Shown: one piece after another, positions 1-64,000 of the stretch | Position numbering within the stretch: the first letter of the stretch is position 1 | Layout of the letters: every line of letters begins with the position of its first letter | Assembly (NCBI RefSeq): GCF_029433295.1 | Contig: NZ_JAQTHV010000001.1 | Coordinates: 124,001-188,000, forward strand | DNA length: 64,000 bases | Reading direction: 5' to 3' | DNA from: Bifidobacterium sp. ESL0784 | Lineage (GTDB): Bacteria; Actinomycetota; Actinomycetes; Actinomycetales; Bifidobacteriaceae | The notes under the pieces: model-generated | What the model saw: only the letters and a program-made list of their open reading frames with translations | Told to the model about the DNA's origin: nothing | Databases searched by the model: none | Position numbers and translations under genes: made by a program

Positions 1-1367
1 GCCATTTTGCTGCCTGGATACGACTGGGGAATGCCATAGGCATTGTTGTACGGATCGTTACGGCCGTTATTGTAATACTGCGCGTTCCATCTCCAGCCGG
101 ATTCTTTGTTCCACATGTTGATGAGTGGCTGGCAATCTCCCTGGCCCCAACCCCATCCACTGTGCTGCATCACCATCGCGCAGGCATAGGTCTGCGCCAC
201 CGTTCCGGAAGCGTGCCACAAGCCGCCATGGCTGGGCGTCGAAGGCGCGGGGGCCGGAGCTGGTGCAGGGCTTGGTGCCGGTGCCGGTTGCGAGGGCTTG
301 CTCGGTTGCTGAGGCTGCTGAGCCGGTGCGGAGGGTGTGCTTGGTTGGCTCGGTTGACTGGGTTGCTGTGACGGAGTCGAAGGGGCTGGTGTGGACGGAG
401 TCGAATTGTTATTCGAGTTATTGTCTTTGCTGGAATCGTTGTTGTTTGAGCCGTTGTCTTTATCTGTTCCAGTGCCATTGTCGTTACCGGTTGAAGGCGC
501 GGGAGCAGCGGGTGCGGCAGGGCCAACAGCCACGACTTGGTCGAGGGCTACCTGCGTGACGGTTTCAGACTTGAGCGTGGAGCTTTCGGCCTGGCCGTCG
601 ACGTAAGTGACGTCGTAAAGTTGCTGTTTGTTGCCATTTTGGCCAGCCTGACGGATTTCGGTCTGGCCGGGTTGCAGGCTCGAATCGACCACGGTACGTG
701 TGGAGAAAGGCAGAGCGACGTCTCTTGTCTCCTCGCCGTGGGTGACGCGCTGGACGCGCAGAATGGTCTGCCCGTTTTCCTCGCTGACGCTCACGCGGTC
801 ATCTTTGCCGATCGTGATGTTTTTGGAGTCCAAAATTGAGGCGGCCGTGAGCTTGCCGTTGGGCGCGATGGAGGTCTTGCCGTCGGCGATTACCGTCACC
901 GGGCCGGCCTTGTTGATCACGAACCCGCCGGTGAGCTGATTGTAGACGTTGCCGACATCGACCGACACCTTTGCGGCGTTCTGGTCATTGGCCTTGAAGA
1001 ATCCGAGCAGCTGGTCTGCGCTGGTGGCGTAGGTCCAGAAAGGCACGTCCTGGCCTTCGATGTTGATGGTGGTCTGGTAGGCGCTGCGCACGGTGACCAC
1101 GTCGTGATTGGTCAGGCCCGCCTTTTCGTTGGTGGAGTCGATAAAATCGTGGGACTTGGTCTTGACCCCTTGCGATTCAAGGAATCTGGGGACGGAGGCG
1201 GAATAGGTGGCGACATTTTTTGTTTCGCCGTTGACCGTCAGGGCCACCGTTTTGCGCGCGGTGATGGCGAAGAAGATGATGCTGGCGAGCAGCACCACCC
1301 CGACGCAAACCGCCACGCGAATCCTGCGCAAAGTGACGAACCGCCGTGGTGTCCATCGACGTGCCAT
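1..1367 (-). CDS. Rpf-like cell-wall protein: DUF348 repeats, G5 domain and lysozyme-like C-terminus (3' truncated by the window)
   Basis: This is a secreted, membrane-anchored protein likely to remodel peptidoglycan, with the architecture of actinobacterial resuscitation-promoting factors. The start at 1367 has a GGGGG-type ribosome site six bases upstream. One transmembrane helix lies at about residues 14-36. DUF348-like repeats follow, beginning VALTVNGETKNVATY. A G5 domain covers roughly residues 200-290, then a Pro/Ser/Gln/Asn-rich linker. The visible C-terminus, with NMWNKESGWRWNAQ and NAYGIPQSYPG, matches the transglycosylase-like fold; the Glu of KESGW is the likely catalytic residue. 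The reading frame is open to base 1, so the last residues are missing. It is transcribed alone, away from the tRNA. The domain assignment is by motif and the substrate is inferred. Confidence 0.85.
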   Translation of the reverse strand, partial: MARRWTPRRFVTLRRIRVAVCVGVVLLASIIFFAITARKTVALTVNGETKNVATYSASVPRFLESQGVKTKSHDFIDSTNEKAGLTNHDVVTVRSAYQTTINIEGQDVPFWTYATSADQLLGFFKANDQNAAKVSVDVGNVYNQLTGGFVINKAGPVTVIADGKTSIAPNGKLTAASILDSKNITIGKDDRVSVSEENGQTILRVQRVTHGEETRDVALPFSTRTVVDSSLQPGQTEIRQAGQNGNKQQLYDVTYVDGQAESSTLKSETVTQVALDQVVAVGPAAPAAPAPSTGNDNGTGTDKDNGSNNNDSSKDNNSNNNSTPSTPAPSTPSQQPSQPSQPSTPSAPAQQPQQPSKPSQPAPAPSPAPAPAPAPSTPSHGGLWHASGTVAQTYACAMVMQHSGWGWGQGDCQPLINMWNKESGWRWNAQYYNNGRNDPYNNAYGIPQSYPGSKM

Positions 1368-1896
1368 GCGAACCCCCTGAAGTCATTTTCCGAGCATGAC
1401 GCGTATCGCTGCGCATGCTCTCGCCTTATCTAGTCTACAGTCTATCGGTTTCACTGTGAGGGCTTCAATACGCATCCGGCTTATGAGGTCAAGGTTTTGC
1501 AAAGAAAGCGCGGAAAGCGTGACGAAAGGTGGCATATATAGCAACGAATGTAACGGAAAAGCCCTTTAAAGAGGGGAAAAGGGGCGGGAGAGAAGGGGAT
1601 ATTCCCGCCCCTAAAGGGCGAAGCAAATTGGGGGAAGTTTCGCCCTTGGACGCTGCCCTCATATGGAAGAGGAACAACGCTTACTTACTCGAGCACGAGT
1701 AATACCGCCGGCACCTCCTTCACGCCGGAATCGTTGTGGACGTAAGGTTTACGAACCGCCACAACGCACGCAACCCACTCTCGTGGGCCTTACAACAAAT
1801 TCATTACTGCTTCAATCGAAGCGCGCTGCCCGTCTCTACCGTGGGCAACTACAACTATCAACAACTCTTGTCTGTCACCGCAACATCGCACCGGTG
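1368..1896. other. Gene-free stretch with several hairpins
   Basis: No convincing gene is seen. Bases 1581-1611 form a strong GC hairpin (GGGGCGGGA pairs with TCCCGCCCC). Read on the minus strand it is followed by a T-rich tract, so it could terminate the tRNA-Thr transcript. Bases 1687-1787 hold four consecutive short stem-loops, reported as a finding. Confidence 0.6.
1581..1611 (-). terminator. Candidate terminator downstream of tRNA-Thr
   Basis: A 9-bp GC-rich stem (1581-1589 with 1603-1611) is followed, on the minus strand, by CCTTTTCCCCTCTTT. It lies about 290 bases downstream of the tRNA and upstream of the Rpf-like gene. The distance from the tRNA makes the assignment tentative. Confidence 0.4.
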
Positions 1897-1970
1897 AGCC
1901 TCCTGTCGGGATCGAACCGACGACCTGCCGCTTACAAGGCGGCCGCTCTGGCCATCTGAGCTAAGGAGGC
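1897..1970 (-). tRNA. tRNA-Thr (anticodon TGT)
   Basis: Read on the minus strand, the seven-base acceptor stem GCCTCCT pairs with AGGAGGC. The D-arm contains GCTCAGATGG. The anticodon stem GCCGC/GCGGC carries the loop CTTGTAA with anticodon TGT, and the T-arm contains GGTTCGATCC. All four arms fold. CCA is not encoded. TGT reads ACA codons, so the amino acid is threonine. Confidence 0.96.
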
Positions 1971-2497
1971 GTTGGTTTCAATCGTATCCGACAAAACCAG
2001 ACAGACCAATACTCTAACAGGAAGGCTCGATTACTGAGATGTGCCTGCGTGGTATTGAGCGACGTGAAATCGTGTTGATATTTTGTGTAATCCAAACGCT
2101 TTGTAATGAAAGTCGCTTAAAACGAAATATATATACATCGATTCAAAACATAAAACGTTTCAATACAACTTCGTTGATTCTCTGTAGAATATATCGGAAG
2201 GCAATAATTGTTGATATTAATAGATTCTCGACCCTTGCTGCCGTTTTACGTCATATAAAACGAAGTTGCGTTTTGCGCAAAACGCCTTCGCTAGACGAGA
2301 GAGAATTCGTCGAGTTTTGACTCGTGTTATATTGTAAGAATGCTGCTTCTTGCACAGCTTGATTGGCGTTGCGCTTTTTCGGCATAGGCCACATAGTTTG
2401 TTAGGGGGTAGGAATGGTAGGACATAAACGGCCGGTATCCCTCAAAGATCCGGCGAATAGACAACGTTGCTAGCGCAAAGGGTATAGAGGACGGAGT
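1971..2497. other. AT-rich intergenic region with a perfect 18-bp palindrome
   Basis: No supported gene is seen; a short 93-codon frame at 2039-2320 has no recognisable features. The region is rich in AAAACG/CGTTTT words. It contains a perfect 18-bp palindrome at 2268-2285 centred on GCGC. It may carry the promoter of the DsbA-like gene at 2498. Confidence 0.6.
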
Positions 2498-3493
2498 ATG
2501 GCTCGGCATACACGCAATGACTACGAACAGGCGGCAACTGCTACCTCCTGGTATGGTGGTGTGGACGCCGGCGATTTGTTGATTCAGACGCGTCGGGCGC
2601 AGGAAGCCAAAGAACGCAAGCAACGTCGTATTATTGGATCCATCGCTTTCTTCATCGTCGTGATTTTCGTGGCCGTTATCGGATTGGTCAGTTACCGGTC
2701 CATCGCCAAGCGCAATGCAGCGCAAAATATTACCGAAGAGCAGGCATATGTCGCGTTGCAAAATGTAAAGGTGAAGCCCAAGTTTACCAACGACAAGGGC
2801 GGCATTCTTTTTTCGAAAGCCGGATACGGCATGAAGCAGAACGATGCCCCGACCGTGGAAATCTACACCGACCCGATGTGCCCGGGATGCGCGGTCCTTC
2901 ATCAGCAGATGGACGCGACGTTTCGTGCGCTGCTCGATGCCGGCCAGGTGAATTTTGAAATCCATCCGGTGACGTTCCTCGACAACATGTCGACCGACCA
3001 TTATTCGTCACGCGCGGATAACGGCGTCGCCTATATTGCATCGAACGACCCTAATCCCGACCATCTTCTCGACTTTCTCACCAACATCCATGCCGACAGC
3101 TTCCAGCCCGGAGAGGCTTCCAACTACAAGTCGGTGAGTAACGAGCAACTGCGGCAGCAGGCCATGGCGTCCGGTGTTCCCGCGGACATAGCCGCCAAAG
3201 CGTTCGGCGGCGAATACAACCCCTGGCTTTCGGCTGCCGCACAATACACGTTGCGCCGTCCGGAGCTCAAGGATGTCGCAGGCCAGTTCAAAGGCAAGCT
3301 CACCACCCCCGTCGTGGTCATTAACGGCAAAATGTTAGATATTTCCGGGATTTCCGATATTGGCCTCACCTACAAGGTGGCCATCCTGCAGTCCATAGGC
3401 CTTTCCAACGAGGATGTCGGGAGGGTTGGCAAGCAGCCGGCCATCGGCAGTAACGGCAATCCCACATTCCCCAAGACTCAGCCGTCTGCGTGA
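2498..3493 (+). CDS. Membrane-anchored DsbA-like thioredoxin-fold protein
   Basis: This is a probable extracytoplasmic thiol-disulfide oxidoreductase that would form or shuffle disulfides in exported proteins. The start at 2498 follows a GGACGGAG ribosome site. A cytoplasmic basic stretch is followed by one membrane helix at about residues 45-68. The thioredoxin-fold domain carries the active-site C-P-G-C at about residues 128-131 (context DPMCPGCAVLHQQ) and a later cis-Pro loop at TTPVVVING. The family is DsbA/DsbG-like (Thioredoxin_4), common in actinobacteria as a single-pass protein. It converges on a paralogue of the same architecture at 3583-4539. Direction of electron flow and partners cannot be read from sequence. 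Confidence 0.88.
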   Translation: MARHTRNDYEQAATATSWYGGVDAGDLLIQTRRAQEAKERKQRRIIGSIAFFIVVIFVAVIGLVSYRSIAKRNAAQNITEEQAYVALQNVKVKPKFTNDKGGILFSKAGYGMKQNDAPTVEIYTDPMCPGCAVLHQQMDATFRALLDAGQVNFEIHPVTFLDNMSTDHYSSRADNGVAYIASNDPNPDHLLDFLTNIHADSFQPGEASNYKSVSNEQLRQQAMASGVPADIAAKAFGGEYNPWLSAAAQYTLRRPELKDVAGQFKGKLTTPVVVINGKMLDISGISDIGLTYKVAILQSIGLSNEDVGRVGKQPAIGSNGNPTFPKTQPSA

Positions 3494-3518
3494 GTCCAGC
3501 GCATCAACAAAACAAAAA

Positions 3519-3559
3519 CCGGCGGCAGATCGCGCACGAACGCGTGAATCTGCCGCCGG
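3519..3559. terminator. Bidirectional terminator between convergent DsbA-like genes
   Basis: A perfect 12-bp inverted repeat (CCGGCGGCAGAT at 3519-3530, complement at 3548-3559) has a 17-base loop. It sits between the two convergent stops and has A-rich sequence on its left, giving a U-tract for the leftward gene. A shared terminator is the simplest reading. Confidence 0.75.
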
Positions 3560-3582
3560 TCTTGAAGCTCGTAATCAGCTTG

Positions 3583-4539
3583 TCAGTTTAAGGGTTCGGG
3601 AGCTCCGGTGCCGATCTTCGGCCGGACCCCTTCCTCGCCGACCTGCGATTCCTTGATGCCAAGCTGCTTGAGCAAAGCCTGCTTCTGGGTGATGCCCAGT
3701 TGCGAAATCTCAGACATGTCCATGAGCTTGCCGTTGATGGTGACGGCCGGGGTGCTCATCTGCCCGGAACTGTTGAGCAGGTCCTTGCGCCGAACCGTGT
3801 AGTCGTAGGATGCCTTGAGCCACTTGTTGTAGGTGCCGTCGAACGCCTTGCTCATCACGTCTCGGGAAACTCCGGCGGAGATGGCCTGGGCCCGGATCTG
3901 GGCGTTGCTGGTCGGCTTGTATTCAGGACCTTCGCCAGGCTGGTAGCCTTCCTTGTAAAGGTTGCTGACGAAATCAAGCAGGTGCTGGGCGTCCGGATCG
4001 TGGCTGGAGACGTAAAGCAGGGCTCCGGCGGCGCGGGTGGAGTACTGGTCGGTCGAATCCGCATCGAGGAAGTTCATGGGATGGTAGACCAGATTGATTT
4101 GGCCGGAGTTCACCAATTTATCGAGGTCGGTGTCAATCTGACGGTGCAGCGAACCGCAGCCAGGGCAAAGCGGATCCATATAGATCTCGACGGTCGGCAC
4201 TTTGGCGATTTTCTTGTTGTAGCCGTCCTTGGAAATCAGAATGCCGCCCTTGTCGTCGGCGTACTTCGGTTTGGTCTTCACTTTTTGCAGGGCGGAGTAC
4301 GAAGCGTCGGCGGTGACTTTGTTCGCTTCGTTCTTCTTGTGGATCGAACGGAGGCTGATGACGGCGATAACGGCGACAAGAATGATGATGACGGCCACAA
4401 CTATGGCGCCGATGATGGTCTGCTGCTTGCGTTCCTTGGCGGCGGCCTCTGCGAGCGCTTTCTGCCGTGCTTCTTCCTCGGCCTGGCGTCTGGCTCTCGT
4501 CTGGCGTTTTTGCGCTTTTTTATTGCCCTGTTGTGCCAT
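3583..4539 (-). CDS. Membrane-anchored DsbA-like thioredoxin-fold protein (paralogue)
   Basis: This second copy has the same architecture as the gene at 2498. It begins with a strongly basic, Ala/Glu/Lys-rich cytoplasmic tail (residues 1-40). A membrane helix follows at about 44-68, then a thioredoxin-fold domain with C-P-G-C near residue 125 (DPLCPGCGSLHRQ) and the cis-Pro loop STPAVTING. A GAAGGA ribosome site precedes the start at 4539. The two proteins share many blocks (for example TVEIYxDPxCPGC and NxxSTDxYSxRA), so they probably arose by duplication and may differ in substrate. A role in disulfide formation for secreted proteins is inference. Confidence 0.88.
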   Translation of the reverse strand: MAQQGNKKAQKRQTRARRQAEEEARQKALAEAAAKERKQQTIIGAIVVAVIIILVAVIAVISLRSIHKKNEANKVTADASYSALQKVKTKPKYADDKGGILISKDGYNKKIAKVPTVEIYMDPLCPGCGSLHRQIDTDLDKLVNSGQINLVYHPMNFLDADSTDQYSTRAAGALLYVSSHDPDAQHLLDFVSNLYKEGYQPGEGPEYKPTSNAQIRAQAISAGVSRDVMSKAFDGTYNKWLKASYDYTVRRKDLLNSSGQMSTPAVTINGKLMDMSEISQLGITQKQALLKQLGIKESQVGEEGVRPKIGTGAPEPLN

Positions 4540-4737
4540 GTGTCCTTCTTTATGATTGCAAAATAGTGTTAACTGCCGGTTGATTTCCTGTTAAAACAGG
4601 TAAAACAACCAGTGTGCTCAAAATGGACTTAGTGCTCTCTTATTTTGCACGTATGGGTGGATGAAATAGCCCAGCGGCGAACATGGATTGCATTTTGCGA
4701 CCGATGCGGATTCTGGCCGTACGTTCGGATTGCGCGA

Positions 4738-7104
4738 TCACAATTGAGGGGTGGGTAGAGGGACCCAGTTGATCTGATGGTTGCTGAGGGCCAACGTGAG
4801 CGCCGCAAGCGACAGTATCAGCCAAATCGCCAAAAGTACCCAGTGCCCAGCCGAGTGACGTTTGGAAGACCCACTGCCATTCATGTCTGCTTCAGCGTTG
4901 ATATCGCTGGCATCGTTTTCATACCTTGATAAATTATATCCGTATTTGTTGGAAGTCGGGGTTGAAGGAAGGGGTTGAGGCTCTGCCTGTATCGTATTGT
5001 CCGGTTTGGGGTAGGAGGATCCGCGCAGGCGGCCGGCACCGATGCGCAGCAACGTGGCCTTCGGACCGAAAACGGTGACCAGCCAGGCGGCGGCCATGAA
5101 TACCGCCAGCGATGCGCTCGAATAGGACAGTGAAAGGTCCGCAGGCAAGGGGAATGGGATGTGCCAGGGACCGATCGACAACGCAACCATGTGGGTGGGA
5201 AGTCCTGAAACCAGATTGACGATCACTGGGCCCACGCCGGCGATGACGATGAGGATCAGCGCTCGCGGAATAGTGAAAAGCAGGGCCTCAAGGATATGCC
5301 AGGGCAAACTGACCGTACGTAACGCGGTGTCCCCGCCTTTGCGAATGCCGCCGCGGCGACCTTCGCGCTCAAGTTGGCCCTCTTCGCTGTAGCCTAGCGT
5401 TAGGAGGAACCAAAGCAGGATTGCAGCGCAGCAAATCGAAATCATTGGCATGCTTGCCGAAAGCAGCGCGAGCGGAATTGCCAGAAGCCATAGCGTCAGG
5501 ATCGAGCGCGAGAGAAGTTTGCCACGCCTGATATCTGCCGGGTTCACTGCCGGTTCGGATTCAAGCGATTGAATCACGGGTTGGGCTGAAGCCGACTGGG
5601 GCATATAACCAGGTTGCGCGTTCGGCTGACCGTATATATATGGTGTCGGGTACTGTGCGCCAGGGACTTGTTGCTGGCCCGGAGCCAGTGGGGCGATTGC
5701 CATAGGTACGGTTCCTGCTCCCGTCTGTTCAACGTCCTGCGGGCTCGCAGAGCTCAGAGGCGACGTCGGCTCCAGGCTTCGCGTCATTTCTGTGCTCAGT
5801 GGCATTGTCCCGGTGGACGGGACGAGCGGTATCGTTGCGGCAGCGTCACCGTTTCTTTTATTGTCTCCTTGTGGCATCGCTCGCGTGGAACCGCGTATTT
5901 GCCGGCTTTGCGGGGCCATTGGCTTTGTTCCGACATTATTGACATCGCGTTCAGAAGTATCATTCTCTGATACCGCCGGTGATAGGGGAATGTCATCGGT
6001 CCAATTGGTTCGGGGATTGCTTGTCGTCGGACTCCCCGAATCCGGGTCAGAATCAGGCCGAGGCGTTTGGCCAAAAGGGGGCACCACCCCGCCAGAGCCG
6101 TTGGCGTTGTTGCCGGTCACGTTTTCGTCCTCATCATCCAGCTCGCCGTTTTCGAAGGGGTTGAGGGCGTCGAGCGTGATGGCTTGCAGCAATTGGTCGG
6201 GGTTGCAGCGTTTGGCGGGGTCCGGGTCAAGCGCACCGCGCAAGGCGTTAAGCGTATTGGGCGGAAGGCCGGCGAGATTTGCGTTGCCACTCGCCTCGCG
6301 CTCGAGCACGGCCATCATCGGTTTGCTGCCGAAAACCGGCCGGCCGGTGGCTGCGAAGGCGATGACGCTGGCGAGCGACCACCAGTCGGTGGCCTCGTTG
6401 CTTTCCGCGCCGTCGATGATTTCGGGGGCGATGAAGCCTGGCGTGCCCATCACCAAGCCGGTGCGCGTGACATGGCTTTCGCCGGCGGTCATCGCGATGC
6501 CGAAGTCCACCAGTACCGGGCCGGAAGCCGAAATCATGACGTTGGTGGGTTTGATGTCGCGGTGGATAATGCCTTGGGCGTGCACCGCGCGAACCGCGTC
6601 GATAAGCTTTGCGGCGAGGCGTTGTAAATCGTTGCCGACGTACCGACCGTTCGCCGCCACGTCATCGCGCAGGTTCTTGCCTTCGATCAGCTCCGTAACG
6701 ATGAAGGCGAGCGAATCGTCGAGTTCCATGTCGACGATGGCGCAGACTCCGGGGTGATGTACCTTGCGCATAGCCACCGCCTCGCGCCGCATGCGCTCGC
6801 GGGCCGTGACGTGCGGGTCGTGGCTGTGGTGATGGCGCGTCGAGTCGCCGTTGCCATTGGCAGTGGTGTTGCCGTAATCATCGGATGCATTGTTGTCTGA
6901 AATACCGCTGTTTTGGTAATCCTGACTATCGGTTTCGTCGTCGTCCTTGAGCGAATCCCGCAGGATTTTCATTGCATAGATTTGCCCGCCGTCGTCCCGT
7001 ACGCGCCAGACCGAACCCATCGCGCCGCCACCCAGCCGCGAGATCAGTGTATATCCGCCGACAATCTCCCCGGGTTGTAAATCCAACGCGTTCAAGTCGC
7101 TCAT
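4738..7104 (-). CDS. Serine/threonine protein kinase (PknB-like catalytic domain, polytopic C-terminus)
   Basis: This is a Hanks-type kinase. The catalytic domain spans about residues 12-310. It shows the glycine loop LGGGAMGSVW, the ATP-binding Lys in YAMKIL, the catalytic loop HRDIKPTN, the VDFG magnesium motif and the APE motif. Between the Lys strand and helix C there is a hydrophilic insertion of about 50 residues rich in Asp, Asn, Ser and His. A long Pro/Ser/Thr-rich linker (about 330-530) leads to four or five membrane helices and a final helix near the C-terminus. No PASTA repeats are present, so it is not the cell-division PknB that senses muropeptides. The signal and substrates are unknown. 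It stands alone between the DsbA-like and phosphatase genes. Confidence 0.92.
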   Translation of the reverse strand: MSDLNALDLQPGEIVGGYTLISRLGGGAMGSVWRVRDDGGQIYAMKILRDSLKDDDETDSQDYQNSGISDNNASDDYGNTTANGNGDSTRHHHSHDPHVTARERMRREAVAMRKVHHPGVCAIVDMELDDSLAFIVTELIEGKNLRDDVAANGRYVGNDLQRLAAKLIDAVRAVHAQGIIHRDIKPTNVMISASGPVLVDFGIAMTAGESHVTRTGLVMGTPGFIAPEIIDGAESNEATDWWSLASVIAFAATGRPVFGSKPMMAVLEREASGNANLAGLPPNTLNALRGALDPDPAKRCNPDQLLQAITLDALNPFENGELDDEDENVTGNNANGSGGVVPPFGQTPRPDSDPDSGSPTTSNPRTNWTDDIPLSPAVSENDTSERDVNNVGTKPMAPQSRQIRGSTRAMPQGDNKRNGDAAATIPLVPSTGTMPLSTEMTRSLEPTSPLSSASPQDVEQTGAGTVPMAIAPLAPGQQQVPGAQYPTPYIYGQPNAQPGYMPQSASAQPVIQSLESEPAVNPADIRRGKLLSRSILTLWLLAIPLALLSASMPMISICCAAILLWFLLTLGYSEEGQLEREGRRGGIRKGGDTALRTVSLPWHILEALLFTIPRALILIVIAGVGPVIVNLVSGLPTHMVALSIGPWHIPFPLPADLSLSYSSASLAVFMAAAWLVTVFGPKATLLRIGAGRLRGSSYPKPDNTIQAEPQPLPSTPTSNKYGYNLSRYENDASDINAEADMNGSGSSKRHSAGHWVLLAIWLILSLAALTLALSNHQINWVPLPTPQL

Positions 7105-7204
7105 ACTTCAATACTACTTTGGGGCATGGCACGTTGCCGGTTGGTTGCCGCATCGTCCCTGGCCCGGCCCATATGGGCACTTTCTCGACGGTGGCGTAAG
7201 CCCG

Positions 7205-8044
7205 TTATGCCGCTTTTTTGCCGGCGTCGTAATATTTCAGGCTTCCGATGTCGCCAACTAGTGTGAACTTGCCGTTTTTGTAGGTGAGTTCGGTGACCGA
7301 ATCATTTTTCAGCGGCCCTGCGTTGTTGGGAATTTTTTGCGCTTCCAGGAACAGGCTGATTGACATTCCGGAACTCACCACGAGGATGTTGCCGCCTTTG
7401 TCGCCCTGCTTCTTGGCGATTTGGGTCAGGGCTTCGCTCATTCTGTTTTCAACGGTTTCGGGCTTTTCGGCGCGCAATTCCGTCGGCAGGTCGGTTTTGA
7501 GGCTGTTGGCCTGGTCAAGTTCGTAGTATCCTTCCTGCATCTTGCTCATCAACTGGCTTCCGGAGCCTTTCATGAAGTCTTGGGCGTTCGCGTAGCCGAA
7601 ATGCTGGGCTATTGCAGGTATGGCCTCGTCTGTGTCCGGTACCCCCTCGTAACTGCCGTAGTTGCACTCCCTTAAACGCGGGTCTATTTTCAGATTGACC
7701 TTGTTGTTGCCCGAGGCCTTCAGCGCGCCGTCGGCTGTCTTTTCCTGCCTGGTCAAATCGCCGGAATAGGCTGCTGCGAATTTCACGTCTTTCAGCCCCT
7801 TGCCCAAGTATTTGGCGCCATCGACGCCGTTTTGCGTCAGCGTGAAGTCGCTCCAACCTTGTGCGCGATGCATCACATTTGCCGCGGTCTCGCCGTGACG
7901 GACCAGGTAGATGGTGGTGGTTTGCGCGGCTGCATTCGTCTGGGCCGTATTATTTGCTTTCGTATCGGATCCGCATGCGCCGGCAAGGCAGATAAGCGCG
8001 ATAGCCGCAGGCATGGCGATTGCTTTCGCTAGGACTTTGTTCAT
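7205..8044 (-). CDS. Histidine-phosphatase-superfamily lipoprotein with an altered second catalytic site
   Basis: This is a surface lipoprotein of the phosphoglycerate-mutase-like superfamily. I place the start at 8044, where GAGAAAGGGAT gives a ribosome site and the product begins with a lipoprotein signal ending in the lipobox LAGAC. A longer in-frame start at 8161 would place 39 odd residues before the signal. The phosphate-binding motif LVRHGET is intact near the N-terminus, followed by typical superfamily sequence. The usual second catalytic His (normally SHG) is replaced by Ser in VVSSGMSIS. The enzyme may be inactive or changed in specificity. The gene is monocistronic. Confidence 0.85.
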   Translation of the reverse strand: MNKVLAKAIAMPAAIALICLAGACGSDTKANNTAQTNAAAQTTTIYLVRHGETAANVMHRAQGWSDFTLTQNGVDGAKYLGKGLKDVKFAAAYSGDLTRQEKTADGALKASGNNKVNLKIDPRLRECNYGSYEGVPDTDEAIPAIAQHFGYANAQDFMKGSGSQLMSKMQEGYYELDQANSLKTDLPTELRAEKPETVENRMSEALTQIAKKQGDKGGNILVVSSGMSISLFLEAQKIPNNAGPLKNDSVTELTYKNGKFTLVGDIGSLKYYDAGKKAA

Positions 8045-8366
8045 GATATCCCTTTCTCTTTGGGTTGCCCTGCGTGACTTCGTCGTAAACAGCACGGGCG
8101 GTGGGTGAATCCAGCGTGGAAGACTATCGTTCATGTGCTCTGCAATGATGGCAACACACACGTCCGGATTAAAGGAATATAGGTGCTCCGCTGTGACCTA
8201 TTTGAATTATGATTATTCTAAAATGATATCATGTGATCGAAATAGAGCATTTTTGCGTGTCTATTTTATTTAAATAGGTAAATTGTCATATGTTTACAGG
8301 GCGTAGCGGATTCGTGCGTAACGGCGTTGATGGCAGGATATTCGATACTGAAATGCGCGGAGCCCG
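8045..8366. other. AT-rich intergenic region
   Basis: It lies between the leftward phosphatase gene and the stop of the leftward GH2 gene. It should hold the phosphatase promoter, but I could not pick one with confidence. No further gene or strong hairpin is seen. Confidence 0.5.
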
Positions 8367-11021
8367 TTACGCCATTTTGATGGCAAGGCTGGTTTCCAGT
8401 TTGCCGTCGGTGACATTCAGGATTATCGGCGATGGTTCGGCGTCGGCTTTCGGGGCCTCTTCCGCAGTAGGCATTTCTATGATTGCCAGTGCTTCACCGT
8501 AGTAGGTGTCGGTGCTGCCGATGACAAAACTGCCCGGGTTGAACGGTGCCGCGCAGCCGAAAGCGACCAGCCGGCCGGCGCTGATTCGTGCCCGCAAAAT
8601 GCCGCGTTCCAGCGGTTTGGTGATTCCGGCGGCATCGGTATAACGCACGCGCACGTATGCCAGATGTCCCGGACGGCAGATGCCGGACGAGGCCATGTGT
8701 TGTTTATGCTCCGTCGAATCCGCGTAAACGGATTGCGATTCCTCGAAACCGCTTTCGGGTTCCAGAGAAGCGGTGAGCCGGGTCGGGCCTTGGGCGCTGG
8801 TCAATGCACGCCGGCCGATTTCCTCGCCGTTCGCATCGAAGCTTACGGCCTCAAGAGTTCCAGGTTGATATTCGCAGCTGAATCGCACAAGGCAATCGTC
8901 GTGCAATGTCTTCCGGCCGATTTCCTGTCCGTTCAATATCAGGGCAACGTTGGCCGCGCGGGCATAAACCTCCACGTTCGCCTTGTGGCCTTCGCAGCCC
9001 GCCCAACTCCAGGAAGGCATGGCATCGGTCATTCTCCAGGCGCTTGGGGAGTGCTTGCCGTTGGTATGGTTCACTGGCTGTACCGCAAGGTAAGGGCCCT
9101 GGTCCTTTTCAAGCGCAACGCGGGTATAGAGAGCCTCGCCGGTCACCCTTCCTGTCAGATCGAGACGGCCCGAGCCCGCGGCGAGCCATCCCAACCCGTT
9201 TTCCGCTGGTGCATAATCCTCGTATTCCCAGGCTCCGATGCCGGTTTCGCCCAGGTAATCCATACCTGCCCATACGAAATCCCCGATAAGCCGCGGGTTT
9301 GCCTTGGCCATTTCATGGAACCGGTAGGCATCGTTGCAGAACGTTTCGGAACCGAGGATGAGCCGATGCGGGTAGCGTTGCAGATCCTTTCGGTAGCGTT
9401 TGATGCCGTAGTTGTAGCCGGCGATATCGAGCTGTGCGAACGCGTCGCGGGTCTTGATATCGCAGGCATGCAGCGTGGCTCCGGTTTTCATGAAATCGGC
9501 GCCCATGATTCCCGCAAGATTATTGAAGAACTCGCTGCCCACGGCTTTGTGTTTGGGTTTATTCTGCCCGTTTTCGGCGGTTGAGACCACGCATGCTCCG
9601 GGTACGATGTCTTCTCGCGAAAGCTCGGGTGTGCGCTCGCCGGATTCCGATTCGGCCTCTTTGCGCGCTTTCTTGTCGGAATAGACGCCGAAACCGATCG
9701 AGCTCAAGAAATTGAAGAAGATATTGATCCCGCAAGTCACCGGTCGGCTCGGGTCGAGGGTGTGCAGCAGATCGACCATGGATCGGGTCAGCGCGATGCC
9801 CTTCTTTTCGGCGGTTTCGCTGACCTCGTTGCCGATCGAATACATGACGACGCTGGGATGGTTGCGGTCTTTCGAGACCATGGCTGCCAGGTCCTTGCGC
9901 CAGTTGGCCGAGAAGTAATCGACATAGTCGTAGAGGGTTTTGTGAATGTACCAATGGTCGATGTATTCGTCCAGAACGAGCATTCCCAGTTCGTCGCATG
10001 CCTCGAGAAGGGCCTTGGAGCAGGGGTTATGGGCCGAGCGTATGGCATTGTAGCCTTGGGCCTTCAGCTCTTCGACTTTGCGCCGTTCGGCATCGGGGAA
10101 CGCGGCGGCTCCCAGTATGCCGTTGGTGTGGTGGATGCAGGCGCCTTGCAGGACGGTGCGTCTTGCATTGATGAGGAATCCGCGCTCGCCCCAGGCAAGC
10201 GTACGCACGCCGAACGTCGTGCTGGCCGTGTCTGTGGCGATCTCGCCGTGTTCGGCTTGGTAACTTACTTGGCATGTATAAAGATTGGGATGTTCCGGGC
10301 TCCACAATTGCGCATTGGGGATATCCAGCATGACGGTTGCGTTGCCTTGCTCGTCGGTTTTGCAGTTTGTGGATGCCACTGATGGTATTGATTTGGAAGC
10401 TTTTGATGTAATGTGTTCGGATGCTGGCGTGGAGGTTGCCGGCGTATCGGTATCCTGTTTCCCTTCGAAGATTTCGATATGCGCGCTGCCCGCTCCGGTG
10501 GTCTGCAGCGTGACCTCGATTTTCGCCGGGTCCATCGATATCGTGCGTACCCCGATGCCTTCGAAGCGGATATGCTTGCGCGGCCCCGTCCAAAGCGTGA
10601 CCGGGCGATAGATGCCCGCCCCGGAATACCAGCGGGAGTTGGGCTGGTCGGCGTTATGCGCCACCACCCGGATTTCGTTGTCCTCGCCGATGGCGACAAA
10701 GTTGGTGACGTCGACGGTAAACCCGTTGTACCCATAGTCGTAGGAACCGGCCTTTCGTCCGTTGACGAAGATTTCGGCAAGCCGGTAGACGCCTTCGAAC
10801 TCGAGAATGACGGCATTGCCGCGCAGGTCCTCGCCGGGCGTGAAGTGGCGGATATATTCGTAATCGCGCCCGTCGAACCATCCGGTGTTGGTCCCTCCCG
10901 GAGCGTTCTCCAGACGGGGCTCGTAAAGCATGGCGTCGTGGGGCAAGGTCACCGGCGTAAACGTTTCGTCGCTGTCCAAGTGCCGAACCTGCCAGTTCCT
11001 GTCGAATCCCGTTGACTGCAT
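8367..11021 (-). CDS. Glycoside hydrolase family 2 (beta-galactosidase-like)
   Basis: This is an 884-residue cytoplasmic glycosidase with no signal peptide. The N-terminal jelly-roll sugar-binding domain starts near NWQVRHLDSDE and includes FEGVYRLAEIFVNGRKAG. An Ig-like domain follows, then the TIM barrel from about residue 290 with ACIHHTNGILGAA. The acid/base Glu is in SIGNEVSETA and the nucleophile Glu is probably in LILGSETFCND. C-terminal beta domains resemble those of bacterial GH2 enzymes. Family 2 includes beta-galactosidases, beta-glucuronidases and beta-mannosidases, and sequence alone does not settle the substrate. It is divergent from the GH3 gene at 11293, sharing a 271-base intergenic region. 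Confidence 0.88.
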   Translation of the reverse strand: MQSTGFDRNWQVRHLDSDETFTPVTLPHDAMLYEPRLENAPGGTNTGWFDGRDYEYIRHFTPGEDLRGNAVILEFEGVYRLAEIFVNGRKAGSYDYGYNGFTVDVTNFVAIGEDNEIRVVAHNADQPNSRWYSGAGIYRPVTLWTGPRKHIRFEGIGVRTISMDPAKIEVTLQTTGAGSAHIEIFEGKQDTDTPATSTPASEHITSKASKSIPSVASTNCKTDEQGNATVMLDIPNAQLWSPEHPNLYTCQVSYQAEHGEIATDTASTTFGVRTLAWGERGFLINARRTVLQGACIHHTNGILGAAAFPDAERRKVEELKAQGYNAIRSAHNPCSKALLEACDELGMLVLDEYIDHWYIHKTLYDYVDYFSANWRKDLAAMVSKDRNHPSVVMYSIGNEVSETAEKKGIALTRSMVDLLHTLDPSRPVTCGINIFFNFLSSIGFGVYSDKKARKEAESESGERTPELSREDIVPGACVVSTAENGQNKPKHKAVGSEFFNNLAGIMGADFMKTGATLHACDIKTRDAFAQLDIAGYNYGIKRYRKDLQRYPHRLILGSETFCNDAYRFHEMAKANPRLIGDFVWAGMDYLGETGIGAWEYEDYAPAENGLGWLAAGSGRLDLTGRVTGEALYTRVALEKDQGPYLAVQPVNHTNGKHSPSAWRMTDAMPSWSWAGCEGHKANVEVYARAANVALILNGQEIGRKTLHDDCLVRFSCEYQPGTLEAVSFDANGEEIGRRALTSAQGPTRLTASLEPESGFEESQSVYADSTEHKQHMASSGICRPGHLAYVRVRYTDAAGITKPLERGILRARISAGRLVAFGCAAPFNPGSFVIGSTDTYYGEALAIIEMPTAEEAPKADAEPSPIILNVTDGKLETSLAIKMA

Positions 11022-11292
11022 AGATGCTCTTTTCTACTATGTCTTGATACTACCGTCGTGCGTTGTCGAAAAAGATTTGACGTGGGATGGCTGCAAAACG
11101 TGCGTGGAAAATGACAGGCTGAGCCACAACCTTGAGAATTCAAGATTGCCATTACACAATGAAGCTGTATGAATGTAGCATCGTCGCATGGCTTGGTTCA
11201 AAGTTGAGCGAGTAGATGTGGTGGTTACGTCAAATGAGACGTGACGGCCATTGTTCATTCATGATATGTAAAACATAAAGAGAGGACTTCTC

Positions 11293-14229
11293 ATGTTGCA
11301 GATCAACATGGCTGATGTCGTCAACGTCATCAAGTCGCTGGTGCCCTACCTGGTAGTCATCGGCGTCTTGCTGCTGCTGGCCATTATCATCAGCGTCGCC
11401 GTCAACAAGAAGACGGTGCAAAATACCGGAACACGTAAGCTCGTGCGCAGCGAAACGTGGCTGGTGGTGCTGGTCGCCATCGTTGCCGCGGTTTCGATGA
11501 TGCTCACCGGCCCGATGTCCACGTTGCTCAACAACGTGACTTCCAAGAAATACGTGCTTTCGCAGGACACCATCAGCCGCGCCAACAAGCTCGCCCAAGA
11601 GGTGCAGACCGAAGGCATCACCATGCTGCAGAACAATGACTCCAATCTGCCGATGAGCGGCAAGAAGGTCAATGTTTTCGGCTGGGCTTCCACCAACCCG
11701 ATTTATTCCGGCACCGGTTCAGGCGCCATGAATACCCAGTACAAGACGGTCTCCATCCTCGAAGGCATGAAGAACGCAGGTCTCAAGACCAATACGCAGC
11801 TTAGCGATGCTTATGTCAAGTATCAGAAGGCACGTCCGCAATCGCCTGGTGGTGGTGTTTTCGCTCCTGAATGGGACCTGCCTGAACTGCCGATGAAGCA
11901 GTATCCGGCCGGCGCGATGGACAACGCCAAGAAGTTCTCTGACCAGGCCGTCGTGGTGTTGGCTCGTCAGGGTGGTGAAGGCAACGATCTGCCCAGCAAT
12001 ATGAAGGCCAAGGGCGTTCCCTATCACAACAATTCCAAGGATTACGAGGACTTCAAGGACGGCCAGTCCTTCCTTGAGCTCGACCAGTCCGAGAAGGACA
12101 TGCTTGATCAGGTCACCGCGAACTTCAAGAACGTCACCCTCGTCTACAACGGTGGCAACGCTATGCAGTTCAGCTTCCTGAAGGATTACCCGCAGATCAA
12201 GTCCGTGCTGTGGTGCCCGCCCGCCGGCCAGACCGGTTTCACCGCACTCGGCGAGGTGCTCACCGGTGCAGTCAATCCTTCGGGCAAGACCTCCGACACC
12301 TTCCTGCGCGACCTGCACAAGTCCGTGAACGTCAACAACTACGGCGATTTCCAGTACAATAACGTCGACCAGCTCGCTCAGTCCGTCACCAGCTCCACTG
12401 GCAAGACCAGAACCGTCAAGCCGACGTTCGTCAACTACACCGAAGGCATCTATCTGGGCTACAAGTTCTATGAGACCGCCGCCAAGGAAGGCCTCATCAA
12501 CTACAACGATGTTGTCCAGTATCCGTTCGGTTACGGTATGAGCTATACCAAGTTCAGCCAGTCGATGGGCAAAGTCAGCCATGCCGATGGCAAGGTCTCC
12601 TTCGACGTGACCGTCAAGAACACCGGTGACAAGGCCGGCAAGGACGTTGTCGAGTCTTACTTCGATCCGCCGTACACTAACGGTGGCATTGAAAAGGCCT
12701 CTACCAACCTCGTGGCGCTCGGCAAGACCAAGCTCCTGCAGCCCGGCGAATCCCAGACCGTGAAGATCTCCTTCAAGGATGATGACATGGCCTCTTATGA
12801 TTCCAAGGGTGCCAAGGCCTGGGTGCTGGAAAAGGGCGATTACGACATCTCCATCAACTCGGATTCGCACACGGTGATCGATCACCAGAGCGTCAATGTT
12901 CCGTCCACCATTACTTACAACAAGTCGAAGACCCACAACGGCGACAAGACTGCTGCCACCAACCAGTTCGACGATGCAGCAGGCAATGTGACCTATCTTT
13001 CTCGCGCCAACCATTTTGCGAACTATGCTGCTGCCACCGCGGCCCCGACGAACTTCGCGATGAGTGACAAAGCCAAGTCCACTTTCTACAACAACGGCAA
13101 TTACGACCCGAAGAAGTTCGACAAGGCCAGCGACAAGATGCCGACCACTGGCGCCAAGAACAACGTCCGTCTGGCTTCGCTGCGCGGCAAGTCCTACGAC
13201 GATCCGGAATGGAACAAGCTGCTCGACCAGATGACCTTCAAGGACATGGATGAACTGATCGCCAACGGCGGTTACGGAACCTCTGCTGTAGATTCTGTCG
13301 GCAAGATCAAGACCACGGACGCCGACGGCCCTGCGGCCCTGAACAACAACTTCACCAAGGTCGGCTCCATCGGTTTCCCGGCCGAGGTTTCGTTCGCCTG
13401 CACGTGGAACAAGGATCTGAACAAGGAATTCGGCAAGATGATCGGCGATATGGCGCACGACATGCACGTGGACGGCTGGTACGCTCCCGGTATGGATACG
13501 CACCGCAGCCCGTTCTCCGGCCGTAACTTCGAGTACTTCTCCGAGGATGGCGAGCTTGCCGGCGCTTTGGCTGCTAGCCAGATTCAGGGTGCGCAGTCCA
13601 AGGGCGTCTACGCCTTCATGAAGCAGTTCGCGCTCAACGACCAGGAAACCAACCGCACCAACATGCTGTGCACCTGGGCCAATGAGCAGTCGATGCGTGA
13701 GATCTACCTCAAGCCGTTCGAGATGGGTGTCAAGACCGGTGGGACCACTGCCGCGATGAGCGCCTTCAATTACATTGGCAATACTTACGCCGGTGCCAAC
13801 AGTGCGTTGCTCAACAATGTGCTGCGTAACGAATGGGGCTTCCGTGGCTTCGTGGTGACTGATTACTTCTCCGGCTTTGGCTATCAGAACGCTGATCAGG
13901 TCATTCGCGGCGGCGGCGACACCATGCTCGCCACCACCAAGGTGACCAATCACATCACTGACAAGTCCGCTACTTCCGTGATCGCGATGCGTCGTGCCTC
14001 GAAGAACATCCTCTACACTGTGGTGAACAGCTGGGAGTATGAGCATGGTGATCCTAAGACGGCCACGCCGGTTTGGAAGACGGCCATGTACGTCGTCTGG
14101 GTTGTCGTCGCGGTGCTTTTCGTCGGCCTTGAGGTCGTAACGGTCCGCCGTTACCTCCGTCGCCGCAACGAAGCCAAGGTCGCTGTCACCAGCGATTCGG
14201 CTGATGACGTGACCCCTGACGAAAAATGA
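11293..14229 (+). CDS. Membrane-anchored glycoside hydrolase family 3 with permuted domain order
   Basis: This 978-residue beta-glucosidase-like enzyme has two membrane helices at the N-terminus (about residues 12-35 and 54-76) and one at the C-terminus (about 928-953). Its domain order is unusual. The GH3 C-terminal alpha/beta sandwich comes first, then a fibronectin-III-like domain. The catalytic (beta/alpha)8 domain comes last, recognised by GMDTHRSPFSGRNFEYFSED, KQFALNDQETNR and WGFRGFVVTDY. The Asp at about residue 857 in VVTDY is the expected nucleophile. A GAGAGGA ribosome site precedes the start. The hydrolase portion probably sits outside the membrane. It ends with a strong terminator, so it is not part of the following operon. 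The substrate is unknown. Confidence 0.88.
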   Translation: MLQINMADVVNVIKSLVPYLVVIGVLLLLAIIISVAVNKKTVQNTGTRKLVRSETWLVVLVAIVAAVSMMLTGPMSTLLNNVTSKKYVLSQDTISRANKLAQEVQTEGITMLQNNDSNLPMSGKKVNVFGWASTNPIYSGTGSGAMNTQYKTVSILEGMKNAGLKTNTQLSDAYVKYQKARPQSPGGGVFAPEWDLPELPMKQYPAGAMDNAKKFSDQAVVVLARQGGEGNDLPSNMKAKGVPYHNNSKDYEDFKDGQSFLELDQSEKDMLDQVTANFKNVTLVYNGGNAMQFSFLKDYPQIKSVLWCPPAGQTGFTALGEVLTGAVNPSGKTSDTFLRDLHKSVNVNNYGDFQYNNVDQLAQSVTSSTGKTRTVKPTFVNYTEGIYLGYKFYETAAKEGLINYNDVVQYPFGYGMSYTKFSQSMGKVSHADGKVSFDVTVKNTGDKAGKDVVESYFDPPYTNGGIEKASTNLVALGKTKLLQPGESQTVKISFKDDDMASYDSKGAKAWVLEKGDYDISINSDSHTVIDHQSVNVPSTITYNKSKTHNGDKTAATNQFDDAAGNVTYLSRANHFANYAAATAAPTNFAMSDKAKSTFYNNGNYDPKKFDKASDKMPTTGAKNNVRLASLRGKSYDDPEWNKLLDQMTFKDMDELIANGGYGTSAVDSVGKIKTTDADGPAALNNNFTKVGSIGFPAEVSFACTWNKDLNKEFGKMIGDMAHDMHVDGWYAPGMDTHRSPFSGRNFEYFSEDGELAGALAASQIQGAQSKGVYAFMKQFALNDQETNRTNMLCTWANEQSMREIYLKPFEMGVKTGGTTAAMSAFNYIGNTYAGANSALLNNVLRNEWGFRGFVVTDYFSGFGYQNADQVIRGGGDTMLATTKVTNHITDKSATSVIAMRRASKNILYTVVNSWEYEHGDPKTATPVWKTAMYVVWVVVAVLFVGLEVVTVRRYLRRRNEAKVAVTSDSADDVTPDEK

Positions 14230-14276
14230 GTTCTGAGCGGTTCCGTTAATACAGAATTGTAATACGGAATTGCTGA

Positions 14277-14315
14277 GGTGAAGCCTCGCCGTAGCAGATA
14301 CGGCGGGGCTTCACC
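14277..14315 (+). terminator. Rho-independent terminator of the permuted GH3 gene
   Basis: GGTGAAGCC and CGCCGT (14277-14292) pair with ACGGCG and GGCTTCACC (14300-14315) around a 7-base loop. A CTTTTCG tract follows. It lies 47 bases after the stop codon. Confidence 0.85.
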
Positions 14316-14646
14316 ACCCTTTTCGTTTCCTTTGTATAGCAGCGGATATAGAGCGGATGTAAAGGAATATCGGAGCATATCAAGGCTCGCGCGACGGAGT
14401 AATTACCCGCGCGCCAATCGTGCGAAAGAAATGACAGCTTAGGCTTTCGGGAGCTTGGGCTTTGGAAATTATTGGTTAAATGGATTTGCTATTGGTGGAT
14501 TGTATGCGAGGTGGCACAAGTCGTGCAGCGCCGCATATATGTGCCAACCAGTGTTCGGGCCGCTCTCGCGCGGCGAGACGATGAAACCGACAGGCCGGTA
14601 AGTCGGTGAGCCGGTGCGGACAGCAGGATTTTTAATAAGGAGGATC
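14316..14646. other. Intergenic region ahead of the canonical GH3 gene
   Basis: No gene is supported. It should carry the promoter for the GH3-GtrA operon, and it ends in a strong ribosome site (AAGGAGG at about 14636-14642) that fixes the GH3 start at 14647. Confidence 0.5.
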
Positions 14647-17094
14647 ATGAAACTCGAGGAACTTAGCGTTACGGAGAAAGCGGCAATGCTTTCCGGTGGC
14701 TCCGAATGGGACTCGCGCGGCAACGAGCGGGCCGGGATTCCGAGCTTTGTGATGAGTGACGGTCCGCACGGCGTGCGTCGTCAGCTTGGCGCGGGCGATC
14801 ACCTTGGCATCGGGGCTTCCAAGCCCGCCACCTGCTTCCCCACCGCCGGAACCGTGGCCAATTCGTGGGACCCGGCTTTGGCCGAGAAAATGGGCGAGGC
14901 GCTCGGACGCGAGGCGCACGATCTTGGCGTCAACGTGCTGCTTGGGCCGGGTATGAACATCAAGCGCAACCCCTTGTGCGGCCGCAATTTCGAGTACTAT
15001 TCCGAAGATCCGCAGGTCGCCGGACGTATGGCCGCAGGCTTGGTCAAGGGCATCCAGAGCAACGGTGTCGCTTCCTGCCCCAAGCATTTCGCGGTCAACA
15101 GCCAGGAGCTGCGTCGCCAGGCTTCCAATTCCGTGGTCGACGAACGCACGCTGCGTGAGCTTTACCTGACCGGTTTCGAGATCATGGTTCGCGAGGCGCG
15201 TCCTTGGGCCATCATGACCTCCTACAATCAGATCAACGGCACATATGCCCACGAAAACAAGCATTTGCTCACCGAAATCCTGCGTCAGGAGTGGGGTTTC
15301 GACGGCACGGTCATCTCCGATTGGGGCGGTTCGGATTCTGCCGTCGCCGCAGTGAAGGCCGGGGGATCGCTTGAGATGCCGTCTCCCGGATACACTTCCG
15401 TGCGCGAGCTGGTCGGCGCGGTGCAGGCCGGCACGCTGGCCGAGGCCGATATCAACGTCCGCGCCGGCGAGGTCGCCAAGCTTGCCGAACGCACGCATTT
15501 CGAAGGCGTGGGCCGCGATGACCTGATGGCCGATGATGTGGCCAAAGACCACCATAATATCGCCCGTCATGTCGCCGAAAATACCAGTGTATTGCTCAAG
15601 AACGGAAGCTCGGACGGCAAAATCGCCCCGGTCCTTCCCCTGAAGGCAGGCACTCGTGTCGCTGTTGTCGGCGATATGGCCGAAACGGCGCGCTATCAAG
15701 GCTCCGGCTCTTCCAAAGTCAACGCGACGGACGAGGAGAACCTGCTCGATCAGCTCAAGAAAATCGATGGCGTCGAAGTCACCGGTTACCAGCAGGGTTA
15801 TGAACGTCACGGCGGCAAGAACAACGTCCTGGTCGAGGATGCCGTCGCACTGGCCGCAGCCGACACCACCGATGTGGTCGTGGCTGTCGTCGGTCTCGAC
15901 GAACGCAGCGAATCCGAAGGCCTTGACCGTTCCACCATGGCCATTCCCGAAGGTCAGAACGACTTGGTGAAGGCATTGGCCGCTACCGGCAAGCCCGTTG
16001 TCGTCGTGCTCGTGGCAGGCTCCCCCGTCGAGCTGCCTTGGTTCGACGATGTTTCCGCGCTTCTGTATATCGGTCTCTCCGGTCAGGCCGGCGCTTCGGC
16101 TACGGCTCGCGTGCTCACTGGCGCTGTCAATCCTTCCGGACATCTTGCCGAGACCTGGCCGCTCAAGTATGAAGACGTCCCCAGCTCCGGCTGGTACCCG
16201 GCCATCGGCCGTGACGCCATCTACCGTGAAGGCCCGTTCGTTGGCTATCGCTATTACGAGACCGCCGGCGTGCCCGTGCGTTTCCCGTTCGGTTACGGCC
16301 TGAGTTACAGCGAGTTTACTTACTACGGATTGACCAGTGACGAAAAAGGTATTACGTTTACTGTGACCAACGATTCCGATATCGCCGGAGCGACCGTCGC
16401 CCAGATGTACGTCCGCGGCCCGGTGGGTGGTGCGATGCGTCCCGACCGTGAGCTCAAGGGATTCAAGAAGGTCTTCCTCGGTGCTCACGAGACCAAGACG
16501 GTCACCATTCCGTTCGACCGCTATACATTCCGTCATTACGACGTCGTACCCGGCACTTGGAAGACCGAAACCGGTGAACGCGAGATCCTGGTCGGCGATA
16601 GCGTCGAGAACCTGCCGCTTTCCACTACTCAGATGGTTCAGGGCGACATCGATCTGTGCCCGCCGAACCCGGTGCTCGGCCACTATCTTAAGGGTCAGGT
16701 CAAGGACGTCACCGACAACGAGATGACAGCCCTCTTCGGCCACGGAGTGATTGCCCCCGGCAAAACCGTCGTCTTCGGCGAGAACGATCCGATTTCCTCG
16801 TGGAAGGACTCGCGCGGTTTCGTGGCCCGTACCGTCGCCAAGGTATTGGCCAACAAAGAGGCCAAGGTTCGTCAAAAGACTGGCCAGCCTGATCTCAATA
16901 TCCTCTTCATCTTGAACATGCCGCCGCGTGCGATGTGCAAGATGACGCAGGGCATGATCGATTCCGCGATGGTACAGGCCGTCGTCAAGATCGCGAACGG
17001 CCACACCTTCCGTGGTGCCGGTTCGTTCATCGCCGGTTATTTCCGCAATATTTCCGCCAACAAGCGCGTAGCGAAGGAGCTTGAAAACAAATGA
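14647..17094 (+). CDS. Glycoside hydrolase family 3 beta-glucosidase (canonical order)
   Basis: This is an 815-residue cytoplasmic GH3 enzyme with no signal or membrane segment. I use the ATG at 14647 because AAGGAGG lies just upstream; an upstream in-frame ATG at 14614 lacks one. The order is catalytic barrel first (GPGMNIKRNPLCGRNFEYYSED, KHFAVNSQELRR, TVISDWGGSDS). The alpha/beta sandwich and a fibronectin-III-like domain (YGLSYSEFTY onward) follow. The Asp at about residue 225 in SDWGG is the probable nucleophile. Its stop overlaps the start of the GtrA-like gene by four bases (ATGA), indicating translational coupling. Likely substrates are beta-glucosides taken up by the cell. Confidence 0.93.
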   Translation: MKLEELSVTEKAAMLSGGSEWDSRGNERAGIPSFVMSDGPHGVRRQLGAGDHLGIGASKPATCFPTAGTVANSWDPALAEKMGEALGREAHDLGVNVLLGPGMNIKRNPLCGRNFEYYSEDPQVAGRMAAGLVKGIQSNGVASCPKHFAVNSQELRRQASNSVVDERTLRELYLTGFEIMVREARPWAIMTSYNQINGTYAHENKHLLTEILRQEWGFDGTVISDWGGSDSAVAAVKAGGSLEMPSPGYTSVRELVGAVQAGTLAEADINVRAGEVAKLAERTHFEGVGRDDLMADDVAKDHHNIARHVAENTSVLLKNGSSDGKIAPVLPLKAGTRVAVVGDMAETARYQGSGSSKVNATDEENLLDQLKKIDGVEVTGYQQGYERHGGKNNVLVEDAVALAAADTTDVVVAVVGLDERSESEGLDRSTMAIPEGQNDLVKALAATGKPVVVVLVAGSPVELPWFDDVSALLYIGLSGQAGASATARVLTGAVNPSGHLAETWPLKYEDVPSSGWYPAIGRDAIYREGPFVGYRYYETAGVPVRFPFGYGLSYSEFTYYGLTSDEKGITFTVTNDSDIAGATVAQMYVRGPVGGAMRPDRELKGFKKVFLGAHETKTVTIPFDRYTFRHYDVVPGTWKTETGEREILVGDSVENLPLSTTQMVQGDIDLCPPNPVLGHYLKGQVKDVTDNEMTALFGHGVIAPGKTVVFGENDPISSWKDSRGFVARTVAKVLANKEAKVRQKTGQPDLNILFILNMPPRAMCKMTQGMIDSAMVQAVVKIANGHTFRGAGSFIAGYFRNISANKRVAKELENK

Positions 17095-17666
17095 GTGACA
17101 CCAACAAGAACGAAAGCTCACAACAGGTCGAAGGCACGGGCTTCATCGCCGCATGCAAGCGTCTGATCAACAAGTACCCGAACCTGTGGGAATTCATCAA
17201 GTTCAATGTGCTTTCGAACATTTCGACTATTACGCGTTTCGTGGCCGTGTGGATTCTGACCGCGCTGTTCGTGCACGCCTTGCAGCTAACCCAGCCATTC
17301 AGCTTCCTCATCTTCAACTACTCGAAGCCCAGCACCAACGGCCTCGGCGGCTTCCTCACCTTCCTGATCGCGGAGATTCTGGCGCAGGCCGTCAACTTCG
17401 TGGTGCAGATGAAGTGGGTCTTCAAGTCCGACGCGAGCTTCAAATCCGCTGCGTGGAAGTACGCGATTCTGGCCGTGATCATCGTGGTCTGTGGTCTGTT
17501 GCTGCCGGGCTACGTCACGACGCTGTGCAAGGGCTTCGGCTGGAATGACGCCGTTTCCTCCACTCTTGCCTCGGTGGTCAACACTGTCCTGGCCGTCATC
17601 ATCAGCTACCCGCTGCTGAAGTGGTGGATTGCCCCCGCCAAGAAGGACGACAAAGCCGAAAAGTAA
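17091..17666 (+). CDS. GtrA-like small membrane protein
   Basis: This 191-residue protein has four predicted membrane helices, starting near residues 36-58, 74-95, 117-136 and 150-168, and a basic C-terminal tail. The layout and the sequence FNVLSNISTITRFVAVWILT resemble the GtrA family. Members of that family help move lipid-linked sugars or polysaccharide units across membranes. Its start overlaps the stop of the GH3 gene by four bases. An operon of a glycosidase with a GtrA-like protein is unusual, and the functional link is unknown. Confidence 0.75.
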   Translation: MSDTNKNESSQQVEGTGFIAACKRLINKYPNLWEFIKFNVLSNISTITRFVAVWILTALFVHALQLTQPFSFLIFNYSKPSTNGLGGFLTFLIAEILAQAVNFVVQMKWVFKSDASFKSAAWKYAILAVIIVVCGLLLPGYVTTLCKGFGWNDAVSSTLASVVNTVLAVIISYPLLKWWIAPAKKDDKAEK

Positions 17667-17715
17667 ACGGGACGTAGCGCCGTTAAATACGGTGCCGACG
17701 TTATAAAACGCATAC

Positions 17716-17785
17716 AGGTCGGTCGATAGGGAAACATGATTGGCGGAATTCCGCCATTGCGGATAACCTATCGGCCGGCCTTTTG
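17716..17785 (+). terminator. Terminator of the GH3-GtrA operon
   Basis: Arms at 17716-17730 and 17767-17781 pair over 15 positions with two G-U wobbles, followed by TTTTG. Its loop contains a second perfect palindrome, GGCGGAATTCCGCC (17742-17755). It lies between convergent genes and may serve both. Confidence 0.75.
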
Positions 17786-17802
17786 TTGTATGTGGTCTTC
17801 TT

Positions 17803-19128
17803 TTATCGCGGCAAGAGCACAGTCAGGGTGAACCAGTGGTCGCGGGCCTTGATGGTGACGTCGCCGTGGTAGAGCCCGGCGATGTGCTTGATCGATTTCA
17901 CGCCGAAGCCGTGGGCGCGCTGGTCGGACTTGGTGGTACGTAGGTCGCCCTGATCGTCGGTTCGCAAAGCCGATTCGTAATAGTTTTCGACACGAATGAC
18001 GGTGAATTGACCGTGTTGATAAAGTGCGAGCTTGATCAGCCGGCGTTCCGGTTCCGTGACCTTGGAGGTCGCTTCGATGGCGTTGTCGAGCGCGTTGCCG
18101 AAAAGCGTGGCGATATCCATCGAACTCATATCGGTCAGGAGCTTGCCGTCCGCAACGGTGGTGAGTGTAATGCCTTTTTTCTCGCAGGCCTTCACTTTGG
18201 AAGTGAGGATGACGTCAAGCACGGAATTGCCGGTATGCTCTTGCGCGCTGTATTCCTTGACTGATGCCTCAAGCTGCTCGAAGCCGGCGGCCGCGTGTTC
18301 CGGGTCGACCTCGGCCCGAAGTGCCGTGATCTGGTGCTTCAAGTCGTGCGAAATGCGTCCCAGTGATTCGATGTTTTCCTTGGATTGCAGGTATTCCTGG
18401 TGCTCACTCTGCAGCTTGGCGTCGATGGAAGCGAGCTCGACATTGGCCCGCGCTACCCTCGCCTGCTCCTGTTGCGCGCCGAGAATCGCATAACCGCACA
18501 GATCGACGAGCGTGCGGATATAGAAGATCTCCTGCCCCACGGAGCCGGAGAAAGGCGTGTTGGTCGAAACGAAACTCAGGTTGCTCATCGCAAAGGTGAC
18601 GATGGTGATGATGATGGAGCCCGATACTGCGGTGCGGCTTGGGTTCATTGGCTTGTCACGCTCGAAATTATGGCGTTCGATGGCCCAAGCCAGGCCAAAA
18701 CCGACCAGATAGATTGCCGTGGCGAGCATCGCTGTGGGCAGGCCCGTTTTGGAGAGCCGCCTATGCATATTAAACCCGATGAACGTCGCAATCTGCCAGT
18801 GCAGCGACGCCACGAGTTCCGCGAGCACGAACGCGCGGGCGGTGACATACAGCCCTTCGCGCGGCGTCGTTTGTGCGCCAAGAAAGATAATAAGGTACAT
18901 TCCCGCTACGGCAAGCAGCATACCCAGAATCCAGAAATCAAGGCTCATCGTCCCGTCGAAATATTGGATGCCGATAATCGCCGGCAGTCCGATTCCGGCC
19001 ACGAGCAGGCTCCGCCATTTCGGCGCCCTCCGGTAGATGACCAACAGGTAGATCACGCAGGCCAGCCATTCGCAGATGCCGGTATAAAGTCGCGGAATGT
19101 TAGGCAGCGCATTGGTGATGGTGTTCAT
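17803..19128 (-). CDS. Sensor histidine kinase, GHKL/AgrC-like
   Basis: This is a membrane sensor of the peptide-responsive type. The N-terminal half has about six hydrophobic helices (residues 10-210), followed by a coiled region. The phosphoacceptor His is in RISHDLKHQI at about residue 260. The ATPase domain shows FGNALDNAIEAT as the N-box and GFGVKSIKHIAGLYHG as the G-box. It overlaps the upstream response-regulator gene by four bases, so the two are translated together. AgrC-like sensors usually detect secreted peptides, but no peptide gene was found next to this pair. Flanking glycosidase and surface-protein genes are candidate targets, by inference only. Confidence 0.9.
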   Translation of the reverse strand: MNTITNALPNIPRLYTGICEWLACVIYLLVIYRRAPKWRSLLVAGIGLPAIIGIQYFDGTMSLDFWILGMLLAVAGMYLIIFLGAQTTPREGLYVTARAFVLAELVASLHWQIATFIGFNMHRRLSKTGLPTAMLATAIYLVGFGLAWAIERHNFERDKPMNPSRTAVSGSIIITIVTFAMSNLSFVSTNTPFSGSVGQEIFYIRTLVDLCGYAILGAQQEQARVARANVELASIDAKLQSEHQEYLQSKENIESLGRISHDLKHQITALRAEVDPEHAAAGFEQLEASVKEYSAQEHTGNSVLDVILTSKVKACEKKGITLTTVADGKLLTDMSSMDIATLFGNALDNAIEATSKVTEPERRLIKLALYQHGQFTVIRVENYYESALRTDDQGDLRTTKSDQRAHGFGVKSIKHIAGLYHGDVTIKARDHWFTLTVLLPR

Positions 19129-19844
19129 TGCAGACCGCCGTTGATATAGCCGGTCAGCGCAGCGACGAAGGCTTTCTTGCGCGGGCGGCTGACGCGCAGG
19201 CGCTCACCGGTGCTCATGATGCAGTCCTGATCTTGGATGCCGGTGACATGCCGCAGATTGACCAGATAGCAAGAATTGGAGCGGAAGAAGTCATGCCCGT
19301 CCAACTGCGTTTCGAGTTCCTTCAGCGTTGAAGTGACGGAAAGTTTGCCGTCGAGCGTATGAATGATGATTGTATGACGAATTGATTCGATATAGACGAT
19401 GGATCTGAGCTCGATGCGTGTGCGCTGTGAACCGGTCTCGAAGAGCATCGAATCGTCGGCCTGCCGCCGCACCGTCTCGATTGAGCGCTTGATTTCTTGG
19501 CTGAATGCGAAGTAAGGCACAGGTTTCAGCAGGTAGGAGAGCGCCTGCACCTCATAGCCATTGATGGCGTATTGCGAGGCGTTGGTGATGAAGACGATGA
19601 CGACGCTGTTGTCGATCTTGCGTATCCGCCGTGCCGCCTCCATTCCGTTCATCTGCTTCATTTCGATGTCAAGCAAAAGAATGTCATAGATCGGCCGATA
19701 ATTCTCGACGATTTTCGCGCCGTCGTCGAAAACTGAAACGGTGAAGTTTTCGCCGTTTTCGGCTTGGTAGCGATTGAGGTAATCCAGCACTTTCTGGCAT
19801 GCAGCGGGCTCGTCTTCTACTACCCCAACTCTGATGCCGCGCAT
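19125..19844 (-). CDS. LytTR-family response regulator (AgrA-like)
   Basis: The receiver domain occupies residues 1-120. Its acidic pocket is near VVEDEPAA, the phosphorylated Asp is in LLLDIEMKQMNG, and a Lys lies in YLLKPV. The LytTR DNA-binding domain runs from about 140 to 236, with RIELRSIVYIES, FFRSNSCYLVNLRHV and VSRPRKKAF. Its stop overlaps the kinase start by four bases. LytTR proteins bind paired direct repeats about 12 bases apart. I could not identify a convincing site in the flanks by eye. Confidence 0.93.
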   Translation of the reverse strand: MRGIRVGVVEDEPAACQKVLDYLNRYQAENGENFTVSVFDDGAKIVENYRPIYDILLLDIEMKQMNGMEAARRIRKIDNSVVIVFITNASQYAINGYEVQALSYLLKPVPYFAFSQEIKRSIETVRRQADDSMLFETGSQRTRIELRSIVYIESIRHTIIIHTLDGKLSVTSTLKELETQLDGHDFFRSNSCYLVNLRHVTGIQDQDCIMSTGERLRVSRPRKKAFVAALTGYINGGLQ

Positions 19845-20223
19845 CGTCGCCGCCTTTCACACAAGGTTCTTACCTCATAATATTCCTCTATAGCATGATT
19901 CTGCGGTTTTTCCGTAGATTTCGCTATGTTGTCATTATCCGTTCCCGATTTGTTTACGTGAGTGATAAATGGTTAAACAATTTACATCTATCCCATTATC
20001 TCATATACCGGAACATCTTTCGGCATCAGCCGAAAATCGTCGTGTGGGAAAAATGACATAAGTGTGTCTCATATTTTGCAGGGTAACAGTTTGCCGTGCA
20101 TATTCGTAGTCGATTTCGCACTGTTCATCTTTTATATTTTGCTGTTTGTTGACAGAAATGGATAAATCTATAAAATTCAAAGTAAAAACATTGATGTTAT
20201 GTTATTTTCCAACGGAGGTTGAT
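19845..20223. other. Divergent intergenic region between the response regulator and surface-protein genes
   Basis: This AT-rich region should contain promoters for both flanking genes. A small perfect hairpin (TTTCGGC-ATCA-GCCGAAA, 20018-20035) is present without a U-tract. The ACAGTTT word at about 20087 resembles half of a LytTR site, but this is too weak to call. No gene is seen. Confidence 0.45.
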
Positions 20224-21741
20224 ATGAAGAAAACGAAGAAGATGGTCATTGTCGCGTCGTTTGCGGCAACTTGCACTCTGTTTGCGGGTGTTGGTTTCGC
20301 ATCGGCGGACGAGACCCCGGCTCCCGGCTCCGCTCCGGTGGTTTCGGCGCAGTCGGAGTTCAATAAGACGACATTACAAGCCAATTACAATGCTGTGCTT
20401 GCAATTGCAAACGGTGGTACTGCTGGCGCATACAAGCAAAGTTCATGGATGAGCATGCACCTCGATATGGAGAGGGCAGTGGCCATGCTCAATGACGCTA
20501 ATGATGGCAACAGTCATGCCGGTGGCGCCACGACACAGGGCGATGTCGATAATCTTGCGAGTGGCCTCGCTAATTATCCCTCAATCCTGCAAACTGCGGT
20601 TGCCGGAGAACCGACTGGCGCAGATCCATTGAAGACTAAGGGTGATTTGCAGACTTTCTATAACAAAGTCAAGGATGTGCAGTCGAGCAGCTATCCGGGT
20701 AACGAGAATTGGTTGGCCTTTAACAATGCCCGTACTGCGGCTAGTTATGAATTTGAACCTGGACATGCCGCTGATTCCCAATACGGGATAACTTTAGCGT
20801 ACGATAATTTGTATCATGCGACTAAGGATTTGGATTCCTTGTTGCTGCCGTCGTCCGTTCCGTCGCCGTCGCCGAGCCCTGCTCCTGCGCCTGCGCCCGT
20901 CGACAAGAAGGCCGGACTGCGCAGTGCCTATGACAAAGTGAAGGACTATCAGCAGAGCGACTTCACCGCTGCTTCCCCTTGGGCCGCGTTCGCCACCGAG
21001 CGCGATACGGCCAAGGCCATGCTTGACACCGACAATACCCAGGCCGCGTTCGACGCCGAAGCTACGGCCCTCAACACGAAGGCCGACGCCCTGATCAGCA
21101 TCGCCGGTCTCAAGGCCGATATCGCCAAGGCCGCCACCTTGAAGCCTGCCGACTATACCGAGTTCACTTGGTACCTCGTCACCCTCGATATTCCTTATGC
21201 CCAAAGCATTGTGGATGATGCAAACGCCACCCGAGAGGACGTCAGCACTGCCCAAAGCATTTTCGACTCAGATCTCGCTGCGCTGAAGACTCCGATCGTC
21301 GGCCAGAAGACCGGTGCGGATATTCCTACAACCACCAAGACCAAGGCAGACCTGACCGCTCTCGTCGCCCAGGCCGAAAGCCTCAAGCAAGGCGACTACA
21401 CCGCCGATTCCTGGAAGGTCTTCGCGGAAGCTTTGAAGGATGCCAAGGAAGCCCTCAATCCGGATGCGCAGTCCCAGATGCTGCGCGACAACCCCGTTGA
21501 CGATTTCACGTACAACTATGTGGAGCTCGAGGACGCTCAGTCTGCTTTGGTGCGCGACGCTTCCCAGCAGACTGCTGGTCAGGGCGGAGCCGGTGCCGCA
21601 GTTGTCGGCAAGAGCAAGAAGTCCGGCAAGAATTCCGGTCTGGCAACGACTGGCGCTTCGGTCTCCATCGTCGCTGGCATCATGGCGCTGCTCGCAGCCG
21701 CCGGTGCTGCCATCAAGCTCGTCGATCGCAAGCGTGCCTAA
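20224..21741 (+). CDS. Cell-wall-anchored FIVAR-repeat surface protein
   Basis: This is a 505-residue secreted protein. The start at 20224 follows GGAGG. A Sec signal peptide ends near FASADE. The mature part contains helical FIVAR-like modules of about 70-80 residues, such as LRSAYDKVKDYQQSDFT and LTALVAQAESLKQGDYT, with a Pro/Ser spacer (PSPSPSPAPAPAP) between. A sorting signal close to LPXTG (LATTGAS), a hydrophobic helix and the basic tail DRKRA end the protein, so a housekeeping sortase should anchor it. FIVAR modules in other surface proteins bind carbohydrate or matrix, but the ligand here is not known. Confidence 0.85.
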   Translation: MKKTKKMVIVASFAATCTLFAGVGFASADETPAPGSAPVVSAQSEFNKTTLQANYNAVLAIANGGTAGAYKQSSWMSMHLDMERAVAMLNDANDGNSHAGGATTQGDVDNLASGLANYPSILQTAVAGEPTGADPLKTKGDLQTFYNKVKDVQSSSYPGNENWLAFNNARTAASYEFEPGHAADSQYGITLAYDNLYHATKDLDSLLLPSSVPSPSPSPAPAPAPVDKKAGLRSAYDKVKDYQQSDFTAASPWAAFATERDTAKAMLDTDNTQAAFDAEATALNTKADALISIAGLKADIAKAATLKPADYTEFTWYLVTLDIPYAQSIVDDANATREDVSTAQSIFDSDLAALKTPIVGQKTGADIPTTTKTKADLTALVAQAESLKQGDYTADSWKVFAEALKDAKEALNPDAQSQMLRDNPVDDFTYNYVELEDAQSALVRDASQQTAGQGGAGAAVVGKSKKSGKNSGLATTGASVSIVAGIMALLAAAGAAIKLVDRKRA

Positions 21742-21777
21742 CAACCGGCTCGCTCGTCGCTAACGACAGTTTTGCCA

Positions 21778-21849
21778 TAAAAGTCGGCCGACAGATTCGC
21801 GGTTTGGTATTGATTTCACCTTTTCCGCAGTCTGTCGGCCGACTTTTAT
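21778..21849. terminator. Strong bidirectional terminator
   Basis: A long near-perfect inverted repeat has AAAAGTCGGCCGACAGA on the left and TCTGTCGGCCGACTTTT on the right. It forms a stem with A and U tracts on both sides, located between the convergent surface-protein and HTH genes. Confidence 0.88.
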
Positions 21850-21982
21850 GCGTTCTGGACTCAAGCCAAACAGCCAGCCATGTGGCCAATCCTGGCCGTA
21901 AGGTCATCGCCGGCTCGTAAGCCATATAAAAATCGGATTGACAGCACATTGGTCGTCAACCCGATTGGAGTTGATAAATTAT

Positions 21983-22363
21983 CTAGGCGGTTTTTGTTTC
22001 AAGCGTCTCGCCGTCAACGTCGTTTCCGTGTCCGACGCCGTCTTTCACTTGTGTTTTCTCGTTGTCGCGGCGGACGATTTCCTGTGCGATCGACTCGATG
22101 CTGCACAAGCGCAAAGCGTTGTCTCCTCGAACGCCTGAAGCCTCTTCACTGCTGACGACGCCGGTTTTCACGAGTGCGTCAACGGGGTTGATTCCATAGC
22201 TTCGTGCGATGGCGATGATTTCATCGGTCGCCAACTCTTTTGATTTGAAACGCTTGTAAAGGGTGGCATAGGGGATATCAGCCTCTTGCGAGATTCTATT
22301 GATTGAATCGTCATGCGTGATTTCCCGTAGCCATTCAATGTGATTATGTCGAATTTTTTCCAT
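21983..22363 (-). CDS. Small HTH protein, paralogue 1 of 3
   Basis: This is a 126-residue putative DNA-binding protein. The first 70 residues look like an XRE/lambda-repressor-type helix-turn-helix, with blocks IEWLREITHDDSINRISQ, PYATLYKRFKS and DEIIAIARSYGINPVDAL. The second half has a conserved segment (GVRGDNALRLCSIESIAQEI) of unknown role. Two clear paralogues occur at 22777-23103 and 40871-41221. The 35 bases upstream of the start are nearly the same as those of the third copy. The three genes bracket the pilus, LRR and ABC region, suggesting local regulation, which is inference. Confidence 0.8.
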   Translation of the reverse strand: MEKIRHNHIEWLREITHDDSINRISQEADIPYATLYKRFKSKELATDEIIAIARSYGINPVDALVKTGVVSSEEASGVRGDNALRLCSIESIAQEIVRRDNEKTQVKDGVGHGNDVDGETLETKTA

Positions 22364-22776
22364 GTTTTTATTTTCCGATAATTCAGGTGAAAATGTAAGG
22401 GCGGATATTCCGTAAACCGTTTGACATTTTTAATGATTATCGGTTTTTGATGATATTTCTACAGAAGGTTTTTTGAATTCTATTTTGTCTAATATACTGA
22501 TAAAGCGCTGAATCAACAGGGAAATCGGACTAGTATTTAATCTGCGCGCATATTTTAAGTGCTTAAAATGTCAAATAAATAACATAGATGTGTTTTCTTA
22601 TCACGTCAAAATCGTTTAATAAAATTTTTTTAAAAAAATTAGATAAAACGTTTATAACAGTATAGATTCAGTTATTAGCGTAATTCTATCGATTTGTCTA
22701 ACGCAAAAAGGGTGTTTTGTCCTTCGTCGTCACCTAAGAGTTTTGCGCATCTAGGTGCCGCTCAGTCTGATTTCCT
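22364..22776. other. AT-rich intergenic region between HTH paralogues
   Basis: No gene is seen. It includes the upstream element of paralogue 1 (22364-22400), an ATTATCGGT word at about 22435, a long A/T run near 22620 and one AAACGTTT palindrome (22646-22653). Confidence 0.5.
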
Positions 22777-23103
22777 TCAGTTCAAAGCGTTCGCATCGTT
22801 TTCGCGCCGGATGATCTCCTGGGTGATGTCGCTGATACTGGTGAGCCGCAGACCGTTGTTTCCTCGAACGGCGGTCGCTTCCTCCTTATTGATGACGTTG
22901 GTTTGAACCAATGCCTCCACAGGATTGAGGTTGTAGCCTCGTGCGATGGCGATGATTTCGTCGGTGCTGAGTGTGCCCGATTTGAAGCGTTTGTACAAGG
23001 TTGTATAAGGAATTCCGCTCAAGCGTGAAATCTTATTGATGGAGTCATTGTGCGTGACACGCCTGAGCCATTCAATCGGGTTGTTGCTCGTGTTTTCATT
23101 CAT
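22777..23103 (-). CDS. Small HTH protein, paralogue 2 of 3
   Basis: This is a putative DNA-binding protein of 108 residues from the ATG at 23103, chosen because it aligns with the starts of its paralogues; a longer form would begin at 23142. It keeps the family blocks IEWLRRVTHNDSINKISR, PYTTLYKRFKS and DEIIAIARGYNLNPVEAL, and the C-terminal GVRGN-type segment appears as AVRGNNGLRLTSISDITQEI. It is the most diverged of the three. It lies in tandem with paralogue 1 and divergent from the giant adhesin gene across about 600 AT-rich bases, so it is a candidate regulator of the pilus operon. Confidence 0.78.
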   Translation of the reverse strand: MNENTSNNPIEWLRRVTHNDSINKISRLSGIPYTTLYKRFKSGTLSTDEIIAIARGYNLNPVEALVQTNVINKEEATAVRGNNGLRLTSISDITQEIIRRENDANALN

Positions 23104-23706
23104 ATCTTTATTATGCGACACAGAATCTTGAAAAGGAATCACGATAAAACTGAAACGTTTGATGTAAAAGAGATGAATATCATAAATGAAACGTTCTTAT
23201 GTGATAAAAATTACCCTAAACAGTTTATTTTTTAAATTGTATTATCATTTTACTTTCCTTGTTTTTCCTAGATATTAAGCACTTTTATTTGCAATTTAAA
23301 GGGTTGTTTCGTTGTTTTTCGAACGATAAAGATATATAGGCATAATGAGTTAAGATATATGGTTTAGTGAATGTGAGATTTTAGGAATTTTGCTAAGGGC
23401 TAAATCTGTCTATTTCAAAAAATGGACGGTATCTTTTTGATTGTTCACCGGGTTTATGTATATCAAACGTTTGCCTTCGTTTTTCGAAGGAATTATTCGA
23501 TTTTCGGGAGCAGAACTTCGGGCATCGTGTAGGTCATTTGCGTTTTCGTCTTGAAAAACAATTAAATGATGGCGGTTTTTCTGTTATAATAATAATTATC
23601 ACGTCGTCGTGAAGGCTTCGCAGGGCTGCGATTCGCCGACCGATTTGCTTTTTTATTTACCGATAACTATTATTATAGAATAATAGTATTGAGAGAAAGC
23701 CTAGGA
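23104..23706. other. Long AT-rich divergent promoter region of the pilus locus
   Basis: About 600 bases lie between the HTH paralogue 2 gene and the adhesin gene. It holds AAACGTTT palindromes at 23153-23160 and 23465-23472. The second abuts a small hairpin (CCTTCG-TTTTT-CGAAGG, 23474-23490). An ACCGATAACT word occurs near 23660, and AT-rich repeats precede the adhesin start. No gene is seen. Confidence 0.5.
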
Positions 23707-26700
23707 ATGAAAAAAACCATGACAAGTTGGCGTACTGTGCTCGTCAGACTTTTGGCTGCCGTTGTTGCAGCTGGAACTGTTATTGGATTGGCTGTCGTAG
23801 GCGGTGCGAATGCCCAGAGCGCGCCTGCCGAGGCGGACGCCGAGTCTTCGCACACCGTTCAGCCACTTTCGGCCAATATTGTCGGCCACAAACCTTCATT
23901 GACCAAATTGATGGGCTACAACGCGAGCGGCTTGTGGACCACGCAAGGTCTTCATGCGGACTTGATGTTGCGTGTAGGCCATGGCGACGTCGCTCCGGAA
24001 TGTGTCGGGCTTGCAACCGGCGCCCAGGGCGAGAAAGTGCGATCGGCCTCTAAAGATGGTCTCGACGAGCAGGGCAAATGTGGGCTGCAGCTCTTTGTCG
24101 GTGACGGCACGGATGCGCAGTCAAAGAACCTGATGCGCCCATTGGCGTATATGAATACGTTGCGTACCAGTAAAGAGGCTGACAACACGACGCAGAATCT
24201 CAACGCCGCCGAACAGGCCTTCAGCGGTGCCGCCGGCAACTTCTTCACCATTCATTCAGTTGCCGCTTCCGCTGAAGAGGGTTACGACGACCTGACCATT
24301 GGTTTGAAGACAGATGCGTTGAAGAGCTCGGATATCAACGATTTGAAGATTTATGCCGTGGTCAATGACGGTGACACCCATACCCCTATTACGCTTGACG
24401 ACACGAGCGTGGCAGGAGCCGATGTCGATGTGGCCGTTCCCGATAGTCTTGAAAATTCCGGTTATGCAGCCGAGCTTATCCAAGGACAGGCCTTGAATCC
24501 CGATGGCATGTCCTGGTGCGGCGATCAATCCTCCATTACCTGTGCTGCTCCGGCTGCCAAGGCCGATACCTCGGCGAAGAAGGAAGAGTCTGCCAAGTCG
24601 GCCAACGCCGAAGTGGGAACGCGATTTTCGGATTCCAAGATTTCTTTGAAGACGATGCTGAACTACGTCAGCCGTGTCGAGGTGCCTGGCAGTTTCCTAC
24701 GTGCTGACTTTGTATTGCGCGTTCCGCATCGTTCTGTCAACGCTAACCTTGATAAGCCGGGAATCTCGTTCCTGTTCTCGAAAGACGGGAAAAAGGATTC
24801 CGCGCTGGTGCCTACGAAGTATGTCAGGTCGATGGGTACTTCGAAAGGTGCTGCGGACTGGGCCAAGACCCCGAACGTCTCCAGTGACGGCAGCTCCAAT
24901 GCCTTCACCATCCACAGCGTCAACACGGAACCTGCGGCAAACGGCGACCCTGAGTTTGACGATATTTCAGTTTCGATAAAGGGCAGCCTTGACTATTCCG
25001 CGACTCGTGTGGACGAGAGCACGCCTGGTGGTGTGGACGCTCAGCTTTATCTTTATGCAACACAAAGCGATAATGTCGCTTCTGACGTGACCGGCAGCAC
25101 CCTTGACATGACCAAGTCCTCCGAGATTGCCGAACCGTTGAAGCTCTATTCGAGCGTAAGCTGCACAGACGGCAGCAGCGGCTGCAATGGACCGCGCCTG
25201 GGCGTCGGCAAAGAAGGCGCCGTGGACACTTGGTGGGATATTAGCAAGTCCGGGTCTTGGAAGGGCAATAACGCCACCGATACCCCAGGGACCAAGGGTG
25301 ATTCCGCCAACTGGGGTCTGGATACCTCTTCAGGACTGGCAACAGGAGGTCGCGGCCTCTCCGGTGATACCCCCACGGGTGTCGCCCCGAGCACGACATT
25401 CATGAACCTTTGGTATAACCCGGCAAGCCCTTATGATCCGCATGGGAACGTGCCCAAGGGAGACAAGCACGATTGCTCGCAAGTCGGCAAGTACTTCTTC
25501 CAGTGGGTTGGTCTTAACAAGGATAACAATTGGGTGCCTGTCAATGATTTGACCCCAACGGCTCAGGAGAACAACCAAGTGGTCGTCTCTTCGCCTGACA
25601 ACAATGAGTATGGCTACTTTGCCGCGTTCAACAAGACCAATGGCTCCCCGTCCTATGGCGGACGCACCACCGATCCTCTGGTCGCAAAGAAACCTGGAAG
25701 TTCCGACCTTGCCGCGGCTCAGCTTCAGGATGGTTCCGTCGACTTCGCCAAGGCGCGTGTTGACCAGCCGGAACTTACCGGTTACTTCAAGCTGGTCGCT
25801 TGGCCTGAAACGACGAACCCGGATAACACCGCCTGTTCGGCGAACCAAGATGTCTACAACCCGCTGGCAGCTCAGAGTACCAGCAGCAAGGGCATTCTTT
25901 CTACCATGCAGCCTTCGGAAGCCAATGCATGGTTGGCCAAGGGTTGGTCGGTCAACTCGGCGTTCTATAACTTCAACACTTTCACGGAAGTCCCGACCAT
26001 CGATACTCCGGCAGATAACTCCAAGCTTCCTGAGGTTTACAAGCCGTCGTTGACCGGACACGGTACTCCCGGCGACAAAGTCATGATTTATCGTCAGATT
26101 GACGGTAAGGGCTTCACGCAGCAGAATTCCAAGGATGTGCTCGTGGGCGCGAACGGGATGTGGGTGTTCAAAGACACCAAGACCCCGGATCCGGACGGCA
26201 ATCAGCACGTCTATCAGTATCGTGTGCAGCAGATTCCCACTACTCTGGGCGGCGGGCGCGATATGCCTTCCGATTTCTCGGCGACCAAGTCCTTGACCAT
26301 CACGCCGGTGGATCATAAGCCGATGCTCTTCAAGATGCTCAATTATTTCAACCGGATGGACACCGGCAACGACAAGCTCCGTATGGACTTTGTGGTCCGT
26401 GTGGCTCATGATGACGTCGATTACACCACTGATACGGGATACCGTGTCGAAACGGATAAGGACGGTGTCCAGCACAATATTCAAGATGATAGCGCCAGAC
26501 AGAAGTCGATTTCTGTGTATTACGATTTTAACGGTGGTTCAGGCCATGATAGTGCATTGAGGAAGGTCAAGTACACCAGGACCATCGATGACTATCCCGC
26601 AGCTCAGTACTGGGCAAACGCCCAGAGCAGCGATCCGCGATTCACTATTAATAGTGTGTTGAATTCGGGTGTCTACGATTATCTGAACATCTCGATCAAG

Positions 26701-29166
26701 GCAGATGTTGACTATAGCAACGACGAACTGGAATGCTACGGAAGCAATATTAGCAAGGGCTGCGCGAATCCTACGGCTGACCAGATCAGCAAAGATACCC
26801 CCGGCGGCACGGATTACATGCAGTATGTGTATGTCACTACCGGCGAGAAGGCTGTAGCTGCTACAGACGCCACACCTACCCACACCGCCTTCAAGAGTTC
26901 TGCGAACACTGTTGATGTCGCCAACACCTTCGATGCTGATCAGGACAAGGCCGGTGATCATACCATTCATCATTACACCACCAAGCTCTATGCTTCCAGT
27001 GATTGTGCTGATGAAAAGTCCGGCTGCAACGGTCCGAGAATCGCTGCAGGCCCCATCGCCACAAACGGAGATGCGGTAAACGTCGATCAGACATGGAACC
27101 ACGGCGAGAGCAACTGGGCACTGGTAACTGACAATGGTTACAACCAGGCGCCGCAGAACAAATTGCCCAAAGGCGTCGCACCTATGAATTCGTTCTGGAC
27201 GATGTGGTACGACATGTCGTTGCCGAAGAGCCGAGATGCGGACAACGACGGTGCCGACCGAAACCATCCGTGTTCGGAAGTCTCGGATTTCTACTTCCAA
27301 TGGCTGGGCCTTGACCACAACAACAACTGGGTGCCCGTCAAGGACTTGACACCTACGGCACAATTGCGCTCCCAGCAGCAACTTTCGCACTGGAGCAATA
27401 CCAAGATTGGGTTCTACTCGTCAATGAACGGCGAACTCAATTCCGGCCACTTCAAGACCCAAGCCAGTAATTTACCATATCAGTCAAGCCAGAATCTGAT
27501 GTCTTTGAGTGACACTCCAAACACTGTGGCACAGGTTGGCAAGGATCCCGCTAATGGTAATGGCGGCGATGGGCACAGGGACCACCGTAATCACACCGAT
27601 TACCCGGTTATGTATGCTCCTGCACAATTGCAGAACAGTTTCGGTGGTCCTGCGGCGAACACCGCAAGCGGCGATATCGACTTTGCCAAGGCGAAGGCCG
27701 ACCAGCCGGACCTGACCGGTTACTTCAAGATGGTGACTTGGCCGGTGACCACGAATCCTCAGGGATTGGAGCAGCCCGACAATGTCTCTTGCAGCACGCA
27801 GACGCCAGCGGCGCAGGACATCTACAACCCGATCGATCGTACGGGTGACCCCAGCAACAAGGGCATCACCATGGACATGGTGAAGAACCATCCTGATCAG
27901 GTCAACAAGCTGCTCGATGAAAGCTGGACCAACAATTCGGCTTACTTCCGTTACGATGTGCCGCGTCCGAATGCCCTTACCGTCAACAAGATTGATGGCA
28001 GCCCATTCGACAGCCCGAGCGTAGCCAGGACCATTACCGGTTCAGGAGCCGAAAAGAACTCCACTGTGATGGTTTATCGTGAGCACAACGGCGCCAGCGG
28101 CGAGGACGTCTCCGAAGACGACCTGGTGGGCAATGCCACGGTAAATTCCGACGGCACCTGGTCGATTGTCGATTCCGATGCTAACTTGGACGTCTCCAAC
28201 GCGGCAAACAGGACGATTCAATACCGTGCTCGGCAGACTCAGAACAGCGGTTATCACCTTACTTCAGCTATGTCAAACGCACAGACCGTCACCTTCAAGT
28301 CCCCTAAGCCGAGCGAACCGCCAGCCTTCAATGGCGACAATGGCGACAACGGTGTTGGTGCGATCACCGTGCAGCACACAGTCAACGGCAAACTGCCGCA
28401 GGACGCCAAACTCCATATTTCCGGAACATACGTCTGGAATGAGGACGGCGCCTCGATCAAGGTTTGTGCGCAAGCCGCTGACGCCTCCTACCAGCCGGTC
28501 AACAAGCCGGGAAGCAGCGAACAGGTGGCTCCGGTATGCAATACCGTGCCAGTTACCGGCGGAACGTGGGCCGTTGATCTTGACGAGAACCAGTTCAATA
28601 CCGGTGTCGGCACCAACGGCAACGTCACGGACCAGCGTACGCACTATGTGCTTACCGCCGTGCTTGTCAACAAGGACGGAGTTGAGTCTGATCCTGCCTC
28701 GAAGAATGCGGTGCTCGACATGCGTGCCCCGCACACCGGTGCCACCTCTGCAGGCTGGAATGGCCTCTCGGGTATCGCCTGGCATAACTCTGACAGCAAG
28801 GACAATGATCCGCTACCTGACGGATTCACTGTTGAGGTGACATGGCCGACGGGTTCCGCTACGCAGAAGAGCAGCAAGGTTTTCACCGGTACTGATGGAA
28901 AGTGGTCCTTCGAAATACCTAACGGCACGAACCAGGGTGATGTTCAGGTTCGGGTCACTGACAAGGAGACCAACCAGTCAGCACTTGAGACCAAGCCGCT
29001 CAACCTGACACGCACCAAGAACCTGCCGATCACGGGCGGCTGGTGGGCCTTGCTGGCTGCATTGCTGGCGGTAGCCGCGCTTGCCTTTGCCTACTTCATG
29101 AGCCAAAAACGGCCCCAGAAAAAGCATTCGATGAAGTCCATAGGAGGGGAGGGTTCATCGCACTGA
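23707..29166 (+). CDS. Giant LPXTG pilus-tip adhesin with internal repeats
   Basis: This is a 1819-residue secreted protein, probably the tip or minor pilin of a sortase-built fimbria. The ATG at 23707 gives a good signal peptide (about residues 1-36, ending in GGANAQS). A related domain recurs at about residues 60, 310 and 869, each with a (M)LNYxxR-like opening and FTI(H/N)SV in the middle. Two copies continue into a Cys-containing block (CxxxxSGCNGPR, FFQW or YFQW, NNWVPV, LTPTAQ, PDLTGYFK or PELTGYFK) and an Ig-like domain. The C-terminus has a further Ig-like segment, the sorting motif LPITGG, a hydrophobic helix and a basic tail. It is followed by the backbone pilin and sortase genes. 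The ligand is unknown. Confidence 0.88.
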   Translation: MKKTMTSWRTVLVRLLAAVVAAGTVIGLAVVGGANAQSAPAEADAESSHTVQPLSANIVGHKPSLTKLMGYNASGLWTTQGLHADLMLRVGHGDVAPECVGLATGAQGEKVRSASKDGLDEQGKCGLQLFVGDGTDAQSKNLMRPLAYMNTLRTSKEADNTTQNLNAAEQAFSGAAGNFFTIHSVAASAEEGYDDLTIGLKTDALKSSDINDLKIYAVVNDGDTHTPITLDDTSVAGADVDVAVPDSLENSGYAAELIQGQALNPDGMSWCGDQSSITCAAPAAKADTSAKKEESAKSANAEVGTRFSDSKISLKTMLNYVSRVEVPGSFLRADFVLRVPHRSVNANLDKPGISFLFSKDGKKDSALVPTKYVRSMGTSKGAADWAKTPNVSSDGSSNAFTIHSVNTEPAANGDPEFDDISVSIKGSLDYSATRVDESTPGGVDAQLYLYATQSDNVASDVTGSTLDMTKSSEIAEPLKLYSSVSCTDGSSGCNGPRLGVGKEGAVDTWWDISKSGSWKGNNATDTPGTKGDSANWGLDTSSGLATGGRGLSGDTPTGVAPSTTFMNLWYNPASPYDPHGNVPKGDKHDCSQVGKYFFQWVGLNKDNNWVPVNDLTPTAQENNQVVVSSPDNNEYGYFAAFNKTNGSPSYGGRTTDPLVAKKPGSSDLAAAQLQDGSVDFAKARVDQPELTGYFKLVAWPETTNPDNTACSANQDVYNPLAAQSTSSKGILSTMQPSEANAWLAKGWSVNSAFYNFNTFTEVPTIDTPADNSKLPEVYKPSLTGHGTPGDKVMIYRQIDGKGFTQQNSKDVLVGANGMWVFKDTKTPDPDGNQHVYQYRVQQIPTTLGGGRDMPSDFSATKSLTITPVDHKPMLFKMLNYFNRMDTGNDKLRMDFVVRVAHDDVDYTTDTGYRVETDKDGVQHNIQDDSARQKSISVYYDFNGGSGHDSALRKVKYTRTIDDYPAAQYWANAQSSDPRFTINSVLNSGVYDYLNISIKADVDYSNDELECYGSNISKGCANPTADQISKDTPGGTDYMQYVYVTTGEKAVAATDATPTHTAFKSSANTVDVANTFDADQDKAGDHTIHHYTTKLYASSDCADEKSGCNGPRIAAGPIATNGDAVNVDQTWNHGESNWALVTDNGYNQAPQNKLPKGVAPMNSFWTMWYDMSLPKSRDADNDGADRNHPCSEVSDFYFQWLGLDHNNNWVPVKDLTPTAQLRSQQQLSHWSNTKIGFYSSMNGELNSGHFKTQASNLPYQSSQNLMSLSDTPNTVAQVGKDPANGNGGDGHRDHRNHTDYPVMYAPAQLQNSFGGPAANTASGDIDFAKAKADQPDLTGYFKMVTWPVTTNPQGLEQPDNVSCSTQTPAAQDIYNPIDRTGDPSNKGITMDMVKNHPDQVNKLLDESWTNNSAYFRYDVPRPNALTVNKIDGSPFDSPSVARTITGSGAEKNSTVMVYREHNGASGEDVSEDDLVGNATVNSDGTWSIVDSDANLDVSNAANRTIQYRARQTQNSGYHLTSAMSNAQTVTFKSPKPSEPPAFNGDNGDNGVGAITVQHTVNGKLPQDAKLHISGTYVWNEDGASIKVCAQAADASYQPVNKPGSSEQVAPVCNTVPVTGGTWAVDLDENQFNTGVGTNGNVTDQRTHYVLTAVLVNKDGVESDPASKNAVLDMRAPHTGATSAGWNGLSGIAWHNSDSKDNDPLPDGFTVEVTWPTGSATQKSSKVFTGTDGKWSFEIPNGTNQGDVQVRVTDKETNQSALETKPLNLTRTKNLPITGGWWALLAALLAVAALAFAYFMSQKRPQKKHSMKSIGGEGSSH

Positions 29167-29263
29167 TGAGGAAAAGTCAGATTAGTCAATGTTGTACAGC
29201 GCTCGGGCCCTGAGGCCCTCGTGTTGTGGAAATCTAAACAAACACAAGGAGTAAAGGAACACA

Positions 29264-31267
29264 ATGAATAAGAAGAAAAAACTGAGCGCACTCGTGGGAG
29301 CGGTAGTTTCCGCAGCCACGTTGCTGGCGTTCGCGCCTTTCGGCGTAGCTAATGCAGATCCTGCAAGCCATGGTGACAACGACGGCTCGACGCCGCTCAC
29401 CCTGGTTGATCCGGGTAAGAACGTAGGGGCGACCATCAAGGTGATGGCTTCTCCTCAGAACATTTCCGGACATACGTTCGCTGCGATTCGCGTGGGAACC
29501 TACAAGGCAGCTTCCGTTGACAACAACGGCGCCTTGACTGGTTTCATGCTCGACACCGATCCCGGTGTGCTGACTGGTGCGAAGACCGCGTTGAACAGCA
29601 TCCCCGGTTTCACGCATGACACGAACTACTCGACGGATAACCCGGTCGGTGAGCTGGCTTCGCAATACCTCGGCTTTACCGCTACGGACAATTCGACGAA
29701 CAAGGATACTACCTCCTACGATCCGACTGCTCAGAGCAACAAGACGTCGATGTGGGCCGGCGGTGTCCGTGACTTCGTTACCTCGCTGACCAAGCAGAGC
29801 GACTTCGCGGCCAAGCAGCAAGCAGCTGCCGCCAACGCGAATGTTGCAAGCTCTGGTATGAGGGCCCCTGTGAGCACCACCAACACCTCCTTCGATGTGC
29901 CGGTCAGCCAGCCTGGCCTGTACGCCATTGAGGATGTTACCGGCGGCAGCACCAACGGTGGTACGAATTCGATTCCGATGCTCGTGGGCACCGCTGTGTA
30001 TTCGGACCTCGGCTCAGGCAACTCAAAGGCCTACGCCGCCGTCGCCAATGGCGGTCAGGCTTTGGGACAGGTGAGCATGAAGAACGATCTGCCCACCATC
30101 GTCAAGGAACGTGCCGATAAGAACCAGGCGCTGGGTGACAACAATGGTTACATCCAGTACTACATCAAGACTCAGGTGCCGCTGACCACCGGTTTCAAGC
30201 ACTATGTCTTCAACGTGCAGGATGATTCCACCGATCCGTTGACCTATGTCAACGATAGCACCCACAAGACGCAGGTTTTCGTCAAGAACACGGCCCCGGA
30301 TCCTGACACCGATACCGCTATTCCTTCCAATTCCTACAGCATTCTCAATAGTGATGTTGATGGTACGTCGGTGACCGGCGCTCCGAGCAATGGTTATGCC
30401 CATCGTATTGTCTTCAACTTCTACGACACGTTCGTCGGACATTACAGGCACGGTGACCAGATCCTCATTTCCTATTGGATGAAGTTCGATGTGGATCACG
30501 GTGATCGTAAGAACGTCAAGAACATGGCGAAGATGGAATATTCCGATGATGTGAACAACCAGCCGACTGATAGCGGCAACGGTAACGCGAACAACTCCGG
30601 CAACAACGGTCATACCTCCGGTTCCGGCAGCTCCAGCAACAACGGCGGCAACTCGAACGGCGACAACGGCGGTTCTTCCGTCGTCGATAACACGCTCTAC
30701 GGTGTCTCCCTGATCAACAAGCTCTATGGCGACAACGGTGCTAAGTTGGCCGGTTCTGAATTCAGACTCTTCAGGTCCACCGACACGAGCTTGAGCAATC
30801 CGCTTCATTTCGCTGTTGATCCGAGCAACCCTGGTGTCTATTCGCTGTCGACCAAGCCTGGCGATACGTTGACCAACGTGACTCCTGCCTCCAGTGGTAC
30901 GAACATGGGTAAGATTCAGCTCAAGGATCTGGATGGCGGCGATTACGTCGTCAAGCAGGTCAAGGGTGCGACCGGTGTCCGCAGCCTGTTCCTGCCGCAG
31001 TTCAAGCTCACTGTAGGCAAGAATTCCGCAGGTGCTACATATGTCAAGAACAGCGCCGATAACTGGAATCTTCAGCTAGTTTCCGCGAGCGACAATGCCC
31101 CTGACGGTACGGTCACGGTCAACAACGTGACTGCTGTCTCCCAGCTGCCTCTTACCGGTAGCGCCGGAATCGCGCTGATCGTGCTCGCGATCGTCGCGCT
31201 CTCCTTGGTGGCCGCAGGCACTACGGTGCTCAAGCGCCGCCACGAAGCAGCTCGTCGCGCCAAGTGA
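29264..31267 (+). CDS. Major (backbone) pilin, SpaA/FimA-type, LPXTG-anchored
   Basis: This is a 667-residue fimbrial shaft protein. AAGGAG precedes the ATG. The signal peptide covers about residues 1-30 (cleaved near GVANADP). The N-terminal and middle domains resemble Gram-positive major pilins, with GLYAIEDVTGG and DQILISYWMKFDV. A Gly/Asn/Ser-rich linker of about 45 residues (near residues 435-480) separates them from a C-terminal Cna-B-like domain. The expected E-box Glu of that domain appears replaced (GDYVVKQVKGATG where YxLxE is usual). It ends in LPLTG, a hydrophobic helix and a KRRHEAARRAK tail. It lies between the tip adhesin and the pilus sortase. Confidence 0.88.
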   Translation: MNKKKKLSALVGAVVSAATLLAFAPFGVANADPASHGDNDGSTPLTLVDPGKNVGATIKVMASPQNISGHTFAAIRVGTYKAASVDNNGALTGFMLDTDPGVLTGAKTALNSIPGFTHDTNYSTDNPVGELASQYLGFTATDNSTNKDTTSYDPTAQSNKTSMWAGGVRDFVTSLTKQSDFAAKQQAAAANANVASSGMRAPVSTTNTSFDVPVSQPGLYAIEDVTGGSTNGGTNSIPMLVGTAVYSDLGSGNSKAYAAVANGGQALGQVSMKNDLPTIVKERADKNQALGDNNGYIQYYIKTQVPLTTGFKHYVFNVQDDSTDPLTYVNDSTHKTQVFVKNTAPDPDTDTAIPSNSYSILNSDVDGTSVTGAPSNGYAHRIVFNFYDTFVGHYRHGDQILISYWMKFDVDHGDRKNVKNMAKMEYSDDVNNQPTDSGNGNANNSGNNGHTSGSGSSSNNGGNSNGDNGGSSVVDNTLYGVSLINKLYGDNGAKLAGSEFRLFRSTDTSLSNPLHFAVDPSNPGVYSLSTKPGDTLTNVTPASSGTNMGKIQLKDLDGGDYVVKQVKGATGVRSLFLPQFKLTVGKNSAGATYVKNSADNWNLQLVSASDNAPDGTVTVNNVTAVSQLPLTGSAGIALIVLAIVALSLVAAGTTVLKRRHEAARRAK

Positions 31268-31349
31268 TTGCCGGCCTCTGACGCATGAATTTTCAGAATG
31301 AATTTCCTGATTTCCTTGCGTAAGAGGCTGAGACAAGAATCTTGATATT

Positions 31350-31395
31350 GCGTCTGTCGGAATAGGTGAATGCCCGTTTCGACAGACGCTTTGTT
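31350..31395 (+). terminator. Terminator or attenuator between pilin and sortase genes
   Basis: A perfect 10-bp stem (GCGTCTGTCG at 31350-31359 with 31380-31389) has a 20-base loop, followed by TTTGTTTTTTC. It lies 82 bases after the pilin stop and before the sortase, so it may reduce sortase expression relative to pilin. Confidence 0.82.
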
Positions 31396-31481
31396 TTTTC
31401 TAGACTGATATAATTTAGCGGAATATAAACTTTTAGCAGGTATATTTTGCCCGCTGACTCTAGCTTTTGGACAAATAGGGA

Positions 31482-32513
31482 ATGGCGTACGTTAGATTGA
31501 CTGAGACCTCGCATTATGAAGACGATTCAATGGTGAACCGCGCCTCAAACTCCTCTTCGGACATCGTTAATTACCCTTTTCCTGAATTTCAGGATTTCAT
31601 CGATCAAGCGAAAGACGACGAAAGAGACGTCTACGGGTTGGTCATTCAGATTATCCACGATATCGTCGTCCTTGCGCTTATCGTCGCCGTTCTCTGGATA
31701 CCGATCAACCGTGTCTACAGCTCCCAGCAAGAGAGCAAGGCGATTGCCATGTCTCAACGTGCAATCGGAAAATGGCCGCAGAGCGACGTTCTTGGTGAGC
31801 TTACCGCCGATCAGCAGTACAATGCCAAAATTGCCCAGTCAGGCCAACCCTTGCTCGGTGAGAAGATCGATCCGTTTTCCGACGACGACTCGCACAAGGA
31901 CCTTCAATCGGCCAATGACAAGGAATACCAGGCCAGACTCAACACCGTCGAAGGCATTATGGGAACGATCAGGATTCCCAAGATATCGGTGAAGCTGCCG
32001 ATTTATCATGGCACCTCCGATACGGCGCTTTCGCAAGGTGCCGGCCATCTTTATGGCACCAGTCTGCCGGTTGGAGGAGCATCAACCAACGCAGTGATTT
32101 CGGGGCATCGAGGTCTCGCGAATGCCACCATGTTCACGCGTCTTGACCAGCTGCGCGTTCATGACATCATATATATCGATACACTTCAGCACACGATGGG
32201 TTATCGGGTCACCGGCATCCACGTCGTTGTGCCGGATGACATAGATTTTTATAAGGTCGTACCGGGCAAGGATCTGCTCACGTTGATGACCTGCACCCCG
32301 TATGGTGTCAATTCACACCGTCTTGTCATCACCGCACAGCGTGGCAGGATCCCTGAAGACATTCCTTCCACGACGGCTGGCGACGCATTGTTGCGTGGCC
32401 TTCTGAGCGCGGCTGGCGTGCTTCTTGCCGGCGTCGTCATTGTCATGATTCGCCATGCTCGTTACGATTTCTCGCCGATTCCGTGGCACTTCTCAGGGGA
32501 ATTCTCGCGCTGA
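31482..32513 (+). CDS. Class C (pilus-assembling) sortase
   Basis: This is a transpeptidase that joins pilin subunits outside the membrane. The protein is up to 343 residues; an internal ATG at 31530 is an alternative start, and neither has a strong ribosome site. An N-terminal membrane helix is at about residues 60-84 (VIQIIHDIVVLALIVAVLWI). The sortase core contains IRIPKISVKLPIYHGTS, the catalytic His in VISGHRGLANATMF, and the catalytic Cys in LLTLMTCTPYG with Arg in NSHRLVITAQR. A second hydrophobic segment near the C-terminus is typical of class C. Its partners are the adhesin and pilin genes upstream. Confidence 0.93.
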   Translation: MAYVRLTETSHYEDDSMVNRASNSSSDIVNYPFPEFQDFIDQAKDDERDVYGLVIQIIHDIVVLALIVAVLWIPINRVYSSQQESKAIAMSQRAIGKWPQSDVLGELTADQQYNAKIAQSGQPLLGEKIDPFSDDDSHKDLQSANDKEYQARLNTVEGIMGTIRIPKISVKLPIYHGTSDTALSQGAGHLYGTSLPVGGASTNAVISGHRGLANATMFTRLDQLRVHDIIYIDTLQHTMGYRVTGIHVVVPDDIDFYKVVPGKDLLTLMTCTPYGVNSHRLVITAQRGRIPEDIPSTTAGDALLRGLLSAAGVLLAGVVIVMIRHARYDFSPIPWHFSGEFSR

Positions 32514-33047
32514 TACAGTCTGAAGATTCGGAGCTGCAGACAGGATTTTGTTTTTTGGCTTCGGCTTTCGTCCTTGTGTCTGCTTCATTGCAGGAAATCA
32601 ATTATTGAGTGGCTGCCGCTGACTGTTTTCGACGTGGTGGAGTTGGGATGCGGAAACGTTCATTTCAGGAACTAGCGCACTGGTAGTTTTTCGTTTTTAA
32701 ATCGACGAGGTGCAGAAAGCAGTTTATTCAGAGACTGGTACTGATGGTTTTCCGAATAGGTTAGTCGGAGACGCCGAAACCTATCAGGATGCAATGACGG
32801 TGAATTCCCAAAGCGGGAAATATTGTTACGAAATACTTAATATCAGAAGTAAAAACCCAGATTCCACAGGTGGTATCGGGCTGCTGATCCCTGGCGTAAT
32901 TGACTGAGCCACAACGTTTTTATTCTGGTGCTTTTGCTTATGTGCGCGCATAAGGTTGTGGCACTGTTTCGGGCATAGTAAAAGGCCCGTCGCTGTGAAG
33001 GCGACCGGCCTTTTACTTAGACAGGGAGAGACCCTATAGTCCACGGC
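32514..33047. other. Intergenic region between sortase and LRR genes
   Basis: No gene is supported; a 65-codon GTG frame at 32710-32907 has no recognisable feature. An inverted repeat GCCACAAC/GTTGTGGC lies around 32911-32962. A convergent terminator ends the region. Confidence 0.5.
32978..33016. terminator. Bidirectional terminator between sortase and LRR genes
   Basis: GTAAAAGGCC and GTCGC pair with GCGAC and GGCCTTTTAC, with a single internal mismatch and a 7-base loop. The A and U ends suit termination from both sides. Confidence 0.85.
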
Positions 33048-36000
33048 TCAGTAGGCTACGTGCTGAGAGCCCGCGGGCTGCTCGTTCTCTTCCTTGTTCT
33101 TCTCGTAGCGATGGTAGGCGTATAGCGCCACGAGCACGAGCAGGAGCAGAAGCAGCAGCCACCAGAGCCACATGAACGAATGGTGGGTCTTGCTCTGCGT
33201 GGCAGTCTGATTGGCCCGGACGCACTTGGGGTTCATCTTGGCCATTTGGACGGTACCATCGGGATTCTCGAAATAGGAGGATTGCTGCAGGACATAGCCT
33301 TCCGGACAAACCGGTACAGTCTTCTTTTTCTTTTCGCTCTTCTTGTTCGAGGAGCTGTTGTCCTGGCTCTGGTCGTTCTGCGGTTGTTGCTGCTGGGTTG
33401 GAGCAGGATTCGTGGCCGCATTGGGGGCGGCGCCGATGTAGCGGTTACGAACGATGGTCATCGTCCTGACACCCGGATTGCCCAGCGTTCTCGGATTCGT
33501 GAAGGCTGGGCCGGCTGGACCTACAGGGCTAGGAGCCGGGTTAGTGCCGTTTACACCATTGCCGTTACCGTTTCCACCGTTGCCGTTGGTGTTTCCGTTA
33601 TTTCCGCCGTTTCCGTTGTTGTTGGAGCCACCATTGTTATTGTTGTTGGAACCTCCGCCATTGTTGTTACCGCCGCCGTTGTTATTGTTGCCACCGCCGT
33701 TGTTGGATCCGCCGCCATTATTTTGGTTTTGGGTCCAGTGAGCGTAGAGGGTGGTGTTTGCGGTGATGGCAGTGGTGTCGAAGTCGAACTTCTCGCCGCC
33801 GTCAGCCTTCGTGTACCAGCCAGCGAACGTAGACCCTGCGAGGGTTGGATCGCTGGCGGGCTTGGTTGCGAACTTGCCCTTTTCGATATTCTCCGGGTTG
33901 GTCGTGCCCTCGGCCAGCGTGCCGCCGTTCGCGTCGAAGCTCACCGTGTAAGTGGTCTTCGGGACAGAGGTCCAGTGCTCGGTGACGGTGACGTCGCGGG
34001 TGATAGCAGTCGTTCCGAAATCAAACGGAGCCGTTGCGTGATCTTCGAACCAACCATCGAACTTATAGCCGTCTCTCGATGCGGGGGTTGGCACGCTCGC
34101 GGCCTTGTCGCCGTCATAGACGGTTTCGCTGGAGATCTGTGAACCAGTCTCGGAAAGGTAATTCACCGTGTAGATGTTTTTGATACCTTGCCACTTGGCG
34201 TGCAATGTGACGGGGGCCTTTACCGGCTGGCTGAAATCATATTTGATGCCGTCGGGCGTATACCATCCGAGCAGGGCGTGGGTGCCGCCCTTCTTGTCGG
34301 TGAGGACCGGCGCATTGCCCTTGGAATCCGTGGGTTCCGTTGCCGTCTTGAAGCGCAGGACATGTTGTTTGGCTATGTCCGGCCCGCCTTGCGAATCGAA
34401 CGTCACATCGTAGCTGTCGCTGCTCCAAAGGGCGAAAAGCGTCCAATCCTGCGTCATCACGGTATTCGTGTAGTCGAAGGGTTCGGCCTTGTCGAAGGTG
34501 CATTCATTCGTATATGGCGTACCTTGGCCAAGGCTGACGTCGTAGTCCGGATTGACTTTCAGGCTAGTGGGGCAACCGACCCATCCTTGGAACAGGTTGG
34601 TGGTCTCGTCCCTGGACCCATCGCTGTTGAACATCCATGGGTGCCACATTGCTGCCAGTTTGGTACCGTATGGCGCGCTTCGAGGCGCGGTCGTGGTGTT
34701 GTTTCCGTTCGGGGTTCTGCCCCCGCGGAAATCGAACGTGACCTGTGGATTGTGATAGTTCTGATTGTTGATGATCTCAAGAGTGCCGACATTCCTGCCA
34801 TTGAGGATGATGGAATTGCTGAGCGTATAGCTGAGCTGCTGGATGTTGGGGTCGATGGACGGCACCGTGAGGACGTGGTTAGCAGCGTCGTTCGTGTACT
34901 TGTCCGCCGGGATGGTTTGGTCGCCGATACCGGTAATCAAATAGGAGACCGAGGATAGAGAAGGTACGGTTCCATCGACGTTGTAGTTGTTGCCGTAGCT
35001 GAAGCTGGCGGATCCGTCCGCTCCGATTACGGGGGCGACGCCAATTCGCGGTATCTCGTGGACCGCCTGGACCGATTCCAGCCCTGTCAAGGACTTGAGC
35101 GGCCGCAGGTCGCTGATTTCGTTGTCGTCGAGATTCAAGGTCTTGAGATTGGTCATGCTTGACAGGAAGTCGATGTTGTAGATGCTGTTGGAGCTCAGGT
35201 CGAGATCGCTGATCTGGTGAAGTTGCGAGATGTCATTGAGGACCGGGTTCTGATAAAGGAACAGCCCTGTGAATCCGAATGACTTCAGATGCTGGAGGTT
35301 CTTCAACGCCAACAGGCTGTCCGGGTGAGATTTCAGGTTGTAGGCGTTCTCGAACGACAGGCTTTCCAGATCCGGGAAATGGTCGACGATCGCCTGCACG
35401 TCCGACGTGCCGTTTCGCCCGAGGTCGGTGTTGCCCAACGACAGCGTCTTGAGGTGGGGAAGACCGTAGAACATGCTCGCGTCGGAGAAGGCGTGCGCGA
35501 CGTCATAGAGATAGATATTGGTCAATCTCGGAGCCTTGGCCTCAGTGAAGCCCTTGCAGCTCTGCGCTACGGCATCGGTGAAGTCATTGAGTCTCAGGGT
35601 TTCCAGATTGGGCATGTTGGCTGACGTGAGTGGGCTGAAATCAGTGAGGTAGGCGAAGCCCGCCACAGAAGACGCCTGCTGGTGATCAGTGCTGTTGTCA
35701 TAATACATATTGAAGGATTTGAGGTTTCGGAAAAGACCGATACCTCTGATGTCCATTATCTTTCTGGAAAGCGAGGTGCTGCCCGCGTTCGGGATTCCAT
35801 CACTGGAGATGCTGGTTACTGAGTCGAGCCACGATTGCGTCACCGGGAAATCATCGGCGAAATTCGGGTTGGAGAACCTCCAGCCGGTGTCATGGTTGGG
35901 ATTCTGGTATTGCGTGGTGTTGATGAACTTCGTGAGGTAGGCGCGGAAGGACGCGTCGGGGAAGCAGCCTTTAAGCGTTCCGCAGTCTACCGTAGCTTCG

Positions 36001-36425
36001 TCTCCCTGGGCTGCGGGCTGCGGGGTGCTTTGTGCGCTTGGCGTCTGCGGCTGGGTGCTCTTGCTTTCGGGCTGCGTCTTCCCGGCTGTTTCCTTCGAGG
36101 CCGTACCTGACTTGGCGGCATTGCCGGAAGTGGGGCTTGCCGCTTCTTTCGAGGGTGAAGCAGCAGGGCTGTTAGATGCAGGAGCCGGCGTGACCGGCTT
36201 GTTTTCGCCGCTTGTCGGCGCCGCAGGTGCACTGGGGTTTTCGGCCTGTGGTGCCTGCGCGGTCCCGTTATTGGCGGCGGTTTGTGGTTGTTCGCTCTGC
36301 ATAGTAGAGCTTTCCGGCACAGCGTTGGCTGAGATTGCCGGGCCCATCACCATGCAGGCTGAAGTTATAATCGTCGTAAGTGTAACGATTAACTTTCTAT
36401 GCGGATTTCGCATTGGATTCTTCAT
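33048..36425 (-). CDS. Internalin-like surface protein: leucine-rich repeats plus InlB B-repeats
   Basis: This is an 1125-residue secreted surface protein. I use the ATG at 36425, preceded by GGAAAGAGAG; it gives a signal peptide ending near ISANAVPE. A Pro/Ala/Ser/Gln-rich segment follows. Leucine-rich repeats (about residues 240-470) include SDLDLSSNSIYNIDF and LKTLNLDDNEISDL. Three or four InlB-type Flg_new repeats follow, with YTVSFDANGGTL and FAGWYTKADGG. A long Asn/Gly linker leads to the C-terminus, which is a membrane helix with a charged tail (FMWLWWLLLLLLLVLVALYA) and no LPXTG motif. It may bind host or microbial surfaces; the ligand is unknown. Confidence 0.88.
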   Translation of the reverse strand: MKNPMRNPHRKLIVTLTTIITSACMVMGPAISANAVPESSTMQSEQPQTAANNGTAQAPQAENPSAPAAPTSGENKPVTPAPASNSPAASPSKEAASPTSGNAAKSGTASKETAGKTQPESKSTQPQTPSAQSTPQPAAQGDEATVDCGTLKGCFPDASFRAYLTKFINTTQYQNPNHDTGWRFSNPNFADDFPVTQSWLDSVTSISSDGIPNAGSTSLSRKIMDIRGIGLFRNLKSFNMYYDNSTDHQQASSVAGFAYLTDFSPLTSANMPNLETLRLNDFTDAVAQSCKGFTEAKAPRLTNIYLYDVAHAFSDASMFYGLPHLKTLSLGNTDLGRNGTSDVQAIVDHFPDLESLSFENAYNLKSHPDSLLALKNLQHLKSFGFTGLFLYQNPVLNDISQLHQISDLDLSSNSIYNIDFLSSMTNLKTLNLDDNEISDLRPLKSLTGLESVQAVHEIPRIGVAPVIGADGSASFSYGNNYNVDGTVPSLSSVSYLITGIGDQTIPADKYTNDAANHVLTVPSIDPNIQQLSYTLSNSIILNGRNVGTLEIINNQNYHNPQVTFDFRGGRTPNGNNTTTAPRSAPYGTKLAAMWHPWMFNSDGSRDETTNLFQGWVGCPTSLKVNPDYDVSLGQGTPYTNECTFDKAEPFDYTNTVMTQDWTLFALWSSDSYDVTFDSQGGPDIAKQHVLRFKTATEPTDSKGNAPVLTDKKGGTHALLGWYTPDGIKYDFSQPVKAPVTLHAKWQGIKNIYTVNYLSETGSQISSETVYDGDKAASVPTPASRDGYKFDGWFEDHATAPFDFGTTAITRDVTVTEHWTSVPKTTYTVSFDANGGTLAEGTTNPENIEKGKFATKPASDPTLAGSTFAGWYTKADGGEKFDFDTTAITANTTLYAHWTQNQNNGGGSNNGGGNNNNGGGNNNGGGSNNNNNGGSNNNGNGGNNGNTNGNGGNGNGNGVNGTNPAPSPVGPAGPAFTNPRTLGNPGVRTMTIVRNRYIGAAPNAATNPAPTQQQQPQNDQSQDNSSSNKKSEKKKKTVPVCPEGYVLQQSSYFENPDGTVQMAKMNPKCVRANQTATQSKTHHSFMWLWWLLLLLLLVLVALYAYHRYEKNKEENEQPAGSQHVAY

Positions 36426-36639
36426 GATTCTCTCTTTCCGGGTTGTGAACATAACTGAATGTATTCACAAACCATGAATAAAAAAATCCACTATTGGTAT
36501 CAGTGTATGTCTTATAGTATCATGAAGTAATAACTTTTTTATAAGAAGAGATGTTTTCTAGTTAATAATGGTATGATTATATCAAGGTATGTTAGAACCG
36601 CAGGTTTGCGCTGGACTTTCTGGGGAATGAGGAAGGGAA

Positions 36640-37341
36640 ATGGGCTATATAGATGTCATCCACGAGGTTAAACGATATAATACCGGGGGAAAAACTTGTA
36701 TCGCAAATAACGATGTTACCTTTTCAATTATGCAGGGCGAGCTCGTGATGATTCTTGGAGCCTCCGGTACAGGCAAATCGACATTGCTCAATATCCTCGG
36801 CGGCATGGATAGTTGCGATGAAGGTGATGTGATTGTCGACGGAGAGGATATCGCCAAATACGACGCCAAGGAACTCACCGAGTACCGACGGCTCGACGTT
36901 GGCTTCGTTTTCCAGTTCTATAACCTTGTTCCTAACCTGACCGCGCTTGAAAACGTCGAGATGGCCTCCGAAATCGTCCCATATTCCAATAATTCCATGG
37001 ATGCGCTGGCCAGCGTAGGGCTTATGAATCGCTGCAACAACTTCCCCTCCCAGCTTTCCGGCGGCGAACAACAACGTGTCGCCATCGCGCGTGCCGTGGC
37101 GAAAAGACCGAAAATTCTTCTCTGCGATGAACCGACCGGCGCGCTTGACTACAAAACCGGCAAGCAGGTGTTGCATATTCTTCAGGACATGAGCCGAAAA
37201 CACGGCGCCACGGTCATCATCGTGACTCATAATTCAGCCATTTCCCCTATGGCCGATCGCGTCATACGCATGCATGACGCCAGCATTGCCGAAGTCAAGT
37301 GCAATCCCAATCCGTGCGATATCGACCAGCTGGAGTGGTGA
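36640..37341 (+). CDS. ABC transporter ATP-binding protein (LolD/MacB type)
   Basis: This is a 233-residue ATPase with Walker A GASGTGKS, a Q-loop near VFQFYNL, the signature LSGGEQQR, Walker [12 protein letters not shown] and the H-loop His in IIVTHNS. The SNNSMD insertion and overall form match ATPases that pair with FtsX/MacB-type permeases. The adjacent permease gene starts at or just before its stop codon, so the two form a transporter. Such systems export lipoproteins or peptides, or provide resistance to antimicrobial peptides. Confidence 0.93.
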
Positions 37342-40300
37342 TTTTGCAATTTCTAATTTCACACAACAAAACAGGGAAGCATTCGGCTTCCAGGCGTCTT
37401 GCCAAGGCCAGGAATGCCGAAACGCGATCTTCTGCCAATGGCATTGCCTCGGCGTCGGCTTCTGGCAGTGAAATCGACAAGACGGGGGAATCCGTCGAAA
37501 CAAAACTAGCCTGCATGAAGGCCTCCGGAACAAAGGATTCCGGAACTCAGTCTGGTGAAGAACGGGTCAGCTGGCAAGATGGCCAAAAGCGGGATTCCGG
37601 GCGAAAACCTCGTACGCAGGATGGTAATGGGTCGGCCCGGCCCCACGTCGGACTTCCGGCGGATCCCGCCTTACCTCATCTGCCGGCCAAGACGAAGGTG
37701 CACGGGCCATCGGATTCTGATTTTTCGAAAGCCGTCGCCCTTCCGCGTGGTCCAAGAACCAGCAGCGCTGATTCGATAGACGCCCAGTCGGCATCCCTTC
37801 CTTCCATACCGCCGCAAGCACGCCGGTCACGCCAGTCGGCGCAGCCGCAGCAGCAGGTTCATGTCACCCATACATGGTCGGAATACGATCCATGGGCCCT
37901 TGGCGGTGGCGAGATGGCCGGCGGTTCGGTTCCGCTGCCCAAACGTCACCATTTCTTTACCTTCCATCAGATTCCGCAGGCTGTGCCGGCGTCCCGTCCA
38001 CGGGAAATTCCGCAGCAACCTGGGCGGTATAGCCAGCCGCAACCCCAGCAGTATGGGCAGCAATTCTGGCAATACGGACACCAACCCCAGCAAGTGCACG
38101 CCACCCATACATGGGCGGAGTACGATCCGTGGATGCCTAGCGGCGGCGAGGTCGCCGGAGGTGCGGTCCCGCTGCCCCGGCCCAAGCAGGTGTCGCGGTT
38201 GTCGGGATTGAAAAATCCCCACGCTTCATCAGTTCCGCCTTTCCCGACACAATCCCGATCGGAGAACACCGCAGGTGGTTCTCCGGCCACCGCGGCGCTC
38301 TCGCTTTCCATGCCCCGAGTGGAGGCTTGGAATGATTTCCAGTCCAGCGCCAAACACAAGATCTCGCACCATATGCTCTGGCGGGATATGCGCCGTTCAA
38401 TGGGCAAGTCGATGGGCCGTTTCATCTCGATCGTGTGCATGGTGGCGTTGGGTTCATTCGCGCTCGTCGGTCTCAATGTCACCGGCCCCGATATGCGCAG
38501 CACCGCCGATCAGTACTTCGAACAGCACCAGCTTGCCGATATCTCGGTGTTGAGCAAAACCGGCTTCGACGATTCCCAGGTCCAGGCGATTAGCAACGCT
38601 TCCGGGGTCACGAAAGCCGAATACGGCTATTTCAAGGATGTCGCTGTCAGCCATCGCGATGAAAGCATGCGCATCTTCTCCAATTCCGGTACCATTTCGA
38701 CCTATGCGTTGCGCAGCGGTTCGATGCCGAAACGGTCCAATGAGATTGCCATCGATGCCCAGCAGGCCAAAAAACACCCGGTAGGTTCCACCGTTTCCTT
38801 CTTGGAAAAACCCGGAGCTAATGGGCGTACCATGCTCAAAGGCACCCGCTACAAGGTGACCGGCATCGTCGATTCCGTGGAAATCATCGGTTCCGTCAAT
38901 CGCGGGCTTTCGGATTCGGGTTCGGGATCCCTTGACGGCTATGGTGTGGTGGCTCCGCAGGCATTCGCTTCGTCGTCATACAATATCGCAAGACTGCGCT
39001 ACAAGGTCCTTGACGATATGCCCAGCCATATCTGTAATGATTACGATAAAAAGGTCCAGCAGGAAAAGGATCTGCTCTCCGACTCGCTCGACAACAGCAG
39101 CGGCGGCGTCTCGCAGGCCTCTTCCGTCGCGCCCGCCGGCCAGTCCTCAAGCGATTCGCCGTCCATGCTCCCTTCGTATACCATCGATTCGAGGCGTGAT
39201 ATCCCCGGTGGTGCCGGTTATGTCACCTACGATTCCATTTCACGGATCATCGATTCGCTTGGCGGTCTCTTCCCAATATTCATGTATCTGATTGCCGCCC
39301 TTCTGACCTTCACTTCCATGACCCGTTTCGTCGATGAGGAGCGGGTTGGCGCGGGTACGCTCAAGGCGTTCGGCTATTCGGACTGGGATGTGATGAAGAA
39401 GTTCATCGCCTATGGGTTCGTCGCGGGGCTGATCGGCGGTATCGCCGGTGCCGCGGCAGGGCAGCTACTTATGCCGCAGATGGTCTATCATGCCTATAGC
39501 CTCGGCTTCGATGTGCCGCCGGCGCATCTGCGGTTGGGGGTGATAGCCACTGTGGTCGCCCTCCTTCTTGCTTTCGCCGCTACCGTGCTGCCCGCGTATA
39601 TCGCGGCGCACCGTGAGCTCAAGGAAAAGACGAGTGCCTTGCTTTCGCCGAAACCTCCGAAAGGAGGGGCTTCCATTGCTCTGGAAAAGGTCGGATGGCT
39701 CTGGAACAAGTTTGATTTCAAAAACAAGATCACCCTGCGCAACATTTTCCGTTACAAGATTCGCACATTTACTACGATAATCGGCGTTGCCGGTGCGCTC
39801 GCTCTGCTCGTTGCGGGCGTCGGTATCCAGCGTTCGGTCGATTCGATCAATAATCTGCAATATGGCACTGTCATCCAATACGATCTCGTCGCAGCGCAAA
39901 ACGACCATGCGAGCGAGACCCAGGAGGCGCAGATATCGCAGGAGTTGCATGGCAAGAGCGTCAAGCGGTTCTCCCCGATTCATTATGAGAGCGCTACGAT
40001 GGAGGCCGGGCCGTACCAGAACAAACAGGATCTTACGGTCATCGCGGCCAAAGACGCAAAGTCCTTTGACGGCTACGTCAACCTCCATGAGAGGGCCAGT
40101 GGCCAGCACCTCGGCCTCGATAATTATGGTGCCGTGATTTCCGAGCGACTCGCGAAACTCAACAAGGTCAAGGCCGGCGACAATATCGTCATCCAAGATT
40201 CCCTTGGTCGTAATCGCGTGGTTCCCATCAGCGGGGTCTGCGAGATGTATGTCGGTCATTTCATTTTCATGAATTCGAAATCGTATGAAAAGATATTCCA

Positions 40301-40859
40301 TCAGAGCTACGCGCCGAATGCCGACATGATTAGACTAAAGGACCGCAGCTCCTCGAATGCCAAGCGTGAGGCGGCGAGATTCATGGCGCTCGATGGCATC
40401 ACGCGGGTTTCGCAGAATTCGATGCTCATCGAGCAGACCAATATGCTCGTCCTTTCCATGAGTCTTTTGATGGAGGTGCTGATCGCCGTTTCGGTGCTTC
40501 TCAGTGTTGTCATTCTTTACAATCTCAACAATCTCAACCTTGCCGAACGAGTACGCGAATTGAGCACCATCAAAGTACTTGGGTATTACAATCGTGAAAC
40601 CACGATGTACGTTTACCGAGAGACGCTTGGGTTGACCGTGATAGGTGTTCTGTTGGGTATGGGCGCCGGCATTTTGCTGCACGAACGCATCATCCGTCAG
40701 GTCGCTCCCGAGAACATGATGTTCTCCCCCGATCTTACTGGTGGGCAATTCGTGTTCCCGGTTATCCTGATTGCAGTGGTGACTGTCATTCTGGCTTTCT
40801 ATGTATCGGCGAGAATAGCGAAAATCGATATGCTCAAGGCGTTGCAGGCCAGAGAGTAG
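37338..40859 (+). CDS. FtsX/MacB-type ABC permease with a duplicated N-terminal extension
   Basis: This protein of about 1173 residues is the permease partner of the preceding ATPase. I place the start at the GTG at 37338 overlapping the upstream stop; an earlier GTG at 37299 is possible. The first 340 residues are hydrophilic, Pro/Gln/Ser-rich and contain two copies of a 30-residue motif (HTWSEYDPWALGGGEMAGG at about residue 175 and HTWAEYDPWMPSGGEVAGG at about 253). Then come a membrane helix and a large extracytoplasmic domain. The first FtsX domain follows (LIAALLTFTSMTRFVDEERVG). A second extracytoplasmic domain and a C-terminal FtsX domain (NNLNLAERVRELSTIKVLGYY) end the protein. The extension is unusual for this family. 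Confidence 0.88.
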   Translation: MILQFLISHNKTGKHSASRRLAKARNAETRSSANGIASASASGSEIDKTGESVETKLACMKASGTKDSGTQSGEERVSWQDGQKRDSGRKPRTQDGNGSARPHVGLPADPALPHLPAKTKVHGPSDSDFSKAVALPRGPRTSSADSIDAQSASLPSIPPQARRSRQSAQPQQQVHVTHTWSEYDPWALGGGEMAGGSVPLPKRHHFFTFHQIPQAVPASRPREIPQQPGRYSQPQPQQYGQQFWQYGHQPQQVHATHTWAEYDPWMPSGGEVAGGAVPLPRPKQVSRLSGLKNPHASSVPPFPTQSRSENTAGGSPATAALSLSMPRVEAWNDFQSSAKHKISHHMLWRDMRRSMGKSMGRFISIVCMVALGSFALVGLNVTGPDMRSTADQYFEQHQLADISVLSKTGFDDSQVQAISNASGVTKAEYGYFKDVAVSHRDESMRIFSNSGTISTYALRSGSMPKRSNEIAIDAQQAKKHPVGSTVSFLEKPGANGRTMLKGTRYKVTGIVDSVEIIGSVNRGLSDSGSGSLDGYGVVAPQAFASSSYNIARLRYKVLDDMPSHICNDYDKKVQQEKDLLSDSLDNSSGGVSQASSVAPAGQSSSDSPSMLPSYTIDSRRDIPGGAGYVTYDSISRIIDSLGGLFPIFMYLIAALLTFTSMTRFVDEERVGAGTLKAFGYSDWDVMKKFIAYGFVAGLIGGIAGAAAGQLLMPQMVYHAYSLGFDVPPAHLRLGVIATVVALLLAFAATVLPAYIAAHRELKEKTSALLSPKPPKGGASIALEKVGWLWNKFDFKNKITLRNIFRYKIRTFTTIIGVAGALALLVAGVGIQRSVDSINNLQYGTVIQYDLVAAQNDHASETQEAQISQELHGKSVKRFSPIHYESATMEAGPYQNKQDLTVIAAKDAKSFDGYVNLHERASGQHLGLDNYGAVISERLAKLNKVKAGDNIVIQDSLGRNRVVPISGVCEMYVGHFIFMNSKSYEKIFHQSYAPNADMIRLKDRSSSNAKREAARFMALDGITRVSQNSMLIEQTNMLVLSMSLLMEVLIAVSVLLSVVILYNLNNLNLAERVRELSTIKVLGYYNRETTMYVYRETLGLTVIGVLLGMGAGILLHERIIRQVAPENMMFSPDLTGGQFVFPVILIAVVTVILAFYVSARIAKIDMLKALQARE

Positions 40860-40870
40860 CGGCTTTGCTT

Positions 40871-41221
40871 TCAATCGTCGTGGACTGGATTGACCGGAGC
40901 CGATGCTCCTTCCATGTTCCGGCGCACGATTTCCTGCGCCAGGGATTCGATGCTGCACAACCTTAACGTGTTGCCGCCTCGCACCCCGGAAGCTTCGTCG
41001 GTGCTGATGACGCCGGTATCCACCAAGGCGTTGATTGGATTGATTCCATAGCTACGGGCGATGATGATGATTTCGTTAGTGGTCAGATCTTCGGACTGGA
41101 AGCGTTTGTAGAGCGTTGCATACGGAATGTTCGTACGTTTTGCGATACTGTTAATAGAGTCGTTGTGGGTAATTCTGCGTAGCCAGGTGATCCTGCTGCG
41201 GTGTGTGTTTGTTTTGTCCAT
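40871..41221 (-). CDS. Small HTH protein, paralogue 3 of 3
   Basis: This is a 116-residue putative DNA-binding protein closest to paralogue 1. The shared blocks are ITWLRRITHNDSINSIAK, PYATLYKRFQS, NEIIIIARSYGINPINAL and GVRGGNTLRLCSIESLAQEI. The sequence just upstream of the start (CTTACATTTT then AATTATC, then AAAATAA) matches paralogue 1 almost base for base, suggesting duplication of gene plus control region. It is convergent with the ABC permease, 11 bases apart. Its targets are unknown. Confidence 0.8.
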   Translation of the reverse strand: MDKTNTHRSRITWLRRITHNDSINSIAKRTNIPYATLYKRFQSEDLTTNEIIIIARSYGINPINALVDTGVISTDEASGVRGGNTLRLCSIESLAQEIVRRNMEGASAPVNPVHDD

Positions 41222-41845
41222 GTTCTTATTTTCGGATAATTACTTAAAAAATGTAAGACCTTCAAATTGATAATTACGTTTGACGTTTATACGTATTGCA
41301 TTAAATCTGATTTCTGCCCTTTTATTGAAGTTTAGGTCGTGCTGTGCTGATACTTAGAAAAAGCTTGAGAGCAGTGAGATTTACTGCCACTTACATTGCA
41401 AAAAATATTTCGTGAATGCGACGTTGATATAGCTATGTAAAATTGCAAAATTTGTGATTCAAGAATTGGCGTTAAAAGTTTACGTCAATAGTTTTTTAAA
41501 AGTCTGTGAAAAAAATTATTAAAATAGAATGACGTTGACCGTTTACGTCGACGGCATAAAACGGGCGTGTCTTTCCTTTTTGTGTGCCCTGTTCCCGTGA
41601 CGAACCAGGCGCCGGCCGCCTTTCTTACGGCAGGCTTATACGATATGTGGCGTGTTGTCACGATATTATGCCACTGACCGTGTATAGTGGGGTTTGAGCT
41701 CAAGGGGGAGGAACCCTGGAAGGCCCCACTCATAATGGAATGAAAGTGCGGAAGTTCGCTTGCCGAAGTTGGCTTGCGGGTGGATGCAAAACCCCTTCAC
41801 TACGGATCGTTCGGCACGTACCTGCCGATGAAAGGAATATTAATT
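41222..41845. promoter_or_regulatory. Long regulatory region and structured 5' leader of the sugar-ABC ATPase
   Basis: The left part is AT-rich, with GACGT and TTTACGTC words around 41465-41555. A TGTATAGT element (TATAGT at 41683-41688) could be an extended -10 site, though no good -35 site was seen. An inverted repeat GTGGC/GCCAC lies just upstream (about 41647-41674). The following 150 bases contain GTGGGG pairing with CCCCAC. Two tandem 13-base repeats differ at one position (GAAGTTCGCTTGC at 41751-41763, GAAGTTGGCTTGC at 41765-41777). A leader of this length suggests regulation; no known riboswitch is recognised. Confidence 0.45.
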
Positions 41846-42973
41846 ATGGCAAAAGTCGTATTTGACCATGTCACTCGTATCTACCCGGGCAATACGGAGC
41901 CCTCGGTATCCGATCTCTCACTTGACATCAAAGATGGTGAATTCCTCGTGCTCGTCGGCCCTTCCGGCTGCGGCAAATCAACTACCCTGCGTATGCTCGC
42001 AGGCCTTGAGGAAGTCAACAAGGGCAAGATTTTCATTGGCGATAAAGACGTCACCACGATGCAGCCGAAAGACCGTGATATCGCCATGGTCTTCCAGAAC
42101 TACGCACTGTATCCGCACATGACCGTCGCTGACAACATGGGCTTCGCCCTGAAGATCGCCGGCGTTCCGAAGGCTGAGATTCGTCAGCGCGTCGAAGAGG
42201 CCGCCAAGGTCCTCGACCTGACCGAGTTCCTCGACCGCAAGCCGAAGGCCCTCTCCGGTGGTCAGCGTCAGCGTGTCGCCATGGGCCGCGCAATCGTTCG
42301 TAAGCCTAAGGTCTTCCTGATGGATGAGCCGCTTTCCAACTTGGATGCAAAGCTCCGTGTGCAGACCCGTACGCAGATCGCCGCTCTGCAGCGTCAGCTC
42401 GGCGTCACCACCCTTTACGTTACCCACGATCAGACCGAGGCTCTGACGATGGGCGACCGCATCGCCGTCATCAAGCTGGGCATCCTCCAGCAGGTCGGCG
42501 CCCCGACCGATCTGTATGACAAGCCGCAGAACGTCTTCGTCGCAGGCTTCATCGGCTCGCCTTCCATGAACATCAACACCCACCCCGTCGTTGACGGCAA
42601 GGCGAAGATTGGCAGCGACACCGTCGAACTCAACAAGGAAGCAGTCGCCAAGTTGACTCCGGAAGACAAGGGCCGCATCGTCGTCGGCTTCCGTCCCGAG
42701 GATGCTTCGCTCGCCGCTCCCGACGAGGCCAACGCCTTCTCGTTGAAGGTCGAGAACGTCGAGGATCTGGGAAGTGACGGCTACATCTACGGCAACATCG
42801 TCACCGATGGCTCCGCAGCCGAGTCCACCGCCATGATGTCCGACCAGAACAAGCTGACCACGATTCGCGTGAACCCGCGCCAGCTGCCGAAGGTCGGCGA
42901 CACCGTCAAGATCAAGATTGATCCGACCAAGATGCATCTCTTCTCCCCGGCCACTGAGCTGCGCCTGAACTGA
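41846..42973 (+). CDS. ABC transporter ATP-binding protein for sugars (UgpC/MsmK family)
   Basis: This is a 375-residue ATPase. I use the ATG at 41846 with AAAGGA upstream; longer in-frame starts lie in the leader. It carries Walker A GPSGCGKS, the signature LSGGQRQRV, Walker B VFLMDEPLSNLD, the H-loop His in TLYVTHDQTEAL, and a C-terminal TOBE-type regulatory domain (about 240-375). Members of this family energise several sugar importers and are often encoded apart from their permeases, as here. It is monocistronic, with only 146 bases before the DUF4032 gene. Cytoplasmic face of the membrane. Confidence 0.95.
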   Translation: MAKVVFDHVTRIYPGNTEPSVSDLSLDIKDGEFLVLVGPSGCGKSTTLRMLAGLEEVNKGKIFIGDKDVTTMQPKDRDIAMVFQNYALYPHMTVADNMGFALKIAGVPKAEIRQRVEEAAKVLDLTEFLDRKPKALSGGQRQRVAMGRAIVRKPKVFLMDEPLSNLDAKLRVQTRTQIAALQRQLGVTTLYVTHDQTEALTMGDRIAVIKLGILQQVGAPTDLYDKPQNVFVAGFIGSPSMNINTHPVVDGKAKIGSDTVELNKEAVAKLTPEDKGRIVVGFRPEDASLAAPDEANAFSLKVENVEDLGSDGYIYGNIVTDGSAAESTAMMSDQNKLTTIRVNPRQLPKVGDTVKIKIDPTKMHLFSPATELRLN

Positions 42974-43122
42974 TTCGCATCGCTTTTAGCGTTGATTGAA
43001 TGAGGTCCGTGTATTCGTACGCGGGCCTCATTTTCGTGTCTCCGGGCTGATTCCGGTCTGTGCCCGCACATTCCAAGTGGCCCAATGGTGAACTATCCCA
43101 CGCGGACGGTAGATTTGAAAGT

Positions 43123-44862
43123 ATGGAATTGACCGGTGGAATGCAAATGGACCCAAGAGCGTTGAAGGCGACGTCCGTGACGGCCGCGGAGGCAAGCGAT
43201 GAAGATGTCGCCGAGCCGCACGCGCTGCAGATCACTGCCGCGAGCTCGAACCCGAAGATGTTCACCCTGCCATGGGAGAAGCCGCTGGCGACTTGGCCCA
43301 AGGAACTGTTGGCGAACCTGCCGCGAGGCATCTCCCGGCACGTCGTGCGTTTCGTGCACGTCGGCGACGAGATTTACGCGATGAAGGAGATCACCAGCCG
43401 TGTGGCCGCGCACGAATACGAGCTGTTGCGTCGTTTGCAGAAGCTGGAGCTGCCAACGGTCACGCCGATTGCCGTGGTCACCGGGCGGCACACTCGCGAA
43501 GGTGAGCCGCTGGAGTCGATTCTGGTGACCAAGCAGCTCAAATTCTCGCTGCCTTATCGTGCCCTGTTCGCTGGAAATCTGCGTCCCGACACTGTCGACC
43601 GCCTGATTGACGCGCTCGCTGTGCTGATGGTGCGTCTGCATCTTTCCGGCTTCTACTGGGGCGATGTTTCGCTTTCCAACGTGCTCTTCCTGCGAGACGC
43701 CGACGCGTTCTCGGCCTTCCTGGTCGATGCGGAAACCGGCGCGCTCTACACGTCGCTGACCGAGGGCCAGCGCAACTACGACATGGATCTCGCCCGCACG
43801 AACATCATCGGCGAGCTGATGGATTTGAGTTCCGGCAAATTGCTGCCAGACGAGGTCGATGAGGTCGAGGTCGGCGACAGGCTTATCGAGCGTTATGAAT
43901 CGCTGTGGGGTGCCCTGACCGATCAGGAGGACTTCGGCCCCGACGAGATGTGGAAGATCGAGAAGCGTGTCAATAAGCTCAACGATTTGGGCTTCGACGT
44001 TGACGAGCTCGAAGTCAAAACCGCCGACGACGGCAAGCGCGTGCTGGTGCGGCCGCGTGTGGTCGATGCGGGCTATGCCTCCCGCAAGTTGCTGCGGCTT
44101 ACTGGTCTTGATGTGCAGGAGAACCAGGCACGTCGGCTTTTGAACGATTTGGATGCCTACCGCGCCTCCACTTGGCGAGATGGGGAAGAACTGGAGATCG
44201 TGGCGACCGACTGGATGCGCGAGGTCTTCGAACCCGTCGTGCGCATGATTCCCAAGGAATACCGCTCCAAGATCGAGCCGGCACAGTTCTTCCACGAAGT
44301 TCTGCAGAATCGTTGGTATATGGCAGAAAAGGCCGGGCACGACGTGTCTACTGCCGTCGCGGCGAGCGATTACATCAAGCACAACTTGCCGAAGTACAAC
44401 ATCGATTCCAAGGCGCTCGCCGAGATCAACGCCGACGCGGATTCGGGCGTGGTCGATGACAGTTCGACATACAACGAGCCTGCTGAGGGAATTTCGGATG
44501 AGGAAAATGCGAACGTTGCGGATACCGTAGGTTCCGACAACGACGATGTCGACAGCATCGGACGTGGAGATTACAGCGTACTCGGCGACGGACTTGGCAA
44601 TCTAGGTGCCACGCAAACCACCAGCGACGATTTCCATCTCGATGCCGATTCGGACGTGCCGGAAGACATCTGGCCGACTCAGCCGGATCCCGCCACGGCT
44701 GCTGCTCATAATACGAACGACAAGGCCGTGAACGACGATGGTACAGGAACCGACGCTGCGCAGAAGGGCGCGGACGCGGCTGCGAATGATGCGGGCGATT
44801 CCGATGACGATGGTTACGATCCGGCCGAATACGACCAGGACGCCGCCGTCTGGAGCCATTGA
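43123..44862 (+). CDS. DUF4032 protein with a lipopolysaccharide-kinase-like domain
   Basis: This is a soluble protein of about 579 residues. The start is uncertain: ATGs at 43060, 43123, 43141 and 43147 are in frame and none has a strong ribosome site. The kinase-like half contains FVHVGDEIYAMKEI (Lys-like motif), YELLRRLQKLELPTV and LHLSGFYWGDVSLSNVLF, whose WGDVSLSN resembles the catalytic loop HGDxxxxN. VDAETGALYTSL follows as a DFG-like strand. The second half (about 240-440) is the DUF4032 region typical of actinobacteria. The final 130 residues are acidic and low-complexity. The function of DUF4032 is not known. Confidence 0.82.
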   Translation: MELTGGMQMDPRALKATSVTAAEASDEDVAEPHALQITAASSNPKMFTLPWEKPLATWPKELLANLPRGISRHVVRFVHVGDEIYAMKEITSRVAAHEYELLRRLQKLELPTVTPIAVVTGRHTREGEPLESILVTKQLKFSLPYRALFAGNLRPDTVDRLIDALAVLMVRLHLSGFYWGDVSLSNVLFLRDADAFSAFLVDAETGALYTSLTEGQRNYDMDLARTNIIGELMDLSSGKLLPDEVDEVEVGDRLIERYESLWGALTDQEDFGPDEMWKIEKRVNKLNDLGFDVDELEVKTADDGKRVLVRPRVVDAGYASRKLLRLTGLDVQENQARRLLNDLDAYRASTWRDGEELEIVATDWMREVFEPVVRMIPKEYRSKIEPAQFFHEVLQNRWYMAEKAGHDVSTAVAASDYIKHNLPKYNIDSKALAEINADADSGVVDDSSTYNEPAEGISDEENANVADTVGSDNDDVDSIGRGDYSVLGDGLGNLGATQTTSDDFHLDADSDVPEDIWPTQPDPATAAAHNTNDKAVNDDGTGTDAAQKGADAAANDAGDSDDDGYDPAEYDQDAAVWSH

Positions 44863-44890
44863 GCCATCCCACGTAGGGATTTCGCGCTAA

Positions 44891-44939
44891 TTGTGTCTTT
44901 TTACTTAGTTGGCAAGAACAAGCAAGTAAAAAGACACAA
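44891..44939. terminator. Terminator after the DUF4032 gene
   Basis: A perfect 16-bp inverted repeat (TTGTGTCTTTTTACTT at 44891-44906, complement at 44924-44939) with a 17-base loop lies 29 bases after the stop. The arms themselves supply the U and A tracts. Confidence 0.82.
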
Positions 44940-44966
44940 ATACAGCATGACCGGCAAACCTAAAAC

Positions 44967-45013
44967 TTGAGCCCGAACCGTATCCCAAGAATTGGAATAT
45001 GATCCGGGCTCAA
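44967..45013 (-). terminator. Terminator of rlmB
   Basis: TTGAGCCCG (44967-44975) pairs with CGGGCTCAA (45005-45013). On the minus strand it lies just after the rlmB stop and is followed by GTTTTA. The loop is long (29 bases). Confidence 0.65.
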
Positions 45014-45031
45014 ACAATTAAGAAGGTAACC

Positions 45032-46039
45032 CTATTTGGCCTTATTGTCGGCTTGTTCTCCGGCCTTGCTGCGAGCGCGGGAGACGGCGTAGAGGCTGAT
45101 ACCGGCCGCCACCGAGGCATTGAGTGACTCGACCTCGCTGGAGATCGGGATGCCGGCGATGGAATCGCAAGCCTCGCGTACCAGGCGGCTCAGGCCCTTG
45201 CCCTCCGATCCCAGCACGACGACCAGCGGGTCGGCCTCGAAGCCGCTTTCGCCGACGATGGCGTTGCCGCCGCCGTCAAGCCCGACCACGTAATAGCCGC
45301 GCTCTTTGAGCGCTTCGATGGCCTTGGTCAGGTTGACCACGCGGGCCACAGGTAGATGAGCGGCCGCGCCGGCCGAAACCTTCCAGGCCGCAGCGTTGAC
45401 CGAAGCCGAGCGACGTTCCGGCAGAATGACGCCGTTGGCGCCGAATGCTGCCGCGGAACGTATTACGGCTCCAAGGTTCTGTGGGTCGGTGACGCCGTCG
45501 AGCGCGATAAACAGCGGCCTCGCGTTGATGCGTGCACTCTGCGAATCGGCCTCTTCCATGGCATGTGACTTCTTATCCGCTTTGTCTGCCAACTCCGCCA
45601 GCGTGTGGTACTGGTAGGGCTGCACCTTCAGAATGATGCCCTGATGGTTGCGCGAGTGTGCGATGCGATCCATCTCAAGTCGGTCGGCTTCAAGCAGGTT
45701 GAGCCCCTGCATGCCGGCGAGTTTGACGATTTCACGGGTGCGGTCGTCATGCTCGATGCGGTTGGCGATGTAAAGCTGCGTGCTCGGCACACCCACGCGC
45801 AGCGCTTCGAGCACCGCGTTGCGGCCGACCACCAGATCGTCGGATTCTGAAGTGTACTTTGCCGCGCGACGGCGTGCCGCCAACCGTGGATCGGCGAAGC
45901 GACGCTTCTCATTCTGCTGTTTGGCGCGATACGCTTTGTGATACACACGGTCTTCAGCCTTGGGCGTCGGCCCGCGGCCTTTCAGCGCGTTACGATGTTT
46001 TCCGCCCGAACCTTTGACCGGGCCCTTCTTGTTAGCCAT
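45032..46039 (-). CDS. rlmB: 23S rRNA (guanosine-2'-O-)-methyltransferase, RlmB/TrmH family
   Basis: This SpoU-class methyltransferase of 335 residues uses SAM to methylate the ribose of a guanosine in 23S rRNA. I use the ATG at 46039 (MANKKGPVKG); a TTG ten codons earlier is less likely. A basic N-terminal extension of about 80 residues is typical of actinobacteria. The L30e-like substrate-binding domain starts near VGRNAVLEALR. The knotted catalytic domain shows motif 1 DPQNLGAVIRSA, motif 2 VVLGSEGKGLS and motif 3 IPISSEVESLNASVA, whose Asn, Arg, Glu and Ser are the expected catalytic and cofactor residues. The gene stands alone. Confidence 0.93.
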   Translation of the reverse strand: MANKKGPVKGSGGKHRNALKGRGPTPKAEDRVYHKAYRAKQQNEKRRFADPRLAARRRAAKYTSESDDLVVGRNAVLEALRVGVPSTQLYIANRIEHDDRTREIVKLAGMQGLNLLEADRLEMDRIAHSRNHQGIILKVQPYQYHTLAELADKADKKSHAMEEADSQSARINARPLFIALDGVTDPQNLGAVIRSAAAFGANGVILPERRSASVNAAAWKVSAGAAAHLPVARVVNLTKAIEALKERGYYVVGLDGGGNAIVGESGFEADPLVVVLGSEGKGLSRLVREACDSIAGIPISSEVESLNASVAAGISLYAVSRARSKAGEQADNKAK

Positions 46040-46227
46040 ACTCCCAATTGTCCCAGCACCCCGCGCCAAGCTTTCACGGTATCGCTTGGAAAGCAGCTTA
46101 TGATGAAAATCAGGATAATGACATCAAACCTCTGATTTTGCTCGTATGCTCAATAAGGAGAGACGGGGCGTTCGAGCAATGGCGGCTGTATGGCCGGATG
46201 ACGGAATAATGCGTTCAGCGCCTGACT

Positions 46228-46809
46228 TCAGTCTTCGATCTCGGCTTTGTAGAAGTTGACGTACGAGCGCGACGGAGTGGGACCGCGCTGGCCCTGATAG
46301 TGCGAGCCGACACCTTGCGAACCGTAAGGGTGTTCGGCGGGGGAGCTGAGTTCGAAGAAGCACATCTGCCCGATTTTCATGCCTGGCCAGAGCTTCACCG
46401 GCAATGTGCTGACGTTCGAAAGTTCCAGCGTGATGTGCCCCTCGAAGCCGGGATCGATGAAACCAGCTGTAGAGTGGGTCAGAATCCCCAACCGTCCGAG
46501 CGAGCTCTTGCCCTCAAGCCGCGCCGCCGTGGTGCCATCGAGCTTGACATATTCCCAAGTGGATGCCAGCGCGAACTCGCCGGGATGCATGATCCATGGT
46601 TCGTCCGGCCCGACTTCGAACTGCTCGGTCAGATCGCCCTGGTTCTCCGCCGGGTCGACGTAGGTGTAGGCATGGTTATTGAAGAGCCTGAAATACCGGT
46701 CGAGCCGCACATCGATGGAAGCAGGCTGTACCATTTCCGGCGTCCATGGGTCCAGCGAAATGTGGCCGTCGGCTTGGGCGGCGAGGATGTCGCGATCGGA
46801 CAGCAGCAT
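46228..46809 (-). CDS. dcd: dCTP deaminase
   Basis: This 193-residue enzyme converts dCTP to dUTP, or in bifunctional forms to dUMP, for thymidylate synthesis. GGAGGA precedes the start. Conserved segments include [10 protein letters not shown], the catalytic Glu in [28 protein letters not shown] with the nucleotide-binding Arg/Ser residues, [10 protein letters not shown] and [12 protein letters not shown] at the C-terminus. Full family length. Actinobacterial homologues include bifunctional enzymes, and sequence by eye does not separate the two. The gene is monocistronic. Confidence 0.95.
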
Positions 46810-47033
46810 AGGTTCCTCCAGAGGTCGAGTTGCGTGCCGCGTGCGACGAGGTTGCTGAAACCGGATTCAAGCCAACGCGGCTATTGCATGTTCTGCTCTA
46901 AGTGTAGACGTTGCGGCGGTCTGACGTTTGCTAAGGTGGCGGAGAACGGCATTTTTCTGCGTAAATATCCGTTCGGACTCAGAAATAGGCAAAATAGTTC
47001 AAATTTTCAGGTAATTTTCAGGTAATCCGATTC

Positions 47034-47062
47034 TTGCGCCAAGGATTATGTAGTTATATAAG
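47034..47062 (+). promoter_or_regulatory. Candidate sigma-70-type promoter of a small RNA
   Basis: TTGCGC at 47034-47039 is separated by exactly 17 bases from TATAAG at 47057-47062. A start is expected near 47069. There is no reading frame of note downstream until a terminator at 47143. Confidence 0.5.
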
Positions 47063-47068
47063 AGTTGT

Positions 47069-47177
47069 CAGCAAGAGTTGACCGGTAATCTTGAGATTTG
47101 GATTTACCGATAATTGAACCCTTTCTTCTTCTCTCTTCTCTTCCCCGGTGCGTTCTAGCACCGGGGTTTCTCTTTTC
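47069..47177 (+). ncRNA. Candidate small non-coding RNA
   Basis: The span runs from the predicted start to the end of an intrinsic terminator, about 110 nucleotides. A bulged hairpin (CGGTAATC near 47092 pairing with GATTTACCG near 47101-47109) precedes a pyrimidine-rich single-stranded stretch (CTTTCTTCTTCTCTCTTCTC). The terminator follows. No protein frame fits. The type is unknown; it does not match tmRNA, 6S or SRP RNA as I know them. Confidence 0.4.
47143..47177 (+). terminator. Intrinsic terminator without an upstream gene
   Basis: CCCCGGTGC (47143-47151) pairs perfectly with GCACCGGGG (47158-47166) around a 6-base loop and is followed by TTTCTCTTTTC. No coding gene on this strand precedes it, which is the main reason to suspect a small RNA. 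Confidence 0.8.
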
Positions 47178-47376
47178 TGCAGGCCCCCGCTCTCTGCGAG
47201 TCTCGGTGGACGTGACGGTGTGGTGTGCGGCAGGTTGGTCCCGCGCGGGGTAGACTAAAACAAGCAGTTTATTTTTAAGGTGGATGAAGCCACAAGTCCG
47301 TTGTTTGGAATCGTGGGTTGCATAACATGCATATATATCACGAATGCGGATTCGGGCAGATGGGACACAAGGGGCT

Positions 47377-48093
47377 ATGAAAGAAGATTCTGGCCATCAC
47401 GGCAATCAGGGCGATGCTTCGCTCCGGCAATCCGGCAATGCGCCTCGAGCTGACAGCGGTTTGCGCCCCGGCGGCGCCCGGAGCGATTCCCGGCCTGAAA
47501 ATGCCCATACCTATAATGTCAACGAATTGCGTCGCCACGGTTCCGAGCCGTCGCGTATAGGTCGACATCGCAAGTCTTTTATCATTAGCGCGATCGTTGT
47601 CATCGTCGTTCTTATTTTGATTGCCGTTGCGTTGCTGGTCTCTCTTAAAACGCTGAAACATAATACAAGTTCGTCGGGTGAAGACAATACGTCCACGTCG
47701 ATTCAAGGCAAGACCAAAGCGCCGCAAAACGATGCAAATCAGATGAAGCAGGGCATCGAAAAATTCGCCGGAACCTGCTCGAGCGGTTGGATGGACGTGG
47801 ACGTTTCCGGTCAGTTGCCCGGGGCCGGTTCCGCTTCACTCTGCGTTTCGACTCAGGTCGCGTTCATTACTTTCCAGACGAGGGCCGCGGCCTCGATGGA
47901 TGGCGATATGGTGCGCTCGCAGGCGCCGACCCTCATCAACCAGTATGCCGGTAGCAAAGTCGACCAGAATGATTTGCGTGTGTTGAGCAACGACCGGTGG
48001 ATGGCCGTTGGTAAAACCGATGCAATGAAGGCCTTGCAGCAGCAGTGGGGCGGCAAACTCGAAGAAATCGGGCCTGGCGATTCTGACAAGTAG
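47377..48093 (+). CDS. Single-pass membrane protein of unknown function
   Basis: This 238-residue protein is not recognised. I use the ATG at 47377 with AAGGGG upstream. The first 60 residues are hydrophilic and low-complexity, probably cytoplasmic. A membrane helix lies at about residues 66-88 (FIISAIVVIVVLILIAVALLV). The outside domain of about 140 residues has two Cys (FAGTCSSGWMDVDV and SASLCVSTQVAF) that could pair, and otherwise no clear family motif. Similar small anchored proteins are common in bifidobacteria. Confidence 0.75.
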   Translation: MKEDSGHHGNQGDASLRQSGNAPRADSGLRPGGARSDSRPENAHTYNVNELRRHGSEPSRIGRHRKSFIISAIVVIVVLILIAVALLVSLKTLKHNTSSSGEDNTSTSIQGKTKAPQNDANQMKQGIEKFAGTCSSGWMDVDVSGQLPGAGSASLCVSTQVAFITFQTRAAASMDGDMVRSQAPTLINQYAGSKVDQNDLRVLSNDRWMAVGKTDAMKALQQQWGGKLEEIGPGDSDK

Positions 48094-48256
48094 CTTCAGC
48101 TTTCATTGCCGATAAGTTGATGGTGCGGCTGGCGATATTGGCTGCATGCCAGAATGCTCTCGATTATCTCGCCAGATATTGGTCGATTTGATTTCGTGAA
48201 CCTGCTGCGAATCTGCCAGTGAACATTTTGGGCTTCTGTTGGGCTTGCTGCTTATC

Positions 48257-49060
48257 ATGGTGACTATGACCGACGAAGCAGTGAACAGCGAATATTCCAA
48301 CGGGGCGAGCAAGGGCGAAAATGGCTTGATTGGCCGTCAGTCCGATGCCATTCCTGGACGTTTTGGCGATCCGATGGAGATTCCCCATGTCATTTATTCA
48401 CAAGGTGGTGGCAAGGCGCGTCCGACGAGGCCGATGTTCCTATGCCTGCACGGCTGGGGTTCCAACGAGCAGGATCTGGCACAGATGATGCGTTACGTTG
48501 CTCCCGGCAATGATTACGTTTCGCTGCGCGCGCCGCTGGTGCTACAGGCCGAGGGCCCGGGGGAGTTCGGAAGCGGAACGGGTGCGTATAGCTGGTTCCA
48601 CGACGGCGTGCCTACTGGTGAGGATTTGGACAGGGACATTTTCGCGGCGGCCACTGCTGTCGACAATTGGGTCAGCGAGCATATCGACCCCGAACGTGAA
48701 CTGGTACCTATCGGATTCTCGCAGGGCGCGGCGCTAGCGATTCATCTCTTGCGTGTGCATCCCGAGCGTTACCGCGCGGTTGCGGCGCTTTCCGGCTTTG
48801 TCGCTCCCGGGCAGGTTCCTGGTACGGCTCCGGCCGACGATCGGCTCGGTGATATGGAAAAGCCGGTTTTCTATGGGTACGGCGACCTTGACAACGTCCT
48901 GCCTAAGTACGAGATTTACGGCGCGACGGCTTGGCTTGAGGAGCATACATGGCTGACGGTGAAGAACTATCATCAGCTTGACCATGCCGTCAGCCCCGCC
49001 GAATTCGCCGACCTGACCCAGTGGCTCCTCCTCAACAACATCTCGTCGGGAGTAGTCTGA
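48257..49060 (+). CDS. Carboxylesterase / phospholipase-like alpha/beta hydrolase
   Basis: This protein of about 267 residues belongs to the Abhydrolase_2 group. The start could also be at 48266. The oxyanion-hole segment FLCLHGWGSNEQDL is followed by the nucleophile Ser in PIGFSQGAAL. The acid is the Asp in YGYGDLDNVLPK and the His is in NYHQLDHAVSP. No signal peptide or membrane segment, so it acts in the cytoplasm. The substrate is likely an acyl ester, not defined by sequence. It is the last housekeeping-like gene before the AT-rich RiPP cluster. Confidence 0.88.
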   Translation: MVTMTDEAVNSEYSNGASKGENGLIGRQSDAIPGRFGDPMEIPHVIYSQGGGKARPTRPMFLCLHGWGSNEQDLAQMMRYVAPGNDYVSLRAPLVLQAEGPGEFGSGTGAYSWFHDGVPTGEDLDRDIFAAATAVDNWVSEHIDPERELVPIGFSQGAALAIHLLRVHPERYRAVAALSGFVAPGQVPGTAPADDRLGDMEKPVFYGYGDLDNVLPKYEIYGATAWLEEHTWLTVKNYHQLDHAVSPAEFADLTQWLLLNNISSGVV

Positions 49061-49585
49061 GTCGGTATCCGACGGAGCTTTGCTGGGTAATCTTTTATTC
49101 TGTAAATATATGCAGACGTAATAGGCATTATGCATATTTGTCTTGTTTTAGGCTTTAATGCAGAGACGTATTAAATAAAATTTAGCCTAGTTCTAATGGC
49201 ATATGAGGTAATCTTGGCGGCAAGTATAGGGAAATATGCTTGTAAATATGCTAATGACGTATTAGTGTGGTGATTATGTGAAAGAATGAACTATTTCCCT
49301 TTTATTCTGTCATGCAATTACTTTTAACTTAACAGGTATGGTTTCTTGGGCAAAGGCGCTCTCATTCATTGCATATGCAGTTGTAATTCTTGTTTAAGAA
49401 CGCATGCAACGGAAGTGGAAGCTTATTTTGCTTGGCGTCGGATGCGTGAAATTAGACAACTGTAAATATGCTTTCAAGCAGTGTTGTATGGGAACGAAGC
49501 ATATTTATTGTATTTGATTATTTTTTATTATGTTATGCTTCTAAGACTTTTATAGTCATCTATTGATAAAAGGGGATATTAAAAA
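49061..49585. promoter_or_regulatory. AT-rich control region of the RiPP cluster with repeated TAAATATGCT elements
   Basis: No gene is seen in 525 bases. TAAATATGCT occurs at 49243-49252 and 49463-49472 on the plus strand and at 49498-49507 on the minus strand. Close variants are GAAATATGCT (49231-49240), TGTAAATATATGC (49101-49113) and GCATATTTG (49132-49140). The pair at 49463 and 49498 forms an inverted repeat just upstream of a weak promoter-like TATAGT (49551-49556). GACGTA(A/T)TA words also recur near 49115, 49165 and 49256. These look like operator sites, but no cluster-linked regulator was found. Confidence 0.5.
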
Positions 49586-49900
49586 ATGTCAAACAGCCAA
49601 GTCAATATCAATGAAAAGGCGCTATCTCGTGCAATGGGGCGAGCTTACGCGGACTCGGATTTTCGAGAAGCGTTGGATGTCGATCCGACGGAAGCCCTGA
49701 CGTCAACAGGTGTCTTGGAAGAGGGACAGATAGACAAGGTGACTTTGTCGCCAGAGATAGATGAGTGGGGATACCGGCTTGAACATGGCGGTGATGGTAC
49801 CCATCTTATTCTTGGGGTGCCGGATATCTCCGAGGAACTTGGTGATAACGCGCCTGAAGATAATGTCTATCTTATTTGCTGTTGCTGCTGCCCCTGCTGA
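49586..49900 (+). CDS. RiPP (TOMM/LAP) precursor peptide with nitrile-hydratase-like leader and poly-Cys core
   Basis: This 104-residue precursor has a leader resembling the nitrile-hydratase-alpha-like leader family (NHLP): ALSRAMGRAYADSDFREAL, then DPTEALTSTGV, then GTHLILGVPDISEELGDN. It lacks the usual terminal Gly-Gly. The last seven residues are C-C-C-C-C-P-C (98-104), preceded by VYLI. Five adjacent Cys are an ideal substrate for azoline formation by the YcaO protein encoded 4 kb downstream, with oxidation by the SagB-type enzyme. AAGGGG lies about ten bases before the ATG. It is the first gene of the cluster. The cleavage point cannot be fixed. Confidence 0.88.
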   Translation: MSNSQVNINEKALSRAMGRAYADSDFREALDVDPTEALTSTGVLEEGQIDKVTLSPEIDEWGYRLEHGGDGTHLILGVPDISEELGDNAPEDNVYLICCCCCPC

Positions 49901-49911
49901 TTTGGATTCTT

Positions 49912-50052
49912 ATGGAAGAAAATGAAGAATCTGATGCTCTCGCTTACGAAAAGAAGCGTAAACAGAAAATAATTAGACGCATAGTGCTCATAGGCGGGGG
50001 AGTACTTGTCTTCATTGTTGCTAATTGGTCTATGTTAATGAGTCTTTTATGA
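49912..50052 (+). CDS. 46-residue single-helix membrane peptide in the RiPP cluster
   Basis: This small gene lies between the precursor and the P450. The product starts MEENEESDALAYEKKRKQK, followed by a hydrophobic helix at about residues 20-38 (IIRRIVLIGGGVLVFIVANW) and a short tail. The acidic then basic N-terminus predicts an inside orientation. Its stop overlaps the P450 start in ATGA, which argues for a real, coupled gene. The ribosome site is weak. It might be an immunity peptide, a membrane tether or a small partner for export; none is shown. Confidence 0.6.
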   Translation: MEENEESDALAYEKKRKQKIIRRIVLIGGGVLVFIVANWSMLMSLL

Positions 50053-51221
50053 TTGATTTTACTGTGACAGGTTTACCTGCCTTGGATTCCCCTATTTGGT
50101 ATGAGCAAGATAGAGGTAAGGTCTATCGGCAGCTATTCGAATCAGGCAGACACGATAAACGGGTAGATGATGAGAACTTTTGCTACCTCTATGACTATGA
50201 GTTGTGCAAGCAAGTCCTCATCGATCAACAAAAATTCACCCCAGACGGTGAGCGTGTTTTGCTGAATATGACGGAGGGGAATGGTTCGTTCTCGAGCGGT
50301 CTTCTTTCTTTCCGTGTAGATTCTCAGGCGAGATCGATTCGTCAAGACTTGCGGGTGGCCTTGGACGACAATACGTTGGTGGGCAATTTGTCTGACGGTC
50401 GTCTTGCTCCGATTAAAGCTCTTACTGAGTCGGCGGATATCGTTAGGCAAATCAATGGATTCGATTTGGCTTTGAATCTGAGCCTGGAATTCATGTCGTC
50501 AATACTCGGGATTCCGGACGAGCTTCAAAGCCTGTATACTGCATGGGCCTTAAGTCCGGAGAACAAGAGTGTTGATGTTTTACTGATGCAGAAATTGAAT
50601 TCTTCTATTTCTTTGGGGCATTGCAAAGGGGTTGCTAAAAGTCTAAAAGACCGAGGATGGGAGAATCAGCAGATTTCTGTAGCTATCAAGTTGCTTTCTC
50701 ACGCCTCTCTAAGGACGGTTCAGAGAAGTATCACAAATCTGTTCTACGTCATTACAAGGCATCCTGATTTGTTCTCTAATCTGAAAGAAGAAATGTTCGA
50801 TTCTTTTATTACAGAGACGCTCCGTCTTTATCCGCCAACCGTCGCGCTGGCGAGAACCGCGAAAATTGATTGTGAGTTGCAATCAGATTTGGCAATTCGA
50901 GAGAATACACATGTGGTTGTCATAATCGGTGCGGCGCAACGCGATCCTGCTCGCTATGACGATCCGGACAGATTCGATTTGCACAGGAATGCTAAAGAAT
51001 TATTGGCTTTCGGATGGGGACCACATAGCTGTCTTGGCGAGAGAATCGCAAGATCCGTGTTGGGAGCAGTTCTGAAATATCTGAGACGAAACAACGTCAA
51101 GCTGAGGTTGGCGAGTGACCCCACTCCTATGAGATCCTTTAGCTTCGCTACATGGACGAATCTGCCTCTTATAGCGGATTCATCTAAAAAGGGTATACAA
51201 CATGAACGGATTAAAAATTAG
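50049..51221 (+). CDS. Cytochrome P450 of the RiPP cluster
   Basis: This 390-residue heme enzyme likely tailors the azole peptide by hydroxylation or oxidative coupling. I use the ATG at 50049 overlapping the small gene's stop. The heme-binding motif FGWGPHSCLGERIA places the Cys ligand at about residue 328. The ExxR pair is E256-T-L-R259 (ITETLRLYPPTVALART). The I-helix region reads LLSHASLRTVQRSI, where bacterial P450s usually have (A/G)Gx(D/E)T, so the acid of the oxygen-activation pair seems absent. No redox partner gene is in the cluster. The class is bacterial, soluble. It overlaps the next gene by 20 bases. Confidence 0.92.
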   Translation: MIDFTVTGLPALDSPIWYEQDRGKVYRQLFESGRHDKRVDDENFCYLYDYELCKQVLIDQQKFTPDGERVLLNMTEGNGSFSSGLLSFRVDSQARSIRQDLRVALDDNTLVGNLSDGRLAPIKALTESADIVRQINGFDLALNLSLEFMSSILGIPDELQSLYTAWALSPENKSVDVLLMQKLNSSISLGHCKGVAKSLKDRGWENQQISVAIKLLSHASLRTVQRSITNLFYVITRHPDLFSNLKEEMFDSFITETLRLYPPTVALARTAKIDCELQSDLAIRENTHVVVIIGAAQRDPARYDDPDRFDLHRNAKELLAFGWGPHSCLGERIARSVLGAVLKYLRRNNVKLRLASDPTPMRSFSFATWTNLPLIADSSKKGIQHERIKN

Positions 51222-52191
51222 CCATTTTTCAAGCAGGTTAGGGGGAAAATCCTCTGTAACTATTTTTGATGAAGCTGGTCCGACGCTTGTCAAATCGATA
51301 AATATCTCATTGCCGCCTTATGGGCCATCTGTGGTCCAAGCACAGCGAATCGCAGTGTATGTCGATGATAATGATGTTCCAATCGTTGATGTTCCAATTT
51401 TGGATTTTGCCGGTCTGACTCATGGACGTATCGCAAGCATGGTCACGCATTATGCTGAATGCTCTGGCTCGGCGGTGACTCTGCGATGGCCTATGTCGTC
51501 ACCGCGACGAATGCGAATCGTTATCACAAATGGCGATGCTGAACCGATACCTTTAGCGGTTCTTATCTCATACCAAAAAATTTGGTCTGGCTACTATGTG
51601 TCCGCCGTTTTGGCGCATCGTGAGCCAAAAGAAGGTGGGCTGGTTTCCGTGAGGTTGCCTGAGAATGCTTTAGATTTGCTGGGCCTTGTAGTCGCGGTTC
51701 GTCCCTCTGACCTTGAATGGTGCGGTGAAGGCAAAATCTTTTTGGGGGATGAGGTGTTGGCGGATGGTTTGGATATGCTCGGTGGAACATGCCTTGACAC
51801 GTCACAATGGTTTGGTTCGGATCGCGGTATCTCGGTTTCTGTAAGATTCGATTCAAATGTGCGAGGTCATGAATTTCTGGGCTTATATAGGTGGTTTCCG
51901 GATGGTCTTGAAATTAAAGAAAATGCTAATTTCAAGATAGAGCAAGTCGGGCGCCAAGTTTCCGTTAATGACGGAATAATTAAAAGCAAAAGGGTTCCTC
52001 GGGAAGATGAATGGGACATATTGTTGGTGACTACGCATCAGAATGTTCCTGATATCAGTGGCTACGATTTTTCATTATCTGAAATTGACAATCAAATATG
52101 GTATCGAGATTATGAAGAATCTTCCTTCAGAGAACATATATGGTCATCTATTCGCATGCATGTAAAGACGGGAGGCCGTGGCAGTGTCTGA
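51202..52191 (+). CDS. Divergent DUF2961 / GH172-like protein, probably non-catalytic, in the RiPP cluster
   Basis: This 329-residue soluble protein is highly diverged. By eye it follows the DUF2961 (GH172) pattern of two jelly-roll domains. N-terminal FSSRLGGKSS resembles the family's SFDRTGGN. VYVDDNDVPIVDVPILDFAG resembles YWDGEExPSVEVPxGDFFG. RWPMSSPRRMRIVITNGDA resembles WFPMPFxKxAxIxVTN. EWCGEGKIFLGDEV resembles EWYGEGDxxxFIDGE. LYRWFPDGLEIKENANFKI resembles YRFHIxDPIxFEKxIRVTI. The signature GTGTEDYF appears degenerate, as GGTCLDTSQWF, so hydrolase activity is doubtful. It overlaps both neighbours. A peptide-binding or scaffold role in RiPP maturation is speculation. Confidence 0.6.
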   Translation: MNGLKISHFSSRLGGKSSVTIFDEAGPTLVKSINISLPPYGPSVVQAQRIAVYVDDNDVPIVDVPILDFAGLTHGRIASMVTHYAECSGSAVTLRWPMSSPRRMRIVITNGDAEPIPLAVLISYQKIWSGYYVSAVLAHREPKEGGLVSVRLPENALDLLGLVVAVRPSDLEWCGEGKIFLGDEVLADGLDMLGGTCLDTSQWFGSDRGISVSVRFDSNVRGHEFLGLYRWFPDGLEIKENANFKIEQVGRQVSVNDGIIKSKRVPREDEWDILLVTTHQNVPDISGYDFSLSEIDNQIWYRDYEESSFREHIWSSIRMHVKTGGRGSV

Positions 52192-53146
52192 TTATGCTAT
52201 TGATGCCGAGGGTGTGACTGTGAAGTATGGTGGTTTTTCGGCTTTGCAGGATTTGACTTTCTTGGCCGAGACGGGCAGGATTATCGGTTTGCTAGGGCCG
52301 AATGGTGCCGGCAAGTCCACGTTCGTGGATGCGGTCGTCGGCGCCAGGAGGGTCGCAGGCGGCTGTATCCGTACACTTGGGGTCGACCCGGTAGGCGATG
52401 CCGCCAAGTTGCGCCCGGATGTTGGTATTGTTTTGCAGAGCGCGGGTTTCCCGACCGGGATGAAGGTCAAGGACATCCTTTTCAGCTGGAGGCGTTATAT
52501 CCCCGGAATGTCGAAGAAGGATGTGCTGGACGTGGCCGGGCGTGTGAATCTGAAGTATCTGCTAGATAGGCCGTTGAATTCGCTGTCGGGCGGGGAGCGA
52601 CGGAGGGTCGATATCGCCATAGCCTTGTACGGCGACCCGAAACTGATTGTGCTGGATGAGCCGACGACCGGCCTAGACCCCGTCTCGCGCGAGAATGTCT
52701 GGGACATCATCCGTAGTCAGCGCGACCTTGGTGCCACCGTTTTGCTGACCACTCACTATCTCGATGAGGTCGAGGCGCTTTCCGATTCTGTCAGTGTCAT
52801 CAAGCAGGGGCATATCACCGCCTCGGGAACGGTCGAGGAGCTTGCTGCATCCGTTCCCGCTCCTCGGGCCAGTTCGGTGGCGGCGAGCCCGGATGTTTTG
52901 GATGGTCTTGCAAGTCTCTTGCCACAGAATGGCGATGGTGCAAGGCGAAAAGATGATCTTCTGGAATGGCAATCGCATGATCCGGCTCGCGATTTGGAGG
53001 CCATCTATCGCACCTGTGCGGATCGTGGATGGCAGATCACGGATGTGCGCGTGGAGAAGCCCTCTTTGCGTGCAGCCTATTCGGCATTGGTCGGAGCGAC
53101 TGATTCGGAAGACAAGATTCCAGTAACGAAGGACGACAAACGATGA
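52184..53146 (+). CDS. ABC transporter ATP-binding protein (ABC-2 type exporter)
   Basis: This 320-residue ATPase probably powers export of the mature peptide or self-protection. GGGAGG at 52170-52175 fits the GTG at 52184 (eight bases), so I prefer it to the GTG at 52178. It carries Walker A GPNGAGKS, the signature LSGGERRRV, Walker B LIVLDEPTTGLDP, and the H-loop His in LLTTHYLDEVEAL. It contains a C-terminal DrrA-like extension and no C39 peptidase domain, so it cannot itself trim the leader. Its base composition looks richer in GC than the P450 and YcaO genes. It overlaps the permease by four bases. Confidence 0.93.
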   Translation: MSDYAIDAEGVTVKYGGFSALQDLTFLAETGRIIGLLGPNGAGKSTFVDAVVGARRVAGGCIRTLGVDPVGDAAKLRPDVGIVLQSAGFPTGMKVKDILFSWRRYIPGMSKKDVLDVAGRVNLKYLLDRPLNSLSGGERRRVDIAIALYGDPKLIVLDEPTTGLDPVSRENVWDIIRSQRDLGATVLLTTHYLDEVEALSDSVSVIKQGHITASGTVEELAASVPAPRASSVAASPDVLDGLASLLPQNGDGARRKDDLLEWQSHDPARDLEAIYRTCADRGWQITDVRVEKPSLRAAYSALVGATDSEDKIPVTKDDKR

Positions 53147-53967
53147 ACGACACCATTCTTCCTCAGTTTCACCTGCAGACTCTAAGTTTCCTTCGTAACG
53201 GCAAATCGGTGTTTTTCACACTCGCTTTTCCCGTGGCGTTGGCGCTCCTGTTCGGCTTGGCCTACAAAGGTGATAATCTCCCGCTCGGCAGGGGAGCGCA
53301 GGTCTCGGCTGCAAGCTGGTCGGCTCTCGGATTGACTTCCTACGTGGTCCTGATGGGCGGGTTCGTCAAGGTGGCCGGGGATATCGTTTCGCAAAGGGAC
53401 TCGGGCCTGCTCAAGCGCATCAGGCTGAGGGGCCGCTCCGATGCTTCAGTGCTTTTCGGTTATGCGCTCTCCGGTTTCGTCGTGGCCTTGGCATGCCAGG
53501 CCGTCCTGCTTCTGTCCGCCGTGCTGTTCCTTGGTCTCAAGGTTCCTGCCAATATTCCCGGTGTCATTCTCGTCGCGCTTTTGGGCGCGGTGCTTTGCAC
53601 CGTCATCGGCGTCGCGTATTCCGCGTTGATTCCTTCTGCCGATTCCTCGCAGATGATGTTGCTGGTTCCCACGCTGATTCTCATGTTCCTTTCCGGCGTG
53701 TTCACGCCGTCGTGGATCATTCCCTCGTCGTTGCGTACGCTGAGCGCGTTCTTCCCAGTCGGCTATCTGGCCGAGTCCATGCGATCCATGTGGCTCGGTC
53801 AGGATTTCGTCCACGCCACGGTGCAAAACGGCGGTTTGATTTTGGGAAGCCATACGGGACTGTCAATGTTGGTTTCGCCGGGACTGGCGGTATGCGCCGC
53901 GTGGCTGGTTGCATCCGTCGTCATATCCCTCAAATTCTTCAAATGGGACGTAAGGAACGGTCGATAA
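53143..53967 (+). CDS. ABC-2 type permease of the RiPP exporter
   Basis: This 274-residue membrane protein has six helices in the ABC-2 arrangement. The first is near FFTLAFPVALALLFGLAY. The amphipathic segment SQRDSGLLKRIRLRGRSDAS couples to the ATPase. Later helices include VVALACQAVLLLSAVLFLGL and LLVPTLILMFLSGVFTPSW. Its start overlaps the ATPase stop (ATGA) and the YcaO gene begins one base after its stop. It forms an exporter with the upstream ATPase. Cargo is inferred from position. Confidence 0.92.
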   Translation: MNDTILPQFHLQTLSFLRNGKSVFFTLAFPVALALLFGLAYKGDNLPLGRGAQVSAASWSALGLTSYVVLMGGFVKVAGDIVSQRDSGLLKRIRLRGRSDASVLFGYALSGFVVALACQAVLLLSAVLFLGLKVPANIPGVILVALLGAVLCTVIGVAYSALIPSADSSQMMLLVPTLILMFLSGVFTPSWIIPSSLRTLSAFFPVGYLAESMRSMWLGQDFVHATVQNGGLILGSHTGLSMLVSPGLAVCAAWLVASVVISLKFFKWDVRNGR

Positions 53968-53968
53968 G

Positions 53969-56137
53969 ATGCTTTCTGATACACAGAGATATGTACTGAA
54001 CCCTGATTATGAATTTTTGGCAAGGCCGAAAACCAAAGATGTCGTAGCTATAGTAAAGAGTGACCTCTTTCAGCTTAAAGGAACCATGGCTGAGTCAATT
54101 CGCAGACACGCCATAAACGGTGTCCAGATTCCTGCCCTCTCTCAAGCACCGGAAAACGCTCTTGAGATGGCAGAGAAAACGCTTGTCTGTAGAGGCTTCA
54201 TGGTCGAGTCTTCGAGCGAATTGCTTGATTTCGTCGATTGTCAGTGCGACCCGTCGATTCTTGTCAGTGGCAGCTTTCGATTTGTCGATTTCGTTGGCGT
54301 TACGCAGTTGAAAGAATTTGTTAGCATCATCGATAATTGGGCAACAAATGAATCAATTGTCCGGTCTGATAAATTTTCAATAATCATTTCGAGATCCTTA
54401 ACCGATTCGAGGGTAAAACGACAGGTTGAGAAATTGTTGCAATCTGGGTCAAAGGTCTCGTTCTTCATCATTGAGCCTAACCGTTTTATAGTAGGTCCCG
54501 TTTTCCCGTCACATGAAATCACGCCTGAGGATCTTTTCCAATGTGTAAATTATAACGAAAAGTCAGAGCAATTAGACGCTGAGGAATTAATGACTTCTTT
54601 GAAACGTAGAACGATTCATGAAGGCTTACTAGGCGGTTTAAAGAACATCGCTGATTTCTTACAAGATCCAGAAGGCTGTCAGCTGCGGAATAGTTTAGTA
54701 AATACTTATGGCTCCAACCAAAGGCATTATGTTCGGCGCGCCCGCATCCAACCTGGTCCAGTTCCCACGGCAGCAATGCCATTGGTGCTGACAGAAGGAA
54801 CTCATGGCGAGCGCCAATATACTTCGGAACAATTTGTGGAAAAATATTCGTTCCTTGTTTCTGACGTCACGGGTGTTGTCACTTCTTTGAATAGGGTTGA
54901 AACCAAAGAAAAATCAGAACCTTCTTTTGTGTATACGGCTGGCCATAATTGGGCTTTGAGAACCGATAATCCGGAATCGATTCGACGAAGCCTAAGAGGA
55001 CAATCCGGCGGAAAAGGTATGACGGAAATTGACGCAATGGCAGGGGCGATAGCCGAAGCCGTTGAAAGGCATTCCACTATTGCCAGAGGTAATGAGCCGG
55101 TAGTCCGATGTAAATTCAAGGATTTGGCGAATGCGATTCATCCTAACGACATAGCTTTATTTTCACAACGGCAATTCAACAATAGAGAGGAACTGAATTC
55201 ACTACCATCGCTTTACCACCATGTGCCAGAAATGTTCAATCAAGATAGTCTGTGCTCATTCGTACCGATATGGTCTCCCAGCAAGGATACGACTGCTTGG
55301 ATGCTTGAATCGCAGGCGTACTATATGTTTCCCAATGCTGCTGCTCTACCGGGAGCGATCGACCCCAACGGTATGAAATATGCACGAGCGGATTCGAATG
55401 GTTGTGCAGCAGGTACAACGCTGGCAGATGCTGCATTCCAAGGAATCTGCGAATTGATTGAACGCGATGCGGTTTCAATTTGGTGGCATAACCGTATCAA
55501 ACGACCGGAAATTTCAATTTCTTCTCTTAATAATACATATATCACCAATGTCGCCCAATGGATGAAAAAACATGGCCGGGACTTATGGCTGTTGGACCTG
55601 ACTAACGATATCGGTATTCCTGTGGTCGCAGCCGTTAGTGCAACTTCGAAGATTGAGGGCACCAACAAAATTTTGCTAGGTTTCGGTTCACATGTGGATG
55701 TCAGCCGAGCCGCGACGCGTGCCATAAGTGAAGTTATTCAGTTCCAGGCAGCGCTTCCGGCAGAAGTTACGGGAGTGCAGCTCCCCAATCGGTTGACAGG
55801 AAGCGAAGCAATAGATTGGTTCGCGTTTCAAACCCTTGAAGCCAATGACTTTCTGCTTCCTAACGGACATAGCGATCCCTCGCGATATCAAAAGCAACGA
55901 GAATATGACATCAAGCAATTGATATCCTCGATTGAAGCCGTTGGCACCACAGTATTCTTATTGAATGAGACCCGTCCGGATATTGGCTTGCCGGTCGTGC
56001 GATGTGTAGCTCCGGGATTGAGACCGTGGTGGCGGCGGCTGGCTCCTGGGCGTTTATATGATGTGCCGGTAAAACTTGGGTGGCTTAAGTCTGCTCGCGC
56101 AGAAGAGGAGATGAATCCAATTGGCATGTTCTTCTGA
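53969..56137 (+). CDS. Fused azoline cyclodehydratase: leader-binding/E1-like domain plus YcaO
   Basis: This 722-residue enzyme should convert core Cys residues to thiazolines using ATP. Residues 1-290 resemble the C (E1-like, leader-recognition) component, with RPKTKDVVAIVKSDLFQLKG and FIVGPVFPSHEITPEDLF. Residues 330-722 are the YcaO domain. ATP-site segments are SGGKGMTEIDAMAGAIAEAV (near 346), ADSNGCAAGTTLADAA, ELIERDAVSIWW and RAATRAISEVIQFQ. The C-terminus is NPIGMFF, where azoline YcaOs normally end in a PxPxP motif, so it is degenerate here. The N-terminal half lacks an obvious zinc-Cys set. The start has AAGGAACGG upstream. It overlaps the SagB gene by 17 bases. Confidence 0.9.
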   Translation: MLSDTQRYVLNPDYEFLARPKTKDVVAIVKSDLFQLKGTMAESIRRHAINGVQIPALSQAPENALEMAEKTLVCRGFMVESSSELLDFVDCQCDPSILVSGSFRFVDFVGVTQLKEFVSIIDNWATNESIVRSDKFSIIISRSLTDSRVKRQVEKLLQSGSKVSFFIIEPNRFIVGPVFPSHEITPEDLFQCVNYNEKSEQLDAEELMTSLKRRTIHEGLLGGLKNIADFLQDPEGCQLRNSLVNTYGSNQRHYVRRARIQPGPVPTAAMPLVLTEGTHGERQYTSEQFVEKYSFLVSDVTGVVTSLNRVETKEKSEPSFVYTAGHNWALRTDNPESIRRSLRGQSGGKGMTEIDAMAGAIAEAVERHSTIARGNEPVVRCKFKDLANAIHPNDIALFSQRQFNNREELNSLPSLYHHVPEMFNQDSLCSFVPIWSPSKDTTAWMLESQAYYMFPNAAALPGAIDPNGMKYARADSNGCAAGTTLADAAFQGICELIERDAVSIWWHNRIKRPEISISSLNNTYITNVAQWMKKHGRDLWLLDLTNDIGIPVVAAVSATSKIEGTNKILLGFGSHVDVSRAATRAISEVIQFQAALPAEVTGVQLPNRLTGSEAIDWFAFQTLEANDFLLPNGHSDPSRYQKQREYDIKQLISSIEAVGTTVFLLNETRPDIGLPVVRCVAPGLRPWWRRLAPGRLYDVPVKLGWLKSARAEEEMNPIGMFF

Positions 56138-57380
56138 TATTTCAAAGATTTATGAGTGCTATTCGGATGGGAGAAAATTCTCGTCTGACGATGAAACCGC
56201 GGATTCATCTGTCAGCTATGCCCGTAGATATCGTGAAATAATGCATGACGCGACACATGGTTTAACCCGGGGGATCATAGAAATCGATGAAACCGAGAAC
56301 ATAATTGTATCCGGCCCTCATCAACCTATAATGGATATGGTCTTGAGTCGACGGGAGGACAAGACAAAGGCTGAGCTTTCTCCGAACGTCTATATCCGGC
56401 GAGTTGCTGCCAATCAGTACAGTCTGAGGGATTCCTCTTCTCCAGTGATACTTGATATAGACGAGGGTATTCTTCCTTGGGTGTTCTGTATTGATAAAGC
56501 ACCGAATTATTTTACTAATCTTCTATGGAATCTGGGTTTTCTAAAAGACGAGAACGGCCTTCTTCCGGTGTTGCCGTTTGAAGATGAGCTGTGTTTGGAA
56601 TATCCCAGATATGGTTCCCATAAACATGGGTACGGAGGAACTTATCGGTTGGCCAAACAATACCCGCAATTACTGCGCACATCCCTTGACCCGATAGTTC
56701 CTTGCGAGGATACTCTTGAATTGCCGCTGAGCTCAATTAACGAAATCGCTTTAAGTGACGCCATGCATAATAGAAGAAGCTGCAGGGACCATTCCACTCC
56801 TCCTGCCGCGCTTGAAGATGTCATGACTCTTCTTTTTCTGTCTGCGCACGGTGAGTCGTCAGGCAAAGGCGTTCAAAATGAGCCTTTATATCGTTTCCCG
56901 TATCCTTCTGGTGGTTCTTTGGGGGAGCTAAGGTTTTTGGTGATTGCAAATCGGATGACACTTGGTGGTGCGGAAACGGGTGAAACTTGCTTTGAATATC
57001 ACCCATTGAGCAACATTATCTACAAGCATCACGTTAATAAAAAGGCATTGCATTCGTTGATCAGATTATACTCTCACATGCCCGGAATTCCTCCAGAAGA
57101 ACTGCAATGTCTCATCATTGTATTGGCTGATGCCGGAAAAGTAGCTGGAAAATATGAATGTGTGGCTCCGTCTTTAATCTATAAACATGTAGGAGCGTGG
57201 ATGCAAACGGCATATCTTGTCTCCACCCAACTCCCGCTATCCGTTTGTGCGCTCGGCGGAGGGCCTGCTGACGTCTTGCCCAGACTATTCGGTCTTGAAG
57301 ATTCATTCTTGAGGCCTGTCGGAGAAATGGTATGTTCTAGGAGGCGTGATGATGATTTTGACAATAGTTCTTGTAGCTAG
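56121..57380 (+). CDS. SagB-type FMN dehydrogenase (thiazoline to thiazole oxidase)
   Basis: This 419-residue flavin enzyme should oxidise thiazolines to thiazoles. The start is a TTG at 56121, with GAGGAG about ten bases upstream; no in-frame ATG precedes the conserved region. Residues 1-200 form the N-terminal part seen in long SagB proteins. The nitroreductase-like domain begins near AMHNRRSCRDHS. The segment RFPYPSGGSLGELRFLVIAN matches the family's PSGGA motif, and LVSTQLPLSVCALGGGPAD matches the flavin-binding end. It overlaps the YcaO gene by 17 bases, and the next gene starts inside it. Its presence predicts true thiazoles in the product. Confidence 0.9.
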   Translation: MACSSDISKIYECYSDGRKFSSDDETADSSVSYARRYREIMHDATHGLTRGIIEIDETENIIVSGPHQPIMDMVLSRREDKTKAELSPNVYIRRVAANQYSLRDSSSPVILDIDEGILPWVFCIDKAPNYFTNLLWNLGFLKDENGLLPVLPFEDELCLEYPRYGSHKHGYGGTYRLAKQYPQLLRTSLDPIVPCEDTLELPLSSINEIALSDAMHNRRSCRDHSTPPAALEDVMTLLFLSAHGESSGKGVQNEPLYRFPYPSGGSLGELRFLVIANRMTLGGAETGETCFEYHPLSNIIYKHHVNKKALHSLIRLYSHMPGIPPEELQCLIIVLADAGKVAGKYECVAPSLIYKHVGAWMQTAYLVSTQLPLSVCALGGGPADVLPRLFGLEDSFLRPVGEMVCSRRRDDDFDNSSCS

Positions 57381-57669
57381 TTTTCTATTTCTTATACTCG
57401 CTTCTTTCGGTTTGGTAAAGTTGAAAGATGATGAGGATAAAGCGGTTACGAAGGGAAGTTTTGCTCGGGCTTCCAGATGGATGCTGCTTTTCTATACACC
57501 AGGGTTTGTGTTGTATATTCTGAAAACTTTTACTTCTGTATTAAAAGTTCCTGGATTGCTTATACCACTCTTGATTGCTGCGGGTTTCATCCTGGGATTC
57601 TTTGTTTTTTATGTGACCGAGAAGCAGTTGAGGGATAAGCGGAGATCTCAAATGGAAAAATCGGAATGA
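57349..57669 (+). CDS. Small three-helix membrane protein ending the RiPP cluster
   Basis: This 106-residue protein begins at an ATG in front of which lies a perfect AGGAGG (57339-57344); the next ATG at 57352 has even better spacing. It overlaps the SagB gene by about 30 bases. Three hydrophobic helices are at about residues 2-22, 45-64 and 70-92, with a basic tail KQLRDKRRSQMEK. No family is recognised. As the last gene of the cluster it is a candidate immunity or export accessory protein. Confidence 0.75.
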   Translation: MMILTIVLVASFLFLILASFGLVKLKDDEDKAVTKGSFARASRWMLLFYTPGFVLYILKTFTSVLKVPGLLIPLLIAAGFILGFFVFYVTEKQLRDKRRSQMEKSE

Positions 57670-57813
57670 CTGCGCTTGTTGGACTAGGGCCTTAGAATTT
57701 TGCACTAGCCTCAACTTGCCGAACTGTTAAGCTCTGTGGTGAGGTTGAGGGCGCCTTACGCGTGTGAAGGATACAGGTCGGAATGAGTGTGTGGTTGCAG
57801 ACTCGGAAACCTT

Positions 57814-59892
57814 TTACAGTTCCGCTTCCGCATCAACTTGCATCACATACACATTCCTTCTCAAATACTTCGCCTGGCTACGCGAGATTTCACTGGAATC
57901 AAGCATGTCCTGAATCACGCCGAGTTCGATGGAATAGCTCTCATGTTTGACCTCGTCGATTTGCGGAGCGGCCTTTGCGGTGGCCGCGACGTCCTTGCGG
58001 CTGCGCAGTTCGGCCCGTGCGCGCTGGTAGTCGCGCAGCAGTAGTGTGCAGTATTCGGATTTGTAGGTATCGTCGCGCATTTCCTGGTAAAGCCGGTCGA
58101 TGACGTGGTCGATGGCGTCGATTTGCGTGGCTCGCAGATAATAGTAAATTTCATTCTCATTGAGCATTGGTGCGGTGCGACGGAACTTGTTGTTGGCCCG
58201 ACGCGCGAATGTCGTAACCTGCCGCTTCAGTGCATGCACACGTCCGCGGATTTGCGAGACCGCACGATGATGCGTTTTCTTGTCGGCCGTATGCCGCAGC
58301 GTGTTCATGATCTGATCGAGCATGCGCTCACAGGCCTCAATCTGCAGTTGTTTGTTGTGCTCGTTCATGTCGGTGTCGGCTTGAGTGGTCGCCAGCCGGT
58401 CGCGCACATAGTCCTTTTCCCAATGCAGCGCGTCGATTTGCAGCGTCTCGAATTCCTCGATATCGAAACCGCTGATACGTTGGCGCAGGCGGGTGATTCG
58501 GCTGTTGTAGGAATCAATGACAGGCAGAATCACACGGCGGTTATCGTCGGTGACTCGACTTGAAAGTTCCTGCACGGTGCGGGTGAGTTCCTCGATGGTG
58601 ATTTCGATGAGTTTTTCCGATTCATCGGCATCGTCCTTGGCCGGCGCGAGTAGCGGCAGCATGAAGTTCGCCAGCAGCAGCGTCAGGACGATAACCCCGG
58701 AAGCGATGAAAATAAGCTCGTTACGCATCGGGAAGGCATCGCCGGAAGCGACGGTGTAGGGAATAGTGAACATCAGGGCCAGCGTGATGGTGCCCTTCGG
58801 CCCGCCGAACGTCATAACCGCCGAATCGCGTAGCGAGCGCGCTTTCAGGGTGACCCTTTTGCCGGTTTCGCGGTCGCGCGTGGGGGCGGCAATCAGCCAG
58901 ACCCACAGGAAGCGGATGGCAATGGCCACGACGGTGACCAACAGAATAATGCAGACCAGCGCGGTATTGCTGACATTGTGGTCGTCCCAACTGGCGCGCA
59001 TGGCTCCCGGTAGTTGCATACCGAGCAGGATGAACACGGTGCCGTTCAGAACGAACGAAAGCACGGTCCACACGCTGTTCGAAACGATGTTCGTGCGGGC
59101 GACGTTGGGACCGCCGATGCCGTTGCGGTCGAAGTGGACGGTCAAGCCGAAGGCAACCACCGCAAGAATGCCGGAGACGTGGAATTCCTCGGCCCCGAGG
59201 AAGACCAGGAACGGTAGGAACAGTTCCATCAGGATCCGTGTGGTCATCGTTTCCCAGCCGAGTTGCCGTGCCAGGGTAAAGATCCAGTTGGCGAGGAAGC
59301 CTGCGACGATACCGATGATGATGCCGCCGAAGAACGAGAGCAAAAAATCCTTGGTGGCGCTGGCCATCGAGAAGGAGCCGGTTACGGCGGCCAGAATCGA
59401 GAACTGGAAGCCGATAACGCCGGAGGCGTCGTTGAAGAGCGATTCGCCGGTCAGTATGCCGGATTGTTCCTTGGTAAACGAGGCTTCGCTGGAAAGTGAG
59501 GACACCGCCACCGCGTCGGTCGGCCCGAGCGCCGCACCCAGCGCGAATGCCGCCGCCAGAGGAATTACGGGCCACACCGCATGCAGCATGAATCCGACAA
59601 CGGCCATAGTCCCGAGGGCCAGGCCGATGGCCATGGGCAGTGAGAATTTCAACGTCTTGAAGAGCATCCGCTTGTCGATTTCGTGCGCTTCGACATAGAG
59701 CAGCGGCGCGATGAACATGACCATGAACAGTTCCGGATCAAGTTTGACGTGCGGGAAGGCGGGAAGGAAAGCGAGGGCGACGCCGAGTGCGATTTGCACG
59801 AGCGGAGTCGATATTCGCGGAATAAACCGGCTGACGAATGACGAGAGCACGACGGCCCCCAGAATGCAGAGAATCAGCTCGAAAATTGCCAC
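57814..59892 (-). CDS. Na+/H+ antiporter, CPA1 (NhaP-like) family
   Basis: This 692-residue membrane protein exchanges Na+ (or K+) for H+. About 12 helices span residues 1-420. The ion-binding segments ALGPTDAVAVSSL and GESLFNDASGVIGFQF are clear, the latter containing the Asn-Asp pair of electroneutral exchangers. The C-terminal 260 residues are cytoplasmic, charged and partly helical (EELTRTVQELSSRVTDDNRR), likely regulatory. A G/A-rich ribosome site precedes the start at 59892. It is convergent with the RiPP cluster and divergent from tadA. Confidence 0.92.
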   Translation of the reverse strand: MAIFELILCILGAVVLSSFVSRFIPRISTPLVQIALGVALAFLPAFPHVKLDPELFMVMFIAPLLYVEAHEIDKRMLFKTLKFSLPMAIGLALGTMAVVGFMLHAVWPVIPLAAAFALGAALGPTDAVAVSSLSSEASFTKEQSGILTGESLFNDASGVIGFQFSILAAVTGSFSMASATKDFLLSFFGGIIIGIVAGFLANWIFTLARQLGWETMTTRILMELFLPFLVFLGAEEFHVSGILAVVAFGLTVHFDRNGIGGPNVARTNIVSNSVWTVLSFVLNGTVFILLGMQLPGAMRASWDDHNVSNTALVCIILLVTVVAIAIRFLWVWLIAAPTRDRETGKRVTLKARSLRDSAVMTFGGPKGTITLALMFTIPYTVASGDAFPMRNELIFIASGVIVLTLLLANFMLPLLAPAKDDADESEKLIEITIEELTRTVQELSSRVTDDNRRVILPVIDSYNSRITRLRQRISGFDIEEFETLQIDALHWEKDYVRDRLATTQADTDMNEHNKQLQIEACERMLDQIMNTLRHTADKKTHHRAVSQIRGRVHALKRQVTTFARRANNKFRRTAPMLNENEIYYYLRATQIDAIDHVIDRLYQEMRDDTYKSEYCTLLLRDYQRARAELRSRKDVAATAKAAPQIDEVKHESYSIELGVIQDMLDSSEISRSQAKYLRRNVYVMQVDAEAEL

Positions 59893-60043
59893 GGATTTCG
59901 GTTCCTTTCTTGTGGGCTTCGTTGCGGTTTGCTTGTTGGTTCGGATATTTCAAAGATTTCGGACACTATCTATATTCACTATATCGAATCGGTATTTCGA
60001 CATTATGCCTCAAGCTTTGCGGATTGCTTTTAGACTGGGAACC

Positions 60044-60619
60044 ATGGACACTGCGAGTTTGCATAACGCGATGGGTGAGGCGCTGGGTTTGGCGCATGAG
60101 GCGGCGGCCGCCTGCGAAGTCCCGGTCGGGGCGGTCGTGCTTGACGCTGACGGCACGATTATCGGTCGGGGCCGCAATCGGCGCGAGGCCGACGGCGACC
60201 CGCTCGCCCACGCTGAAGTGGTGGCGATGCGGGAGGCGGCAAGAAGGCGCGGGGATTCAGAGCATAATCGCCAAGATGTTAATGTGATACGTTTTGATGA
60301 CTGTGAACAAGCCGGTAATTCTGCTGATTTGCCATCTGCCGATGAAAAGCAGGATATATCGATGCAGAATGCTTGGAATCTTACCGATTGCACACTGGTG
60401 GTCACCCTTGAACCGTGTCCGATGTGTGCCGGAGCTGCATTACAGACTCATGTCGGCCGTATTGTTTTCGGTGCCTGGGACGTCAAACTGGGGGCGTGTG
60501 GCTCGGTCTGGGACATCCCGCGCGATCCGCACGTCGGCGCCCGCCCCGAGGTTATCGGCGGTGTGCGGGAGGGCGAATGCACGCAGCTGCTCACGAGGTT
60601 TTTCTCTGTAAGGCGGTAG
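60044..60619 (+). CDS. tadA: tRNA-specific adenosine deaminase
   Basis: This 191-residue zinc enzyme converts A34 to inosine in tRNA-Arg(ACG). I use the ATG at 60044; an upstream ATG at 60005 has no ribosome site. It has PVGAVVLDADG, the zinc/proton-shuttle motif HAEVVAMREAA and the second zinc motif TLEPCPMCAGAAL. ARPEVIGGV and the terminal helix are normal. Between the two zinc motifs there is an insertion of roughly 40 polar residues (RRGDSEHNRQDVNVIRFDD and onward) absent from compact TadA proteins. Confidence 0.92.
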   Translation: MDTASLHNAMGEALGLAHEAAAACEVPVGAVVLDADGTIIGRGRNRREADGDPLAHAEVVAMREAARRRGDSEHNRQDVNVIRFDDCEQAGNSADLPSADEKQDISMQNAWNLTDCTLVVTLEPCPMCAGAALQTHVGRIVFGAWDVKLGACGSVWDIPRDPHVGARPEVIGGVREGECTQLLTRFFSVRR

Positions 60620-60914
60620 CGGTGGTGTCTTCATTCATCAAGTATGTGATGAATTTGTGAAGAGCAAGTTGTTTTTACGGCACTGAATGAACGGTATGAA
60701 TCTTTTGCTGCTCCCTGCTATGCCGGACTCGATGGTGAACTATCAAATCGTTGAAATTATGCCGTTTTAGAATTTTCGGTTTCAGTAAGTGTCGTACAAA
60801 TGCAGCAGCGAACCTCCATTATGAGTATTTCAGCTTTTAGTGCTGCGTACCACGTACAGTGGCACTTCCCGATTGCCCGTGCTTCTTCATTACCAAAATA
60901 AACAGCCGGATATT
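60620..60914. other. Convergent intergenic region
   Basis: It lies between tadA and the TauE/SafE gene. No gene, tRNA or strong terminator is seen by eye. A short inverted repeat occurs near 60845-60865. Confidence 0.4.
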
Positions 60915-61871
60915 CTATTTGTTCGGCAGCTTCGGGCCGATGCCGGGCGTGATTTTCAGGGCCGTCCAGGTGGAACGCAGCAGAATGATGAAGAGGTAAG
61001 CCGCCAGCAGATACGAGCCCACCTTCGCTGAGACGAACGCGGCGATCCAAGCCCCGAATGGCGTCCCGCAAGCCGCAGCGACGCCAATGATCAGGCCGTT
61101 CTTAAGGTGCACCAGCCCGCGCTCCCAATTGGCGATGGTGCCAGTGATGGCGCTCGGGAACATTGCCAGAAGCGAGGTGCCACGCGCAATCAAGTCGCTC
61201 GCCCCGAACAGCAGTGAAAGCGCCGGAACGGTGACGGCTCCGCCTCCGATGCCCAAAAGCGCCGAAAGCATGCCGATGAGCACGCCGAGCAGCACAAGCA
61301 GAATACCTTTGATCACGGTCAAGTGAATGCTGGAATTGCGTGAGGGCGTTAAAATCAGCTGGCTGACCACGACGAACGCCAGAAACGCGACGAAGAACCA
61401 GCGCAGGAACACTTCCGAAAGTCGGGAGAGCAGCCAGCTGCCAATCTGCGAGCCGATAATCGTGCCGATCACCATCAGCAGCGCCGCTATCCAATCAACG
61501 TGGCCGCTTATGGCATACGAAATAACTCCGGAAATCGAAAGCGGGATGATGGCGGCCAGCGAGGTCGCCGCCGCGTGCCGCTGAGTCATGCCGAGCCACA
61601 CCAGGGCCGGTACGATGATCGATCCGCCGCCGATGCCGAAAAGCCCCGAGAAGAAACCTGCGATGAGCCCGACGGCGATCATGATGACTATCTGTTCCAC
61701 AGGCCCTCGCGTAACGGGCGTTTCCTCCTGAACTTCGTCCCCGGCTTCCACTCTGGCCTTAGCCCTGGCTTCGTCATCCGCCTCACCGTCCGCTCCTTCG
61801 TTCGCTGCCTGTTCCTTCTCGCTCATGCCGTTCCCGCTTCTTTCTCGTTTTTCGCTGTCACTGCCTGTCAT
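60915..61871 (-). CDS. TauE/SafE-family membrane permease
   Basis: This 318-residue protein is a probable anion or sulfonate/sulfite exporter of the TSUP family. CCCGGAGG precedes the ATG at 61871. The first 55 residues are highly charged (Glu/Ala/Asp rich). Eight helices follow, with the family repeat GLIAGFFSGLFGIGGGSIIVP in the first half echoed by GVLIGMLSALLGIGGGAVTVP in the second. That internal duplication defines TSUP proteins. The substrate is not predictable. Confidence 0.9.
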   Translation of the reverse strand: MTGSDSEKRERSGNGMSEKEQAANEGADGEADDEARAKARVEAGDEVQEETPVTRGPVEQIVIMIAVGLIAGFFSGLFGIGGGSIIVPALVWLGMTQRHAAATSLAAIIPLSISGVISYAISGHVDWIAALLMVIGTIIGSQIGSWLLSRLSEVFLRWFFVAFLAFVVVSQLILTPSRNSSIHLTVIKGILLVLLGVLIGMLSALLGIGGGAVTVPALSLLFGASDLIARGTSLLAMFPSAITGTIANWERGLVHLKNGLIIGVAAACGTPFGAWIAAFVSAKVGSYLLAAYLFIILLRSTWTALKITPGIGPKLPNK

Positions 61872-62186
61872 GCTGCCTCCGGGTTTGTTTCCGGTTCTGT
61901 CGTTATTTCAGGCGGGCAACATTTCAGGCCAATAACCGTTCTCTTATATTCCACATATTGTATGAAGCCCGCCAAAGATTCTGCTTCGATCCCCGTCGAA
62001 AGCTCATGATGTGGTCAAACGAGTTTCCTGATTTCTCCGCATGCCCCATCGTGGAGGTTCAGCCTTTGCACAAACGATTCTCCCATATGGGTTTTGTGAG
62101 CTAGAATACAAATAGCGGTAGATGTCTGTGAGGGTGAGCTTGGATTTGCCTTTGCGAATAGCGATTCCAACGACGAAGGAGTATTC
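61872..62186. other. Divergent intergenic region
   Basis: It should contain promoters for the TauE/SafE and trehalose genes. No other gene or strong structure is seen. It ends in GAAGGAG, the ribosome site of the trehalose gene. Confidence 0.45.
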
Positions 62187-64000
62187 ATGGCACGTTTGAT
62201 TATCGTTTCCAACAGGCTTCCGGTTTCCCTGCATGCCAAACCGGACGGCACCTACGCCCTTAAACAAAGCATCGGCGGTCTCGCCACGGCCATCGGCCCC
62301 TACCATAAGTCCCACAACGACTGCCTTTGGGTCGGCTGGAGCAGTATCGACCCCGAAACGCGCACGAAGGTGGAAATCGACAAGATTCGCGAGGAATTCA
62401 AAAGTCGTCGTTGCATCCCGCTTTTCCTGACCCAAAAAGAAATCGACGGATACTACGCCGGTTATTCCAACGATACGCTCTGGCCGTTGTTCCATGATTT
62501 CGCCCACGAGGCCAAATTCGATTCCTCCACTTGGAAGGTCTACCAGGAGGTCAACCAGAAGTTTGCCGACACGATTGCCGAGTTGGTCAATTCCGATGAC
62601 ACCGTGTGGATTCAGGATTATCACCTTATGCTGGTTCCGGCCATGCTGCGTGCCCGTTTTCCCGAGCTCAAGATCGGCTGGTTCCTTCACATCCCGTTCC
62701 CGAGCCCTGAGATCTTCCACCAGCTGCCGAACGGCAAGGATCTGCTCGAAGGCCTGATGGGCGCGGATTTGCTGGGCTTCCACACCGAAGGGTTCTGCGT
62801 TAATTTCCTTGAGTCCGTTCGCACGTTATTGGGCTTGAATGTTAACAAGGATGGCCGTATCCCGGTCGGAAAGGGCGCGTCGCAACGTTTCGTGACGGTT
62901 GACGCCTTCCCGATCGGCATCGATTACGGTCTTTATCGCCGTAATTCCCACTCCAGTCTTGCGCAGGCCATGCGCCACGGCATCGAGGCCGTCAGCGGCA
63001 AGCGCACTAGGCGCGTGAGCACCTCCCTTACAGCTGAATCCGAGGCTGCGGCCGAAGCCAGCGATCAGGAGGAAAACTGGTGGAGCGCCCATACCGGCGA
63101 TGAACTGCCCGAGGTTGAGCTTGCGCAGTCTGCTGCGGCCAAACGCGGCACCGAAGGCAACAAGGTGGTCGTTTCCGTCGATCGCCTCGATTACACAAAG
63201 GGCCTTCCCGAACGGCTACGTGCCTTTGACTTGATGCTGAGCCGTTACCCGGAGTGGGTCGGTCACGTTACGTATTACCTTTTGGCGACACCGACGCGTG
63301 AGGACGTCGAGACGTACCGCAAGCTGAAGGACCAGGTCGACCAGCTGGTCGGTGAGATCAATGGCAAATATTCACTGCTTTCCTGGACCCCTATCCATTA
63401 CATCACGCGTTCGCTGCCCATCAAGCCAGTCTGCGGCATCTACACCGCCGGCGACGTCGCGTTGGTCACCCCGCTTCGTGACGGCATGAATCTGGTCGCC
63501 AAGGAATATCTGGCCTCCCGTGATGGCCGTGACGGTGCGTTGGTGCTTTCCGACGAGTGTGGCGCGGCCCGCGAGCTGACGGACGCCTTCATCGTCAATC
63601 CCTACGATACAGAAGCGGTGTGCGAGGCCTTGCATTCTGCTTTGGAGATCGGTTCCGACGAAGCCAAGCGCCGCAACGCCGCCATGCAGGCTCGCCTGAA
63701 GTACCGCACCGCAGGCCTGTGGAGCTCCGAGTTCCTAAGCACGTTGCGTCAGGTGAGCGACCCGCGTATGGCCGATCGCCGCTTGCAAAGCGTCCAGCGC
63801 GATCACTTGGTCCACGAGTGGGGTCAATCCAAGCGCAAGCTGGTATTGTGCGATTACGACGGAACCTTGACACAGATCGTCCGCACGCCTGGCCGTGCCA
63901 AGCCGACGCATCGTTTGCTTGATTTATTGCGTAAAGTCGGTTCCATTCCCGATGTTGATTTGTATCTGGTTTCCGGTCGCACGCGCGAGACGATGGGCGA
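62187..64000 (+). CDS. otsA: Bifunctional trehalose-6-phosphate synthase/phosphatase (3' end outside the window)
   Basis: This enzyme makes trehalose 6-phosphate from UDP-glucose and glucose 6-phosphate and probably dephosphorylates it to trehalose, a stress protectant. GAAGGAG precedes the ATG at 62187. The GT20 domain shows [40 protein letters not shown] and [17 protein letters not shown] 50-residue polar insertion (about residues 270-325) precedes the VDRLDYTKG strand. The phosphatase half begins near residue 550 with the HAD motif LCDYDGTL; the Asp of DYD is its nucleophile. The frame is open at base 64000. Confidence 0.93.

Follow-up and report, generated by a model that had tools for sequence, protein, structure and literature searches.

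Oxidative decarboxylation of a thiazoline has been assigned to the bottromycin P450 BtmJ, which passages of the bottromycin literature liken to OleT (PMC5103208). OleT belongs to the CYP152 peroxygenases, which carry Arg-Pro at the position of the I-helix acid-alcohol pair, the Arg contacting the substrate carboxylate; in OleT itself Arg245, with Pro246, replaces the pair and binds the carboxylate, as described in sections of PMC5377825. For the GH172 (DUF2961) family, parts of the report on alphaFFase1 identify E270, which lies three positions C-terminal to W267, as the acid/base residue and E291, which D292 follows, as the nucleophile (PMC8605356), and the GH172 fold has been proposed, in a portion of PMC8812541, as cellular kin of the double-jelly-roll capsid proteins. 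Excerpts of PMC10676384 mention one cluster, related to those for carnazolamide and dehydrazole, that contains a CYP. Extracts of two surveys name LAPs among the RiPPs of bee gut bacteria (PMC10673953) and report the mining of Actinomyces HMT 448, with a salivaricin-like peptide named (PMC8549736); both may have tallied clusters like the one described below without describing them. A description of a cluster with a YcaO, a P450 and a RiPP in Bifidobacterium was not found in the portions of the literature searched.

The window analysed here is a stretch of 64,000 nucleotides from Bifidobacterium sp. ESL0784 (contig NZ_JAQTHV010000001.1, positions 124,001 to 188,000), a genome of 2.35 Mb that is 98.7% complete. 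Between positions 49586 and 57669 lie nine co-directional open frames, all on the + strand and overlapping or almost abutting, as the first-pass annotation had claimed when it described a tight gene cluster here. For six of the nine proteins Pfam gives a match that exceeds the cut-off, and for the other three it gives none; the P450, the DUF2961-like protein, the ABC-2 exporter and the YcaO protein were all assigned correctly by this measure. The exporter comprises an ATPase (52178..53146; PF00005, ABC_tran) and an ABC-2 permease (53143..53967; PF01061, ABC2_membrane). Two further genes are recognised from sequence: a 46-aa single-span membrane peptide (49912..50052), which overlaps the P450 start at ATGA, and a 107-aa membrane protein (57346..57669), a candidate immunity or accessory protein. 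The P450 start probably moves to 50049, with the small peptide occupying 49912-50052. The description of the cluster as complete-looking needs qualifying for a leader peptidase and a regulator, neither of which, like a redox partner, is among the Pfam matches of the nine proteins.

The cluster recurs in a second genome, G270, a probable Actinomyces from another family of the same order, where eight of the nine cluster genes have counterparts in unchanged order: those for the precursor, the membrane peptide, the P450, the DUF2961-like protein, the ABC ATPase, the permease, YcaO and SagB. The co-occurrence of precursor and YcaO elsewhere had been set beforehand as a test of the annotation, and both are present in G270. 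Identities by tblastn are 44% for the precursor, 32% for the P450, 48% for the DUF2961-like protein, 40% for YcaO, 37% for SagB, 50% for the ABC ATPase, 60% for the ABC-2 permease and 67% over 33 residues for the membrane peptide; nothing corresponding to the 107-aa membrane protein was found in G270. Because these eight genes recur in order in another family, and because the genes flanking the cluster adjoin each other in all four relatives fetched, the cluster is more than a chance assembly.

At the centre of the cluster is a fused cyclodehydratase (53969..56137) with a PF02624 match of 233.7 bits, above the cut-off. Its predicted structure (pLDDT 85) and the structural matches of that model give an RRE-like domain (about residues 6-81), an E1-like domain (about 101-260) and a YcaO domain (about 278-722), so that the protein is predicted to be an RRE, E1-like and YcaO fusion; an azoline-type YcaO with leader-binding and E1-like partner domains is as in a LAP/TOMM. 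The best PDB sequence matches are LynD, TruD and MusD (E 1.4e-91 to 1.9e-84), and the next is the archaeal YcaO MJ1094 (E 5.2e-11), which we take to be of the thioamide type. In an alignment of 36 rows (A7; the window protein and 35 relatives chosen among 120 listed), the TOMM_cyclo_SagD model is matched by every sequence and the McrA-thioamidation model also by every sequence, more weakly; the window protein scores 205.5 bits against the former and 117.9 bits against the latter, and none of the residues invariant in all 36 rows is changed in it. A thioamide or non-RiPP YcaO was considered and rejected, given the azoline-type PDB relatives, the higher TOMM_cyclo_SagD score and the absence of TfuA from the Pfam matches of the nine cluster proteins. 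This grouping with azoline formers supports the original reading of the locus as a thiazole-forming LAP/TOMM cluster. The adjacent gene (56121..57380) encodes a SagB-type protein, a predicted flavin azoline dehydrogenase judging by sequence families: PF00881 (Nitroreductase) is matched above the cut-off at 32.0 bits, whereas the curated SagB model TIGR03605, at 59.7 bits, falls below its cut-off of 78.4.

The substrate of these enzymes is predicted to be the 104-aa product of the first gene (49586..49900), which consists of an NHLP-like leader, a spacer and the C-terminal core ICCCCCPC, and is recognised from its reading frame, its homologues and weak matches to the NHLP clan. The likeness to NHLP is weak, with a best E of 2.3e-5 (NF038399, 24.4 bits against a cut-off of 40), 13.1 bits against 50.9 for TIGR03793 and 17.1 bits against 48 for Frankia_peptide; the gene first annotated as an NHLP-leader precursor is retained as a precursor, with scores that miss all curated cut-offs for the NHLP label. 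The codons for CCCCCPC (49877..49897) lie immediately 5′ of the stop codon. A profile search over 5.8 billion proteins, with 212 candidates scored, identified six precursors, among them that of the window itself and a truncated one (P0128) that lacks the core. In the six full-length precursors formed by the database set and the G270 protein, CCCCCPC is the C-terminal end of every one; since P0123, P0126 and the G270 protein differ little from one another, the six represent about four lineages. The position ahead of the first Cys is occupied by I, L, I, V, V and A, a variability which suggests that the core begins there, and between the window and G270 precursors the core is identical at 7/7 positions, against 42/97 in leader and spacer. 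A search of 396 genomes of the phylum for the motif followed by a stop codon gave three matches, two of which read Trp (TGG) for the stop, so that only the window's own genome remains; G270 was not seen among these matches. The locus therefore offers an adjacent precursor with a heterocyclisable C-terminal core, syntenic in G270.

The P450 (50049..51221; 390 aa) matches PF00067 at 87.8 bits, above the cut-off, and alignments place its heme ligand at Cys328, an ExxR motif, and Arg222 in the position of the I-helix acid. Both cluster P450s, from the window and from G270, retain the ExxR motif and the loop with the heme Cys, and both have Arg-Thr at the acid-alcohol pair. Among control P450s (29 loci, of which three were dropped because the motif was unmatched), the acid position in the 26 used is E in 19, D in 5 and V in 2, and the next residue is Thr in 24. 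Within the genus, PF00067 is matched by the window P450 alone, the other 111 of the 112 genomes having no match, and a search for its neighbours over 296 genomes of the class, of which 219 gave matches, scored 755.9 bits for the P450 itself and at best 96.6 bits for any other protein. Membership of CYP152 was considered and rejected, as the Thr is kept (Arg-Thr, not Arg-Pro) and the CYP152 profile gives 22.1 bits against 600. That both lineages have exchanged the acid for Arg suggests that the ligand is a carboxylate. From Arg222, the OleT and BtmJ parallels, and a core that ends in Pro-Cys at the protein C-terminus, we infer by analogy that the P450 is a C-terminal decarboxylase, with or without peroxide, although Arg222 may instead serve another carboxylate or none, and the retained Thr and the low CYP152 score speak against the proposal.

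The reading preferred here, which we hold at an even chance of being right, is an acquired LAP cluster in which YcaO and SagB produce tandem thiazoles from CCCCCPC and the P450 then decarboxylates the terminal thiazoline. The RRE domain would bind the leader, YcaO would close up to six Cys, and SagB would aromatise the internal rings; Arg222 would then grip the C-terminal carboxylate of the Pro-Cys thiazoline, and the heme would take off CO2, leaving the terminal thiazole without a carboxylate. The protein derived from GH172 would act as a binding scaffold or through a newly gained activity, a host protease would cut near the variable residue ahead of the first Cys, and the ABC-2 pair would export the product. 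Since the core is invariant, the product mass is predictable ahead of culture work: full modification would change the core by about -164.15 Da (5 x 20.026 + 64.016; arithmetic from standard masses), and a P450 acting as proposed would be marked by a further loss of 46 Da beyond the 20 Da per azole.

The same LAP cluster could instead employ a P450 that introduces a hydroxyl group or a cross-link into the azole peptide, or that oxidises the residue preceding its first thiazole ring, without any decarboxylation, which we consider possible but distinctly less than even. RiPP-associated P450s also cross-link side chains, according to part of PMC10676384, and the Thr of the acid-alcohol pair is retained in the cluster P450s; the core contains no aromatic residue for a cross-link, but the residue preceding it is variable. 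Against this alternative, the change from acid to Arg in both lineages would be left without the carboxylate ligand to which it points, and the core sits at the very C-terminus. A separate doubt concerns the role of the product, which, in place of an antibiotic, may be a molecule that binds metal or acts as a signal and is built on a scaffold peptide, with the core kept for a fixed ligand function. The invariance of the core here agrees with this reading, which we regard as unlikely, as does the contrast with NHLP and Nif11 TOMM precursors, whose cores are hypervariable according to sections of PMC4603692; metal uptake and sensing families are, however, absent from the cluster's Pfam matches above cut-off.

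The DUF2961-like protein (51202..52191; 329 aa), probably a double jelly-roll, just passes the GH172 (DUF2961) profile, with 28.7 bits against a cut-off of 27 for PF11175. Foldseek rows 1-7 for its model are GH172/DUF2961 chains, and many viral capsid chains rank below them; because the model is poor (pLDDT 51.7), the TM scores by query in these rows (0.27-0.31) carry little weight. A PDB search with the protein's profile gave 8ic8 as its best match, which is not significant (E 0.14). The TGxEDY motif, present in all seven ordinary relatives compared, is missing from the three members of the cluster family, which keeps WCGEG. Within WCGEG, E176 matches E270 of alphaFFase1 by spacing from W267 only; Cys174 sits where ordinary relatives have Trp or Tyr, and D191 or D199, depending on the alignment, could replace the E291-type nucleophile. 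A large protein database gave only two matches, the protein itself and P0122. Of 213 genomes of the G270 family, seven match its profile, G270 with 597 bits and the six others with 18.7-27.3 bits, the latter being ordinary GH172-like proteins. The simplest reading, a guess, is that the protein is a repurposed scaffold; another activity is possible. A second, ordinary DUF2961/GH172-like gene with an intact TGxEDY lies in the same genome (contig 1, 270879-271517).

This protein also enters an alternative account of leader removal, in which the cut would be made by the P450, the GH172-like protein or YcaO itself. MusD, a YcaO enzyme, cleaves the peptide backbone, and we nevertheless judge such a route improbable.

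Cofactor supply would suit the decarboxylase reading. The host carries a heme gene group (contig 5, 37041-42344) encoding HemQ, an MFS transporter and, in a row, three ferrochelatases; ferrochelatase matches number none in two near relatives and one in G270, and HemQ occurs in 9 of the 112 genomes of the genus. Cytochrome bd is present in all four genomes searched, the host and G270 included. Together the heme genes and cytochrome bd make the use of heme and oxygen in the host plausible, and excerpts of PMC3447821 report the last three heme steps and cyd genes in the bee symbiont B. asteroides. Type I-E CRISPR genes (Cas1e, Cas6, Cas5, Cas7; 13716-17294 of the same locus, L082) adjoin the heme gene group.

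The cluster is likely to have been acquired horizontally. It lies between an abhydrolase gene (48239-49060) and a Na/H exchanger gene (57814-59892), and blastn against the empty site of relatives G089 and G086 gives an island of approximate extent 49061..57741, with no strand assigned. An exchanger match was obtained in 22 of 28 other genomes; in four taken from these 22 (G089, G086, G012 and G064) the two flanking genes adjoin each other across a gap of about 55 to 241 bases, whereas in the window they are some 8,760 bases apart. Direct repeats of 9-12 bases common to both island ends were not found in the stretches compared. Seven of the cluster genes have a GC content of 38-51%, and the two ABC genes 57.5%, near that of most of the window; this mosaic at 52178-53967 could reflect a separate replacement of the exporter.

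Full-length relatives are rare. At E values of 1e-20 or lower, the YcaO family profile finds matches in ten of the 396 order genomes searched, which sample a larger group evenly; two of these matches are full length (the window's own genome and G270) and eight partial (84.5-198.4 bits), with no further full-length YcaO among the 396, and within the 112 genomes of the genus the full protein occurs in the window's own genome only. Another species of the genus (G102, L004) has a stretch only remotely similar to YcaO, at 27% across 130 residues. Bifidobacterium xylocopae has a YcaO relative with 81% identity over the last 159 residues, in a locus (L002, 9851-11874) where the 3′ part alone was found (YcaO 564-722, SagB and the last membrane protein), apparently a cluster remnant. 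This truncated locus and the mosaic GC content would fit a decaying cluster whose function has been lost in Bifidobacterium sp. ESL0784, a reading we think very improbable, as its nine frames are open, the A7-invariant YcaO residues are all kept and the core is unchanged.

Upstream of the precursor lies an A+T-rich region (49061..49585, with no strand assigned) with short repeats and a possible operator. Short direct and inverted repeats, TGTAAATATGCT and AAGCATATTTA, occur at 49092-49507 and may be candidate operators. The repeat tested was not enriched beyond shuffles, its two matches being reached in 15 of 100, and promoter and terminator scans did no better than shuffles. Elsewhere in the window, an msiK cis-regulatory RNA (41785-41843; 64.7 bits) overlaps the start of a listed ABC sugar-transport-type ATPase frame.

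Taken further, and still doubtfully, the locus may represent a new RiPP family of P450-capped polythiazoles, in which the fixed CCCCCPC becomes tandem thiazoles, an Arg-swapped new P450 lineage strips the C-terminal CO2, possibly with peroxide, and a glycosidase with a double jelly-roll, retired from its old role, provides a scaffold or has become a new enzyme of peptide processing. The two probable genera, Bifidobacterium and Actinomyces, are connected by a predicted peptide product that does not change between them. If the proposals above are true, the locus would be a compact system in which to test how a P450 acts on the C-terminus of a peptide, and it would bring a sugar-enzyme fold (GH172) into RiPP biosynthesis.

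Among known systems, bottromycin (BtmJ/BotCYP) is alike in the likely P450 substrate, a C-terminal Cys thiazoline, a likeness drawn from the description in passages of PMC5103208. The window cluster differs in that its YcaO is predicted to be fused to partner domains and its core lies at the C-terminal end, behind a long leader, and a second YcaO and a methyltransferase are absent from the Pfam matches of the nine window proteins. Bottromycin is also described, in the same passages, without a flavin dehydrogenase, whereas the window cluster has a predicted one, so that its P450 would not be needed for ring aromatisation. The CYP152 enzymes OleT and BSbeta share with the cluster P450s the Arg in place of the I-helix acid; the cluster P450s differ in keeping Thr where CYP152 has Pro, and fall outside the CYP152 profile. 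The DUF2961-like protein resembles alphaFFase1 in its DUF2961 profile match and in a WxGEG stretch with the acid/base Glu by spacing, and departs from it in lacking TGxEDY in 3/3 cluster-family members and in its RiPP-type cluster context.

Carnazolamide and dehydrazole, as far as parts of PMC10676384 describe them, are alike in an NHLP-like leader with a Cys-rich C-terminus, a YcaO and a dehydrogenase, and unlike in their LanM-type dehydratase, methyltransferase and radical SAM epimerase, which are absent from the Pfam matches of the nine proteins. The LAP/TOMM clusters with a fused cyclodehydratase (LynD/TruD type; the NHLP/Nif11 TOMM group of Cox et al., 2015) share the predicted fusion of RRE, E1-like and YcaO domains, as well as a predicted SagB-type dehydrogenase, a long NHLP-like leader and ABC genes. 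The terms "P450", "Bifidobacteri" and "DUF2961" each have zero occurrences in the main text of PMC4603692. It is in its invariant core, and in the presence of a P450 and a GH172-like protein, that the window cluster stands apart from these fused-cyclodehydratase clusters.
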